From positions 77,435,677 to 77,499,676 of the forward strand of contig CM068827.1 of NCBI GenBank assembly GCA_028554795.2: a stretch of 64,000 nucleotides of DNA, in the 5' to 3' direction. The stretch comes from Sinohyriopsis cumingii (taxonomy: Eukaryota; Mollusca; Bivalvia; Unionida; Unionidae). Shown one piece after another: positions 1-64,000 of the stretch. Position 1 is the first letter of the stretch, and every line of letters starts with the position of its first letter. The notes below the pieces were generated by a model. The model worked only from the letters and a program-made list of their open reading frames with translations. It was not told where the DNA came from and did no database searches. The position numbers and the translations under genes are program-made.

Positions 1-1722
1 TGTCGTAAATCAATAGTAGTGTATGTTGTCACATGGGGCATACTGCAAATTACAGTCGCAATATACGGTGTAAAAGAAAATTAAGCATTTTGTTTCATTC
101 CGATTTCTGGAGTCATTCACACTTTTAGTGTTCCTGTTGTAAGTCTGCAGACGTATTTTATGTTGTACTTAGATATCTTTCGAGACGAAAAACAATTGTT
201 TGGTCTGTCCAATGGTGACAAAAAGTGTTTATTATTTGGGCTCTAAAATTAATCTGGAACTGTTATAAATTATTTTTAAAGAATTCTGGACAACGTCATC
301 TTGACGACGTCACGGTTCCCTGTGGACCAGTCCATCTCCGGTATTGACAATTATAAGGGATTATTCATTCATTTAGGATTTTCAAAGACCTTTGTAAGGA
401 CAAATTTGTGTTCTGTTCATTATACTATAACTTCCTCTCACATTTTTTATTTAGCAGTTAAATAATTAAATTGTTTAAGTTTTACAAAACATGTTGGTTT
501 TTGCATCTTTTATGTTACTTATGTTTGTGACCATAGAGTATTAACAATATAAATATAAGGCATGAACACAATAGTATAAAATAGTATGGGATACATTTGA
601 CTCAACCACTGTATCCAGCACATTTACATTTATTGCACAGCTTTTACTTTGACCTAGAATATTAGACGTATACCATTTATATATTTCTTATTATTGCTTA
701 GTAGTGATACATTAATCTTCCATGTCATCTTCACATTGGGGCCTGAAGAAAGAAAGTAAGCTGGTGTGCTAAAACGTTTATTTTTCTCCCCTAAATATGT
801 CCCAAAAATGATATAGGCATCACCATTTGCAAAACTGTTCCACTGGTGGCATCTGCCATTCAAACTGGTGTGTTTATTTTTATGGCTGCTCTTGTCGTGT
901 TACTTTGCGTTTCAGAATGGGTGAGGGTTTGCTGTACTATATGTTTGTGTGTCTGTGCTGAAATATGAATAATATTCATTAAAATATAAACGCCGATAGA
1001 AAATTAAGAAAATATAGTATAACCCCATTATGTTTCCATATCTAGTAAGATGTGCGCAAAATATGCTACTTTGTCCTGATGACAATAGTTCTGTTAGAGG
1101 AACAAAACGCGGTTGCCTCCCCTTCACCAAGATTTCATAACGCGGAGATGAATTGGGGGCAAAATGGAAGGTAGTGTAAGAGGATAATAGATAAAATTTA
1201 CTCGCATACATAGAAATAAAAAGAAAATAATATCAGATGTGGTTAAATGCACCAACAGATAAATAACAGCATTTTCTTAAGGGCGCAAGGGACATTACAT
1301 AAATAAATTGTCACAGACGAAAATGCTCGAATGGGTGTAAACCCAATGGGTTGGTGCCATCCTGAGAGGAGGCTATGGATCACGTGACTCAATTGGCTCG
1401 TGCCTACATACAACCTCACCTAATGTAAATTAAGAAGGAATTTGTGATCTGGAAAAACTGCTATACTCTTGTCACCAAGAGGGAACCACTTAAACCACGG
1501 AATCGGAGGGGACTTAACCAAGATTGTACTCTGGCATAGGTAATTAATCAGTCCCATGGAGCTTAGTCACCTTTGGAAACGAAAGGAACACTGGCATTCT
1601 GATTACCTTAGTGAAAGGTGTCAGTCGGTCTTCCGGTATGTTTCAAACTTTAATTTTTATACTTTAAAAAACACTTCATTCAGGATATGCATGTATGAAG
1701 TACAAGGTGTGTGCATTTGTGT

Positions 1723-1756
<34 letters not shown>

Positions 1757-2036
1757 ATAACTTTGCACTGCCAGTTATTCAGATATTACATGTATTCTGT
1801 TCTTTATCAGCTTGTACAATCTTTTTAGCGGCGAAAAACTATTTTTATATCGTGTGAAACTATTAGAGTTGCCTTTATCATCTGTCCACTTCCTCGTTTT
1901 GTACTCTCGATAAATATCGTGTGATTTGTTCGCCACGCGTTATTTCGGTAGGGCATTGGGACATATATTTGGAGTTTCCAATCTCTCGCGTGTATAAGTT
2001 ATCTTTAACATTGAATTTGTTCTATGCTACACAGGG
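1..2036. other. AT-rich stretch without a recognisable gene
   Basis: No frame here resembles a known protein; the open frames are short and low-complexity. A GT microsatellite lies at 1725-1755. The last bases (about 2010-2034, ending in CTACACAG directly before GG-ATG of the next gene) look like a splice acceptor, so a 5'-UTR intron of the downstream glycosyltransferase may end here; that is inference from a short motif. Confidence 0.5.
1725..1755. repeat. (GT)n microsatellite
   Basis: An uninterrupted run of about 15 GT units. It makes the plus-strand frame read as alternating Cys and Val, which is not a real coding signal. Confidence 0.95.
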
Positions 2037-3275
2037 ATGGCAAGATTTTGTAAGCTATATTCCTTAATCCGAAAAACTGCATGTGTCTTGGTAGTAACAC
2101 TTATAATCATGGCTGGTCATTGGTTGATATCCAAGAAACAATGTGGATTTAGAAATAATGGATATTGCGCAGGGCTTTTAACGGTAGCTCAAGGAACGCA
2201 GACCGGTTTAATATATCCGGGAAAGAATTCGTGGATTCCGCAGTCTATGTATCGTAACCCGTCTGGACCAATTCATCTCAAACTGAGGGACGGCACTTGC
2301 GTACCGTATACTAATTATACGTTCTTGCCTCTTACTTTAACTTCAGCTTATGTTTTGAATAACCCCGATATTTGTAAATCTAACCGACAATTATCATTCC
2401 TTGTCGTGATAAACAGCGCTGTCCAGAATTTTGATAGACGGAAAGCACTTCGAGAAACTTGGGCCAATTCAAAATTACTGAAATATCCAACACTAAAGGT
2501 GGTATTCCTGTTGGGAAAATCCTCAAATTCTTCCATCCAGAAAATTGTGGAGATGGAACAATCTGTACACCGGGATATAGTGCAAGGCGAGTTCATAGAC
2601 GAGTATCACAACCTAACTCACAAGGCAGTTATGGGACTGAGGTGGGTCAGCGAGTTTTGTCAACACGCCCAACTCGTCCTTAAAGTAGACGATGACGTTT
2701 TCCTCAATATTTTTCGAGTTATAGAAGAGATTATGCCCATACATTCTAATACCGGATCTCAAATATTGTGCAACCTTCATTATGTTGATGGAATTGTCCG
2801 TCATGGAAAAATCTGGGCCCTTGATTATGATTATTTCCCCGACTGTGACGATTATCCTTTCTCATTTTGTAACGGAGGTTTTGTGCTAATGCACCAGAAC
2901 GTCGTTCCCCAATTGTTAAAATTAGCCCACACGACACCATTCATCTGGATGGATGATATTTACTTGTACGGAATTTTGGCTAATGTTGCTGAGAACATTA
3001 CATTGAAACACGCTGAAAATTTGTTCAAATTTGATGAAGATGCCGGCCGTTGTTTGAAGGAGTCTACGTATTGTAACATGTTACTGGTATTTACTAAAAA
3101 TACTACCCTTATGAAAATGTACTGGTCGAATGCTCTGCTGCAATCAAGGGAACTTGTAGTCAAGTATGCAGATGAACAATTCTTTCCTGTTGGTGAAGGA
3201 ATTTATTTGAAACCACGGAAGATCATGTTTCTACAATTAACATTTTTAAGTTTCTGTTCCATCCGACGTTTGTGA
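2037..3275 (+). CDS. Beta-1,3-galactosyltransferase-like protein (GT31)
   Basis: A 412-residue protein with the layout of a Golgi type II glycosyltransferase: a short basic cytoplasmic tail, one membrane anchor (about residues 15-31) and a lumenal catalytic domain. GT31 landmarks appear in order: R-E-T-W-A near residue 140, the strand VVFLLGK, the DxD-type metal/UDP-sugar site K-V-D-D-D (218-220), F-C-N-G-G-F (277-282, standing for the usual Y-C-S-G-G-G) and W-M-D-D-I-Y-L (304-310, in place of the common E-D-V). Several N-glycosylation sequons are present. The family transfers galactose or GlcNAc in beta-1,3 linkage onto glycoproteins or glycolipids; the acceptor cannot be read from sequence. 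The gene is intronless in its coding part, common for GT31. The ATG is the first in frame and follows an acceptor-like CACAG. It is the only clear host gene in the window. Confidence 0.85.
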   Translation: MARFCKLYSLIRKTACVLVVTLIIMAGHWLISKKQCGFRNNGYCAGLLTVAQGTQTGLIYPGKNSWIPQSMYRNPSGPIHLKLRDGTCVPYTNYTFLPLTLTSAYVLNNPDICKSNRQLSFLVVINSAVQNFDRRKALRETWANSKLLKYPTLKVVFLLGKSSNSSIQKIVEMEQSVHRDIVQGEFIDEYHNLTHKAVMGLRWVSEFCQHAQLVLKVDDDVFLNIFRVIEEIMPIHSNTGSQILCNLHYVDGIVRHGKIWALDYDYFPDCDDYPFSFCNGGFVLMHQNVVPQLLKLAHTTPFIWMDDIYLYGILANVAENITLKHAENLFKFDEDAGRCLKESTYCNMLLVFTKNTTLMKMYWSNALLQSRELVVKYADEQFFPVGEGIYLKPRKIMFLQLTFLSFCSIRRL

Positions 3276-5787
3276 CAACGCTAAATGAAAGACGAATTCG
3301 ATTAAAGAAAACTTTTTCATTTGTTGCAGCAGTCTGTACATAAAATTATAAATTATTTCATATACAGGACCTACTGCTTCATCAAAAGAAGGAAAACAAA
3401 AGTTCAGCATAGTGTTTTCAACAATATGTGTTCGATTTTTTTTTTTTTTTTTTTTTTTGTTCTTTCGCGTGAAAGACTATACGCAACTCAAACTACATGT
3501 ACGGTAAGTGAACAAATGCCATACATTGAAGTATACTAAATTTAATTGACGTCTATGGTATTGCGGATCACTAAATGAAATCCCATTTTAATGTATAGGG
3601 TCATATTTAATTTAGATCCATATTCAGTTGAAGAGATTCATTATACTTGTATTGGCATATCCCCACGTTTCAATGCATCATTATGTCCTTCTTTACTTCC
3701 ATCTGTCCGTGACAAAGCTCTTCAACGCTTCTCCACTTAGACAATCTAGATTTTTATTAAAACTATGCTGACTAAATGAATGGTAGACGTGCGTGCGAAA
3801 TAGTTTCTCCAACTTCCTTTTGGATATGTTTTGAAAACAAATATATACAAGATAGAGGAAATATAAAATCTAAACTTGAGAAGTCCTTTATTAATGGTCT
3901 CACTACAAAGGATGATTTAATTAAAATGTTATGGACTTAACAACAGTTTGTTGTTTGTTTTCTTGTTCATTTTTCCATACGTTTTTGGAAGATTTATCCA
4001 ACAATGATGTATCTGGAAACTCAAGTGTCAGATAGAAGCTTGCCATCACAGCTTTCAGTATTAATTCTAATCTTGTAAATTTTATGAGTGGTTGAAGCTT
4101 ATGAGCAATAATATTCATTAATTATTAATTGTTATAGAGCAAATGTCTGGAAGAATGGACTGCAAAATAGTTCGTTTGAAAGTCGTCTTTCATACAGATG
4201 TTATTTGTCACTTCTCCTCCACTACTTGTACTCAAAGTTTCGGTACTAAACAAGGAGGTTGTGTAGAAACGCAGTAAAGTTTTATTCTTTTTCGAATATG
4301 TAATTAATCGGAAAATGCACTGTTTCTCTTCCCACGCTGCTTAGAGTATAACATGAGACACATTGTGTCTATAAGAAGTGGCTTTGCATCTCTTTACATG
4401 TTTTGGGATGTTATTGAAAATCGTCATAAAGTTGTAGTTGTGAATGTTTTTTTTTATTTCTGCGCGGAAAAAACTGATCACCTCTCACAATATATTATTT
4501 AGAGATTTATAAAAAAAAATTATTTATTGACCTGGTTTAATTTTTTTGGAAATTGTTTTTAAAGTGTTGGAAACTGTGCCTCCTATAAAGCCAAAAACTA
4601 CAAAGAGAGATTGGCGTGCACGATATTTTATAAAGTATTTAATTTTGTAATCAAACCTTTAGGAAATAAATTTATATCTCTAGAATTATAATAGTAAGAT
4701 AATTTTTACATATGTCCTTGGTTTGGGATATGAATGCTTGGGACTGCGTTTTGTCTTCTATTCGTATTTCCTTTCTTTCAAAGAGTTTAAATCATGAAAT
4801 CTACCCCGTGATTAATTTCACGCATATAAAATAGCACGTAATAATCTGTAACGTCTCCCTCTTAGTAAGAGGGGTGGCTAATTGGATTTGGCTGGTTATC
4901 TAGAGGATGACCTCCCTCGATATTATACCCGGCGGGAGTGAAATAAGAGTAGAATTTTAACACAGAACTGAGCGATAATACTGGGAAGAAATAAAGCAAT
5001 AGGAGCCCGCCTTGACAAGAAAATAACAAATTTAATTAGAACAGATTAATAACGGCAATTCCAATACAAGTTAGATTATATAAATATAATTTAAAAGGAG
5101 TGTCTAATTTTGGATTTATTTCATCATCATAACGAGAGGTGAAAAGAGCACAATGTCTACGATTGATTTGCATCACCTTCCTCTCTTTTTGACCGTATAT
5201 TAACGTCTTCTAGTTCAAACTTCCTAAGCTCTATGCTTTGCCCCATCATGGACTTCCTGGTCCTTCTATTCTGACCTCGTCCTTCATTTTCCTCCTCTCA
5301 CTCTCTCTCTCCAGAAAGCTGTTCCTTAAAGGACAAAATTACACCATAATTATGTATACCCCACTCTCTAGAGGTACATACAATTCACTTACGTTGCCCA
5401 GAGCATGTTGGCTATCCACACACTGCGTAAATTCTGACTTAGTATCGTAGAACATTGACCTCGCTTCCAGCTGAAGGTCTTAAATTACCACGTGAGCGTC
5501 TATCGAATATTACCGTATTCTTTTAGATGCTACTACATGTTCGATTACTATTGCATAAAATTCACAAATTGTAATTCACAGCAATCCTTAACATACAAGA
5601 TTATTTAAGCATTACAAAATCAAATATAATTAGGTAAGTATCGTTAACTCACGATAATCTGTATCGACCTAACAAACAAAGGAAGTTATTTCATATAATC
5701 CTATGAAATCCTACACATATGAACATTTGGATCGCATGCAATCAGTTCTACCAATGAACTAATATAACTGTATAATTAAAAGGTAAA
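3276..5787. other. AT-rich intergenic DNA
   Basis: I recognise no gene. An ATTAAA that could serve as polyadenylation signal of the glycosyltransferase lies about 25 bases after its stop (near 3301). A long T run is at about 3438-3459. The stretch around 4850-5460 has a different, less AT-rich texture and could be old LTR sequence, but I cannot tie it to a family. Confidence 0.4.
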
Positions 5788-5935
5788 TTGCATAACAATT
5801 CTAGCATCAACACTTTACATGAAATTGAATTAAATCAGTTGCATAAAAACTCTAGCATCAACATTTTCCATGAAACTGAATGAAATAAATTGCATAACAA
5901 CTCTAGCATCAACACATTTCCATGAATTGAATAAA
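5788..5935. repeat. Three tandem copies of a ~51-bp unit
   Basis: Units begin at about 5788, 5839 and 5890, each with the core TTGCATAA(C/A)AA, then CTAGCATCAACA, then CATGAA. They differ by a few substitutions and small indels. Nothing suggests coding. Confidence 0.85.
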
Positions 5936-6877
5936 CGATACATAATATGGAAGCCTAGTCATAGCAAACACATTTGCATAAAACAAACAATCAAATGATA
6001 GAATATTACGTGAAACTAAAATTGCGTACATTATTTTTGTTCTCTTTCAGAACTTGTGCGTCCTAGCACTAAAACCTGTCTTTCGTTTTACAAGACGGAC
6101 ACATGGTCCCCTTCTTGTTTAACGAGGAATGCACCATTCTCTTTAGGCCTCCCCGGAGTCAAGACTCTCCTCTTTCAGGGGATTTCAGACCAAAGAATTT
6201 CGACTAAGGTCGTCACCTTAAAATCTGATTGCCTTAATTTATTCTGCCCAATCGTAGGCGGCGGTCCCTAATTTTTCCCAAAGAAATAATTCCTTTCATC
6301 AGGTTTAGACAGCTCGGAATCTGTGAAGGACAATGCGTAACAATTTCCCTTTGAAAAATGATAAGTGGACATAGGTTCCTACCAAGCGGTTAGGGTTGGT
6401 AGCTCAAATGTTTACTTTCTAAGGACCGTGTTAAGATAGCCCGGTCAATTTAAATGAGTTGAAATTCTGTCCTTTTGAAGTTTACACTGACGGGGGGGGG
6501 GGATAAACGAAGTAAGGTCGAAGTGCCCCTTCACAAAGACTTGAAATAGGCAACTTGAAATAAGTTTGGATAAAAATAGCCAAAAAAGAGTAGATTGATA
6601 ACGTGCTCAAGTCAGTGCTAACTGAGAATGTATTTAGATTCACCCTTATTAGGCAGTGTCAAATGTCATTGAAGAATAGTTGAAGAAAAAAAATGTTGAA
6701 ATGAACGAGGAAGTAGAAAAATTGAGAGTATAAATGAATCACTTGAATCAACAAACATTTTAAATCATTGGTTGAAACCTGGAGGTGAAAGAATTTTCAA
6801 GAAGGCCTTTAATTTATGGAACCCTTCCTGACAGTCAATCTGGAGTTTCAAGGATCGATATTTTTTGTGCTCTATCC
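5936..6877. other. Unassigned DNA before a retroelement relic
   Basis: No recognisable gene. A relatively GC-rich block at about 6045-6540 contains a run of G near 6493-6502 and could be part of an LTR or retroelement leader, but it matches no protein I know on either strand. Confidence 0.35.
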
Positions 6878-9141
6878 TTAGATGAATCTGCCATGATCAT
6901 TTAAACAGACTGAATTTGGTGACATACTTTGTATTTCCAATTTTGTCAGTATTGTGTCAGTTATTAGTACTGGAAATGAGTCTGTCTTGGTGACACTTTT
7001 ATGTAGCATTTCCTGTCTGTAAGGTTTTGGAACTACAATTTGATAGTTCACTGACCATTCGTCATCAGCATGTACTTCAGGAGGTCTCCTTTGTCTCTTA
7101 AAAAATTCCATTTTTAATGAAACAACAGACAGAAACTTCAGTAGCTTCAGTTTCACTGATGGCCTTCTGAAACAAACAGGAAATCTCATGATCTTTTTCC
7201 TGTTCGACAACAAGTGATTGTCGTTTATACCCCTAATTAGAATAAAGAGAATGTGTCGTTAAAAGAGGATCACTGTGATCAATACCTTCTGATTGATCCA
7301 AGCAAAGAGTGCAAGTGGCATGTGAAAGCTAAAGGAATACTTTCCTTATCAACATCATTCTCAAGAGCTTTCTTTGCAATTGCTCTTGCAACTGCACAAG
7401 CTGTAAATACATCAGGGAATTCTTTTTCAACTGGATCGACTTTCTGATCCAAGCAAGGCTTGTCAGTTACAAGTGGATTAACCACAACCTTGTCTCCAGC
7501 TAGGTCGTTGCCTAGTAATGAATGAATGCCCTTAAGGGGTAAAACAGAGACCGTTCCGACTGTCATGGGTACTGAAACTAAGTCTGATGACAAATTTACA
7601 CAATAGAGAGGAACTTTAGCAAAGCCGCACTCGACTCCCTGAATAAGAACACTCTCATTAGAAGAAGACTTCTCAGAAAAAGGCAAAACACCTGACAACC
7701 AAAGACTTTCAAAAGCTCCTGTGTCCCTTCAAATTTTAATAGGGATATGATTGACCGAATCACACAAGAGTGATATAGAACCCTCATAATTCTCCATAAT
7801 CAAATCAGACTGGGGTTTATTAGACCCAGCAAATGTATTGCTTTCAATACATGACCGTGACCTTGATCTCTTAGAAATAAGAACATTTGGAATAGGTGTG
7901 TCTTGATTCTGATGCCTATTTTTCAATTTGTAGCAATCAGAAATAACGTGCCCTTGTTTCTTGCAATAGGTACGCGTAGGAAGAGACAAAGATTTTGAAT
8001 CAAGCTTCTCCGAAGTTTGATTTTTAGAATTTGTGCCAGTCTCAGTTTTAGAAGGGCTTGTATTGGACTGAAATACTTTTCTGCATAAAGACTGTTGAGT
8101 AGAAGTCTTATTTACAAAAGGAACCTTTTATGAATTAAAGAATACTCATTAGCAGCACGAGCAGCATTTTCCAAGGTTTCAATCTGATGCTCATCAAGAT
8201 AAGACTTAATGTCACTATGGACACAATTTTTGAAATCTTCAAGTAATACAATTTGTCTGAGATTTTCATAATCTCGTGTAACTTAATTGGTTAAGCACCA
8301 TCTATCAAATAATTGCTCTTTTTCTCTAGCAAATTCGACATGAGTTTGTCCAGCGTCATATCTATAGTTTCCGAATTTTTGCCGACAAGCTTCAGGGACT
8401 AACTCATAACCCCATTTAAGATGCATTCTTTAACCACACCATAGTTACCATTTTGGTGAACTGAAAGTGAATATATATATATATTGAGTACACATTGTAA
8501 AAACTTAAATTTGAATTTGAAGTATGAATGTGCTGTTCACTTGCCAGTTCCATTTCCTTCATTTTACATTGGTATTCAATTTCTTTCTTCCATTTTAATT
8601 TGTTCTTTTTGTAACTGCATTTGTCCTTCTTTCTCTTTTTCTTCTGCTTGTAAATGCGTTTGTTTTTCTTTCTCTCTATCCTGTCTCTCTCTTTATCTTT
8701 CTCATATTGTAATTGCATTTGTTTTTCTTGTAATTGCATTTGTTATTTTTCTTTCTCCAATTTCAATTGTTCTTTCTCTTTCTCCAGTTTCATTTTTTCT
8801 TTCTCTTTCTCCAATTTCATTTGTTCTTTTTCTTTTTCCAACTGTAACTGCATTTGTTTTTCTCTTTCTTTTTTCTGAAGCTCCAGCTTCCTCAACTCCA
8901 ATTCGGTCTTGTATTCTAGTTCTAATTCAGACTTTCTGACTGAAACCAAAGCACTTTTATCAAAAACATTCTTTTCTACCAAATACTGAACCAAAATATT
9001 TCTTATTTTCTGTTTCGTTAAGGAAGCCTTTATTTCAGAAAGAACATATTTTCTGGCAAGTTGAATCAGATGATCTTTTTGGAAAAGATCTAAATGTTCC
9101 TGGGTAGGATTTGAAAGAAAGATTTCTACTTTTGATGACAT
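6878..9141 (-). pseudogene. Ty3/Gypsy relic, copy 1 (gag, protease, fused integrase/RT scraps)
   Basis: Read on the minus strand from 9141. It starts with a gag-like ORF (MSSKVEIFLSNPTQEHLDLF) followed by a long Lys/Glu/Gln helix that gives the pyrimidine-rich look of 8560-8900. Next comes a SCAN-like gag segment (about 8400-8140), a zinc-knuckle relic (K-K-Q-G-H-V-I-S-D-C, first Cys lost, near 7950), and a retroviral-type protease segment (7698-7279) with the family's I-Q-G-V-E-C-G-F and L-L-G-N-D-L-A. At 7213-6878 the N-terminal integrase region (E-W-S-V-N-Y-Q-I-V-V-P-K) is joined to the RT start (T-K-T-D-S-F-P), so most of integrase and RT is deleted. Frameshifts and stops make it non-functional. 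Integrase lies directly after protease, the Gmr1-like order. Confidence 0.8.
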
Positions 9142-11005
9142 TTTAAAAAAAGCTTACCGATTTCGTAAAACATTTCAAAACCATGGGGAATTCAAATTTC
9201 AAAAAACAAAGTTTTCTTAAATATTCTATTCAAAATTCAAAATTATCCTTAGGACAAGCGCCCAATTTCTTGTGTCATTTGTTTAGGCTCGAATAAACAG
9301 TATCACAAGAAGGAGTGAAAACAACAAGCTTTGAAAAAATACAATAATTTATTGCTCTGGAACAATTCTGTTAAAATGACAAAATATGAACTTACGGTTT
9401 TATAGATTCAAATCCAAACATAATCAGAGAAATATCCAAGAATACATTTTTTTAAGTCCTAATAACAAAAGAGGTTATTTACTTCTGTAAGTTAAGATTT
9501 GCATATATGGTAGATTCCATGCTACATGTATACCACCCGCATCCCGCTATGAACCGAGCAAAACCCGTAGTTTTACTTGTTTTATCCATTTGTCATATGA
9601 TGATGTTGTTATTCGTGACATAACAAACGCCTGTGGGGTAAATTGTCCATACTGAAACAGACGAGACCATTTTCACCAATTCCGTTTCTCGAGACGACTC
9701 AAAAAATGGCGCAAATCGCATTATGGCTAAAGCTTTGTGACTTTGTTCTACAAGATATTTTGGCCAGTTCCTTTCAAACTGTTTAATCGACCTGCAAATC
9801 ACGATATCCCTGTAAAGACGTGTAAATATTATTTATGCTTCTCTTTCAGAAGCAAAGGGTTCTGGAACAATCAGTATCACCTTGACTTGTGTATATGTTG
9901 AAATATAGTAGATATGCTGATGAAATTCAGTATCCTTTCTTATCCCAGTAATGGCATCAGTAATTTAGGTACGCCACCGGGAAAACTGAGATGGAGATCT
10001 TCGCGATATTCGTGGGTTCACGCGCCTAAATGTTCATCATCAATATTAAGGTGATAGTCTCCAGGTCCTCAAATGTATATACTGCTTTTGGTGTCAAAGT
10101 AAAAAGCACATAGTTCCCTAAAACTAATAAAACCGTGTACAATATCAAACGGCATTGATGTCAAATAAGCAGCAATCATTACGTTGGCAAACTCGTTGGT
10201 TTTGACAAACTCCGTAACCTCTTCGTAAGTAAACAACATGAAATCTTCTCGTATGATTTCGACGTGTTTCATGAGTTTTCGTTTGTCGTGTATCCACTGA
10301 AAGTACTACCTTGGATCCGAAATCTGTTCTGTTTTGGGCATCATCAGGCATTGAGCTAGTTTTCCCTACAAATCATTCATCATGCATTTAGCAAAGGCTC
10401 GTCTTCCCACATTGAGATCAGCCTGTTCCTACTTCCTACTTATGGATCCGTACCATTGCCTGAATTGGTCTATTTCTTCTTTTGTGTGATACCATTGTGG
10501 ATAGCCGCTGGCCTTTGGTTAGAAATTTTAGAAACTCGTTTACCTATCCTGAAAAATCCCTGGACTGCATCAGTCATGTTCATACTAATGTGTGATATGG
10601 CACTGCCAGATTTGGTACACGTTTAAACTGACATCCACTCGCCCAGGTTTCTGTGAAAGCACTCCTTTTATGATCATGATTATATCGTTTGTGTTGGTTA
10701 CAAGTATCAAAGGTTCGATGGGTTCTGGTGGTATGTGGGGTATATTGTGATATAACTCACCCAGGAAGTATTGCGACATGGATAGAATAAGAAAATATAG
10801 TGATGTTGAGCCGTATGGGTGTTGATAAGATGGTGGAGGTGGATAATTAAGTCATTCTTATTTACTATGTTCTTGTTTTAATGTCAATCTGCAATTGTGT
10901 AATACGTTGCATTTAGATTTAATTTGAGAGTAAACCTTTGTCTGGATTATTCATTGGAATATAAAATTATTCATTGACTCTGGAGTAAAAACAAATTGGT
11001 ATTAT
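9142..11005. other. Probable retroelement leader/LTR debris and unassigned DNA
   Basis: About 9285-9440 resembles the end of the LTR family seen at 11006 (shared GAGTGAAAA(A)CAACAAGC, then AACTTACGGT). It is the probable 5' LTR edge and leader of copy 1. From 9450 to 11005 no protein family is recognisable. Confidence 0.45.
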
Positions 11006-11803
11006 TGTTACGAGAATATACTCTTAAAGTAAGTCACAAAAAGAGTGAAAAACAACAAGCTTTGTAACATTTAACAAATATCTTCATTTCTCTTAAATGC
11101 AAAGTGAAAATGAGAAAATACAACTTACGGTATTGTGAATTAAATCCCAAAAGCCCAGAAAAAAATCCCAAAACTGAAATCGATGACGTGTCTGTGGGAA
11201 CTATTAAAGTGTTGATGTGCCAACATTCTTTTGTTCAATCACAAAAATATAATTCCAGGTTTGAATATTATATGAAATCCTGTGAATTTCTCTATCCAAG
11301 AATTTTATCAGAGTACTTTTGTATTTCCAGAGAAAATAATCACTTGAATTCAATAATTTGAACAAAATAGATTCCAGCGCAGAACTACGGGTCAAAACAT
11401 ATAATATACAACTTGAAAGTGCTAGATGTTAAAGCATGAATTACCCAGTCCTCACAATCACAACATTATATAATTTTCTACTTGACCTCAGGTCACAATT
11501 AGCATTTTCTATAAAACAAAATTACCTAATGAAAATTAACCTTCTAGAATGATCATGATATTTACAAAATCAAAACCATATCCTGTAAAATTCATTTAGA
11601 AAAGTCCAAAACCCTGACCCAAATAAACATACTTACTTCTTCTGTTAGCAAAGATCCTGATATTAAGCCCATGCAAATAGATGACAATTTAGCTATGTAC
11701 AGTTGTTAACATGAAATGAAATAAAAAAAAAGTCAATCAGGTCAAGCAGAAGTGAACTCAATTTTTGGACAAGGTCAAGTCCGGCATCCCATGTTGCATT
11801 ACA
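11006..11803 (-). mobile_element. LTR of the Gmr1-like element (about 798 bp)
   Basis: On the minus strand it runs from TGTAATG (11803) to CGTAACA (11006), a TG...CA pair. Its inner part (GTGAATTAAATCCCAAAAG..., about 11130-11380) matches LTR pieces at 18176-18560 (minus), 23215-23809 (plus) and 59730-60295 (plus). A matching end fragment (GGTCAGGCAGAAATGAACTC and neighbours) lies at 15105-15190, on the far side of the pol relic. It is likely the 3' LTR of the element to its right, or a solo LTR. Ends are judged by eye. Confidence 0.6.
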
Positions 11804-11899
11804 ATAGAATATAATGAAACAAAAAATTTAAATCTAAGAAACAATAAATTCATTATACATGACACTTCATAAAGAAAAAGAAAGATTTACGCAATATAA

Positions 11900-14800
11900 C
11901 GTTCTCTTTATTTTAAGTCAAATATACATGTAGTAAAAGAAACTTGAGATGAACTCTTATGAAAGACAAAATGTATATTTGAAACAAAATATTTCTATAC
12001 ACGTGAAAGTACACCTGCTATTCAATTGTCTTTTTATTTAACGTGCCTGATGTCAATATTATATTCTTGCAACAACAAACTATAGCTTAATAATCTCTGA
12101 TGTTTGTTTTCATCTTGCCGATGAAAGTAAAGGGGTTGCGATCATTAAACACAATAATGGAGAAGGAGCTGATTTAAAGCAGACTTCAAAGTTTTGTAAT
12201 AAAAATATCAAACCCAAACATTACTTCTCGACTGTGGAATAATTTCTCTGGTGTTTATTTAATTTCTTAAAAAAATAGCACACTAGATGGTCTACACCAT
12301 TTTTGCCTTCTTGAATCAATACCGCTCCAACCCCAACATCACTTGCATTAACAGACAATTTATATGATTAACTAAAATTTGGAGCTGTAAGAAATGGTGT
12401 ACTCATAAGTATGGCCTTTAACTTATCAAAGCCTCCTGACATTTTTTAAACCAATGAAACTAGTTCTTCCTGCTCAATAAATTTGTCAGAGGTTCGGCAG
12501 TTATGGACAAATTGGAACAAAATTTCCTATAATATCCAGTCATACCTAAAAATTGCATCAGTTGCTTTTTAATGAAAGACACAGGGAATTCTGAGATAGC
12601 TTTGACCTTAGCGACTATAGGTTTAACTTGTCCATGTCCCACGATATGTTCTAGAAATGTAACATGCACGGCAAAACTCACTTTTGGAAAAGTTTATTGT
12701 CAAATTTGTATCAGTGAAACGCTTAAGGAATTTCCGAATTGTGGCTAAATGATCTTTCCAGCTGTCGTTGTAGATGATGATATCATCGATGCAAGCACCA
12801 CAATTATCTAGACCATATGTAATCATGTTCACTAAACGTTAAAATGTATTAGGTGAACATTTCATTCCAAACAGCATCACTTTATATTGATAAAGTCCAT
12901 CTGGAGTTACGAATACCGAAATTCGTTTGCTCTTTCCGTCAGTAGAATTTGCCAAAATCCTTTCAGAAGGTCAGATTTGGTGACATACCTTGCATTTCCA
13001 ATTTTATCATTGCATTCATCGATTCTTGTTAATGGAAATGAATCTGTTTTAGTCACACTGTTCACCTTTCTATAATCAGTGCACATGCGGAAAGTATTAT
13101 CTGGTTTCGGAACAAGTATACATGGTGAACTCTATGAAATCATTCTCTAGCAAATGCTGAATTTCTTTTTTCAAACATTCCTGTTTGAGACGGTTCATCC
13201 TGTTCGGGTGTTGTTTCATAGGTGTGGAATTAACAATTTCAATGTCATGATAAATGTTATCTGTTCTTGTATGAGCATCTGGAAATATGTACTCACTTGT
13301 TTTAGCGCATTCTTTTCTTGTTGCTGCAATTGTGAAAGTGTCTGATCTAGATTATTCATAATTTCCAAATTTAGAAGATTTATTAGTCCAAAATCATTGC
13401 ATTCCATTGCTTAAACTCTCGCTGAATGAGACAGGTACAACTAAATTAATTGCATGATTAACCTGGCTATCTCTCTCAACATACTCCTTTAACATATTTA
13501 TAAAGCAAATTTGTTTTTCTTTTCGCCTCCCAGAAGTATTGATTCTTTCATTTAAATCATTGACTTTCTTTTCAACTGTGTAAGGACTATACTATTTAGC
13601 CGATAGAGGATTTTGCGGCACGGGCAAGAGAGCCAGCACTCAATCACCAGGCTGAAAATTAATTTTTTTCGTACCTTAATTTCATTTTCGACTGAGTAGA
13701 GTGCAGATTAGTTCTTGCAGTCTCATAAGACTTATCGACTCACACATTATGGTCCACAAGTATTGGTTACCCGACTTGGTCTTAGGTAAGGGACCGTCAC
13801 ATTCTACCATTATTCTGCTAAATGGTATGTCCAATGCAGGAATAGGTTCAGGTGGAGCCTTAAGTATCTTCTGATTGGGTTTTCCTACCATTTGACAAGT
13901 GTGACAAGATCTGCAGTATATACAAACATCACTTTTAATTTTTTGCCAGTAGAAACTATTCAGGATCTTGTGATTAGTCTTATTAATAACTAAATGATCA
14001 GCTATAAGGGTTTCATGGGTCAGACTAATAATTTCCTGTCTGCACGATTTTCGAACTACAGTTTGATATTCACTGACCACTCATCACCAGCATGTACCTC
14101 AAGTGGTCTCCATGTTTGCATAAGAATCCAATTTTTAACGAAATAACAGGTACTTCTGTGGCTTCAGTTTCACTAATGGCCCTTTGAAACAAACAGATCT
14201 CATGATCATTTTCCTGTTTGACGACAAGTGATTATCGTTTGTCACCCTGATTCGAATAAAAAGAATGAGTAGTTAAAAGAGGATCAATGTGATCAATACC
14301 TTCTGATTGATCCAAACGTGGAGTAAAAGTGACTTCATCAAAGCCTAATCAATACTTGTGTCAGCTAAAGGAATACTTTCCAAATCAGCATCATTATAAA
14401 GAGCTTTGCCAAAACTCTAGTAACTGCACAAGCTGGAGAAAAACCAGGGAATTCTTTTTCAATAGGATCAACTTTCTGATCCAAAGAAGGTTTGTCAGTT
14501 ACAAGTGGATTAACAACAATCTTATCTCCAGCTAGGCCATTGCCTAGTAACAAATAAATGCCTTTAATGGGTAAAGTAGACACTGTTCCGACTTTCACAG
14601 GTCCTGAGACTAAGTCTGATGACAACTTTACACAATGGAGAGTAACAGTAAAAAAGTCACACTCTACTCCTTGAATAAGAGCACCCTTATTAAAAGAAGA
14701 CTTCTTAGAAAAAGACAAAGTACCTGATAATAAAAGACTCTGAGAGGCTCATGTGTCCCTTAAAATTTTAATAGGGAAATGATTGGATGAATCACTCATG

Positions 14801-15190
14801 AGTGATATAGAACCCTTCAACATGAACGGTTTATAATTCTCCATAATAAACTCAGACTGGGGTTTGTTAGACCCAACAAATGTATTGTTTTCAATACATG
14901 ACCGTGACCTTGACCTCTTAGAGATAAGAGCATTTGGAACATGTCAGTCTTGATCATGTTGCTTATTAGTAAATTTGTTGCAATCAGAAATAACCTGCCC
15001 TTTCTTCTTCCAATAGGTACACATAGGAATAGATAAGGATTTCTGATCAATCTTATCAAAAACTTGATTTTGAAAAGTTACATAAAGTTAGAAATAACAT
15101 AAAACGAAATAATAATGTAAACAAAATTATCAGGTCAGGCAGAAATGAACTCAGTTTTGAACAAGGTCAAGTCTAGCATCCAATGTTACA
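11900..15190 (-). pseudogene. Ty3/Gypsy relic, copy 2 (protease, integrase, RT, RNase H)
   Basis: Minus-strand domains in order: zinc-knuckle region relic (15060-14820), protease-like segment (14718-14365, I-Q-G-V-E-C-D-F and L-L-G-N-G-L-A), integrase zinc-binding and catalytic start (14080-13682; H-x3-H-like D-H-L-V-I-N-K-T-N-H, C-x2-C in C-H-T-C-Q-M-V-G-K, then V-E-C-D-G-P-L-P), RT (about 13100-12460; T-K-T-D-S-F-P, L-L-K-G-F-W-Q, and the active-site D-D in C-I-D-D-I-I-I near 12785), RNase H (about 12400-12050; N-A-S-D-V-G-V-G-A-V). Many stops and frameshifts. The order protease-integrase-RT-RNase H differs from ordinary Gypsy and fits Gmr1-like elements. A fragment of the LTR end lies at 15105-15190. 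Confidence 0.82.
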
Positions 15191-15202
15191 TTACAAAAGC
15201 AT

Positions 15203-15337
15203 GCTTGTACCACAGGGGCTCGTATCGTTGCTTACTATTGACCTGTCATACATGTACTATATAATAACTACAGTTTTACATAGTACATGTGTGACAGGTC
15301 AATTGTAAGCAACGATACGAGCCCCTGTGGCTTGTAC
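15203..15337. mobile_element. hAT-like MITE with 8-bp target duplication
   Basis: The element itself is 15211-15329 (119 bp). It is nearly one long palindrome: CACAGGGGCTCGTATCGTTG at the left returns as its reverse complement at the right, with arms of about 50 bp and a short loop around 15263-15277. It is flanked by identical 8-bp sequences GCTTGTAC (15203-15210 and 15330-15337). An 8-bp target duplication with CAGGGG-type ends is the hallmark of hAT transposons. No protein fits inside, so it would have moved with a transposase from elsewhere. Confidence 0.88.
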
Positions 15338-16610
15338 TGGATTATTCTGTCAATAACTCATGTTGCAAACTTGGCAAACATAGCTCACAGTGACTTGCAT
15401 CATTCTTAGATATAATGCATACTGTAGAATAAAGATTGGTTTTTGATTTAATCTACATGCAATTTAGGTGCTGGAGATACTACAAAATGCCACACCATTA
15501 TAGGGGTGGGGGTGGGTCTTGTATCGTTGGTTAGGGCAGTTTACCTATAAATAATATCAGGTACAGATAAAATACCCCCAGGACAACACCCACCTTCTAC
15601 CCCCTAAAAATAAAAGACAGGACATAATTCCCTACCCCAGTATAAATTTATCCCCTTTTAAACTTTTTTTATCCAACACAAATATACATCTTTTTGTGTT
15701 GCCATGGACTATTTGATTCTGAAGCTTAGTGTGGGCCTTCTTTGAGTAGATAAATGAAATTTTGTGTGCGTCTTAGATGTTAGATCATAACTATAACAGA
15801 TAAGGAGATTAAGATGCCTAATGATATAAGGACTTATTGCACGCACATGTGTTTTTCACTTTTATAAGCATCATTACACACACTTTTAATCCATTGCATT
15901 AAATCCTTCAGCTGTTCTTTGACTCTTGCATTTTTAAAGTATACCATATCCATTGGAAATACAGTATTCCTAGCATAGAGATAGACTAAGAATTGCGTTT
16001 ATTGTATTTGACTATTATTTTGTGAATTACATAAAATGTGAGCCATAATGTTATTGTATAAACATGAAATTCCATAATTAAATTAATTATTTTTCTTTTT
16101 TCCCCCCTATCCCGTCTTAAAATAGTTTAGTATATTTCTGACAGTTTAAAAAGTTAAAAAAACTTGTTCTGGCGGAGGGGATTATGTCCTATCCTTCATT
16201 TCTTTGTGGGGATTTTATCCTACACCCAAATAACATAATGGTTATTATATATAATTTGTCAGTAAATTGTAAGCAATGAATATGTGTATGTGGTGCCAGG
16301 AATGATAAAGTTTCTCACATCAGAAAAATGGCAGTAAAATTTTAGTTGTAGGTAGTGGGAATTTTTTACACTTAATCCCAATAATACAGTGTAATGTGTC
16401 CATCCTGATATTAATGTTGTATGGGTCTTTCTTATAAAATAAACAGTGTTGAGTAGCATGTTCCCTGATTGACTGACAGGGTAATTAGATGCCAAATTTT
16501 CAATAATATCTCTAACACTCTGAAGCCCATATTGCCACTTCTCCATAGAATAAAGTATACTTGCTAGTCTGACTGTGCCTACTCTGAAGTATATTTTATG
16601 ATGGAGACCG
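15338..16610. other. No gene seen
   Basis: AT-rich DNA with C-rich patches around 15490-15660. Nothing coding is recognisable on either strand. Confidence 0.5.
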
Positions 16611-16611
16611 C

Positions 16612-16920
16612 TCCGGTGACCTAAGTGGTTAGAGTATCTGCCTCGGATGCTGGAGGTAGTGGGTTTGAACCCAAGCTGAGTCATAATAAAGACTTATATA
16701 AATGGTAATAGCAGCTGCCTTGCTTGGCGCTCAGCATTAAGACGTTAGTGTTTGGACTGGTTGGCCTGGTGTCAGGAGAATATGTCTGAGTGGGACATGT
16801 CTGTGGCATGATGCTCCATTGCTAGACATCACTATAAAATGCCACACTGCAGACATCAGAGCGATATGACAAATATGTTAAAGCTACATTGAAAATGTGA
16901 ATCACACACACACACACATT
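16612..16920 (+). mobile_element. tRNA-derived SINE, family A, copy 1
   Basis: The head has pol III promoter boxes: a box A-like segment (GACCTAAGTGGTTAGAGTAT) and box B (GGGTTTGAACCC). A body of about 240 bp follows, shared with copies at 21338-21655 and 33598-33915 (GCTGCCTTGCTTGGCGCTCA, CATGATGC, CTAGACATCA, CACACTGCAGACAT), ending in a CA-rich tail. The head is not a functional tRNA gene. Confidence 0.85.
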
Positions 16921-17459
16921 TGCAAGTTCCATTTACATACACTTTAGTTGTTGAAATGTGATGGGTGTCTAGGGATGCCAAAGTCAGTTGTATTTGGGGT
17001 ATCAGTGCCCATAGAAACATTTTTCAGACACTGGACCAGGGCTGGTGACTTTTTATAAAAATGTGCTCAAAATTTACCTATTTTTAAACTATTATTTGTC
17101 ACACAGGGTTGAAACGGCTGTACTTCAAATATGAAAAGAAAACAATGTCATATTAAATTGACTTTTGTATTTTTAAAGATCTCAAAATATTTCAAATAAA
17201 GCAATGTTTTCCTCCAGGTCCTGATGTCAGCCATTGTCCAGTGGTAGATAGTAGCAAGTCATTGTTACCATCTAGGTGGCACCACCGCTACTGGTCCATC
17301 AATTACCTTTGTGGTTACCTTCATTCATAAACAAAGAAAACATTTCCTAGATTGAATTATGAAGTTACAATTTCTTTAATTATTAGAGTATGTGTTGAAA
17401 AGGGTGCTGATCTGAGTTCCATTATTGTTGTCACAGCATCGATCGATCTTAAAAGCTTT
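16921..17459. other. No gene seen
   Basis: AT-rich intergenic DNA with no coding similarity that I recognise. Confidence 0.5.
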
Positions 17460-18170
17460 TTATCATTAATCCTCCATAGCAAATAGTTTTGTGACAATGG
17501 TGCTGTTCACAAATCCAATATGGCTATCATAGCAGCCATTTTGAGAAATTTGTCATCACTGCTCCTGCTAAATGGATTTCTTATTAACATGGGGATTTTA
17601 CTAAAAACTTAAGGTGTCTAATGAAAATAATGCCACTGTGACCATTTTAATGTTCATATCAGCATGGTGTTTTAACTGAAAGACTTATAATGTCTAGTTG
17701 GTCATAAATGACAATGATGCTAAACTGACCGCCCAATGGTCATTTGGAAATTCTTGCTCTACTCTTCAATGAAAAGTCATTTTGACGTGGGTATTCGTCA
17801 GAAGAGTTCTTCTTATGTCTAGATGTTCCTGAATGAAAACCATACAAACTGACCCACAGTATGACCACCATGCTGGCCATGTTGAAAGTGTCATTATCTC
17901 TGCTCCTCTTAAATGGATGGCTATATCAACATAGGGTTTTCACCGATAGACTTCTTATGATACCTAGCTGTTTTTAAGTGAAAATATTGCCGTTGGTAGA
18001 TCCAATATTGATGTTGCAATGGCTGTCTTGAAAATGCTGCCATTGGTAGATCCAATATTGATGTTAAAATGGCTGTCTTGAAAATATTGCTGTCACTAAA
18101 CCCCTCCACCCCCACCCCCCAGCATGGATGATTATATTGTCATCAGGATTTCACTAAAAGACTTTTAATG
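17460..18170. repeat. Diverged ~150-bp repeat array
   Basis: Successive degraded copies of a unit containing ATGGC..CATCTTGAAAAT, then CTCCT..AAATGGATG, CATATCAACATGGGGTTTTCAC, AAAAGACTT and GTCTAG..GGT. The same unit recurs at about 39110-39850 and 40825-41010. A sharper local duplication of about 53 bp (TTGGTAGATCCAATATTGAT) lies at about 17985-18090. Confidence 0.7.
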
Positions 18171-18175
18171 TTGTC

Positions 18176-18560
18176 TTGTTACAACTCTATGGTCTTCAAC
18201 TAAGTAAAAGAAAAGATAAAAAAAAAGTTTTGTAAAATTCAACAAATAATTTATTTCCTTTGAATAAAAGGAACTTAAAAGTATTGTGAATTAAATCCCA
18301 AATAGTCCTAAAAATTCTATCACATTTCCAAAAGTGTGATGTTCCAAATGAATTCCAGTGGTGTTCCAAATAAATTCCAATCTTGCTTGTTCTGATGTTT
18401 GAATGGTCTTGAATTTGTGAATTTGCAGATGGTCTTGCGGTTTCAAATTGATGTAATCTAGAATATGTCCTTGAATAAATTCACAATAATCCTTAAAGAG
18501 TGATTTTATCTTAAAGTCAATGGGCACTTTGTAATTTCAATGAATACTGGTAATTAAAAT
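18176..18560 (-). mobile_element. LTR fragment of the Gmr1-like family
   Basis: On the minus strand it ends in AAGACCATAGAGTTGTAACA, matching the end of the plus-strand copy at 23809. It shares GTGAATTTATTCAAGGACAT and GGACTATTTGGGATTTAATT with the other copies. The outer part is missing or too diverged to define. Confidence 0.7.
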
Positions 18561-19854
18561 AACTAATAATTGAACACTATTAAAAGACCGATTCCACTAC
18601 AGATGTTAAGATAGGAATAGTAATTCTAATTTAAACAACATTACATGTATGATGTATATACCTTCCCTCTCGACTTATGTTGCAATCAACCATTTTCTGG
18701 AAATAGTCTGTCATCTTACTAGAATTTCCATCAAATTCGTATAAATAAAAAGGTCAGGTCTGTTTAAATAAATATCAGCAAGCTGTCAGGAAAAGGGCAG
18801 GCAGACCGTGTTTTTCTGAGGGGAATACCAATGCCCTGAATTCACATCCAAGTTAACATGTTTACAAACAAAATTAGATTATCTTAAAGCACAATCCCAC
18901 AATTACTATTTAATATCTTCTTTACAAAATGACCCATAACAATGTATAATCATTAAAAACAATATAGATATATATAGATATATATAACAGTCTACTTAGT
19001 CTTAACCAAAAAAATGGTATTGTATTAAATTCCTGGAAATTCTTCTCATTCAGAAAAGCATCAATCCATTCTAGGGACTCTTGTTATTTTTATTGTAGGA
19101 ACAGTAGTATTTGTTGTTATAGTAGAGAGATCGTTGTTGTTGTTATTTTCTGGAATGAGACAAGGAATTTTGTGCATGAAAATTAGATGTTACTCAGGAG
19201 TTGCTCTTATTTTTGCATAGTATACTCCCAGCAAGAGAAAAAAATACTTAGATCAAAAAACATAATTAAAATGGGTGCTGCACTATGAATTTTTCTTTTG
19301 TATATCCAAGTAGGAAAAGGTGCAGTTTGGATCTTCCAACTCACCTCTTTTGAAAACGCAAATAAAAAGTGAGGGATTCTTCCTTAATTTATATTGAAAT
19401 ATTTTTCCAGTGATAAACTAGTTGCAATTGGATTTCTTTACATGATAATTAAGTGTTGATAGTTTTTAATCAGTATATTGCTGCATTAATTGGCATCATC
19501 CTTTCATTTGTTAGAATCACAGATGTGAGCATGAAAACCTCAACCAGTGAGCTGTTTTTACAATTTTAATTTAATAATTGCCATAGCTGAACTTAAAACT
19601 ACATTATGCCTGACATTTGGAATGAATATAACTTGGATAGTTTCAACATTTAAATTCAAAGACTAATGAGTTTCAACATTTATTGAAATTCAAAGATTAA
19701 TAAGTTTTGACATGTCAGAAGTGGTTCATATAAAAAATGGTAGCTACTTGAAATTTTGGAAACAAGAAGTAAATGATGTAACAATCCTATTTGTATCAAA
19801 CTGGCTGACTGTGAAAAAAATTTTGCATTATTAATTATTTTACAAATTCTGTGG
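18561..19854. other. No gene seen
   Basis: AT-rich DNA. Short TATATAGA repeats lie near 18965-18985. No coding similarity. Confidence 0.5.
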
Positions 19855-20105
19855 GGCCCCAAGTGGCATAGTGGTCTAAAACGCTCACCATTATGGATCA
19901 CTGCCATCTCACCTCTGTCTGCGTGGGTTTGAGTCTCAGTCTCGGCCAGTGTGGGTATGTGAGAAAGCTTGCCAGTAGCTTCTCATGGGTCGGTGGTTCT
20001 TTCTGGGGTTTTCCCGGGTTCTTCCTCCACCATTTATAATAGCCGCCATGTATAGCCTATCTTGTGCTCAAAAATGGCATTAAACCCTATAACAACAACA
20101 ACAAA
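19855..20105 (+). mobile_element. tRNA-derived SINE, family B, copy 1
   Basis: Starts GGGGCCCCAAGTGGCATAGT with a box A-like segment and a box B-like GTGGGTTTGAGTCTC. The body contains GTGAGAAAGCTTGCCAGTAG and GGTTTTCCCGGGT, and the tail GGCATTAAACCCTATAACAA ends in a CAA repeat. A second copy with the same landmarks lies at 42594-42822. Confidence 0.82.
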
Positions 20106-21337
20106 TTCCATATTTCATTGCGGGCTGCAGGAAATAATTCCATGGGCCATCAGTTTGAGACGTCTGGACTAGATACGTGTAAACTGTACCTTCTTGCAAT
20201 GCATGGTAATCTTAATGTTTCTTCTTATAGTTTTTATACAACAACCATGTGATAATATTATATGTGCACCTGTTTTCCAGTCTGCTTGTTCTTTATTTTG
20301 GTTACCAAACTGTTTGATCAGCATGCCTTTGGGAAGAATCTGATTAATTTTAGGTATCAAAAGTCAGGGTGACTAGGACTGAAAGACTGAAGATGGTTAT
20401 CTACATGTATACTCACTGCCTTGACCAAACCATGTAAATGGCTCACATACGAGATGAGAAAGGCACTAACTGATTGAGAGAGAATGCCCCGCTTCTTACA
20501 TGGTGCCTTTGTTGGTTATTGTTATCTAGGAGATGATCGACCATGGTGTTATTGCCTGGATTGAGTAAATAACAATGTCAAATATGAAATTAATGGATGG
20601 AATAACAGAGATCTGAGCAGAGATACAGAATAGAACAACACAAGCCCCCCCCCCCCCCCATGTAAAATATAACAATTTAATCAATTACATAAACAATATG
20701 AAATTAAACATGACATTTGAATGATGCACTTTCTCTTAGAAATAGAATGAATTCAAAATTTTTAAGAAGTGCAATTATCCATTCTGTTATACCAATAAAA
20801 CAAATTTGATCATAGAGTCGAGTGAACAATAAAACTCATTACTTAGCATGCCGTCATAACCTGTTTGTGTCTCCTTCCAAATTCAGTGTTTGCGAGAGAT
20901 CAGAGTTGCTGTATTCCTTTTTCTCTTTTCTCTCTCTCTCTCCAGCCTCTTTTGGGTCTTCAGCCATAACCTGGTTGTCTGTTCTCTTTCCCCACTGTGT
21001 GGTTTACATATAGAACTCTTTTCCCCTTATGCTTTCCAAGACACACTCTCTTTTCTATGACTGAATGTCTTCATGTCCCTCACTTCCAGACACCCATCCC
21101 TTGGACAATGTTTTAATGAGAAAAGATACTTGCTGTTTTTCTTGGAGTGGGGCATCCACTTCCTCAGAAAAACTTGAACTGCCAAAATGTTTGGGGAAAA
21201 AAATACTTAAACATTGAATTTTGTCATGGAAGCACACCCCTCATTTAACTTAGTTTGAATAATTCTCTCTGGTCCGCCTTTATTGATAACTATTCAGGAA
21301 AAACTAATTTTTGACACTTGTTTCCAAATGGCACTAG
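20106..21337. other. No gene seen
   Basis: Intergenic DNA with a C homopolymer near 20645-20659 and a CT-rich patch near 20915-20945. Confidence 0.5.
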
Positions 21338-21655
21338 ACTGCTCCAGTGGCCTAGTTGTTAGAGTGTCCACCTCAGATGCAGGAATTTGAGGGATCGAAC
21401 CCCAGCAGAGTCATACGAAAGACTTATAAAAATGGTTCGAATGGCTGCCTTGCTAGGTGCTTAGCATTAAGAGGTTAGTGTTAGGACTGGTCGACCTCCT
21501 ATAATGTAACTGGGTGGGACATTATGCTACATGTCTGCGGCATGATACCCTAGTGCTAGACATCACTATAAACTTCTGTACTGCAGAACTGTAGCGATAT
21601 GACTGTAAAAATGTGAATGCTACATTAAAATTCCAAATCATATGCACACAATCCA
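21338..21655 (+). mobile_element. tRNA-derived SINE, family A, copy 2
   Basis: Box A-like GGCCTAGTTGTTAGAGTGTC and box B-like GGATCGAACCCCAG, then the same body as the copies at 16612 and 33598 (AGACTTATAAAAATGGT, TTAAGAGGTTAGTGTTAGGA, GCTAGACATCACTATAAA). Confidence 0.85.
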
Positions 21656-23214
21656 AATGGCACAGAACTGTCTCTGGTTTGTCTCTCCGCTATCGTTTCT
21701 ATTCACTTAACCCCACATTAATGTTGCCTCTTCTATATCTCTGACCATTATTCCAGCAGGTACTAATTAAAAATCAATCATGCCCTATCCCATGCAGCAG
21801 AGCATCCCATCCTTCACAGGCAGTGATTTATTGCAGGCCAAGCCTATACACTAAAGTTAATTGTTACATGTCACCTTGACCGCAACAAGATTCGACTCAG
21901 TTATGGTACAATAATCCTCTTCCAAAATTCATACTGTTACTTTGATTTTGTAGTCAGTAGTCAGGGTCACTGACCACTTAGGGAAATATAGTTTACTGAC
22001 AATATCTTCTGCTCTTTGTTACCTACTATAAAACAGAGATTGTGGATGTCATGCATTTGAGACTAAAGACACCTATTGATTTTGGGGCAAAGATCCCCAA
22101 ATACAGTTTCAACAAATTACTTTAAGTACTCTACAACCTAATTTGACCAAATTTTGTGGATGACTCACATTTTAGACAAGGAATACATCTATTGATTTTG
22201 GTGCTTTTGAGTTCAAACTCCAAGGTCACTTTGACTTAAAGAATATATATTACCAGTCTTGACACATTTGAACTTGAGATCTGCATCCCATACTGTGGTC
22301 AGAATTATTTGTTGGCTTGCATTTCATGCTATAAACAAAGAACTGTTTTAATATTGGAGTCAAATGGGCACAGTTACTCCATGAAGAAAACTGGGTTGAC
22401 TGTGTAAAAAAGGAAAACTTCATTTATTTCTGTGACCAAAAGTGTCAGTTGATTGCATTTGAGTTGAGAAAGATGAGGTATTTGATAATACAGTAGGTAA
22501 ATACTTTAGGGTGCCACCCACCATAATGGAGGTATGAGGGCTGCTACTAATTCTTGGGGAATGCACTGATGGATGCTCATAATTGTGGGAATGGGTGTTT
22601 GGTGTACCATTTATGGTACTTATGTGCCTGATAGCAAAATGAAACTTAGACCACATATCTCAGAACATGATCAAGTGGATTATTTCTACCAACCATGCTT
22701 TATTGTTTGTCAGAAGCAAGATGTAGCCTTTTAAGGAGTTAAGAATGGTTTTGCATTTCTAATGAAAAAGTAAAGTGTCCTATAATTTCAGCCATATTTG
22801 GAGATGTTTCCATGAAAACTTTTACAAAATATAGCATGGGACATCTGTCACATTGCCATATGAAACATACTTTGCATAATTTCAGGATCATATGGAATTG
22901 AAACCAAGGCATGCAAAATATCTTGCCTACTCAAGATGTTAGAATAAAGGCCTAGTGTGATGTCTGGTGCAGGAAATTGAGGCTTCTTCTGCAAATAAAA
23001 TGGCATGGCAGACTTTGGGTGAATCAGTAACTAATGACAGTTTTCAAATTTGGCCAGAAATGTTTGTTGTGTTTTTGCTGTTGTAAACAACATATTACAT
23101 TACTAAGTCTTGTTTGTGATTTTAGTTTATATATTAACATAATTATCACTTAGAGATAAACATGTTTACAGATGTTGAGTTACAGGTCTGTTTTCTTTTT
23201 AAATTAAGAATGTT
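21656..23214. other. No gene seen
   Basis: AT-rich intergenic DNA; I recognise no protein, RNA or repeat family. Confidence 0.5.
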
Positions 23215-23809
23215 CTGGAAGTAACCTTGTTTATGAATTTAATGGGAAAATTAACTTTTGACCCTCATCTTGGTTCTGTTATTGTGTCTTGGCTTTGTTC
23301 TATATATATATATTTTTTTTTTTTTGTTTGTTGTTTACTTCAGAATGATTCATTCCATATCTTAACATCAGTCTAGTTGAGTCTGTTGTGTTCAATTATA
23401 TTTTGTGAAGATTTAATTTATTTATTTCAATTATTGATTGTAATTACAAAGTGCTCTTTGATTTTAGGACTAAATTATTATCTTGGAATTACTGTGAATT
23501 TATTCAAGGACATTTTGGATTATATTGTTGTGTTACATCAAGACTGTCAGGACATCCACACTATTCCACATCAGTGCATTCAATATCGAATTTCTTTTGG
23601 AATACTACTGGAATTCATTTGAAATACTTGATACCCACTGGACTTTAGAACTTTTTGGGACTATTTGGGATGTAATTCACATTAGTGTAAGTTCCTGTTA
23701 AACTTCCACTTTGTATTCTAGGGAAATAAATTATCTGTTGAATTTTATGAAAAACTTGTTGGTTTTGACTATATTCTGATACTTAGTTTAAGACCATAGA
23801 GTCATAACA
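23215..23809 (+). mobile_element. Solo LTR of the Gmr1-like family
   Basis: Plus-strand copy with the landmarks ACTTTTGACCCTCAT, GTGAATTTATTCAAGGACAT, GGACTATTTGGGATGTAATT, GGGAAATAAATTA and the end AAGACCATAGAGTCATAACA. No coding region follows, so it is best read as a solo LTR. The left edge is approximate. Confidence 0.7.
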
Positions 23810-24974
23810 CCAGTCAGTGCTGTGTTTGGGGTGTAAAAAAGATGTACAATACTGGTATAATGTAGTGCCATTTTTCTTTGCATATAACCTAGTACTTGTA
23901 TACTTTTTTATAATTATGAATTTATAAAAGAAAATGCAGCTAGACTGCACTGGTTGCAAATTGCCATATTGGTTCTTTTAATTACATTGGAAATAAATTA
24001 AGGATGCCGAGTTTCTCTTAAACAGGTTTAACATATTGTTGCCAGGGGGAGGAGGATCAGATCCCTTGCAAAGTTGTGATTATAACAGTTTATGGCCATG
24101 AAATTAATTCTAACTCAGTTGTTTTTGCACGATTTTGTAACTGGCAATATTCTGTGCCCAAAGTTTAAGCATGTCAGTGCAGATTAACATTACATGCATA
24201 CAAGTTTTGTTTTTATCTGTTTATAACAGCTTGAACTCACGAGACAACATTGTGGCATGCAGATGTAGAAATATCTATTACAGTGTGAACTGTGTAGCCA
24301 TTAATCAAAGAACTTCAGGTACAATAGAACAATGCATTGCAAGTCTCTCAGATTTTGCTTTTCACACAAGATTCATGTAGAGCTTAAAGAAAAAAAGAAA
24401 ACTGATAGCACAATGACTAGGCTCCCTCTAAATCAAGATTGTGCCTCTCTTGTAAGCTACCTGTCTGATCTGTTCACAAAAGATGCTATATAATTTGCCT
24501 GAAAGAAACCTTGATCCATTTGTCGCAATTATGCATTTGCACAAAAATTTCAAAGTACAGGTATAGTAGTCAAATTTATCCCCTTCTGAAAGTTTTGCCA
24601 GAGGGAAACAACAGGCTAGCAAATTCTTTCCCCCTCCAGCTGAAAGTGTCCCCCCATGGGAAAGAATTGGCTAGGTGATTCTCCCCCCCTCCACCAATTA
24701 CACCATTAGAACAATTAAATAGGAAAACTAAGTTTATAAAAACAGATACTAACTTATTTTAAGAATTTTATAAGAACAAATCCCTGCCCCCCCCCAATAA
24801 ATATAGTTGTTTTTAAAACCAACCATATTAAAAAAAATATTTATGTTACAACCTTCCATTCTTCATTGAGGGGTTATATGTTTTTCTTATTTTGTTTGGA
24901 TTTTATTATTAATTAGAATATAAGATGAGGAAATATAACTATTTTAAGGTCTCACTTGGAAGAAATATGATTGT
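23810..24974. other. No gene seen
   Basis: AT-rich DNA with C-rich patches near 24590-24700 and 24780-24796. No coding similarity. Confidence 0.5.
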
Positions 24975-24979
24975 CCCAA

Positions 24980-25175
24980 TGTTGTGTTATTGTGTTAAAA
25001 CATAAGATGAGACGTCGTGTTCTAACTATCAATACTTTAATATATACAAGTGACTACTGTGAGGTCTTAATACAGAGTGCTATGAAAGAGGCAGACGCCT
25101 GTAGATAGTACCAGTGGAGCTATGACTCATGCACAGAGGGTTCTGATTGGTCAGTTACACATGTATAATGTTACA
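24980..25175 (-). repeat. 3' LTR of the Gypsy element
   Basis: 196 bp, reading TGTAACATTATACATG...CACAACA on the minus strand. It matches the other LTR at 195 of 196 positions by eye. Confidence 0.95.
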
Positions 25176-25187
25176 TCTCTCTTCTTA
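25176..25187 (-). promoter_or_regulatory. Polypurine tract
   Basis: On the minus strand the bases just before the 3' LTR read GAAGAGAGA within GTAAGAAGAGAGA. This is the expected plus-strand primer position of an LTR element. Confidence 0.7.
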
Positions 25188-25545
25188 CAAAGAAAAGGTT
25201 TGATTAACTTTTAATAAACTGTCTAAATGAATCATGAACCATTATAATTAATATATCAAAATCAAGTTCGTCTTTGATAGCAATGCTTACAATGATTAAT
25301 GAATAAAAGTCTGTGACAGACTGAGAATGCATTGTATATTTTTTTTAAATATCCTGCTGCTTGTTTGATTGCTATTTAATGTACACAGCTGGTCCTTATC
25401 TTGAATCACCGTCTGTGTTTATCAACAAAACCATACACTGTGCTACACTAATGACTGTTCTGTTAGCTGAGTCTCTCTTATCTGTAAGTACAGGATTTCC
25501 TAACTGTTTCTTATCCAGGATATGTACAGGTTTTAGGAACTGATA

Positions 25546-26137
25546 TTACACTGACTCTATTATCTTTGGTTTTACTAGCCTACCAGAACGTGTGTAGTAT
25601 CCGCTTTGCTGACAATCTTGTGGGTTTCTTGCGGCAGGCTCAGGCGTACTTCGGCTGAAACATTGAGATTCCACTGATTGTGAAATTGGTTTACTGGCAA
25701 TTGCGGGAAGTGTTACTGCTGTACACAGTGTGTTTTCAATCTGAGAGAAGGGCGCATTTATATTACATTGTAGGGGGTGTGTTTCATTAGTTTTCATGAG
25801 CTGACGTCTATTGCGGCGATAAATGGTACCATCTTTGGTGCGAACTGAGTATGACCTTTCGTCGAGTTTTCTTAATATAACGGCAGGTTCCCAGTTTTGA
25901 CCTTTGAATTGAACTCTGACTGATTCCCCTTCCCTAAGTGGTTTTAGTGGTTTTGCACTTTTATCATAATAATTCTTTGTTTTCTTCTTGCGAAGTGTAA
26001 TTTTCTTTTTGACCTCAGCGGTGATGGCTGTTTTGGGAATTAGCTTTTCGCGGGTTGTTGGGAGAATTGATCTGAGTTGTCTCCCCATCAACAATTGTGC
26101 TGGTGAGAACCCGATATCAAGAGCAGTGGCTCGATAT
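25546..26137 (-). pseudogene. C-terminal part of the Gypsy integrase, cut off by insertion
   Basis: This is the downstream portion of the gag-pol frame whose upstream part is 28527-31924. It begins in the integrase tail (F-S-P-A-Q near 26105, L-M-G-R-Q-L-R-S at 26092) and includes a GPY/F-like module (E-G-E-S-V-R-V-Q-F and V-R-T-K-D-G-T-I-Y-R-R-N-R-R), which binds DNA or chromatin in related integrases. The stop is at 25546-25548. Codon phase agrees exactly with the upstream part once the inserted element and one copy of its target duplication are discounted. As it stands it has no start and is unlikely to be expressed. Confidence 0.88.
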
Positions 26138-26397
26138 CACTGGTCAACAGTGAAATCATTACTGACTTGAAAAGGCCCTAATCTGTAGTATTTTGGTGTG
26201 CCGAACACGAATATAACCGTGAAAAATTTGTATTGGCTCTCGTTTTGAAGATATTCATATACCTCATTTTCTATGTTTTACTGTGTAAATTTCTCCAGTA
26301 GGACTGCAGCAACATCCGGAATAATGATGTAACATTGCATAATACCATCATGCTCACATCATCCACAGTTGATTGCATCATTTTCTGATGCAATGCA

Positions 26398-26513
26398 ATA
26401 CTAATGCCATGCGGCTGCTGAAGTAAGTTGACGTCAGCAGTGTACTATACATGTGTAGGCCTATTATACTAATGCCAGGCGGCTGCTGAAGCTGACGTAA
26501 GCAGTGTACTATA
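26398..26513 (+). repeat. Duplicated ~50-bp promoter segment
   Basis: Two copies (about 26398-26449 and 26466-26513) of a segment with CTAATGCCA, GCGGCTGCTGAAG, TGACGT and AGCAGTGTACTATA. The second copy runs straight into the TATA box of the transposon gene. TGACGT is a CRE half-site. Confidence 0.85.
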
Positions 26514-26517
26514 TAAA
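26510..26517 (+). promoter_or_regulatory. TATA box of the nested transposon gene
   Basis: TATATAAA, about 115 bases upstream of the ATG at 26632 and just after the duplicated CRE-like segment. Position and sequence fit a core promoter; inferred from motif only. Confidence 0.65.
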
Positions 26518-26631
26518 GCCCAATCAGATAGGTTCAGCATTTAAAATATTTTAGACGTTGTGCGAGACAGTTCAAGCTACTGTTACATAAAACTTATCAT
26601 TTTATCCATTTACGTACAATAAAGAACAGTA

Positions 26632-28309
26632 ATGCCTCGAAAGTGTGTTAATACCGCGGACAATTTTTGCTATATTTGTGGGGAAGTGACATTTGCCAAC
26701 CAGAAGAAAAGTATCAATTCTCAAGTGAAGAAGGCATATCATCTTTACTTCGGATGCAAGGTTGGTGACCAAGACAAGCCTTGGGCTCCGCATATATGCT
26801 GTGCTACATGTACAACACAGCTTTCACAGTGGTTGAATTGCAAAAGGTCATCAATGCCGTTTGCAGTCCCAATGGTGTGGAGAGAGCCAAGCAACCACCT
26901 AAATGACTGTTACTTCTGCTTGGTTCCTCCTCTTTCCGGCGGAATAACGAAGCGAAAGAAGTCGAGAATAGTCTACCCAAACATTCCGTCTGCATTGAGA
27001 CCAGTTCCACATGGTGAGGGACTTCCTATTCCAGAACCTCCAGCAGAATATTCTCTTGATTCATCTGACGAAGACAAAGGTGAGTCGACCTGTTCTTCTC
27101 CTGGTCCATCAGCATGCAGTGATCCAGATTTTCACTGTGGTGCATCATCAACCCCACACAGAATAACACAGGAAGAACTAAATGACCTGATTCGTGATTT
27201 GGACTTATCAAAGAACAAGGCAGAATTGCTAGGATCAAGACTCCAACAATGGAATCTTCTAGAAGAAGATGTCACAATTACTGCATATCGAAAGCGCCAC
27301 CAGCAATTGGAGCCTTTCTTCAGAAAGGAAAGTAATCTGATATTCTGTTCCGATATTGAGGGCTTTAAAAATCACTCATGACCCACAAGAATGGAGACTA
27401 TTTGTGGACTCTTCGAAACTGAGTCTCAAGGCTGTGCTTTTGCACAATGGAAACATTCTTCCATCTATTCCAGTAGCGTATGCTGTCCACATGAAAGAGA
27501 CATACGATAACTTAAGGCAGCTACTGAATTCCATTGAGTATAACAAGTACAGCTGGCACCTCTGTGGTGATTTGAAGGTAGTTGCCCTTTTAATGGGACT
27601 GCAGCAAGGATATACAAAATACATGTGTTTCTTATGCGAGTGGGATAGCCGAGCAAGGGAAATGCACTACATGAGGAAGGAATGGACTCACAGGCAGAAT
27701 GTAGCCATTGGAGAGAAGAATATCCAACACCCAGCTCTGGTTGAGGCTCAGAAAATCTTGCTACCACCCCTTCACATCAAACTAGGTTTGATGAAGAACT
27801 TCGTGAAAGCCATTGACCGGACTTTGCCAGCATTCCGATACCTGCATGAAAAATTCCCTCGACTCAGCGAAGCAAAGATTAAAGAGGGAGTTTTTGTGGG
27901 TCCTCAGATTCGAGAGCTTTTCAAAGATGACCGGTTCAACAACTTGCTGGAAGGTGACGCGAAACAAGCATGGAATGCTTTTCGCCTAGTTTCTACAAAC
28001 TTCCTCGGAAATGTTAGGGCAGAAAACTATAAGGAACTAGTAGAAGACATGTTGATGAAGTATAAGAAACTTGGCTGCAATATGTCTCTAAAGATTCACT
28101 TCCTTCATTCCCATTTGGATTTCTTTCCTAGCAACTGTGGTATTGTTAGTGATGAACACGGCGAACGTTTTCATCAAGATATCGCAACAATGGAACAAAG
28201 ATACCAGGGAAAATGGTTCACTACAATGCTGGTTGACTACTGCTGGACACTCCTCAGAGATGCTCCCGAACAGCTGTACAAGAGACAGGCGAAGAAATCT
28301 AAGATGTAG
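26632..28309 (+). pseudogene. Transposase-like protein of the nested CMC element, frameshifted
   Basis: Two overlapping frames (26632-27381 and 27356-28309) make one protein of about 550 residues with a shift near 27355-27375. The first part has a Cys-rich N-terminal zinc module (F-C-Y-I-C-G-E, then H-I-C-C-A-T-C, residues about 12-62) and an acidic linker. The second has features I read as an RNase H-like DDE core: L-F-V-D-S-S-K, then C-G-D-L-K-V-V followed by C-F-L-C-E-W, then D-E-H-G-E-R-F-H-Q-D. The family is very widespread in arthropod, hydra and mollusc genomes and is usually annotated as uncharacterised. Its position inside clear inverted repeats and target duplications argues that it is the transposase. 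The frame break could be mutation, an assembly error or a regulated shift; no standard -1 slippery site is present. Confidence 0.75.
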
Positions 28310-28514
28310 TCAATGACTTGATTTTTTATAGGTAGGCTATTACAGTTGACCTTTTACTATTGGAATGCATTTCGTTATGTAAACATTAATTTCTTGCAGA
28401 TTACAAAAAAACTAGAGCCAATTTTGCAATTTGACTGTCATATTCGTGTTCAGCACATAAAAATTGATAAGAATTGACTAATTTTATTTCAGTAACATGA
28501 CTTTTGTAAAAATT
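28310..28514. other. 3' non-coding part of the nested transposon
   Basis: AT-rich, with no clear AATAAA. It ends in the right inverted repeat. Confidence 0.6.
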
Positions 28515-28526
28515 TGTTGTCCAGTG

Positions 28527-31500
28527 TATTCTAATATGCCTATAAGCGGTTCTCTGCCATCGGCTTTTGCTTTTGAGAGAATTCTCTTTACAGTTTGAAC
28601 TGTTTTCTCCGCTAGGCCGTTCGACTGAGGGTATGTGGGACTCCATGTAACATGTTTAAAGTCCCATTCTTTCGCGAAGCTTGCGAACTCTCGGGAAGAA
28701 TAGCATGTTTGATTGTCGCTGACAACGACTTCCGGTATTCCGAAGCGCGCGAATATGCTTTTCATGTGATTAATAACAGTGCAACTTTTTGAGCTTGCGA
28801 GTGCCTTAACTTCAAAGTAGCGACTGAAATAATCTACTACAACAATGTAATCTTTATTATCCCATGTAAATAGGTCTGTGGCGACTTTTTGCCATGGATA
28901 TTCAGGGACGTCATGGGGGATGAGAGGTTCCTTTTGGTTAGAACTTCTGCGTTCCAAGCAGATAGAGCATTTTGACACTACATCGGAAATGTCAACTGAG
29001 ATTCTTGGCCAGAACAAGACATCTCTGGCTCTTTTCAGACACTTCTCAATACCTAAATGTCCCGAATGTACAGTTTCTAGCATTTTCTGCCTGAGGACTT
29101 GTGGTATGACTATTTTTTGACCTTTCAAAATTAACCCATCTACAACCGAAAGTGTATCTCTATAATTCCAATAGTCAATTATCTCTGATTGACAGCTTGA
29201 CCTCTTTTCAGGCCACCCTTCAATTATGACCTGTTTCAGTATGACCAGCTGGGGGTCTTGTTCAGTGAGAGATTGAATTTCTTCCTTCTTACGATCAGAT
29301 ATAGGTAATGCTGATAACACCATATGCACATGCATATCTATACCTTCAGATAAGGTGGGGAGTGTATCAGATAAAAACTTACGGGAGAGTGTGTCTGCTA
29401 CGGGTATGTTCTTACCTTGGTAATGTTTTACCTCTAGGTCATAACGCTGCAGCTCCAAAAGCATGCGTTGTAGTCTCGGTGGGGCTGCGTAGAGGGGCTT
29501 TTTCATTATAGCGACAAGTGGAAGGTGATCAGTTTGAACGTGTACCTTTCTCGCGTATACATAATGATGGAACCGTTTGCATCCGAACAGTATAGCGAAC
29601 ATTTCTTTCTCTATCTGAGCATAATTAATTTCAGTTGTAGTCAAGGATTTTGATGCATAAGCCACGGGCTTATCATCTTGCATTAGGGCGGCACCGAGCC
29701 CATATTTTGACGCATCAACTTGCAAAGTCAGTGGTTTCTTAGGGTCAAAGTAGGACAGAACAGGTCCCGGGCTTATAGTAATTATGTCTTTGACCTTTTG
29801 AAATGCGTCTATTTGCGGAGAGTCCCATGAAAACTCTACGTCTTTCGCTAACAGTTGTCTTAACGGACTGGTGACCCCAGCCAAATTTGGGGCAAATTTG
29901 GACAAGTAGTTAACCATGCCAAGAATGGTTTCTAACTCTGCGCGGTTACGAGGGGGTTCCATTTCTCTGACCGCTGATACTTTGGCAGGGTCGGGTTTGA
30001 GACCTTCTGCTGACAGAATGTGCCCGAAGTACTGTACTTCTGTAACACCTACTTCTAGTTTTTCCTCATTAAGCCGGATTCCTTTTTCGAGGGAACGTTT
30101 GAGAACATTTCTCAAATTTGTATCATGTTCGTCGCGTGTGCGTCCGAAAACTAGTATATCGTCGCAAATCGAAACAATACCACTTGAACCTTCAAAGCTC
30201 TCATCGATCTGCCTTTGGAATTCATCCTGAGATGATTTCAAACCAAATGGGAGACGCAAGAAACGGTAACGGCCGTAAGGGGTGTTGAAAGTTGTGAGGT
30301 ATGATGAGTCACGTGCCAGTTTTATTGCCCAATATCCTGACCGTGCATCCAATTTGGTGAAGTATTTTGCACCTGATAATTGGGGTAGGATATCGTCTAG
30401 TGTGCGCATAGGGTAATGGGGACGCAAAATTGCTTTATTAAGATCTTGTGGGTCGAGACATACCCTTAGTTTACCCGATTGCTTTTCTACGACAACCATA
30501 GAATTTACCCATGCTGTAGGTGATGTAACCGGGGCAATGATATTTTCGTTTTCCATGCGATCAAGTTCAGTTTTGAGTCTGTCTTGAAGTGCGACAGGTA
30601 CTCGCCGCGGAGGGTGCACTACAGGTGTAGCCTTGGGGTCGATGTGGATGGTACATTCCCCAGGGAAAAGACCTATGCCGTTGAAGACTTCGGCATATTC
30701 CTTGAGAACAACTGCATTAGTGAGGGGCGTACTCTTATTACATTGTAAATTTGACATCTGTGTCTGAACGGAGTATGTAAATTTAACTAAGCCTAACTCC
30801 ATACAAGATTGTAAACCAAGAATAGGTGGTGCTTTCGTTTTAACAATGTAGAACTCGAGTTCATGTGTACGTTCAGTGCGCTTACATGTGAGATTGACTG
30901 TACCCATTGTACTCAATAATTTGCCGTCATATGCGGATAATGTGCTTAATGTAGGTTGAAGTGGATGTTTAATGCCTAGCTTTTTGAATATATGCGATGG
31001 TATGATGTTAACTTGAGAGCCAGTATCCAATTTAAAATCAGTAGAAACTAAATTAGGTCCTACCTCTATCGCCGCATACGCCTGGCCATTAGCAATTATA
31101 TCCCTTTTTACACTGTCAATATATAAATCCTCGTTTTTATGTTCATTGTTAATCACACTGACCGTTTTTGATCTGCACACTTTCTCAAAGTGATTGAGTT
31201 TATGACACTTATTGCAAGTCTTTCCTTTTGCAGGGCACTTGTCCTGGCTTGAATGTGACTTGTATCCGCAGTGTCCACAGGTCGCGTTGACGCTCCGTCT
31301 GGAAGATGTGGTCCATTTCTTCTTTGGCTGTAGTTCTTTTGTCTTGGTCTGTCGTTGAATTGTCGCATGTACTTCCGGTCTGGCTGATGCAGACATGGTC
31401 TGGAGCTGCTCCTGGGCATATTCATGGCTTTGACTGATGTTAATAGCCTTTTCCAAGGTCAACTTTTCACCTTCGTTGATAAGTTTTTCTCGTATCCTTG

Positions 31501-31924
31501 GTGACGATACCCCGAAGACAATTCTATCACGAATCATGTCGTCTTCGTCTTTGAAGAGACAGTCCTTGGCCAAAAGTTTCAGTGAAGTCACATATTGGTC
31601 TATTGTCCTGGAGCCTTGAATTTCATTGTTAAACTTGAATCTGGCAAAGACCGGATTTAATTTTGGTTGCACGTGATGTTTGAATTTTGTAAAGAGCGTT
31701 GATGGGTCCTTTTTATCTTCATCCGTCATAGTCCATGTGTTGAAAATATCTCTACCTTTGTCGCCTACCCAAAGTAGAATGTAGTTGGCTTTGACCGCAT
31801 CACTTCTTCTGCTCATCGGTCCATTAAATATTAATTCACAGTGTTGTTGGAATTTAGCCCATGAGTTGGTAAGGTTGGAATTGTCCCAGTCCATGGTAGG
31901 GGTTGGCACGCCGGAAAGATCCAT
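28527..31924 (-). CDS. Gypsy gag-pol polyprotein, 5' part (truncated by insertion)
   Basis: A single minus-strand frame from 31924; the annotated stop at about 28484 lies in the inserted transposon. Order: gag capsid-like region (to about residue 190); two zinc knuckles (C-G-H-C-G-Y-K-S-H and C-N-K-C-H-K-L-N-H-F-E-K-V-C, about 217-251); aspartic protease (L-D-T-G-S-Q-V-N); RT (L-D-P-Q-D-L-N-K, T-K-L-D-A-R-S-G-Y, active site I-C-D-D-I-L-V rather than the usual Y-V-D-D); RNase H (L-Q-V-D-A-S-K-Y-G-L-G-A-A-L); integrase zinc-binding domain (H-S-G-H-L-G-I, C-S-I-C) and catalytic D, D, E (D-L-F-T-W-D, V-V-S-D-N, N-G-L-A-E). Gag and pol share one frame. The protein loses its integrase C-terminus to the insertion, so the copy cannot encode a full integrase now. 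LTR identity shows it was active recently. Confidence 0.93.
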
Positions 31925-32063
31925 CTCGAAGGTATTAAGTTCGTATGCAGAAATTTCAACGTTTTTAAGGTTTTAAATTCGTGCAAAATCTTCCGTGGAT
32001 TGTAAAGTTATTGTTTCAAAATATCCATTTACGATCCATGTGCTATTCCAGTTATAATTAGTA
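31925..32063 (-). other. Gypsy leader between primer site and gag
   Basis: A 139-base untranslated leader between the primer-binding site and the gag ATG. It has no start codon that I favour over 31924. Confidence 0.6.
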
Positions 32064-32080
32064 TCCCACTTCTGACACCA
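32064..32080 (-). promoter_or_regulatory. Primer-binding site, tRNA-Leu type
   Basis: Directly inside the 5' LTR. On the minus strand it is TGGTGTCAGAAGTGGGA, complementary to the CCA-tailed 3' end of a tRNA-Leu (CAG type, ...TCCCACTTCTGACA-CCA). The tRNA assignment is from knowledge of animal tRNA-Leu. Confidence 0.85.
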
Positions 32081-32276
32081 TGTTGTGTTATTGTGTTAAA
32101 ACATAAGATGAGACGTCGTGTTCTAACTATCAATACTTTAATATATACAAGTGACTACTGTGACGTCTTAATACAGAGTGCTATGAAAGAGGCAGACGCC
32201 TGTAGATAGTACCAGTGGAGCTATGACTCATGCACAGAGGGTTCTGATTGGTCAGTTACACATGTATAATGTTACA
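32081..32276 (-). repeat. 5' LTR of the Gypsy element
   Basis: 196 bp, nearly identical to 24980-25175. It bears the promoter side of the element, read leftwards. Confidence 0.95.
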
Positions 32277-32281
32277 CCCAA

Positions 32282-33120
32282 TTTGTCAGTTTTTATTAGC
32301 ATGTATAAAATAATTTTGTATTTTATTGAAATTGCTAATTAAAAAGAAAACAATAGGATGTTTGCAACCAGTGTTGTAAGTATTCTACGTGTTTCTTACT
32401 TTATGTATATTTAAGGAAAGTGTCACGGGTGTGATGATTACAGGTGAATGTTATTGTTCTAACTGATATTTTGAGGGGCATTCAGGAGATCAGGGAAGGG
32501 TGGTGAGATTTGAAAATAAATAAAGCCACAGAACTTGTCTATAGCAAAACCCAGCATAAATGTCATATGTTGTACACACAGTAATTATCACAGGTAATTC
32601 CAGGCGTTCTTTACAGGAAATTGGTCTATAATCCCATTTGTAAGAGCATCTGGTGGCATACAATCTTGGTATAAATAAAGCTGAATATCTTACTTCTTGA
32701 CTCACAATCATGGATGACAAGTTATACATTGATGTAGTATCGGATGTTAATGATGGCACCTACCCAGCAAACCTGGCAGCTATCAAAGCTCTCAGTAAGA
32801 GAAAGAGTGAATTGAGGTTAAAGGCTTTACTGCAAGCAGTAGTGTACTTTACAAAAATAACTTCTTAGAAGAAATGAAGTATCAGCAGTCCTAGCAAACT
32901 GTCAGTTTGGAAAGTAGTACTTTAAAAAGTTAATAATCATAATATAATATTAATGCAAAATTCAAAGATACTCAGATAACATGTACAGAGCCTGGGTCTA
33001 TTAGCCATAATGCAAAAATAAAAAAACAATTTAACACTTCTTGCTAAGGTACTTAATATATTGATACATTCATACTCTATCAAAATCAATTATCCATCAT
33101 TATTCCAGGGGGTGGAATCT
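32282..33120. other. No firm gene; one exon-like open stretch
   Basis: Mostly AT-rich. At 32710-32868 a plus-strand frame opens MDDKLYIDVVSDVNDGTYPA and continues with a basic helix (A-L-S-K-R-K-S-E-L-R-L-K) before stopping. The composition is protein-like and it lies upstream of the integrase relic at 34250. I found no in-phase donor that would join the two, so it remains a weak exon candidate. Confidence 0.3.
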
Positions 33121-33125
33121 GTTTG

Positions 33126-33157
<32 letters not shown>

Positions 33158-33597
33158 CCCCTCTGCTGTCTTTCTCACTCTTCCTCCCTGTCATCCTTGC
33201 TTCCTATCTCCATATTCCTTGTTTTCTTCTCATTCTTCATCTCTTTCTTCCTCTATCTTCCTTTCTCTCCTCCTGTCTTCTGTCTTCCTCTCTCTCATCT
33301 CTCTTTTCCACTCTATCTTCTTTTATTCCTCTCTCTCTCTTCCTTATGTCTTCCTCTTTGTCTTCTCTCGTCCTCTTACTCCCATTCCCTTTCTTCCTCC
33401 CTCTTGTCCTGTCTTCCTCTCTTTCAACCTCTTCCTCTGTCTTCCTCTTTCTTTCTCTTCCTCTACTATCTTTCTTCCTCTCTGTCTTCTATCTCCTCTC
33501 TCTCTCTCTCTCTCTCACTTTTCTTCTAATTGTCTATTCCTCTCTCTCTCTTTTTTCTCCTATCTCTAACTTTCTGCATTCCTCTCTCATTTTTTCA
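33121..33597. repeat. Long CT-rich (homopyrimidine) tract
   Basis: Almost pure pyrimidine on the plus strand, mixing CT, TCC and CTTT units. All three plus frames stay open only because of composition (Ser, Leu, Phe), so none is a gene. A second tract is at about 33925-34165. Confidence 0.9.
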
Positions 33598-33915
33598 ACT
33601 GCTCCAGTTGCCTAGTGGTTAGAGCATCCACCTTGGATGCGGGAGGTCATGGGTTTGATCCCCAGCTGAGTCATACCAAAGACTTACAAAAATGGTACTA
33701 ACAGCTGCCTCGCTTGGCGCTCAGCACTAAGAGGTTAATGTTAGGACTGGTAGGCCTGGTGTCAGGATAATGTGGCTGGGTGGGACATCATGCTCCATGT
33801 CTGTGGCATGATGCCTCAGTGCTAGACATCAGAATAAAACTGCCACACTGCAGACATTGTAGCGATATGAATGAATTTTTTAAAACTATGTTAAAAATCC
33901 AAGTCACACACACTC
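33598..33915 (+). mobile_element. tRNA-derived SINE, family A, copy 3
   Basis: The best-preserved copy: box A-like TGCCTAGTGGTTAGAGCATC, box B-like GGGTTTGATCCCC, and the shared body (GCTGCCTCGCTTGGCGCTCA, GGCCTGGTGTCAGGATAATG, CTAGACATCAGAATAAAACT), ending in a CA-rich tail. It sits within the pyrimidine tract, which may have been its landing site. Confidence 0.88.
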
Positions 33916-34249
33916 TCACGTTTTTTCTCTCTTACTCTCTCTCTCTTTTCACCATCTGTCTCTAGAACTCTCATATACTCCTCTTCCTCTGGCATTCTCT
34001 CTCCCTCTGTCTATCTTTTCCTGTCTTTTCTATCTCAGTTCCTTTCTCTCTTCTTTCTCTCTAGCTCTTGCTTTTACTCTCCTCTCTCTTTTTTGCTCTG
34101 TCTGTTTTCATCATCTGCCTCAATAGTGTTCATACATATACTCCCCTCTTTCTCTATTTGGTACACAAAGCACATAATTATAAATTGTAAAACATTCTTT
34201 TTTTGTACTTTTGAAGTAAAATTGAATTGTTATATTTTTATTTTAACAG
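33916..34249. repeat. Second CT-rich tract and AT-rich spacer
   Basis: Pyrimidine-rich to about 34165, then AT-rich, ending in a good splice-acceptor-like TTTTTATTTTAACAG at 34235-34249. Confidence 0.6.
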
Positions 34250-34642
34250 GTAAATACACATGGTGTATATGACAAAACATATGAGAAATGCCAGGAAGGG
34301 TATTACTGGAAAGGGATGAAACAACATATAATAAAATATGTCAGTGACTGCGATAAATACAGTAGAGTGAATCTAGGGCCAATACAAGCAGTACCTCCTC
34401 TGAGTTCTTTACCAGTGCCATCAAAAGTGTGGAGTTTAGTTGGTGTCGATATTATCTGTCCTCTTCCAATGACAGACAGTGGGAACAAATATATTGTTGC
34501 AGCCACATATACTTTTTTCAAGTGGTCTGAGGCTGAAGGTCTCCCCAACAAAAGTGCTGATGAAGTAACAAAATTTCTACTTAATATCATATGTCGCCTT
34601 GGTCCTATCAATCAGGGAAAAGAGTCCACAAACATTCACTAA
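34250..34642 (+). pseudogene. Integrase-domain relic, possible terminal exon
   Basis: The frame opens directly after an acceptor-like AACAG and reads V-N-T-H-G-V-Y-D-K-T-Y-E-K-C, Y-Y-W-K-G-M, V-S-D-C-D-K-Y, then a retroviral-type catalytic start V-G-V-D-I-I-C-P-L-P with N-K-Y-I-V-A-A-T-Y and W-S-E-A-E-G-L-P. This matches integrases of Ty3/Gypsy or Ginger type, including host-domesticated KRBA2-like proteins. The zinc module is incomplete (one His and one CxxC spacing altered). The second catalytic Asp region reads I-N-Q-G-K-E, with Asp apparently replaced by Asn after a small deletion, and the frame ends before the catalytic Glu. It is therefore an inactive relic or a short domesticated exon. 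Confidence 0.6.
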
Positions 34643-34862
34643 GTCTGGAATTTATTTAAAAAACCTTGCAAATTACCATTTTAATATAGTGTTAGGTTAC
34701 CAAGAAGAAGTATGAACAATAATTAAAAGTTGTATTTTATTCCATGTAAGTGATTTTTGAAAGGTTATTGGTCTGAAATTGTAATCTATATTAAATTTAA
34801 TGTAATGGCTCATTTGAAATAAATCTTATATGTGTTTGTTACATGAACTTATTACATGTATT

Positions 34863-35165
34863 ATATTTCACATGTGGGCCTTAAGTAGATTAGGAAAGAG
34901 TCCATTAATGAAAAGAAACCTATTAGTTGTAGTGGGGAAAAATCAGTTAGCTGATTCTGCCCCCAGCCCCTCTTCCCTGATTTGTTAAGTGACCCATTCT
35001 ATGTAAGGTATTTCACTTGTAGGCCTTAAGTATATTACCAAAGAACCCATTAATAATAAGAAATTATTTGGTTGGGGGTGGGGAGAAAGAACCCCCTTAT
35101 TTGTTAAGTGACCCATTACATGTATGATATTTCACATGTGGACATAAGCTTATTACCAAATAGTC
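34863..35165. repeat. Tandem ~130-bp repeat, about 2.5 copies
   Basis: Units share ATTTCACATGTGG, CCTTAAGTA.ATTA, CCATTAATAA, and TTTGTTAAGTGACCCATT. Copies start at about 34866, 35009 and 35130. A G homopolymer (35169-35181) follows. Confidence 0.7.
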
Positions 35166-35181
35166 CAGCGGGGGGGGGGGG

Positions 35182-38100
35182 GAGAATTGGCTGTTACACT
35201 GGTTGAGCTAAATTATATTCAGATATGTATGAAATAGGGGGTGGCCTTTACCCCTACCACTCTCGCCACACCACCACAAATGCCAATAACGAGAAGGTGA
35301 TTGCTCTTCCTTAAATGTTAATATCACAAGTTTCGTGAAGTTTGTATTACTAGTTTTAGCGATTTGGTATTGCACAAAAAGCTTTGTCATAGAGTTGTTG
35401 ATGATGGTGTTACCCAAGTTTGTGCTAACCTAGAATTCCTTTGTGTGCTTATGTTTATGCTTATTTTTGGGGCATGTGCTTTACTACATTTAACAGTGAG
35501 ACACAGTATGTGCATGCTTATGTTAGAATCTAACTGCAAAGTCTGAATATAATCAGTAAGAGAAAGGGATGTGGGAAAGTTTGGGGTTGAAAATCATCTT
35601 GATCCAGATGGATTCAGCCTAAAATATGCATCAATAATGAGGGATCCTAGCCCGTTATCTTCCCTTTAAACTGGTAGGTGGCAGCATGGAACAAAGCGGT
35701 CCAAAATTATATCTGGTATACTTCCTACCTAACAAACAAGCAATACAAAAATATAGCATCTTCATTTTGCTTTGCAAATTGTCTCAATCGTATGGATCAT
35801 GGACATTATCGGTGGTGAAAGAAGAGTTTAAAAGACAAGGAGTTAAGTTATCTATGTGAAAAAATGAGTTAATCAATAGGTTAAGCAAACTGGGCATCGG
35901 TGATATTGTTGTTGCAAATGGAAAATCACATTTTCTCGTTTCTGCATAAAAATGAAATACTCGTCAATTTCACACAGTTAACTTTGTGATTCTTTTACAA
36001 AATTACTTTTCAACAGATATCCCTCAAATTATAAAATTCATGGAACATTCAGAGATTTGTTCTAAATAATTCAAGATGGTTGCTTGGTTGGGTAATTTAG
36101 TAAAAAAAGATTAGACTTCCTAAGAAATGATTTTATCTGTTAGTTTGGAATTATACAAGATTCTTATTGAAATGAATATTTTTTATGTTAAACATATATT
36201 TTTATATTATTAAAGTAATATATCTGCATTGTATTAAACTATAATTGTTCTTTTTATTCTCAGGTTTTAAGCCTATGACAATATGTTTTTCAAGTATTTT
36301 TATAAGTCGTATGAATGAAATAAAATGTTACTGTGTTAATGCTGCTCTCCTCCAGAAATAACTTTCATTTAAAACAAACAGAACATTAATATTTTGATTA
36401 TGACATCTTTGCTTCATATTTAAAATGGGTTTAATTTAATATTCAGCCCATACATGGCTGAGAGAGAGCGAGAGTTGTTTAGGTAGGTGTGTGTGTGTGT
36501 GTACAATGATATCTGTCAGATTTGATAGAAGTGAAATATTCTGTTTTTATTTTATTCAGATAACCTATACCCAAAATATTATTTGAGAGGTACAAAATGA
36601 TAGATATTATCATGGTCTAAAAAAATTGTATTGTTGTGTTGTTTTTTTTTCAAAGACAGTTTGCAATAAGATTTAGAACATGACATTAGATTGTGTTGCA
36701 GTAGAACACACAATGTAATATTTTAAAGGGAATTGTTTCTGATTACCACACACATACACACGCAAATCTGTTCACCAATGTATTAATGATTTATTTATAT
36801 GAGGCCTGGCTCTGTCAAAAGGCATGTTTATTGTAAATTTATACCAAGTCTTATTTACCTCTCCGTGACCATGTATTTCACAGTTGTTCACCAAAATAAA
36901 TGCAGTGTTTTAAAATCTTTTTATCAAGGTTGAAATACGAAACTGTTCTCAAAGTTGTTTTGCATTTTTAATTGTCTTATAATGAGGGAATTAAAATAAT
37001 ATATCAAGACTGATCAATAATAAATTGTTCTGGGGAATGATAAAGTCCAAGGATAGCCAAATATCGGGACCAGGTTTTTCTGTGACTCCACCTTTTGGAA
37101 AGATAACTGGCTACGATCCCTCATTGAAGCATGTTCATCCATGTCATAATTCTTGTGTGCAGGGAAAAACTTTGCTGTTTTATAATGTGACCAGGAACAT
37201 TATATTTTCATTTCTTCATACAAAGTATTTGAAAACAGTTGAATAGATTCATTGCACTTGGTAACTATTTTATTTATCTTACGTGAAATGAGGCTTTATG
37301 TATGATTCTTGAAAAAATTTAACTAGTCTATCATATTAAATATAGTGTTGTGTGCATTTAAAAAGTTTTATAGAAATTATAACTAAGCAACTGTACACTG
37401 AATTTTTGTATCATTAGCTGAAATGAAGATTATGCTTGAGGTGGAGATGGAATTTAGCATGAACATGTTTGCATTGCTCCTATTCTTAATGTTTGGATAG
37501 TTGTACTATCTTTAAACTGCATTGTTTGAGGAAACACTATGGGCATTTACAGGCAGCTATTGGTCAGTATGACTAGCCACATTTATTTTCAAACCTAGGT
37601 TAATTGCCTGTCCTGGGATGGGAATTTGAGAAAAAGTATATAAATAAGTTAACAAATTGGGATGCTTAAAAGAAAGTTTGAAGATAAAATACCAAAAAAA
37701 GTAATACAAAATTTGGGATGAAACTCGCAACCTCTTGTTTGGCAGTGGGGACACACATAAACAACTCTTGTTGTACAGTAATCAACTGACAAAGTTAGTC
37801 ACAAAGACCTGGTCTCATCCTTCCATGACTACAAATATCTCTGTGCCTTTAGTTAATATTTCCTCACACTTTTGATTATACAGTCATGAAATTTGATTAT
37901 TTATTTTAAGAGTTTGTTTTACCCATTTACGAAAAAAGGTAGGACCGTGACTTACATTTCAGGTTTGGTTAATTATGTTCTTTGTTGACATTAAACTGAC
38001 TTTCTGAGATCTTGGATACTGTTGCCTGTTGAAATATGAAACTTTTTTATTTTTATATTTAATAACTGTACCAATTATTAGCAAGAGTTGGTCAAAGCAA

Positions 38101-39109
38101 CATATTTAACATTAATGCATATTTATCTGTAAAAAAAAATGTCATGACACTCATCATTATATACATTTTCATTTATCACTGGTAAAAATAGGTCACATTG
38201 ACCTATTATGTTCCATTTATTAAAAATATCAGTGATCTCAGTTTTTTGTTCACTTAAACTTGTATGCAGTTATAAAACTTGATAGAAGCATTCATTTTCA
38301 AGGAGCATGGCACATCATTGACAAAGCTGCATGCAATGAATTACTTTGAACATCTACTGATTATGTAAAGCTACAATGTTTAACTCCATTTCTATTAACC
38401 TTTAGCATCACATGTATGAAATGCACTTAGTCTATTCATTTCTATACACACATGTATATTAAATATTTGAAAAGGTGAATACAGTGACCTGTTTTATTTT
38501 TTAAGTGTCTTTGCTTAGTATTTGGGGAAAAAAACCTGTTACAGTTGAGTAGAGACAGTGTTCTGCAATATTTTCTGTTAAAGTAGTCTTTAAGTGGAAA
38601 CGTTTTGCACTAGAAATGACTTAAATAAAAATTTCTGGTTTTTGCCTTATTAGGTTATGTGTAAAGCGCTTGTGAACCTAGAACAGTGTTTAATTTGTGC
38701 TCATTATGTTCAAATTTACCATAGTGATTGCAACTGCAGGAATTGTAAATTTTGTAGTTCCTTGCAGTGTTTGTAAGTGTAAGAATCCTGTTACCACCTA
38801 AGCATTAGGCATTGTATTTTTATGTGGATCTGAATGTGAGTTACTTCTGGGTTTTTTTAAATAATATGTTGGGGCGGGGCATTTCTAAGATATGTTAGCC
38901 CATAGCCTAGCACAAATGATGTAGGGTAAATGTTATCAGAGTTTCTTTTTTCTTCTAAACTTCTCAATACATGTACATTGAACAATTCATCCAAGATTTT
39001 TCTTGCCTGCCAACTATTTTCACCTGCCCAGGCTAGTTGGGCTTGGAATTGTCATCCATACAATGTATTTTCTCTCTAATCAATTCATTGTTACTGCAAC
39101 TCTTCCTGA
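35182..39109. other. Long AT-rich stretch without a recognised gene
   Basis: I read both strands and found no protein family, RNA gene or clear mobile element. Short GT and GA runs occur near 36460-36500. Open frames are short and of AT-driven composition. Confidence 0.45.
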
Positions 39110-39850
39110 ACAGAAAGCCCTATTAACTTGGAGTTTTCACCAGATTTTTATGATGTCTATACATAGTCAGTCCTAAATGAAAGGTATGCCGATCTGACAG
39201 TCAATATGTCTGCCATCTTGAAAATCTTATTGTTCCTACTTCAGGGTGGATGGTCATATTAGCATATTGTTTTTAACCAAATGACTATTTATTTTGTTTG
39301 TTTTGCTGATCTGATAGATGTGACTGTTATGGCAGCCATCATAGAAATCTTGTTACTGTCATCTCATAAATGGAAAACCATATTGACATGTGGTTTTGCA
39401 GCAGATGACTTATTATCAAGCCTATATGAAAGTAAATGACAATGGTTCCAATCTTCCAATCAACATGGCTACCATAGTAGCTTTCTTGAAATTATTTTTC
39501 TGCATTCTTCTGAATGGATAGTTATATAGACATTTAGTTTTCACCAAAAGGCTTTTAATGGTCATAAATGAAAACATTGCGGAGGTGACATCCACAATGG
39601 CCACTATGGCAGCCATCATAAAATCTTTGTTATTGCTTCTTCATCTAAACAGAAAGTCATAGCGACATTTTCACCAAAAGACTTCCTTTTGTTGTCTGGT
39701 TGTTCCAGAATGAAAATGATGCAGATCTGACATGCAATATGGCCACCATGGTGGCCATCTTAAAAATCTTGTAATCACTACTACTTCTGAATGGATGATC
39801 ATATCAGCATGGGTTTTCTCCAAAAGACTTCATAAGATGTCTCATTGGTG
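39110..39850. repeat. Second copy of the ~150-bp repeat array
   Basis: Repeats of the unit seen at 17460-18170: ATGGCCACCATGGTGGCCAT, CTTGTAATCACTACT, GAATGGATGATCATATCAGC, TTTTC.CCAAAAGACTT. At least four diverged copies. Confidence 0.7.
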
Positions 39851-42593
39851 CTAAAGCTTTCTGTATCATCTTTTAAATTATAATATAGTTTTTATGTAAG
39901 CCATTAGAGCCTATGACAGTTATATTTTAAATTCTTTAATTCAGTGACTAGTTAGCACTATAGTAAAGTACATGTACAGTACATCATATAAATTTCGTTC
40001 ATAACAAGGCTAACTGCTAAGGTCAGATCAGTAACTAAGTCAGTGAAGAATGCCATACCAAAATAAACATCACATGGAATTAGAAATGCATTTGCCCTGT
40101 AGAGAGCTACCATGCATGCCATAGCATTTGATTGGTTCAGTAATTTGAGAAGGTCAGAACAAGACTGATACATTATGACTATTTGCATTATATGTATTGT
40201 AAAATAATCTTATTTGAGAAATTAATGTGAATCAGATATTGTTGATTTGGTGCATATATAGTTAGTATATAATGACAATATACACAACTTATTATATTCT
40301 TCAGTTATTCCAGATTTGTAAAAGTCAAAAAGGAACTTGTGATTTATTATTAATATTTTTGTTTGATATAGCAGAGTACATAATATTTAATTTAAACAGT
40401 TAGTACTTTGAAGATTATGTGAATTTATTCAAGGATTTGAATAAATAACTAATTCTATCAGATTATGCGAATCCTTCAAGGGCTTAAGTGATATTCTATG
40501 ATCACGGGGTTACATTGAAGTAAAAACATTTGGATTAATAACTGTGTTAAATTCAGTGATGTTATCGTAGTAGCAAATAAGTACTTTAGAACCTTCATTC
40601 AGAATACTTTGGATCAGTTTCTGGATTAGTGAGAAGTTGGTATTATAATTAGGATAATTTGGGTTACATACTAGGAATTCATACATTTTAAGTTATTTTT
40701 AATTATCTCAAATTGTTTGATTTAAAATTGTATTTAAGTAAATTTATATTTTGGAAGACTTGAATGCTTTTCTGGTTTTACCTGGTCTTGTTACTTAAGT
40801 TCAAGCCCTATGACTTAACGTTGGTCTTAAATGATGCCAATCTGCACAGACATTATGAATGCTACAATGACTTTCTTGAAAAACATTGTATCTCTACTCT
40901 TCCTAAATGAATGGTCATATCAACATAGGATTTTCACCAGAAGACTTAACATAAAAAATGGCCCCAATCTTGAATCCATTATGGTTGCCATGGCGCCCAT
41001 TTTGAAAATTGTCTTTTTCCTCCAGAATATCAGAGATAGTTTCCACACTCATCAGTTAACATAAAAGAACAGTCGTTGGTTCCTGGAAATTCATTTCGGC
41101 CAGCGGAGTATCATTGTTTGAAGGAGCTCTTGTTTTACTTAACTTGGCTGTAAAGCCAAGTGAGATTTTGCTATTAACGCCTTTTGTTTATGCTTTGGTG
41201 TTGCCTTTCGTCCATCGTGCATTATCTTGTGTACATCGGTAACTGCTATATTAATCTGACACACTAATTTCAACCAGACTTGTCAACCTTGTAAATATGT
41301 TCAGGTTTAAAACATTGCATTGTTTGTTTTATGGTTTTGAGTTGGAGAAGCATATTCTTATTATTAAACATGGTGATTTTTGAAAAAGAAAAGGCTTTTT
41401 TTTATTTATTGAAAACAAATTGACATGCTCTTTCACATTTCTTTCTTTCAATCTTGGTTATGTTTTCTTTCTCATCAATACTACAAATTCTTGTGTAACT
41501 GCAGAAATAGGAATATTGATCACCACTACAAATGATTTTATTTTCTGTGGCAGAGTTAGTTAGTCTGAAATTATTTTATACCAGCTGCAGCAGACGATAT
41601 TTTTATATTAAACAATTACTGCACTATATATAAATGGCAAAAAGTCACAGATTGATATGTATAGTATTTTGAAAGAATGTATTGACGTATCAAATTGTGG
41701 CTTCATTTTACCAGATTAGCGGATTGTGCACAATGCTACAGAAAAAGATTAAATTACTGTTTCACTTAAATGTATCATACAGATTAGTCACAGACTTGTT
41801 AAAGACATAGCCTGGACATATTGATCATTTATTCAACTTAGAAATTATCTTGGAGTACCGGTAGCAATGATGTACCGGTAAACATGACTTGGGAGAAACA
41901 AAATCCTGGAAAGTCCTTTGATATTGTACAGGAAAAAACTGAAGTAGTTGATATTTAGAGAACCCAAAAATGAATAAATACTGCAATGATGATGATAGTG
42001 ATGACATTGAAAACATTAAGTGAATATAGTAGCCTAAGAGTGATGATCATCAAGAATGAAATAATTAGAGAGAGACGACTTTAGCATTACTATATTGAAT
42101 TATGAACAACACCTTTACATGAATATGAGACTTTTTTCGACGATGAAGAATCTAAGCAAATGATGCAATGTTACAAGTTTTGTGGAAAGAGATTCACATG
42201 CAAGAGAAAAGCTATAGTGTCAATATACAATGAGTGCTTGACGTTTAAGAACATCAGATATAATTGTACAAGTGGTGGTCATTTACGTATTGGTATAATA
42301 CATTTTGATCATAATAATCAGCATGCAGTGATTTGATCAGATACTGAATTAAGGAAAATTATGTTCAGACACAATTATATTTGACATTGATCCTTTTTTG
42401 ATGCAGACTGGTGTAAAAAAGTTTTAAAATGCACTACCCCAGGTTTGCAAATTACTTTCACAGCGGTGTATTTTACAGCAAATGACCATACAATCAAATA
42501 CTGTCCACTGTATTTTGAAGACCATATGTATATGCAGAGGAACATATACGCCTGGTAATACATACTCCATCATTCAAGAAAGAAAAAAAACGA
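39851..42593. other. AT-rich DNA with repeat fragments and one protein-like scrap
   Basis: A further copy of the ~150-bp unit is at about 40825-41010. At about 42130-42338 a plus frame without ATG reads F-D-D-E-E-S-K-Q-M-M-Q-C-Y-K-F-C-G-K-R-F, then Y-N-C-T-S-G-G-H-L-R and H-F-D-H-N-N-Q-H. The Cys/His spacing suggests a lost zinc-binding transposon domain, but I cannot name the family. Otherwise nothing coding. Confidence 0.4.
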
Positions 42594-42822
42594 GGGGCCC
42601 AGGGTGACCAACTGGTCTAAAGGGCTCACCTTTACTGATCACTGCCATCTCACATTTGCATGGGTTCGAGTCACAGGCTTGGCCAATTTACGTATGTGAG
42701 AAAGCTTGCCAGTAGATTCCCATGGGTTGGCTGTTCGTATCGAGGTTTTCCCAGGTACTTCATCTGGTCACTATCTATATCCTATAATATGCTAAAAATT
42801 AGCATTAAACCCAAAACAACAG
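42594..42822 (+). mobile_element. tRNA-derived SINE, family B, copy 2
   Basis: Shares GGGGCCCA start, ACTGGTCTAAAGGGCTCACC, TGGGTTCGAGTCACAG (box B-like), GTGAGAAAGCTTGCCAGTAG, GGTTTTCCCAGGT and the tail TTAGCATTAAACCCAAAACA with the copy at 19855. Confidence 0.82.
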
Positions 42823-43235
42823 TTATAAACATAAATGATGATTTTTATGAAAACACAGATGATTATTTCTGTTAGAATACAATTTGTAAATATATAAAGT
42901 TTAGTGGCATTGGTATGTAATGACTTAGAGGTGTTGGCCTTGGAAAATGTTAACTAATAAGCAGAAATTGCCATTACGTATACTGTAAATTACATTTGTT
43001 CACATAACCAGCTTTGCCGACCTTGCGGATCTGTTTGTGAGTATTATTGTGCACTCCGACAAAGATTCGATAAGATATATGTCAATAAAAATACCCGGTA
43101 ACGTTAACACTGTTGAGAAAACACATATGTTGATGAAGTAACGGCCAGGGTTGAAGCGATTTCAGTTTACGATCCTGATAGAGTAAGCAAACTAAAACAA
43201 AATTATTGATGGAATGGTAAAATCAAACATTTTCG
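42823..43235. other. AT-rich DNA leading into a protease relic
   Basis: No independent gene. The last 200 bases may be upstream coding debris of the protease relic that follows, but stops prevent a firm reading. Confidence 0.35.
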
Positions 43236-43625
43236 ATGTGTCTTTATGCGGATGAACATGCATCGAGGATTCCACAAATAATGCAAAATGGCATTGTTGA
43301 CCTAGATTTGACAACGGGACCTAGAACTCATTGGATAACATACATACTAAGACCCAAACATATTTTATATTTTGACTTGTATTGGCTTGTACCACCGCTT
43401 AAAATGGTTGATTATTTAACCCATGGAGCTAGAACTTATGGTGATAGCCCAGACTGACAGCCATCATTTTATTCAACTCTGCTGTTGCAATCTCTGACAG
43501 ATGGGCCAATATGTGGTCATGTTGTTGTTAAAGAATTGCATGCACTTGAGCGTTCACCATCTCAGCAAATGTGTATTGAAATTACGTTACAGTTTTCTAA
43601 ACATTATACAAAATGTATGTTAATA
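43236..43625 (+). pseudogene. Adenain-like cysteine protease relic
   Basis: The frame from 43236 reads I-M-Q-N-G-I-V-D-L-D-L-T-T-G, then T-H-W-I-T-Y (catalytic-His motif), then Y-F-D-L-Y-W-L-V-P-P (acidic-residue motif). After a stop and a frame change, about 43503-43530 reads G-P-I-C-G-H-V-V-V, the catalytic-Cys motif. This order (H, D, C) is that of adenovirus-type C5 proteases found in Polintons and other large DNA transposons. It is broken by a stop at 43455-43457. It lies just outside the inverted repeat of the Polinton at 43650, so it belongs to another element or to an older nested copy. Confidence 0.6.
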
Positions 43626-43725
43626 TTTATTAGTAGTAAGGTGGGACGGTCTAGGGACTAGGGGAGTTCCATGTTAAAAAGGCAATATCCACTCTGGGGA
43701 CTACGTAAATTTAACATGGGAAGCA

Positions 43726-44006
43726 ATATCCACTCTGGGGACTATATAAATTTAACATGGGGAAAAAAAAGGCATCCACTCTGGGAACAAGGGAATTTAA
43801 CATGGGAGAAAAGAAATATCCATTCTAGGGACAAAGGCAATTGAAACATGGGAGAAAAAAAGCAATTCTAGGGACAAAGGCAATTGAACATGGGATTTTT
43901 TATTTTTTTAAAAATTAAAAAAATAAAAAATAAAAAAGGGGTAGGCAATGGAAAGTCAATATCTTTTCGAGAGACGTGGGTGGCCCTGAAAAGGGCCTTT
44001 GGATTT
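43726..44006. repeat. Left terminal inverted repeat of the Polinton
   Basis: Its reverse complement is 52620-52902 with a few differences. The outer part is a short tandem array of roughly 40-bp units (ATATCCACTCTGGGGACTAT, AAATTTAACATGGG), extended to about 43650 on this side by extra copies. The inner part holds an A/T-run segment, GGGGTAGGCAATGGAAAGTC and a histone-type stem-loop (43982-43997). Confidence 0.88.
43982..43997 (-). terminator. Histone-type 3' stem-loop for the left terminal gene
   Basis: On the minus strand: CCAAA, GGCCCTTTTCAGGGCC, ACCCA. A perfect 6-bp stem with a TTTC loop, identical in layout to the stem-loop bound by SLBP at the end of metazoan replication-dependent histone mRNAs, followed by GAGAAAAGA-type purines where the U7 target (HDE) sits. 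It begins 23 bases after the stop of the minus-strand gene at 44021-44251. Confidence 0.85.
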
Positions 44007-44020
44007 ATGTTAATATGCCC

Positions 44021-44251
44021 TTAACATAAAGGGCATCTGCGGCATCTTCTTGTCCTCAAGCTGCGTCTTAGAGTAGGGCCATAAATCAGAGTCCTCTTGA
44101 GGCAACCTTGTCTTTCCACATAGACTCTTCGTATCCACAGACTGGTGTCTGACTTGTGGATAACTGTCCACTTGGATCGGACATACATTAGCATGTCCGT
44201 CCTAAACATCATTGAAGACACAAGGGCGGATGATTCGACTGTGGTCCACAT
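44021..44251 (-). CDS. Small basic protein of the Polinton left end (unknown function)
   Basis: 76 residues starting M-W-T-T-V-E-S-S-A-L-V-S-S. A Trp- and Arg-rich middle (K-W-T-V-I-H, S-L-W-I-R-R-V-Y-V-E) is followed by an Arg/Cys-rich tail ending C-R-R-C-P-L-C. No family is known to me. A homologue with the same start (M-W-T-G-D-K-F-S-A-I-I-S-S), A-I-W-K-K-R-V-C-V-E and, one frame away, C-L-K-R-V-L-I-Y-R-P lies at 62500-62744, next to a decayed copy of the same stem-loop. That conservation argues for a real gene. A TATA box lies about 45 bases upstream. The basic tail suggests nucleic-acid binding (inference). Confidence 0.65.
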   Translation of the reverse strand: MWTTVESSALVSSMMFRTDMLMYVRSKWTVIHKSDTSLWIRRVYVERQGCLKRTLIYGPTLRRSLRTRRCRRCPLC

Positions 44252-44293
44252 CTTGAGGCGCCGAGAACAGGTGAATCAATGCAGTGAACTGCG

Positions 44294-44303
44294 CTTATTT
44301 ATA
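44294..44303 (-). promoter_or_regulatory. TATA box of the left terminal gene
   Basis: TATAAATAAG on the minus strand, 43-52 bases before the ATG at 44251. It is the left arm of a divergent promoter shared with the plus gene at 44471. Confidence 0.65.
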
Positions 44304-44401
44304 GGTAGAGGAAGGATTGAAACGGATTGAGTTCATTGACCAATCCAAACACGCGTTACAAAATTCAGTCAGTCCGCATCCAATCCGAAGAGAACAGTCT
44401 G

Positions 44402-44423
44402 TGACGTCACGTGGTCTATATAG
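44402..44423 (+). promoter_or_regulatory. CRE, overlapping E-box and TATA box
   Basis: TGACGTCA (44402-44409) is a perfect CRE palindrome and overlaps CACGTG (44408-44413), an E-box. TATATAG (44417-44423) follows directly. The ATG of the next gene is about 48 bases downstream. Sites are recognised by motif; no binding is shown. Confidence 0.7.
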
Positions 44424-44470
44424 ATTCGCTAGCGCCTGTGTGCAGTCAATCTATGCGACAGTGATTCAAC

Positions 44471-45036
44471 ATGACGGAAACTCAGAAAACGATCCATTGG
44501 GGTGCACCAGCAGTGGAGACCTCCCAAGAGAACCCGGACTTACTTTCAGAAGAGGTGAATTGGGATTTTGTGGATTTTCTTACCTCGCAAGAATTTGTTC
44601 CGGAACCTTCGTCACCTTCATTACCGCAATTAGAGAATTTTAGACAGAGACAGAAAGAAGAATTGGAGAAATTTATACAACGACAAAAGGAAGCGGAACA
44701 AGCTTTTCTCCTACAGCAACAGCAGCAAGAAAAAGAGGTAAGAAAAAAAAACAACAACAACAAGAAGTAGCAGCAAAGAAACAAGAGGGTGAAAATCAAA
44801 CGGTCACGGTACTGTTGGACATTTTAGCGGAGTTAAGAAGTCTGAAACAAATGTATCAGACTTCTTTATTACGACCGAAGAGAATACGACCTTCCCGAGC
44901 TAAACACGTCAACCCTGTGACTAAGCCTACCGTACCACCCTTAGTGATTTCAACCCAATCATCATCAACAGTACGCAGTCCAGAAGTAGGCCTTGGCCGT
45001 GGCAAAGGCTTAAGGCAGTTAAAGTTGATTGCTTAA
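44471..45036 (+). CDS. Gln/Glu-rich coiled-coil protein with a probable -1 frameshift site
   Basis: The zero frame (44471-44770, 99 aa) starts M-T-E-T-Q-K-T-I-H-W, has an acidic N-terminus and then a Gln/Glu/Lys coiled coil (about residues 55-90). At 44746-44752 the zero-frame codons read A AAA AAC, a textbook -1 slippery heptamer. The -1 frame is open from that exact point to the stop at 45034-45036 and adds about 94 residues (Q-Q-Q-Q-E-V-A-A-K-K, then L-L-D-I-L-A-E-L-R-S-L-K and a basic Pro/Ser tail). The zero frame stops 15 bases after the heptamer. A 9-A run at this place could also have gained or lost a base. The stop is followed within 26 bases by a histone-type stem-loop. Family unknown. 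Confidence 0.65.
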
Positions 45037-45061
45037 ACTCACCCCTACACCAAAAACCAAA

Positions 45062-45077
45062 GACCCTTTTCAGGGCC
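45062..45077 (+). terminator. Histone-type 3' stem-loop after the coiled-coil gene
   Basis: CCAAA, GACCCTTTTCAGGGCC, ACCCA. It has one A-C mismatch in the second stem pair, otherwise matches the consensus. It is followed by GTCTCTCGAAAAGAGATAGA, matching the sequence after the TIR stem-loops. Confidence 0.8.
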
Positions 45078-45313
45078 ACCCACGTCTCTCGAAAAGAGAT
45101 AGACTTTTAATTGCCAATAACTCAAAAATCAACAAATAAACCCATTTTACCCCTATAGTACGTGTATATGAGTGCGTGAGTGTAGCTTCTTATTTAAAAT
45201 CAAAACTGAAAGACACTTACCTTATATAATTACTGTATTCTTTTATCAATAGTTACAATCCAATTCACAATTCACAACAGAGCACTTTAAAAAGTTCTTA
45301 CACTCCTTCTGTC
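45078..45313. other. Spacer between convergent genes
   Basis: AT-rich; resembles the inner TIR just after the stem-loop, then no recognisable signal. Confidence 0.5.
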
Positions 45314-45784
45314 TCATTGTTTAGTCTGTTTTTTAAATTTCTTCACCGTCACAGTCTTTTCCTCCTCTTCCTCTTCACTTTCTTTCCTTCTTCTTTTCTT
45401 CTCCTCTTTCTTTTTCTTTACCTGGCTGCTTTCTTCCTCTGAATAATCCCTCTCTTCCTCTGAAGAATCCCTCTCTTCTTCTGAAGAATCCCTCTTTTCT
45501 TCTGACTCCTCTTGTTTCTTTTTTGGGCAATCTGGAGACCAATGTCCTTTTTCTTGACAATAATAACAGGTATCTTGACTTTTGTCTTTTCTAGCCCCTT
45601 TTTTTCTTTTTTGACGGTCTGGACACTCTGAAGACCAATGCCCTTTCTTCTGACAGATATAGCAAGTATCTTCACTTTTATCTCGAAAGGAAGGAGAGTA
45701 GTCCGTCGGCTGGTCTGAAGAGAATTTTCTAATGACCCCTCACAAAGCTCTGATGAAACGTTCGATTTGGCTAGTCTCTTCCAT
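45314..45784 (-). pseudogene. Double CCHC zinc-knuckle protein with one nonsense codon
   Basis: In one continuous minus frame from the ATG at 45784: M-E-E-T-S-Q-I-E-R-F-I-R-A-L, a TGA at codon 15 (45740-45742), then an Asp/Ser stretch, two near-identical zinc knuckles (C-Y-I-C-Q-K-K-G-H-W-S-S-E-C and C-Y-Y-C-Q-E-K-G-H-W-S-P-D-C, both C-x2-C-x4-H-x4-C), three acidic repeats (R-D-S-S-E-E-E type) and a Lys/Glu tail ending at 45314. CCHC knuckles bind single-stranded nucleic acid. The TGA fits a CGA-to-TGA change, so the gene is either freshly inactivated or starts later without a good ATG. Without the stop it would be about 156 residues. A TATA box lies upstream. Competing frames in this region are composition shadows. 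Confidence 0.65.
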
Positions 45785-45837
45785 CGTTGTGCTCGGTTAG
45801 AGAGTGAAATGAATAGTGAAAGGACAAGACACACACC

Positions 45838-45848
45838 CTTTTATATAC
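45838..45848 (-). promoter_or_regulatory. TATA box of the zinc-knuckle gene
   Basis: TATATAAAAGG on the minus strand, about 55 bases upstream of the ATG at 45784. Confidence 0.7.
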
Positions 45849-45918
45849 GCTGGTCTGCAATGACTATAAATTAGCCCATGGTGTTTAAACTTTAGTCATT
45901 TGACGTTTTTCACTCAAG

Positions 45919-47650
45919 ATGAAACGATCCTATTCATTCGAGAAGAAAGAAGAAGAAAGTAAGAGGCAGAAACGTGATCTATCGCCTCGTACCAGGGCTG
46001 AAGTCTTGGCACAAATTCATGCCAGTGATTTTGAAGAGGACATGAGTGAACCAGAATCCGAACACTCTAAACCAAGTTCACCACCCTTAGTCAACCCTGA
46101 AAAGTACTATTCCATTCGAGAGACGGAAAAGCGCTCCTCTAGAAAATTTAAAATCACGGCTTACAAATACACGGTGAAGTTTAAAGATTTCAAGGCTGAA
46201 GTACCGTTAGAGAAAGCAGAAGTGTTCATCACTGGGGTGTGGGATTCTTTGCTCACCGCACTCAAGCGACAATGTCAACCCAAAGAAGACGATCGTTTGA
46301 GACTTCCATACAACACGACGGTTTGAAATCCCCTGTTTGGATCGAGTTTAGCACCCCTGCAGAATTGACTGCTTCCAAAGTCATGGACAAGATTCAACAC
46401 GTGCAACAATCTAATGACCAGTTTGACATCACCGATGGAAAAGCCACACTCGACATGACCCACGTCTCTCCTCCTCAAGGGACCGGACAACGCAATAAGG
46501 TGTTACTGGTGAGCGACCTTCGCATCACCAAAACGAGCCTCGTCCAAATTCACAACCCTCAAGACCAGATGTGTTTAGCCAGGGCTATCGTGGTGGGACG
46601 AACCTATGCCAACAAGAACGACACGGTAGAATGGAAAAGAACCTGGGAGAACATTCGAAAATCGAACCGAGCCAAACAACGAAGTGATGCAGAACTCCTG
46701 TTATAACAAGCTGACCTGTCCAAAGACACACCCTGCGGTATTCCTGAAATGCAAACATTGCAAGATGTCCTAGCTCCATTCTACACCTTGAAAGTGCACC
46801 CTCAAGAAGTGCGCGGGCCTCTGTTGTTTCGAGGCCAAGACTTTAAGGATGGAAAATACATTCACCTTTATCATCACGATGACCGATTCGATACCATTAC
46901 CACTATCACCGGATTCCTGGGATACAAATATTACTGTGAGAAATGTGACTATGGTTATAATAATCGAGATTAACACAAACATTGCGGATGGAAATGCTCA
47001 GGATGTTTGGCCTCTCCACCCTGTCTGAGCGAAGGACAAGAAAGAGTACATTGTCCTGCTTGTCTGCGCACGTTTGTCAGCCCTGCCTGTTACCAACAAC
47101 ATCTGAAGACGCATGGTTCACAGCAGAAATGTGCTTGTCAACTGCTGAGATTGTGCCCTACGTGTGGACAAGGCCTACGTACCAATAATGCCAAGACACA
47201 CGTATGTTCAGGAAAGAAAAAATGTCACATTTGTCACCACATCGTGGACTTGGAACACCAATGCTACGTGCAAAAATACCAACCCCCACCAGAGAAAGAG
47301 GACGGTCACAAGAAGAAAGGCAATTTCATCTTTTTTGATTTCGAATGCATGCAAGAGACCGGTATTCACATTCCTAATTTCTGCGTGGCTCATCGAGCGT
47401 GCTAGAAGTGCATTCAAGAACCTATCTTCAGTCATTACCCTCAATGCAGCAAGATTCCTGGAGGACGTGAAAAAATCTTTCGAGGACCAAACACGCTAGC
47501 CGATTTTGCCCTATGGGTCTTAGACCCCATCGACAACACGTGGAGCCAAGAGGACATCAAACGTTATGGAGATTGTCATCGTCATGCCACAGTGATGGCT
47601 CACAATTTCTCCGGATACGATGGACAGTTTCTTTTGAGATACAATGTCAT
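45919..47650 (+). pseudogene. Protein-primed DNA polymerase B, N-terminal and exonuclease part only
   Basis: The frame from 45919 (M-K-R-S-Y-S-F-E-K-K) shifts near 46305 by what looks like one lost base, then continues in one frame to about 47650. That frame is interrupted by stops at 46704 (TAA), 46971 (TAA) and 47403 (TAG). Readable features: zinc-binding clusters (H-C-P-A-C-L-R-T-F, C-P-T-C-G-Q-G-L, C-H-I-C-H-H-I-V), the ExoI motif F-D-F-E (Asp at 47337, Glu at 47343) and the ExoII motif A-H-N-F-S-G-Y-D (Asn at 47604, Asp at 47619). This is the 5' third to half of a Polinton polymerase; ExoIII and all polymerase motifs are missing. It cannot replicate the element. Confidence 0.8.
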
Positions 47651-47903
47651 CATCGACAAACAAAACCCCAAAGAAGCTTTCATGAGGGCTGGCAAAAATG
47701 TCTTGCTGCAAACGGGTAAAGACCTTTTGGGCCGACGAGAAACACCTATAAATGCCCTGCACGCTACCGAGTCAGGCATTCAGCAAGGACAAGGCAGAAA
47801 GAGACGACGAAGAAAACACCCTTTCACCAGACTTCACACTTCTAAAGCTAGAAAGACAAAGAAAAGAAAAACCGTTCGAGACTTAGACGTTTTCGATTAT
47901 TAA
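47651..47903 (+). pseudogene. C-terminal piece of a basic virion-core-like protein fused to the polymerase relic
   Basis: After the ExoII motif, with no frame break, the sequence changes to N-P-K-E-A-F-M-R-A-G-K-N-V-L-L, then D-L-L-G-R-R-E-T-P, a Gly/Gln turn, R-K-R-R-R-R-K-H and a tail ending D-L-D-V-F-D-Y. A Lys/Arg-rich tail immediately before the capsid gene is what Polinton and adenovirus-like core or minor virion proteins show. I read this as the end of that gene, joined to the polymerase by an internal deletion. The junction (about 47645-47660) is inferred from the change in character. Confidence 0.5.
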
Positions 47904-47926
47904 AGTATTGAGACGCAGAGAAAAAA

Positions 47927-49243
47927 ATGATGCACCGAGAATCTTGCGCCTGTTCCAAGTCGGAACTGGAACTGTTTGCCATGCCCCCCACCATGATGAC
48001 CATGCAAGAATCCCAATGGGTGGAATTTCATCCAGTCTCCTCTTTGACGGATTCAGCTCCCATCGAGTTTGAAATCAAAGGACAGCCTGAAGATTACATC
48101 GATCTGAATAGCAGTTACTTGTACTTGAAAGTCAAAGTAACCGAAGTGGACGGTGACCCTCTCACTGATACGTCCAGAGTAGCTCCCGTCAACAATTTCA
48201 TGCATTCCTTGTTCAGTGGAGTGGACTTGTATTTAAATAACAAACTGGTCAGCAGCAGCATGGATACTTACCCTTACCGAGCGTACCTGGAAAATCTCTT
48301 GACGTACGGAAAAGAAGCCAAAAACACTCATCTGGATGCTTGCGTGGTATGGAAGCCTGACGCATTAGGTGCAAAGTTCGACAGCACTACAATTGATGGG
48401 GATGCTCAAAATTTATCGGGATTTATAGAACGAAGAAAGAAAATTGCACTAAGTCGTAGTTTAGAACTGATGGATCGTTTACATTTGGACATGTGGTTGC
48501 AAGAGAAATATTTGCTGAACGGAGTGGATGTCTGCTTGAGACTGAATCGCAGCAGTGCCGCTTTCCATCTGTTGTCTAATGCTAACGATTACAAAACTGT
48601 CATCCAAGAAGCCAGACTCTACGTGCGACGTGTGGAAGTGTTACCTAAAGTAGGTAACGACGTCAGTCAGACGTTGAGCAGAACGACCGCCAAGTATCCG
48701 ATCCGACGAGTGGAAGTGAAAACCTTCACCATTCCTAGGGGACAGCGATCCATGATCGAAGATCATCTGTTCCAAGGACAGCTACCCAAGCGTTTGATCC
48801 TTGGTATCGTCGAGAATACAACCTTCAACAGAGCTGTCGATAAAAATCCTTTCAACTTTCGACACTTTGGCGTGTCCAAGATCGAAGTCAGTCGCGATGG
48901 CAAGACCTTGTGTACCCGACCTTTCGAGCCTAACTTTACCCAGAACAATTACTTGAGATCGTACTTGTCCCTGTACGAAGCCACCGGACAGTTAGGAACC
49001 AACACCAGTCACGGCATTACGTACGAGGATTATGCAGGAGGCTATGCTTTGTGGGGTTTTGATTTCACTCCGGACCAAGGCAGCGACGAGGGACATTTCT
49101 ACCCTATAAAATCAGGCCAGATTCGAGTGGAAATTCAGTTTGCAAACCCACCCCCTGATGTAACGGTGAACGTCATCCTGTGTGCAGAATTCGATAATAC
49201 GATAGAAATCAACAGTTTGAGAGAAGTCATTCTAGACTATTAG
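47927..49243 (+). CDS. Probable major capsid protein (F54H12.2-like, Polinton)
   Basis: 438 residues, fully open. It belongs to the group often annotated F54H12.2-like in invertebrates, which are Polinton proteins; related Polinton and adintovirus proteins of this size are double jelly-roll major capsid proteins. Visible traits: beta-rich composition, F-E-I-K-G-Q-P-E-D-Y-I-D-L near residue 45, a Y-L-Y-L-K-V-K-V strand, P-V-N-N-F-M-H-S-L-F-S-G-V, Y-P-Y-R-A-Y-L-E and a C-terminal E-F-D-N-T-I-E-I-N. Two adjacent ATGs give the start (M-M-H-R-E-S). It is the least damaged gene of the element and is followed after 5 bases by the next ATG, so it may be co-transcribed with the next two genes. Which of the Polinton capsid proteins it is rests on family memory. 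Confidence 0.75.
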   Translation: MMHRESCACSKSELELFAMPPTMMTMQESQWVEFHPVSSLTDSAPIEFEIKGQPEDYIDLNSSYLYLKVKVTEVDGDPLTDTSRVAPVNNFMHSLFSGVDLYLNNKLVSSSMDTYPYRAYLENLLTYGKEAKNTHLDACVVWKPDALGAKFDSTTIDGDAQNLSGFIERRKKIALSRSLELMDRLHLDMWLQEKYLLNGVDVCLRLNRSSAAFHLLSNANDYKTVIQEARLYVRRVEVLPKVGNDVSQTLSRTTAKYPIRRVEVKTFTIPRGQRSMIEDHLFQGQLPKRLILGIVENTTFNRAVDKNPFNFRHFGVSKIEVSRDGKTLCTRPFEPNFTQNNYLRSYLSLYEATGQLGTNTSHGITYEDYAGGYALWGFDFTPDQGSDEGHFYPIKSGQIRVEIQFANPPPDVTVNVILCAEFDNTIEINSLREVILDY

Positions 49244-49248
49244 AAGGT

Positions 49249-49749
49249 ATGGAAGACTGTTATCCCTCTTTACCTAGTGGAGAAACTTTGGAGATGGAAT
49301 GTGAGGAGACCGTGGAAAAAGAATCTCAAAACAAAGACGACGAAGTTATGATGAAGTCAAAATGGCCAGAACAAGAAGCGCATTTAGTCTCCTGTTTTGC
49401 CAAACACTTGGTCGAAAAAATGACGGAATTGATCAAAAAAGAGTGCTATGGATGTCAAAACGATCATCCCAGTCAAATTCAACACGATAAATGCCTGATG
49501 CTGAGTCAAGAAGAAAAATTGGACGAGTATCTGGACGATGCTTGGAGTCTCATCTCGGACGAAGTCGTGTTGCATCAGTGGTATAAAGACTTGCGTGAAC
49601 ATTCTTGTCCACCATTAACCACTCAAGAGATCGATCGTATCGAAGCTCTCCTGAATCAGAGTGAGAAGACGAAACGAAGAAACGGTTATTTGTCAGACAT
49701 TTTCAAGCAAAAAGTCAGGATCGAATTGATGACTTATTATTACCTGTGA
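49249..49749 (+). CDS. Cys/His-rich Polinton protein of unknown function
   Basis: 166 residues. An acidic N-terminus is followed by C-Y-G-C-Q-N-D-H-P-S-Q (Cys66, Cys69, His73) and H-D-K-C (His79, Cys82), a probable zinc site, then a helical C-terminal half (E-E-K-L-D-E-Y-L-D-D-A-W). A protein with this C-x2-C...H-P-S-Q...H...C pattern sits beside capsid and protease genes in other invertebrate Polintons, as I recall; its role is not established. It begins 5 bases after the capsid stop and ends 19 bases before the protease ATG. Confidence 0.7.
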   Translation: MEDCYPSLPSGETLEMECEETVEKESQNKDDEVMMKSKWPEQEAHLVSCFAKHLVEKMTELIKKECYGCQNDHPSQIQHDKCLMLSQEEKLDEYLDDAWSLISDEVVLHQWYKDLREHSCPPLTTQEIDRIEALLNQSEKTKRRNGYLSDIFKQKVRIELMTYYYL

Positions 49750-49768
49750 AGAAGAAAAAAAACGAAAC

Positions 49769-50320
49769 ATGGATACCTGGGAACTTTATTACCTTTTGAA
49801 CCACAGTTCGTATACGGCTTCTTGGAATCCTGTCGTCTGTGCTAAAGATGAACTCCCTCATCTCAAACCTCAAGACCATCTAGCTTATGTGATCAACACG
49901 GACGACAGTCATCTCCCAGGAACCCGCTGGGTAGCCGTCTACTTTCCTCAAGAAGGATGTGTGGAATATTTCGATTCGTACGGATTGCCTCCTTTGGAAG
50001 ACGATATCATTGACTTTATGAGAAGAAATGCTCAGACCACCCGATTCAATAATGTGAAATTACAAGGCACAGATTCCTTGGTGTGTGGACAATATTGTGT
50101 GTATTTTCTGCATCATCGCAGCCTGGGCTATTCCTTAGAACATTTAGTGACTCATTTTGATCCTCGTTCTTCTTCTAGAAATGATGTGAAAGTAGATGAA
50201 TGGTTTTGTGACCATTATGCTTATCTTTTGTCTCTAGCTAGGAAACGTAGTGTCCATCAATGGCCTAATGACTTCCAACAGTGGAAATCACAATTTCATT
50301 CACAACGTTGCCAACCCTGA
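49769..50320 (+). CDS. Adenain-type (C5) maturation protease with catalytic His replaced
   Basis: 183 residues, slightly shorter than adenovirus protease. Motifs in order: G-T-R-W-V-A-V-Y-F (residues 51-59), E-Y-F-D-S-Y-G (Asp69), L-Q-G-T-D-S-L-V-C-G-Q-Y-C (Gln99, Cys106). In C5 proteases the residue before the Trp is the catalytic His; here it is Arg53 (CGC at 49925-49927), one transition away from CAC. Asp, Gln and Cys are intact. The protease normally cleaves virion precursors during assembly; with Arg in this place it should be inactive. The related relic at 43236 keeps T-H-W. Confidence 0.85.
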   Translation: MDTWELYYLLNHSSYTASWNPVVCAKDELPHLKPQDHLAYVINTDDSHLPGTRWVAVYFPQEGCVEYFDSYGLPPLEDDIIDFMRRNAQTTRFNNVKLQGTDSLVCGQYCVYFLHHRSLGYSLEHLVTHFDPRSSSRNDVKVDEWFCDHYAYLLSLARKRSVHQWPNDFQQWKSQFHSQRCQP

Positions 50321-50450
50321 CCAAAATAATGTGTAAATTGAAAAAAAATGTTTGATGTTATATTGTTGGATTATTGTTAAAAATGTTAGAGTTGTTTGTT
50401 AGTGTTAAGTGATTTTGAATAAAAAATGTGTTTTGAAACAAATGCCTTTG
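50321..50450 (+). terminator. Polyadenylation region of the capsid-protease block
   Basis: GAATAAAAAA at about 50418-50427, followed by TGTGTTTTG (GT-rich element). An ordinary AATAAA-type end, unlike the stem-loop ends of the small genes. Confidence 0.7.
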
Positions 50451-50547
50451 TCTTTTGTTTGGCTATAAGAATGTTGATTCATGCTCTTTGACTTCTCTCT
50501 ATCCCTCTCATGACACTCATTGAACGTTGCGGCTCGAAAACCGTAGA

Positions 50548-50582
50548 GGGATGTTTTCCTTCACGTCCGCGCTTTGACTTTA
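50548..50582 (+). promoter_or_regulatory. Shared promoter motif, copy 1
   Basis: GGGATGTTTTCCTTCACGTC followed by CGCGCTTTGA, then a TATA-like CTTTAAGAACC. About 50 bases upstream of the preferred ATG at 50630. Copies occur at 51408, 52090 and 52158. Confidence 0.75.
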
Positions 50583-50629
50583 AGAACCGGGGTAGTTTAC
50601 AGTCTAACCATCCATTGTCGACTACGAAG

Positions 50630-50923
50630 ATGTGCTCCAAACTAGCTAAGCTAAACGAAGCCTACGTAAATTTGCATAGGGTCAGACACAGTCTGATACC
50701 GAAGCCAGAAGAGATAGAGAATGTGAGAATGTTAAAAGTCACTGAAGACCTGATAGAAGAGCTCTTCAGAGAAGAAGTGAACAGGGAGAAAGAAGAATGG
50801 ACAGAGAAGTACAGACTTCAGAGACAGCAGCAACAGCAACAACAGCAGCAGCAGCAACCTGAACCTGACAGAGGCTTTGTCGATTGTCGTATCGACACCA
50901 AAGAGTTCTTCTTCTCTTTCTGA
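50630..50923 (+). CDS. Small coiled-coil protein, cassette 1
   Basis: 97 residues from M-C-S-K-L-A-K-L-N-E-A-Y. The frame is open further upstream to 50510, but that stretch contains the promoter motif, so the internal ATG is preferred. It has an N-terminal amphipathic helix, a Glu/Arg coiled coil (E-E-L-F-R-E-E-V-N-R-E-K-E-E-W), a run of about 11 Gln and a short C-terminal tail. The start resembles the proteins of cassettes 2 and 3 (K-L or K-M, Leu every 6-7 residues, then charged helix), suggesting diverged tandem duplicates. Function unknown. It ends about 95 bases before a histone-type stem-loop. Confidence 0.65.
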   Translation: MCSKLAKLNEAYVNLHRVRHSLIPKPEEIENVRMLKVTEDLIEELFREEVNREKEEWTEKYRLQRQQQQQQQQQQQPEPDRGFVDCRIDTKEFFFSF

Positions 50924-51017
50924 AGAAGCAGACCTATCGTCAGAAAGTCTATCCTCAGAGGATGTCGCATTCTTAGAAATTAAAAGATTGCCATAGCAAA
51001 CAAAAAAAAAAAAAAAC

Positions 51018-51033
51018 AGCCCTTTTCAGGGCT
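51018..51033 (+). terminator. Histone-type 3' stem-loop, cassette 1
   Basis: AGCCCTTTTCAGGGCT with perfect 6-bp pairing, then ACCCA, then CTAGAAAAGAAA purines. The 5' flank is an A run plus C. Confidence 0.82.
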
Positions 51034-51407
51034 ACCCAATACTCTAGAAAAGAAATAACAATCCATTTTCCAATGTGTGTATGTAGAGTAGTTTGAATAT
51101 AAACACTAGCTCTTTTTTATAGTGTGAGGGTATGTGTTTGTGTATAGGATTGTGTGTTTGTAAGTGCTCACGTACGTTGGTGTGGATAGTAGATTAAGAT
51201 CATGTTTTTTTTTTTTTTGCTGTTTGACGTGTGGGGAGAGTAGATTTGGGGTTTGATTGGATTGCTTTGCGTATGTGAATAGTATATTGAAGTGATTAAT
51301 GAAAATTTTAAAATTAGTAATGGGTAGTATAAAAAAGTGAGTGCGTGTTTCTTTTAGGTCCGCGCGTTTGTTTGGTACTGATCTAGGTAATATCAATTTT
51401 GTTTTAA
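51034..51407. repeat. Spacer duplicated between cassettes
   Basis: Shares CCAATGTGTGTATGTAGAGT, GAATATAAACACT and TTTTTTATAGTGT with 51841-52090. The part 51357-51407 (TCCGCGCGTTTGTTTGG, TGATCTAGGTAATATCAATT) recurs almost unchanged at 52107-52157. This indicates tandem duplication of the whole cassette, or later gene conversion. Confidence 0.8.
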
Positions 51408-51446
51408 GGGGATGTTTTCCATCACGTCCGCGCTTTCACTATAAAT
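51408..51446 (+). promoter_or_regulatory. Shared promoter motif, copy 2, with TATA
   Basis: GGGGATGTTTTCCATCACGT then CCGCGCTTTCAC, followed directly by TATAAAT (51440-51446). About 50 bases before the ATG at 51496. Confidence 0.78.
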
Positions 51447-51495
51447 TGAAACTCGCTGGGCAGTCTAGCTACCCTGTTCATTCGTTAACAAGACA

Positions 51496-51792
51496 ATGCA
51501 TACCAGAATTGTAAAGCTTCTAGAACTCCAGATGCACCTGGAATATGCCAGGCGCCTGTTAAATGAACTGGCCGCGGAGGCCATTGTCGAAGAGGGAAGG
51601 ATGAAAGAGGAGGAGGAAAGAAGAAAAAAAGAAGAGGAGGAAAAGGAGAGAAGAAATTTCAGAATCCCAGAGACAGAAAATTGGGATTCTGAAGCCACTT
51701 ATCCCGCCTCTGCACTCCCAAGAAAAAAGGTAAAAGGAGACTGGGGAAGAAGATGTGTGTGTGGTGCCAGGCCTGGAAGGTGCCATCATTAA
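51496..51792 (+). CDS. Small coiled-coil protein, cassette 2
   Basis: 98 residues: M-H-T-R-I-V-K-L-L-E-L-Q-M-H-L-E, a Leu-rich helix, then a strongly charged Glu/Lys/Arg coiled coil (about 35-55), a Pro/Trp segment and a Cys/His end (R-C-V-C-G-A-R-P-G-R-C-H-H) that could bind metal. Same position and general build as cassettes 1 and 3. Function unknown. The stop is 32 bases before the stem-loop. Confidence 0.68.
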   Translation: MHTRIVKLLELQMHLEYARRLLNELAAEAIVEEGRMKEEEERRKKEEEEKERRNFRIPETENWDSEATYPASALPRKKVKGDWGRRCVCGARPGRCHH

Positions 51793-51824
51793 CCAGGTGT
51801 CACTGGAGTTAAAAAAAAACAAAC

Positions 51825-51840
51825 AGCCCTTTTCAGAGCT
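51825..51840 (+). terminator. Histone-type 3' stem-loop, cassette 2
   Basis: AGCCCTTTTCAGAGCT, one C-A mismatch in the stem, then ACCCA and CTAGAAAATAAA. Confidence 0.75.
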
Positions 51841-52089
51841 ACCCAATACTCTAGAAAATAAATAATAATCCATTTGCCAATGTGTGTATGTAGAGTAGTG
51901 TGAATATAAACACTGAATCTTTTTTTTATAGTGTTTGTGTTTGTGTTTGTAAGCGCTGACGTAGGTTTGTGTGGATAGTAGATTTTGGGTTTCATTTTAA
52001 TGCTTTGCGTGTGTAAATAGTAGATTAGGGGTTTGTTTATTGATGCTTCACGTATGTGGATAGTAGATCATATGAAACGAGAAAAGTAG

Positions 52090-52195
52090 GGGATGTTTTC
52101 CTTCACGTCCGCGCGTTTGTTTGGAATTGATCTAGGTAATATCAATTTTGTTTTAAGGGGATGTTTTCCATCACGTCCGCGCTTTCACTATAAGA
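52090..52195 (+). promoter_or_regulatory. Shared promoter motif, copies 3 and 4, with TATA
   Basis: Two copies in tandem (52090-52115 and 52158-52185). The second is followed by CTATAAG (52188-52194). The ATG of cassette 3 is about 50 bases further on. Confidence 0.78.
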
Positions 52196-52244
52196 ACCCA
52201 CAGTATTCGTCGTTCAAACCATTCTACAAAGAATAAAAAAGAAG

Positions 52245-52571
52245 ATGGCTTCGAACCAGCTTGATAAAATGAAAACATTGCAAGACGTCCTGGACAATTT
52301 GGGTATGATAGAGCAAATGTTAGTGAGGTTAAACGAGGATCACTATTCTTATAGCCCCCATCGAGTGAAGATGGAGATTAACAACTTAAGAAAAGTAAAG
52401 GAAATGATAAGTGCTGTGATGAAAGAAATAAAGCAGGAGAAGGAGGATGAAGAGGAAAGGATAAGGATAAGAGCATGGAATGAAAAAATTGAAAAAGAAG
52501 AAGAAGAGGAGGAGAAGAAGAAAGAAGAGAAAAAAAGGAAGAAAAGAAAGAAAAGAAGAGAAAGAGTGTAG
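52245..52571 (+). CDS. Small coiled-coil protein, cassette 3
   Basis: 108 residues: M-A-S-N-Q-L-D-K-M-K-T-L-Q-D-V-L, helices with Leu spacing (N-L-G-M-I-E-Q-M-L-V-R-L), then an almost pure Glu/Lys/Arg tail ending R-E-R-V. Net composition suggests binding to nucleic acid or to a basic/acidic partner (inference). Outermost gene on the right; it reads into the inverted repeat, where its stem-loop lies 59 bases after the stop. Confidence 0.7.
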   Translation: MASNQLDKMKTLQDVLDNLGMIEQMLVRLNEDHYSYSPHRVKMEINNLRKVKEMISAVMKEIKQEKEDEEERIRIRAWNEKIEKEEEEEEKKKEEKKRKKRKKRRERV

Positions 52572-52619
52572 GACAGAAAATAAGAAGTTGGTGGAGAAAT
52601 AGAAGAAATTAGAAGCAGA

Positions 52620-52902
52620 AGAAACCCAAAGGCCCTTTTCAGGGCCACCCAAGTCTCTCGAAAAGAGATTGACTTTCCATTGCCTACCCCTTTTTTATTT
52701 TTTATTTTTTTAATTTTTAAAAAAATAAAAAATCCCATGTTCAATTGCCTTTGTCCCTAGAATTGCTTTTTTTTCTCCATTGTTTCAATTGCATTTGTCC
52801 CTAGAATGGATATTTCTTTTCTCCCATGTTAAATTTCCTTGTCCCCAGAGTGGATGCCTTTTTTTTTCCATGTTAAATTTACATAGTCCCCAGAGTGGAT
52901 AT
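52620..52902. repeat. Right terminal inverted repeat of the Polinton
   Basis: Mirror of 43726-44006, including the stem-loop, GGGGTAGGCAATGGAAAG (as complement), the A/T-run segment and the roughly 40-bp tandem units, ending ...CCCCAGAGTGGATAT. Confidence 0.88.
52631..52646 (+). terminator. Histone-type 3' stem-loop, cassette 3 / right TIR
   Basis: CCAAA (52626-52630), GGCCCTTTTCAGGGCC, ACCCA (52647-52651), then CTCGAAAAGAGATTGA. This is a perfect match to the metazoan histone mRNA layout and the mirror of 43982-43997. Confidence 0.88.
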
Positions 52903-55900
52903 CCAGGCAATCTTACAATCATTACAAACCGTGTGGATGGCGACACGTAATATATTCATTTCTTTAACAAGCCATTACAGATATGTATCTCTGTTCTCTT
53001 TGTTCGCATTCATTTATGCAATACAGTTATATAAACAAATTACTGAAATTAAACATTTTCAAACTAGACTGTTGTTCACATTGGTATTATTTTACCTCAC
53101 GAATAGCATAATAATAGATCAACCATATACGGCATTTGTTATAAGAAAAAAGACTTCTTCGGTATCTACCGCCGGGAAATGAGAGTAAGCTGAGGTTGAA
53201 AACAATATGTTGGACAGAATGTTTGACAATGGCTTCTCGGATGATGCTTGCGTGCACAGTGACACCAAACTTGGCACAAAGAGAGAGAGAGAGAGAGAGA
53301 GAGATACCAAGGACTTCGCGGCTACAGTCTTGAAAATCAAAGTATAAAAGACTCAGAATTGATGACAAAACGTTTAAGCACTGCTGAAAATGCCCCCCCC
53401 CCCCCACACACGTTGGGTGAAAACTTTACTCTATGTTTATTTAAAAACTTAAATCTTTGCAAATCTGTTTACTTTAATGAAGCCGGACGGCTTGAACAAT
53501 GAACCAGAAAATTAATAGTTATTGTTCCCAGCCACGGCAATGGTGACACAGGGAAGACACATTCCACAATATAAACAATTTTAACTACCGAACCTATCCA
53601 AAATCGATGTCAGTTTCAGAGTTTCGAAATTATGGTCTGCGGAATATTTCAACAAGTTTAAATAAGGAACTTTTAATTTGTCTATTAATATTACTGGTGA
53701 CTTGAAAATGTTTATAAAATCGAACAATACAACTGACACATGTTTGCAACATTAAGGTAGACACATCGAATACAAGAGCAGCTGCTTTGACTGTGACGGA
53801 CTGTGACGCAAATGTATAAGAATTACATATAGTTACAATATTGTTGAGCCTTTTTCATGACTGGGCAAGCGTATAGCTGTTTATATTGAAACTTATTCCG
53901 ACGTTCAAATAGAAAACAATGAGAAGAAAATAGAACAATATTGTTTAGAAATTTCTTCTTAAAAATGTCCAAATAATATTTAAAGTCGTCCACATGTTAG
54001 ATATCGAATCTTCGTTTTCTTAATGAAATATATGCTTAAATTATCAGCTTTAATTTCAGTGTATCAATACTTTTTATAAAAAAAAACATAATCGATCTTT
54101 ATTCTGTTAAAAGGAAATATCTGATACATATGTGTCTGTTCTTGCATACCTAAACTGAATCATGATATTTCTTATTTACTCCGTTTTGGACTGATACATA
54201 TGGGATGTGTATATTGGTATGTATGGTAAAATACAAGATGGGATGTGTATATGGTTATGTATGGTACAATAAATAGAAATACTGACCAAACGATGACAAT
54301 ATCTGTAACGCTCAGCCCATTTTTTAAAAATTTTTTTTTTAAGCTTTAATAGGTCTGGGCAATCTGTTTTTGATGCTAACACAAAAGCAGACGTCCTTGT
54401 ATCGAAATGTGTCACCGGTATGTTGTTGTCTGCTCTCGCCAATATTCCAGATTTACACTGGCACAAAAGCTCACACACATATGCACAACATTTACTTCAT
54501 AATCCAATACATGTGGCCTTAAATTTCGCAGCTTTATACAGTTTCTTAATTCCATCCCACAAAGATACAAATTTGTTAAATGATCACAAATTATTCGAGA
54601 GTACATTGGACCTAAATATAAGATTACTAACGTGCATACCGGGTAGTATGTCCTATGAACAAGTGCGAAAACCAACTGTTTCTTCTCTGAAGCATTAAAT
54701 GCCTGTTGAAAAACATGTCATTAATCAACATGATGTGGTCTGTGTTTTTAACAAAGCAACAGTAATCAAAAACAAATATCGGTTATAAATTAAAAAGCAT
54801 AATGCATTAATAATGTACTTATTGCTCGGATGGCTGTCTAGTATTATACGACACTTCAGCGAGGTCTTTAGCGAAGATTATCCTAAGCTCGGGTCACGCA
54901 AGGCGACAAACCTCTCTATTAAAGTAACGTTGGAATGAAAGCACACTCCTTCCTAATCGGAAACGATCATAAAGACAAAATTAGACATACGGTAGGTACC
55001 ATAGCATACATAGCAATACACCAGGACCGCCATAGCAGGCTAAATTTATAGTGGGACAATTGGTCAGGACAAGCACTTTTTTTCATCGAGGCCTTCTAGA
55101 GGTTTCTAGAACTCTTAGAACAACCTGATACCACAAAAGGCTTCCCATGACTAGAAACTAGCCCTAAAACCCACGCCAACCTAGAATCTAAAGAGTAAAC
55201 CGGGCTGTTTTTGGACCTGGATACAGAGAGCTCATATCGACCAGCTCACGCACCACAATTAGCGAGGCGCCAAAACACGTACCGCAATGTCCCCACGTCT
55301 AAAACTATGCGATATACTCAACAGCCGATTAGATACGTGTGCTTGTAGAAAATATTGAGACCCCACAATTAGGAAAGTAAGTTTGACAACTAAAAGAAGG
55401 CAAGCAACTCGACAAACAATTACAGAAACGTAGTTGTAGCAAAATGCAGTGCCCCAGAGGTATCCGGGCAGCACGAGAGCCATGGCAAGGCAAGAAACAG
55501 TCTGGATAACCTTCTAAGAAATGGAATTCTAGGCGGTAAAAGGGCGGAGGTATAGATCAAACAAGAGAACACTTTCATGTCTTCATTGAGAACCTCTACG
55601 GAATTGAGTACCTATCAAAGTGAAACGTTTGAAAGACGATATGGACAAACGGCTAGACTAGGTCCACCAATTAAGCTATGGGAGCCATCCACCTCGACAA
55701 AAGCAAGTCCGAAATTCAGACACTGTACATACTGTCTTCTTGACGACAAAAACGGACATGGGAAGAACATTCAAACAGACTGAGCTCCTGACCAACCAAT
55801 AAGCATGCTTCTCTTGGGCACATATCTTCTATCCTAAGCGAACCAACCCTGCAGACGAAGTACTATATATCCCCGACCGCTTGCATACAGCGCCATTGAC

Positions 55901-56699
55901 ACAATCGAGATAGGCGTTGTAAGAGATCGTAGCCGAGGAAGAAATGGCCTACCATACGGCAGTGAAGGTATCCTTGCCAGAAGAGGCATGAAACCCTCCA
56001 GATAGTTTTATAACGCAACGCTAGGGAAGTTCAGTGTGGAAAACGCAAGTGGCACGAAGACAATGGATGTGCCACCATTCTTAATTTTGGTCACTGAAGA
56101 TGCCGAAAACTAATGTTATTGTGCCAAAAAGGAAAAACCCCACTATGAATCATTTTCGACAGATGTAGAGATAGGCGGCGAAACAGTGATAATTATATAC
56201 ACTCCGCCGAAAGATAAGCATACAAAACGTTGTCATGTATTTCCCTCTTATTGTGATATTTGCAAAGCGCGGAGGGGGTGAACTGGTTGAGAAGGTCTGC
56301 TGTCTAGAACGGGAGTGGTTTGTGGGGTTGTGAAAGTCTGTCGTCTAGATCAGGCCCTATTTATTCACGCATCCAACATTTTATTTTGCATACATAGTTT
56401 ACAATCAGTTTTTTACTGAGAGAAACGCTATTTCAAAGAAAATTTCTTGCACAGCTGCAGATTCCCTTTCTAAAAAGAACAGTGGCAATCAGAGACTAGG
56501 TCCATATGGATGGTCATTCTACTGTTTGCCAGATATTTGTTGCAGATTGTTGTGAGTACCACACGTGCAAAGCATCTCGTTGACAATGACTATTACTGCC
56601 GTGGTGCAGGGTGTGATCAAGAAAACTTAGTTGATTTCCTCAGCACCAAGAATTATGAGCAGTGTAACATTTTTCCTATTGCCGCCTCAAACGCTTGCG
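52903..56699. other. Intergenic DNA, no firm gene
   Basis: A (GA)n microsatellite is at about 53280-53303 and a C homopolymer near 53393-53404. An open frame at 54420-54698 (M-L-L-S-A-L-A-N-I-P-D-L-H-W) and another at 55577-55783 match nothing I know. From about 54,850 the sequence is less AT-rich and may be old retroelement DNA. Two similar 45-base segments (GTCTGCTGTCTAGAACGGGA and GTCTGTCGTCTAGATC) lie at 56290-56360. Confidence 0.4.
53280..53303. repeat. (GA)n microsatellite
   Basis: About 12 GA units without interruption. Confidence 0.95.
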
Positions 56700-57840
56700 C
56701 AACGTTTGGATCTTTAAGCTTTTAAAGTTCAAAGTTGATCCTAGACTATCAGTCTTCTTCAGCAGGTCATGACTGCTGCCCATGTAAGCTATTGGCAAGC
56801 TACGTGTTATGGCAATGTTAAGCCTAGTCCGGACGCGATTCCTCAGCTAGATGTGCTCAATACAGTCGTAAAGTTTTCCGTCTGAAATATGTCTCTTCTA
56901 AATAATTTATGGCTGTTCATTAGCGTTAGTGTAGATGGAGATGTCAAGGAACTTGAGTCCCCTCTCATTCGTATGTTCATTATAGTATGTATCACAGACT
57001 TCCCGCCAGTCTGCCTGTGCGTCATTCTGCAACATTGGCATTCCAGTCTCCTTCAATAACTGCGCTGTTCTTCTTGGGTGTCTGTTTAACGGAAGCTTAA
57101 ATCTGGTCGGAAAACTCATCCACTTTCTCGTCGTCAAATATGGTGATGTTGAAGGGAGATGCCCTCGGTTGGAAGGTAATCGTCTTGTTAGACACTGGTC
57201 GGCAACATTGCACTGGCAATGTCTTTATGTACCATAAATCTGACTCCATGCTTTATGCTTGTACTCATTCTCACATAAGTAAATGCCCGTGTCCTTCATA
57301 AGTTGATCTCTCCTAAATTCTTCTGGCACATATCGCAGAATCCAAGTATGTGCCATCGGTAGCTTCCGATCTCATGGATTACCTCCTCGAGTTTAGCTAC
57401 TAGTCCTAATGTTCCACATTCCAGTGCAGATGCTATGTCTTGCCCGTATACTGATAGTGGTTGCGTCAGTAGAATAGTTATTACTTCAGTCCTAGTGTTC
57501 ATCGGATGGCAAGGTCGTTGGTAACCTAGGCTGAGACTGATCCGGTATAAAAAAGTTATCTATTTACATTTCGTCACCCCTGGCGTATCATGTGCAGGTG
57601 CACTTTGGCGGATTCCATTCCCCTCCTGACTGTAGACCACAACCGATGGCCATGTTACTGTATGGTTCGCACTTGTCTTGAACGTGTGGCCGTTGAGTAC
57701 ATCTTGGAATTCTTCCACCCTGGTCATTGACTACAGCTTCGAAGATTTCCGCCCTGTGATGTCATGTTATCATTAGCCTATTTCTCCAATATGTAGAGAG
57801 ACTCATGGAGGTGGGAGTCTTGGACACTGCCTGTCCAGTC
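56700..57840 (-). pseudogene. LINE endonuclease relic (craniofacial development protein 2-like type)
   Basis: On the minus strand: a leader-like segment with S-I-C-T-G-M-W-N (about 57440-57410), H-E-I-G-S-Y-R-W-H-I-L-G-F-C (57370-57330), G-V-R-F-M-V-H-K-D-I-A-S (near 57240), P-K-K-N-S-A-V-I-E-G-D-W-N-A (near 57050), A-D-W-R-E-V-C, T-N-E-R-G-L-K-F-L-D (about 56990-56940) and a damaged S-x-H-D-L-L (near 56765). This is the apurinic endonuclease domain of a non-LTR retrotransposon ORF2, of the kind often misnamed craniofacial development protein 2-like. Frameshifts and stops abound, and no reverse transcriptase part follows. Confidence 0.7.
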
Positions 57841-59729
57841 CAAACAAATTCTTAATTCTTGTCTAGTATGGTAACCCTTCTTAATGTTATAGCCATACCA
57901 CACACCCGAAACAGTTTCTTGTGTGAAAACATATTATTGCCATGTAAGCATCACTTTTGCTAGCAAACAACACTGTTTCTAAAGAATCCCGGTGGTTTGA
58001 GTGTTGTGTATTTTTCATATCAAACTAGACTTTACAATATACAAAATTCAGTGTACATAAGACATATAAAAGCTAGGTATGCAATGCTAAATGCCGTAAA
58101 ATCCCGGTACAAAATTTATGTTATATCAAAAAACCCAAATATTATTTTTGAAGCAAGGAGGTTGTTACTTGCAAATCAAGTCCATTATTAAATCATCTAA
58201 AAGAATATAACCGAAACAATAAACATAAAAATCATAACGAACTGTTTATGGGACACCAATTGTGGGTCAAGTGGCAGTTACCCCTTGCTTTCGTATTTAG
58301 GTTGACCTTTGCCTTGTTTAGCAAGCAAGCCACACCTTGTACAACCCGTTTATTATTAGCATGAATAATCCATGAAAGTGAAGTGGACCGAGCAAGCAGT
58401 AACCGGAAAAACAGCCACTGTCACGAACGTTCTACACTTACCATTGCCATATTCGCAATCACCGAATCTTACCGCCTTTGTTGAGCCGCTTCATTAATAA
58501 TTGACCTATCGCCACTTCTCAATCATTCTGATCAATTAACCAATCAGCGAGCGTAAATTAGACAAACCTCCAGGCATTGCTTTCGTCCGCCATTTTCCTC
58601 CGACAAGCTGCCTGTGACAATAATGAATTGATTATGAAACGTATTTACATATTTGGCAATGATTAGTTTATTTCTCGATCGATAAGGGTGAAAATAAGTC
58701 AGTGGTGGCCTTGCAATTCTTACATTCAATATCCATGTCGTCTAAATGGAGGAATTAGATTTATTCCTTTCCCGATACATAAACAAAATTTCGATGGATT
58801 AAGACATCTTTTGCTCGCGTGTACGATTAGCTGAGTATGGAAACAATTGAAGGCCATTTAGTTTGCATAAAAGTATATAGAAAAACATGTCCTGTCGATG
58901 GGTCGAAAAAAGAAGAAATTGAAATTAAAATATATATGTAAACATAAACGTTCTAGAATACTGGTGGAAAATCCACTAACTTTCGGGATTTGGTGTATAT
59001 TTCTTGTATCGGCAGCAGTGAATCCCAGACTCATTATTGTAAAGTTAAAAAAATTACACTTCAATGTTGACTTGTCCCAACAATAGTGATTATTCGTCGC
59101 GATGTTTCAGACACTTGAATGACTCTTTAAGGGTGGGGATACAAAAATGTAATAAAGAAATATAAAAACACAAACAATGGTTTCAGATAATTATCATCCG
59201 ATATAATAAGCAAGTATTTACGTGTTTACATCAACAGACAGCATTGTTCAAAATTCCATCTGTCGAACACAGTAGAACTTTAAAATTGTGTACTTAAGCC
59301 ATACATGTATAAGACTGTTATTTTGTTAAAAATGGGGTCCTTATGAGAAACTGGCGACCGCCTGAGGTACCTGCTGGTGGCGATGACGAGAGGTCAGTGA
59401 ACAAAGTTCCGTATATTTAATTTGTATTGTTTATTGGTTTTCTTAATGATTATATGTTATATACATTTATATTATGTACCTGACCTTGTCGAAAATCAAG
59501 TCCATTTTGTACCTGCCCAGTAACATTTATTTTGTAAACAACATAATACATAGCTAATATTTTCCTATGACTTAGGATTAATTATTCAGATAATTATTAA
59601 ATAAACATGTTTATTTTTTCTTTTGGTATATGACACTGGAATTCCCCCATAAAAACCAGGTATACCTGATGTTTCCCAGGTTCTTTATTATAATTTAGTA
59701 ATAAACCTTATCTTGTTGACAATTTAAAA
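57841..59729. other. No gene seen
   Basis: AT-rich intergenic DNA; short open frames only. Confidence 0.45.
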
Positions 59730-60295
59730 ATCTTATAGAAATGAACTTTTGACTCTCATACTGGTTCTATTTTTTATCTTGTTTTTTTTTATATAATCTT
59801 GTTTACTTGAGAGATTACTTATTCCTGCGTTTAACAAATAATGCAGAATAAGTAGTATTGTTGTGTTAAATAGTTCATTTGGGTTGAATTATTCATTCAA
59901 ATTGTTATTAACCAGAATTACAAAGTTCTCATCAATAATATTCTTGGACTGCAACATTAATTTAGAATTTTGGGGAATTCAGACAAGAACATTTTTGGAT
60001 TATAGTATTGTGATAGATCAAAAGACTGCTAGCACACTAAATACAACTGGCTCACTAGCAAATTTGAAACTACACGCACATCAACACATTCAATATTAGA
60101 AATTATTTGGAATACCAATGGAATTCAGTTGGAACATCACACATTTGAACTTGTGATGACACTATTAGGACTATTTGGGATTTAATTCGCATTACTGTAA
60201 GTTCTTTTAAATATACACTTTGTCTTCCAGGGATATAAATTATTGGTTCTTGCTCTTTTCAGTTACTTTGTGTAAGACCATATAGTCATATTAGC
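59730..60295 (+). mobile_element. LTR of the Gmr1-like family, plus-strand copy
   Basis: Shares ACTTTTGACTCTCATACTGG, ACATTTTTGGATTATA, GGACTATTTGGGATTTAATT, GGGATATAAATTATT and the end AAGACCATATAGTCATATTA with 23215-23809. It lies directly upstream of a pol relic on the same strand. Confidence 0.7.
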
Positions 60296-60349
60296 TTTAA
60301 AAGTTGGATAGACAGGAAATTCTTAGTCTAGCCAATGAAACTGCATTCA

Positions 60350-61660
60350 ATGGTTATTTAGGAGTCAATAAGACTTCACACTGGGGGTCAGCTGAAGAAT
60401 CATTAAGTTTAAGTCCTTTTGAACTTGTTTTTGGCCATACTGTCTGTATATCATTGAATGTTTAGGGAGAAAACTCTTTCTACCGATGACTCAGAGCTTA
60501 ATCTTCTTTATTATGTCTCTAAGTTTGACAATAAGCTCTCTTGCCCATATCTCAAAATCCTCTTTCGGGTAAGTATTATGCTCTTTATACAGTAAAAAGA
60601 AAGTTAGTTAAATTATGTTAACAACACTCCTGGGAGGCGGGAACATATACAATCTGCCATATAAACATGCTAAATAGATAGAGATAATCCTGTTAATGAG
60701 TCTATCAATTTAGTTGTGCCTATCCCACACATTTCGGTTTTAAACGATGTCTTGCAATCAGACTGGAGTGACTTTGCTGTAATTGGTCTTCGGAATTCCG
60801 ATATTTGACATAATCTGGACCAGAAACTTTTGCATCTACATACACAAGAAAGGAATGGGTTAAAACAGCTGATATGTGAATATGTAAACTTATTTCCAGA
60901 TGTTACAACACAAACTAATAAAATCTACCATGATGTTGAAATTGTATATTCTACGTAAGTGAATCCTCTCAAGCAGAAAAGTTTGATAAAGGAAATTGAA
61001 TATTTGTCTCAGAATGATTTTATTGAACCAAGCAAAGTAATTGGAGTTCGCCATGTATACTAGTGCCAAAACCAGATAATACTCTACCTATGTGCACTGA
61101 AAACAAAACATTGAACAATGTCACCAAAACAATTTTATTTGTAATACCAACAAACAATGACCGCATTGACAAAATCGGAAATGAAAAATACGTCACCAAT
61201 TTCGACTTGTAGTGAGAATTTTGGCAAATTCCACTTACGGAAGAGCAAACGAAATGTCGGCATTTGTATCTCCCGCGTAGACTTTACCAATATAAAGTGA
61301 ATCCTTTCGGTATGAAAAATTCTCTTTCAACATTCGAGCGTTTAATGAACATGGTGCATCTCATGTAGATGGCTTTGATGCACACATCGAAGACATCATT
61401 ATATACAGTGACGCCTTAAAAGACCACCTGGAAACTATCCAAAATTCTTTCTTCGATTGCATGAGACAAATCTGACAATTAATTTCACTGAAAGTGAGTT
61501 TTTGCCGAGCTCGTATTACAGTTCTTAGGAAATAATGTGGAACATCGTCAAGGTCAACCTGTTAAAGTTAAGCTCTTGCAGGAATATAACTTCGGCATTA
61601 GGCACATCAAGGGAAACGGGAATCTGAGTGCAGATGTACTTTCACGTAGCTTTGTACTTT
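60350..61660 (+). pseudogene. Ty3/Gypsy relic, copy 3 (integrase end, RT, RNase H end)
   Basis: Plus strand, in order: integrase C-terminal motif S-L-S-P-F-E-L-V-F-G-H (60400-60435); the linker to RT with L-F-P-D-V-T-T-Q-T-N-K (60890-60920); RT pieces (E-I-E-Y-L-S-Q-N-D-F-I-E-P, W-Q-I-P-L-T-E-E-Q, Y-Q-Y-K-V-N-P-F-G-M-K-N, 60990-61320); a damaged active-site region near 61380-61410; and the RNase H end (H-I-K-G-N-G-N-L-S-A-D-V-L-S-R, 61600-61650). Integrase before RT is again the Gmr1-like order. Stops and frameshifts throughout. Confidence 0.78.
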
Positions 61661-62474
61661 AGTACTTTGTTTTATATAGTTTGTGTCATTCATACGGCAT
61701 CTTTCTTTTCGTTTATGAGGGGAGGTGTTATGTATATCTATATTTTATTACTTTTGGTGCATGACTGTATCTATTTTTTGTTTCAATTATGTCACGTTGA
61801 TTGCATATGATCTGTAAATATGTGTTGTCAAGTTTCTAATAATCAACATATTTACAAGTTTTGAGCTATTTGTGGTTAGCTAGTTAAAGTCAGGTGGACT
61901 ACACTACACGAGTAAGCATCATGAAATATTAGATGGAATTGTAAGGTCTGTCATGCAGGGTATATTGTAAAATATAGTCTAAAAGACTCTTGGAGATGTA
62001 TATAAGGACAGAACTGGCATTTTGATGTAGTTTTTCAGCCAGGTAAGACCTCTCAGGCCCACCTTGAACTCTTGTTAAATAACTGACGTGATCCTGTTTG
62101 TAAGGGAATGGAACTAAATGCATACGCAATGCCTTTTACTGGTTTGCAGATGCCGCATATGTTAAATTTCAGTTTTAAGGAAATTTTAAAAAAATCAAAA
62201 TGCATGTGACAAATGTATTTTCATTTACTTTGGGTACAATCAATAGATGCATCATCTGATATTTTGAAACCAAATCTGTAATTAAATGCGAATAAAATTT
62301 ATCTGCATAATCAGAGAATTGAAGTTTTAATTTAGCTTTAGCAAACGAGTCCAATGGGTTTTTATGAACTCAACAGAGCTGTCTGAGATGAATGTCTTAA
62401 CCGAGATATTTCATTCTACCTCGCAGATTTTGAAGCTAATATTCTCTGCTTTGCATCTGTTTCTAAAAGAAATG
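61661..62474. other. No gene seen
   Basis: AT-rich DNA; probably includes the old 3' LTR area of copy 3, but I cannot define it. Confidence 0.4.
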
Positions 62475-62477
62475 GGT

Positions 62478-62492
62478 GGCTCTGAAAAGGCT
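62478..62492 (-). terminator. Decayed histone-type stem-loop
   Basis: On the minus strand: CCAAAC, AGCCTTTTCAGAGCC, ACCCA. The 3' arm, loop and flank fit the consensus, but the 5' arm has lost a base and pairs poorly. It sits downstream of the small gene relic at 62744, as in the intact element. Confidence 0.6.
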
Positions 62493-62499
62493 GTTTGGA

Positions 62500-62744
62500 T
62501 GGGTTAACCATAGAGTGTCAACAAAGTTGGTACCATTTCACAATTCTTCTCCGTCTTCTCCTTACGGCCGGTCTGTAGATCAATACTCTCTTGAGGCATC
62601 CATCATTTCCACACATACTCTTTTCTTCCAAATAGCAGTGTCTGCAATGCGTATGATTGCCCAAGCTGCCTTGATGTACACTGGGTACTTTGGATTAAAT
62701 GGAATGCTGGAAATGATGGCGGAGAATTTATCGCCCGTCCACAT
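62500..62744 (-). pseudogene. Homologue of the Polinton left-end small protein, frameshifted
   Basis: From the ATG at 62744: M-W-T-G-D-K-F-S-A-I-I-S-S, Y-P-V-Y-I-K-A-A-W-A-I-I, D-T-A-I-W-K-K-R-V-C-V-E, ending at 62580 after 54 residues. The C-terminal part C-L-K-R-V-L-I-Y-R-P with an Arg-rich run continues in another frame to a stop at about 62510. Both parts align with the 76-residue protein at 44021-44251. It is a piece of a second, related Polinton end. Confidence 0.62.
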
Positions 62745-63017
62745 CTTGTCTGGTTGTCTTGCAAACAGGTGACACAGTGGGCCAACATGTCTCGATAATC
62801 TCGGACAGAATGAAACTAATTGTGAGGGTGCACCAATTATATCATGTTAATAGATTTCAGTCAGGGTGTGTTTTCTATCTTCCAATCACAATACAGTGGA
62901 CGCATGACGTCGCTTTCTGTATAAACCCATGAGCGTTCCTACGATTTCCTCACAGCGGAGCGATTGTGTTTGATCAATTGTTTGGAGCGTTGAAGATCAG
63001 AAAAATGAGGGAAAAAA
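62745..63017. other. Divergent promoter remnant of a second Polinton end
   Basis: Positionally matches 44252-44470. It contains ATGACGTCGC (CRE-like, about 62906) and GTATAAACC (TATA-like, about 62919). The following gene is lost: the ATG at 63006 gives only five codons. Confidence 0.5.
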
Positions 63018-64000
63018 GTTAAACACCGGAGAAAGAGGTTATTTATTCAGTTGGAGGACATGATTGTTTCTGATCACAGGACAAGTGCGTGCACGTAAAC
63101 ACCCGTGTCTATAAACTAGTAGATGAACGGAAAGTTCATTGCATGAGTTACGTTGAGTGACCAAAAAAGAGGACGACGTGTACGAGATCAAAATAATTAT
63201 AATAATTTTGCCCCATAACACTCAGTAAATAACTTACACATATTCATCCCATCAATGGTATGTATGTATTTTATTGCATGGTTTAGAACAAACGATCGAA
63301 ATTTAGTTGTTTTTTTCTTCAGAAAAATGAAAACGGAATTGTACCTTCATCATGACAAAGAGTACGTGATTACATCTTGTGAGAGTCAGTCTTTACACGT
63401 CTGTGCAATCAGCAACATGCCTTACCTTTGCCGCTGGAGAAGAGTTTAATCAATCAACGAAATCTGTCACAAGAATCGTGTAATAAAGTTTCAGATATCA
63501 TGTGTATGGTCCAAGCAGCCTGATCTAGTATGGGGCTAATTTACAGTACAACAAATACGAAAAACACCGTCAGATAGTTTAAATTACATCGTTCGGAAAG
63601 TCTGAATCATTCAATAAAAATGTAAAGTATTTCTTTGTTTGTAATGACTAAATTGAAACTAATAAAATAAAATACTTTTGTACATGAATGGTGTTAAAGA
63701 ATTTCATCAGTGTGAAGGACTCTGCCCTGTCCTTTCGTCCAGATGTCTGAACGGTAACCAATTAGTGTCTAAATTCGCACCACATCTGTTACGCAGTTTA
63801 GGAAAGGGATATACTTTGGCAGTCATTAAATATTCAAATCTTCACTTTTGAAGGAGCGAAATTGATATCATAGGTGGAGGAAAACAAAGACAGAATTTCT
63901 CCAAGCTGATGATGCAGGAACGAACTATTAAAAATAAATTTGTGGATATTTGTTGCGGTCGCAAGACTAATTCGTATCAAACTTATCAAAATAGCAATGG
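63018..64000. other. No gene seen
   Basis: AT-rich DNA with short open frames only; nothing recognisable up to the window edge. Confidence 0.45.

What the first reader, a model, noticed from the sequence alone, without database searches (positions are those of the whole stretch)
43982..52646. Histone-mRNA-type 3' stem-loops on small genes of a Polinton
Five sites (43982-43997 minus; 45062, 51018, 51825 and 52631 plus) carry the metazoan histone mRNA end: a 6-bp stem with TTTC loop, ACCCA after it, CCAAA before it in three cases, and a purine-rich stretch about 10-15 bases on. Each lies 20-100 bases after the stop codon of a small gene, in that gene's sense. Three stems pair perfectly and two have one mismatch. 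This spacing is that of replication-dependent histone genes, yet none of these proteins is a histone. If functional, the element would recruit SLBP and U7 snRNP and make non-polyadenylated mRNAs in S phase. I know of no description of this in Polintons.
Basis: partly seen in the sequence, partly recalled or inferred. Interest (0 to 1): 0.92.

Follow-up and report, generated by a model that had tools for sequence, protein, structure and literature searches.

The report
Histone-like control signals on Polinton genes
A virus-like DNA element in what is probably a bivalve genome carries small non-histone genes that end, and in part begin, with the same control signals as the host's own histone genes, which suggests that it switches them on when the cell copies its DNA.

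Summary
All five sites match Rfam's histone 3' stem-loop; two pass the curated cut-off. No others occur in 64 kb (shuffles 0.04). They are not five independent events: two are inner ends of the inverted repeats, two lie in a duplication.

The host genome strengthens the case. Its histone genes carry the same stem and a GAAAA downstream element beginning at nt 14-15 after it; the window element has 14 in 5 of 5. In 31 element copies, stem plus downstream element change less than spacer and downstream sequence (22/898 against 262/3043; lower in 30 of 31). MCP-anchored loci keep 11 of 12 stems.

Best reading: a Polinton family that expresses small genes like replication-dependent histone genes. 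Against: no RNA data, host U7 not secured, AATAAA downstream of four of five stems, four distant Polinton contigs without the stem-loop.

The parts
43685..44006 (.). left terminal inverted repeat, with internal ~41-46-nt tandem units
   Evidence: inverted-repeat arms I1, I2, I5, I7 and direct repeats D5, D7, D8
43957..44002 (-). histone-type stem-loop and downstream element at the inner end of the left TIR, after the minus-strand gene
   Evidence: RF00032 37.8 bits, over cut-off
44021..44251 (-). 76-aa ORF; its stop lies 23 nt before the stem; an ORF of 76-80 aa recurs in sister copies
   Evidence: sister copies L029, L075, L077, L080
44471..45036 (+). small gene; frame broken in this copy; intact copies of 183-195 aa elsewhere; 20 relatives in public proteins
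45057..45102 (+). histone-type stem-loop and downstream element (stem with one mismatch here)
   Evidence: RF00032 27.6 bits; stem fully paired in 11 of 15 copies, 5 of 6 pairs in the other four, this one included
45314..45739 (-). open stretch with two CCHC zinc-knuckle motifs; no histone-type 3' end
45919..47903 (+). remnants of the region that precedes PolB in sister copies, interrupted; the Pfam polymerase domain is not found in this copy
   Evidence: no Pfam hit here; DNA_pol_B_2 downstream of the same region in L043 and L041
47927..49243 (+). capsid-type protein (F54H12.2-like), 438 aa
   Evidence: 1452 homologues at E<=0.001; 96 copies scored in own genome
49249..49749 (+). 166-aa gene of unknown function between the capsid-type gene and the protease
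49769..50320 (+). cysteine-protease-type gene
   Evidence: PDB sequence match to ASFV S273R, E 0.0025; no Pfam hit
50418..50423 (+). AATAAA after the protease gene
   Evidence: also in sister copy L044:3073
50548..50573 (+). histone-type promoter element (D3) of the gene starting at 50630
   Evidence: 23/24 nt identical to the host H2B promoter
50630..50923 (+). small glutamine-rich gene; frame ambiguous after the Q run
51013..51058 (+). histone-type stem-loop and downstream element (A-U closing pair)
   Evidence: RF00032 31.0 bits
51348..51370 (+). H4-type histone promoter word
   Evidence: 23/23 nt identical to L065:2848-2870, upstream of host H4
51409..51434 (+). histone-type promoter element of the gene at 51496, followed by CTATAAA
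   Evidence: 24/24 nt identical to the host H2B promoter, 25/26 to host H1
51496..51792 (+). 98-aa small gene
51820..51866 (+). histone-type stem-loop (one mismatch and an altered downstream element here)
   Evidence: RF00032 24.1 bits; stem fully paired in 8 of 12 copies
52090..52114 (+). second, upstream copy of the histone-type promoter element
   Evidence: 22/23 nt identical to the host H2B promoter over 52092-52114
52158..52183 (+). histone-type promoter element of the gene at 52245, followed by CTATAAG
   Evidence: 24/24 nt identical to the host H2B promoter
52245..52571 (+). 108-aa small gene
52626..52671 (+). histone-type stem-loop and downstream element at the inner end of the right TIR
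   Evidence: RF00032 37.9 bits, over cut-off
52622..52902 (.). right terminal inverted repeat

Best explanation
The window holds a shortened copy (about 9.2 kb) of an abundant Polinton family. Its small genes, next to the inverted repeats, are built like the host's replication-dependent histone genes. Shown by sequence: all five end in the host's histone 3' signal (6-bp stem with a 4-nt loop, then a GAAAA-type downstream element at the host's spacing; imperfect at two sites of this copy), and three of five start with the host's histone promoter element and a TATA-like box. Inferred: the pre-mRNAs bind SLBP and U7 snRNP, are cut just after the stem and stay without poly(A), so these genes are expressed with the histones in S phase, when a DNA element can replicate. 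The structural block ends with an AATAAA and no stem after the protease, so the two gene classes may use different 3' ends.
For: Rfam matches and chance control. Host histone genes carry the same stem and downstream core; GAAAA begins at nt 14, 14, 14, 15, 15 after the stem in the host and 14 in 5 of 5 window sites. Selective conservation in 31 gene-anchored copies (the window and copies not fetched for that stem): stem plus downstream element 22 substitutions in 898 cells against 262 in 3043 for spacer and downstream sequence, Fisher p=6e-12; gaps 1 of 899 against 88 of 3131; lower in 30 of 31 copies, Wilcoxon p=1.7e-6; spacer alone 34 of 310 (which corrects a copy counted twice). Closing pair G-C in 48 and A-U in 13 of 65 distinct rows, 14 double-changed cells against 3.2 in shuffles (rows were collected by a pattern asking for at least 5 of 6 pairs). 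MCP-anchored loci: 11 of 12 stems fully paired, wobbles allowed. Promoter: 24/24 nt with H2B, 25/26 with H1, 23/23 with H4; before 17 of 18 gene copies; 5.6% against 11.4% substitutions, p=1.3e-4; 6,368 exact 19-mers genome-wide against 0 for the reversed control. 36 of 36 fetched RF00032 hits, of 75 listed, lie in this element. The 44471 gene is under constraint, pooled dN/dS 0.47 in 10 intact copies.
Against: No RNA data: cleavage, lack of poly(A), SLBP binding and S-phase expression are untested. AATAAA lies downstream of four of five stems (45135, 51857, 52724 on plus, 43904 on minus), although host H4 has one too. Host U7 was not securely found: RF00066 gave 0 hits (it rang in no control genome either), and a pattern-derived candidate scores 17.9 bits against a cut-off of 34. 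Four distant Polinton contigs lack the stem-loop, so it is at most a lineage trait. The histone promoter element was not found before the 44471 and minus-strand genes. The sites are partly duplicates. Nine of 31 stems have one unpaired position, two of them in the window.
Confidence: 0.8

Rival explanations
1. Hitchhiking: an ancestor recombined with the histone cluster and the pieces were amplified passively, without function.
For: The family is abundant, the sites are partly duplicates, and 9 of 31 stems have an unpaired position.
Against: Stem and downstream element change less than the spacer between them and the sequence beyond in 30 of 31 copies; the closing pair varies in a paired way; the promoter is conserved too; the signals sit at gene starts and ends on the right strand. 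Passive copying does not give this pattern.
Confidence: 0.08
2. A DNA-level role: the palindrome in the inverted repeats serves replication, packaging or recombination, and its likeness to a histone end is secondary.
For: Two of five sites sit at the inner ends of the inverted repeats.
Against: Three sites are internal, each after a gene and in that gene's sense. The downstream element and its fixed spacing are kept and match the host histone genes, which a DNA palindrome would not need.
Confidence: 0.05
3. The stem binds SLBP and affects stability or translation, but the mRNAs are mostly cut and polyadenylated at downstream AATAAA sites.
For: AATAAA lies downstream of four of five stems in the window.
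Against: The U7-type downstream element, which matters for cleavage only, is as conserved as the stem (7 of 309 and 15 of 589 cells changed). The host H4 gene also has a downstream AATAAA.
Confidence: 0.07

Closest known systems
Metazoan replication-dependent histone genes (Rfam RF00032; host H1, H2A, H2B, H3, H4 in the ~8.3-kb tandem repeat, L065)
   Same: Stem, loop class, flanks, spacing to the downstream element, short distance after the stop, short genes, promoter element with TATA-like box.
   Different: The encoded proteins are not core histones; the genes sit in a dispersed mobile element and two stems are part of its inverted repeats.
Polintons/Mavericks and adintoviruses
   Same: Inverted repeats, PolB in sister copies, F54H12.2-like capsid-type protein, viral-type cysteine protease.
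   Different: Histone-type promoters and 3' ends; no RF00032 match in four distant Polinton contigs L031-L034. The window copy is shortened.
S-phase-exploiting DNA viruses with early genes (adenovirus, polyomavirus, parvovirus; recalled, no call)
   Same: A DNA element profits from the replication phase of the cell; small genes lie near the genome ends.
   Different: As recalled, those viruses use poly(A) ends; imitation of histone genes at both ends is not known to me for any of them.

Membership tests
Histone 3' end (RF00032 type) | 6-bp stem with 4-nt loop and conserved flanks | tested here: met
   two of five window sites over the gathering score, three below; sister copies up to 45.6 bits
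Histone 3' end (RF00032 type) | purine-rich downstream element at fixed distance, as in the same organism's histone genes | tested here: met
   GAAAA begins at nt 14-15 after the stem in the host, at 14 in 5 of 5 window sites; conserved
Histone 3' end (RF00032 type) | base pairing of the downstream element with host U7 snRNA | tested here: inconclusive
   RF00066 found nothing; candidate L067 pairs better than shuffles with 4 of 5 window sites, not with the 51825 site, but was chosen partly by that sequence
Histone 3' end (RF00032 type) | located within about 100 nt after a stop codon, sense strand | tested here: met
   20-94 nt in the window; 27-38 nt in host H1, H2B, H3, H4
Histone 3' end (RF00032 type) | SLBP binding, cleavage after the stem, no poly(A), S-phase accumulation | not testable with these tools
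   no RNA data
Histone gene | encodes a histone | tested here: not met
   tblastn with H2A, H2B, H3, H4: 0 of 30 sister loci; Pfam none in the two small genes scanned
Host histone gene promoter | GATGTTTTCCATCACGTCCGCGCT-type element upstream of a TATA-like box | tested here: met
   for three of five genes only
Polinton/Maverick | terminal inverted repeats | tested here: met
Polinton/Maverick | family-B DNA polymerase of the viral/organellar type | tested here: met
   PF03175 in sister copies L043, L041; not found in the window copy
Polinton/Maverick | double jelly-roll major capsid protein | tested here: inconclusive
Polinton/Maverick | adenain/Ulp1-type cysteine protease | tested here: inconclusive
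   weak sequence match to ASFV S273R, E 0.0025; no Pfam hit
Polinton/Maverick | integrase, packaging ATPase, target-site duplication, length of 15 kb or more | not tested
   the window copy is about 9.2 kb and shortened; complete copies were not read

The most novel reading that the evidence does not exclude
A lineage of virus-like DNA transposons has taken over the expression programme of replication-dependent histone genes (promoter and poly(A)-independent 3' end) for its small genes. They would be transcribed and processed with the histones in S phase, perhaps in histone locus bodies, the phase its DNA replication needs, while its structural genes keep the ordinary poly(A) route. It would be the first viral or transposon use of the SLBP/U7 pathway known to me.
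Probability: 0.65. Interest if true: 0.92.

Novelty: new variant of a known kind. Interest (0 to 1): 0.88.

Why it matters
Replication-dependent histone mRNAs are, as recalled, the one metazoan mRNA class that normally ends without poly(A), and SLBP/U7 processing is treated as theirs alone. A mobile element that uses it for non-histone genes would show that the pathway can be borrowed and give a natural test of which signals suffice. It would also offer a simple account of how a Polinton times its genes to S phase. The number of exact promoter words (6,368) means that the family could be a real load on the host's SLBP and U7.

Tried and rejected
Other Polintons: the MCP alone found nothing in IMG/VR, nor did an alignment of 30 MCPs. 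The alignment found four contaminant contigs in bacterial assemblies, none with RF00032 at E<=1. A general histone-stem pattern in IMG/VR gave one match, L074, inside a 784-aa ORF and without a downstream element: taken as chance. A stricter pattern gave 0.

U7: the Rfam family found nothing. A pattern gave 161 matches against 120 for its reversed control, so it hardly exceeds chance. Seven places were fetched; only L067 looks like U7, and it is kept as a lead.

The RF00032 list is no census: only 75 of 589,472 first-look candidates were scored, and the host histone stems are missing from it although they pass the cut-off.

Considered and rejected: the miRNA and bacterial sRNA matches (below their cut-offs); origin of the small genes from core histone genes (no similarity). 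One search counted one copy of the 51496-type gene twice (L025 and L044 overlap); one search repeats the count without it, and the conclusion stands.

Not done: a whole-genome count of the stem-loop (9 attempts unanswered); a genome search with the right-end DNA (unanswered, not repeated); divergent Polinton lineages in the same genome; structure prediction; target-site duplications.
Full report
WHAT WAS CLAIMED AND WHETHER IT IS THERE. Rfam's covariance model RF00032 finds all five: 37.9 and 37.8 bits (above the gathering score of 34) for the two at the ends, and 31.0, 27.6 and 24.1 for the inner ones. A plain pattern finds the same five and nothing else in 64 kb; shuffled sequence gives 0.04 per window. 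The sites are not independent: the outer two are the mirrored inner ends of the inverted repeats, and the 51018 and 51825 sites lie in an 87% identical 141-nt repeat.

THE ELEMENT. Inverted repeats run from about 43685-44006 to 52622-52902. Between them lie a minus-strand 76-aa ORF, the 44471 gene, a zinc-knuckle stretch, interrupted remnants of the region before PolB, a capsid-type gene, a 166-aa gene, a protease-type gene and three small genes. The capsid-type protein has 1452 homologues at E<=0.001. Of the 120 listed, those with an organism name are 'F54H12.2-like' proteins of Mercenaria, Ostrea, Saccostrea and Crassostrea, besides one from a Thiodiazotropha assembly. The protease matches ASFV S273R at E 0.0025. 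No polymerase domain was found in the window copy, but sister copies carry DNA_pol_B_2 (PF03175, E 8e-30 in L043). That F54H12.2-like proteins are the Polinton capsid protein is recalled; I could not fold it, and its profile matches no PDB chain.

THE HOST'S OWN HISTONE GENES. The genome has over 100 H4 genes in repeats of about 8.3 kb. In the unit L065 H1, H2A, H2B, H3 and H4 each end in a stem (GGCCCT-TTTN-AGGGCC; H1 with GGTCCT) followed by a GAAAA element; the stems of L066 are the same (H1 recognised from its translation). GAAAA begins at nt 14, 14, 14, 15 and 15 after the stem in the host and at 14 in 5 of 5 window sites. Stop-to-stem distances are 27-38 nt in H1, H2B, H3 and H4, and 20-94 in the window element. 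The host stems score 35.0-39.4 bits, the best element stems up to 45.6.

RECURRENCE. Of 75 RF00032 hits listed in the host genome (only 75 of 589,472 candidates were scored) I had the surroundings of 36. All 36 lie in this element and none shows a core histone. Ten longer regions have stems at the same gene ends, though not every region spans every gene, and L036 has no strict-pattern stem after its 44471-type gene (a looser match is).

SELECTION. For copies anchored on the coding region I left out those whose own stem had brought them in: three of 18 copies of the 44471 gene, and the 52245 gene altogether. One doubly counted copy was also removed. This leaves 15, 12 and 4 copies of the 44471, 51496 and 50630 genes, each set with the window. 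Changes from the majority are 15 of 589 in the stem plus ACC and 7 of 309 in the downstream element; they are 34 of 310 in the spacer between the two and 72 of 921 and 156 of 1812 further on. Stem plus downstream element against those three: 22/898 against 262/3043, Fisher p=6e-12; gaps 1/899 against 88/3131, p=7e-9. The 30 nt before the stem were not part of the test (90 of 912). Cells of related copies are not independent, so I also compared within copies: the rate is lower in 30 of 31 (the exception is L020), Wilcoxon p=1.7e-6 (all). Of the 31 stems 22 are fully paired and 9 have five of six pairs. Two conserved blocks at fixed distance with a free spacer is what histone pre-mRNA processing requires. 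In 66 aligned sites (61 element, 5 host) the closing pair is G-C in 48 and A-U in 13 of 65 distinct rows, and double-changed cells are 14 against 3.2 in shuffles. The A-U form belongs to the two duplicated sites, so it may be one or two events, and the sites were collected by a pattern that asks for at least five of six pairs. The 44471 gene evolves under constraint (pooled dN 0.042, dS 0.089, 10 intact copies) and has 20 relatives among public proteins.

THE PROMOTERS. Upstream of the three right-hand genes lies a repeated element (family D3). It is also found upstream of host histone genes: 24 of 24 nt identical to the H2B promoter for two genes (window 51411-51434 and 52160-52183, E 4e-8) and 23 of 24 for the third, 25 of 26 to H1, 19 of 20 to H2A in reverse orientation; a second word (51348-51370) is identical in 23 of 23 nt to the H4 promoter. 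As a control, 22 other 2-kb pieces of the window gave, at E<=0.01, only a simple repeat and the stem-loop of the left end itself. The element sits 75-95 nt before the ATG, usually followed by a TATA-like box, in 17 of 18 gene copies whose start and upstream sequence were in hand (the miss is the 50630-type gene of L038), and changes less than its surroundings (24/431 against 290/2536, p=1.3e-4). Its 19-nt core occurs 6,368 times in the genome, its reversed control 0 times; about 110 would come from the histone repeats and the rest presumably from element copies (inference). In the region between the 44471 gene and the minus-strand gene the element was not found.

THE OTHER GENES. The protease, the last gene of the structural block, is followed by AATAAA (50418; also L044:3073) and no stem. 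This suggests two classes of 3' ends, but AATAAA also lies downstream of four of the five stems (45135, 51857, 52724; 43904 on minus) and of host H4.

U7. Rfam's U7 model finds nothing in the host (it rang in none of the controls either). A pattern gave a candidate (L067) that Rfam scores at 17.9 bits, below its cut-off of 34. It pairs with host and element downstream elements better than most shuffles, but not with the 51825 site of this copy, and it was partly chosen by that sequence. It is a lead only.

BREADTH. Four Polinton contigs from contaminated bacterial assemblies (tubeworm symbiont, Bathymodiolus symbiont, Breoghania MAG, Rickettsiaceae MAG; MCP 27-45% identical) have no RF00032 match at E<=1. 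Some of these contigs are short and may not hold the small-gene ends. The trait is at most that of a lineage, not of Polintons at large. DNA of closer relatives in other species could not be reached here.

NOVELTY. Ten searches of the open-access library returned nothing relevant: 'polinton' with 'histone stem-loop' 0 papers; histone, stem-loop, polinton 3; 'histone stem-loop' with 'transposable element' 0; with virus and SLBP 14, 13 listed; histone, stem-loop, U7 snRNP, virus, non-polyadenylated 3; stem-loop binding protein with viral mRNA and histone mRNA 5; polinton with polyadenylation signal 10; histone, stem-loop, endogenous viral element 10; adintovirus 29, 20 listed; a U7 search 1. These were judged from listings and abstract starts. 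In one adintovirus paper (PMC11071296) I saw the two passages that mention histone; they concern histone-like proteins. Subscription papers are mostly missing from the library.

VERDICT. The mechanism is inferred but specific and easy to test.

Noticed in passing
window 51348-51370, 51409-51434, 52158-52183; L065:2848-2870, 3677-3700, 7074-7099: Promoter words of host H4, H2B and H1 recur upstream of the element's small genes; 6,368 exact 19-mers in the genome.
   Followed up: yes
window 28484-31924 (minus): 1146-aa open frame with reverse transcriptase, RNase H and integrase domains: a Ty3-type retroelement.
   Followed up: no
window 15228-15312: Long near-perfect hairpin that matches several miRNA models below their cut-offs; perhaps a small palindromic transposon.
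   Followed up: no
window 2037-3275: 412-aa ORF with a galactosyltransferase domain, perhaps a host gene.
   Followed up: no
window 43682-43894 and 52751-52880: The inverted repeats are built of ~41-46-nt tandem units.
   Followed up: no
L037, L041: Two element left halves lie close together in divergent orientation, so elements may insert into or pair with each other.
   Followed up: no
L065:1993-5220: Host histone genes and the element may share a third block (ATTTTGCCA-like) some 10-20 nt after the downstream element; not tested.
   Followed up: no
L067:68-119 (minus): Candidate host U7 snRNA, below Rfam's cut-off, with an 11-nt perfect complement to the H2B downstream element.
   Followed up: partly
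G000, MCP copies: 81 of the 96 best-scoring capsid-gene copies listed (my count) have no stop inside; there were 29,169 first-look candidates. The family looks young and abundant.
   Followed up: partly
L043:409-1527 (minus): 373-aa open frame beside an element, with Pfam hits that have no single passing stretch; probably a tandem-repeat artefact.
   Followed up: no
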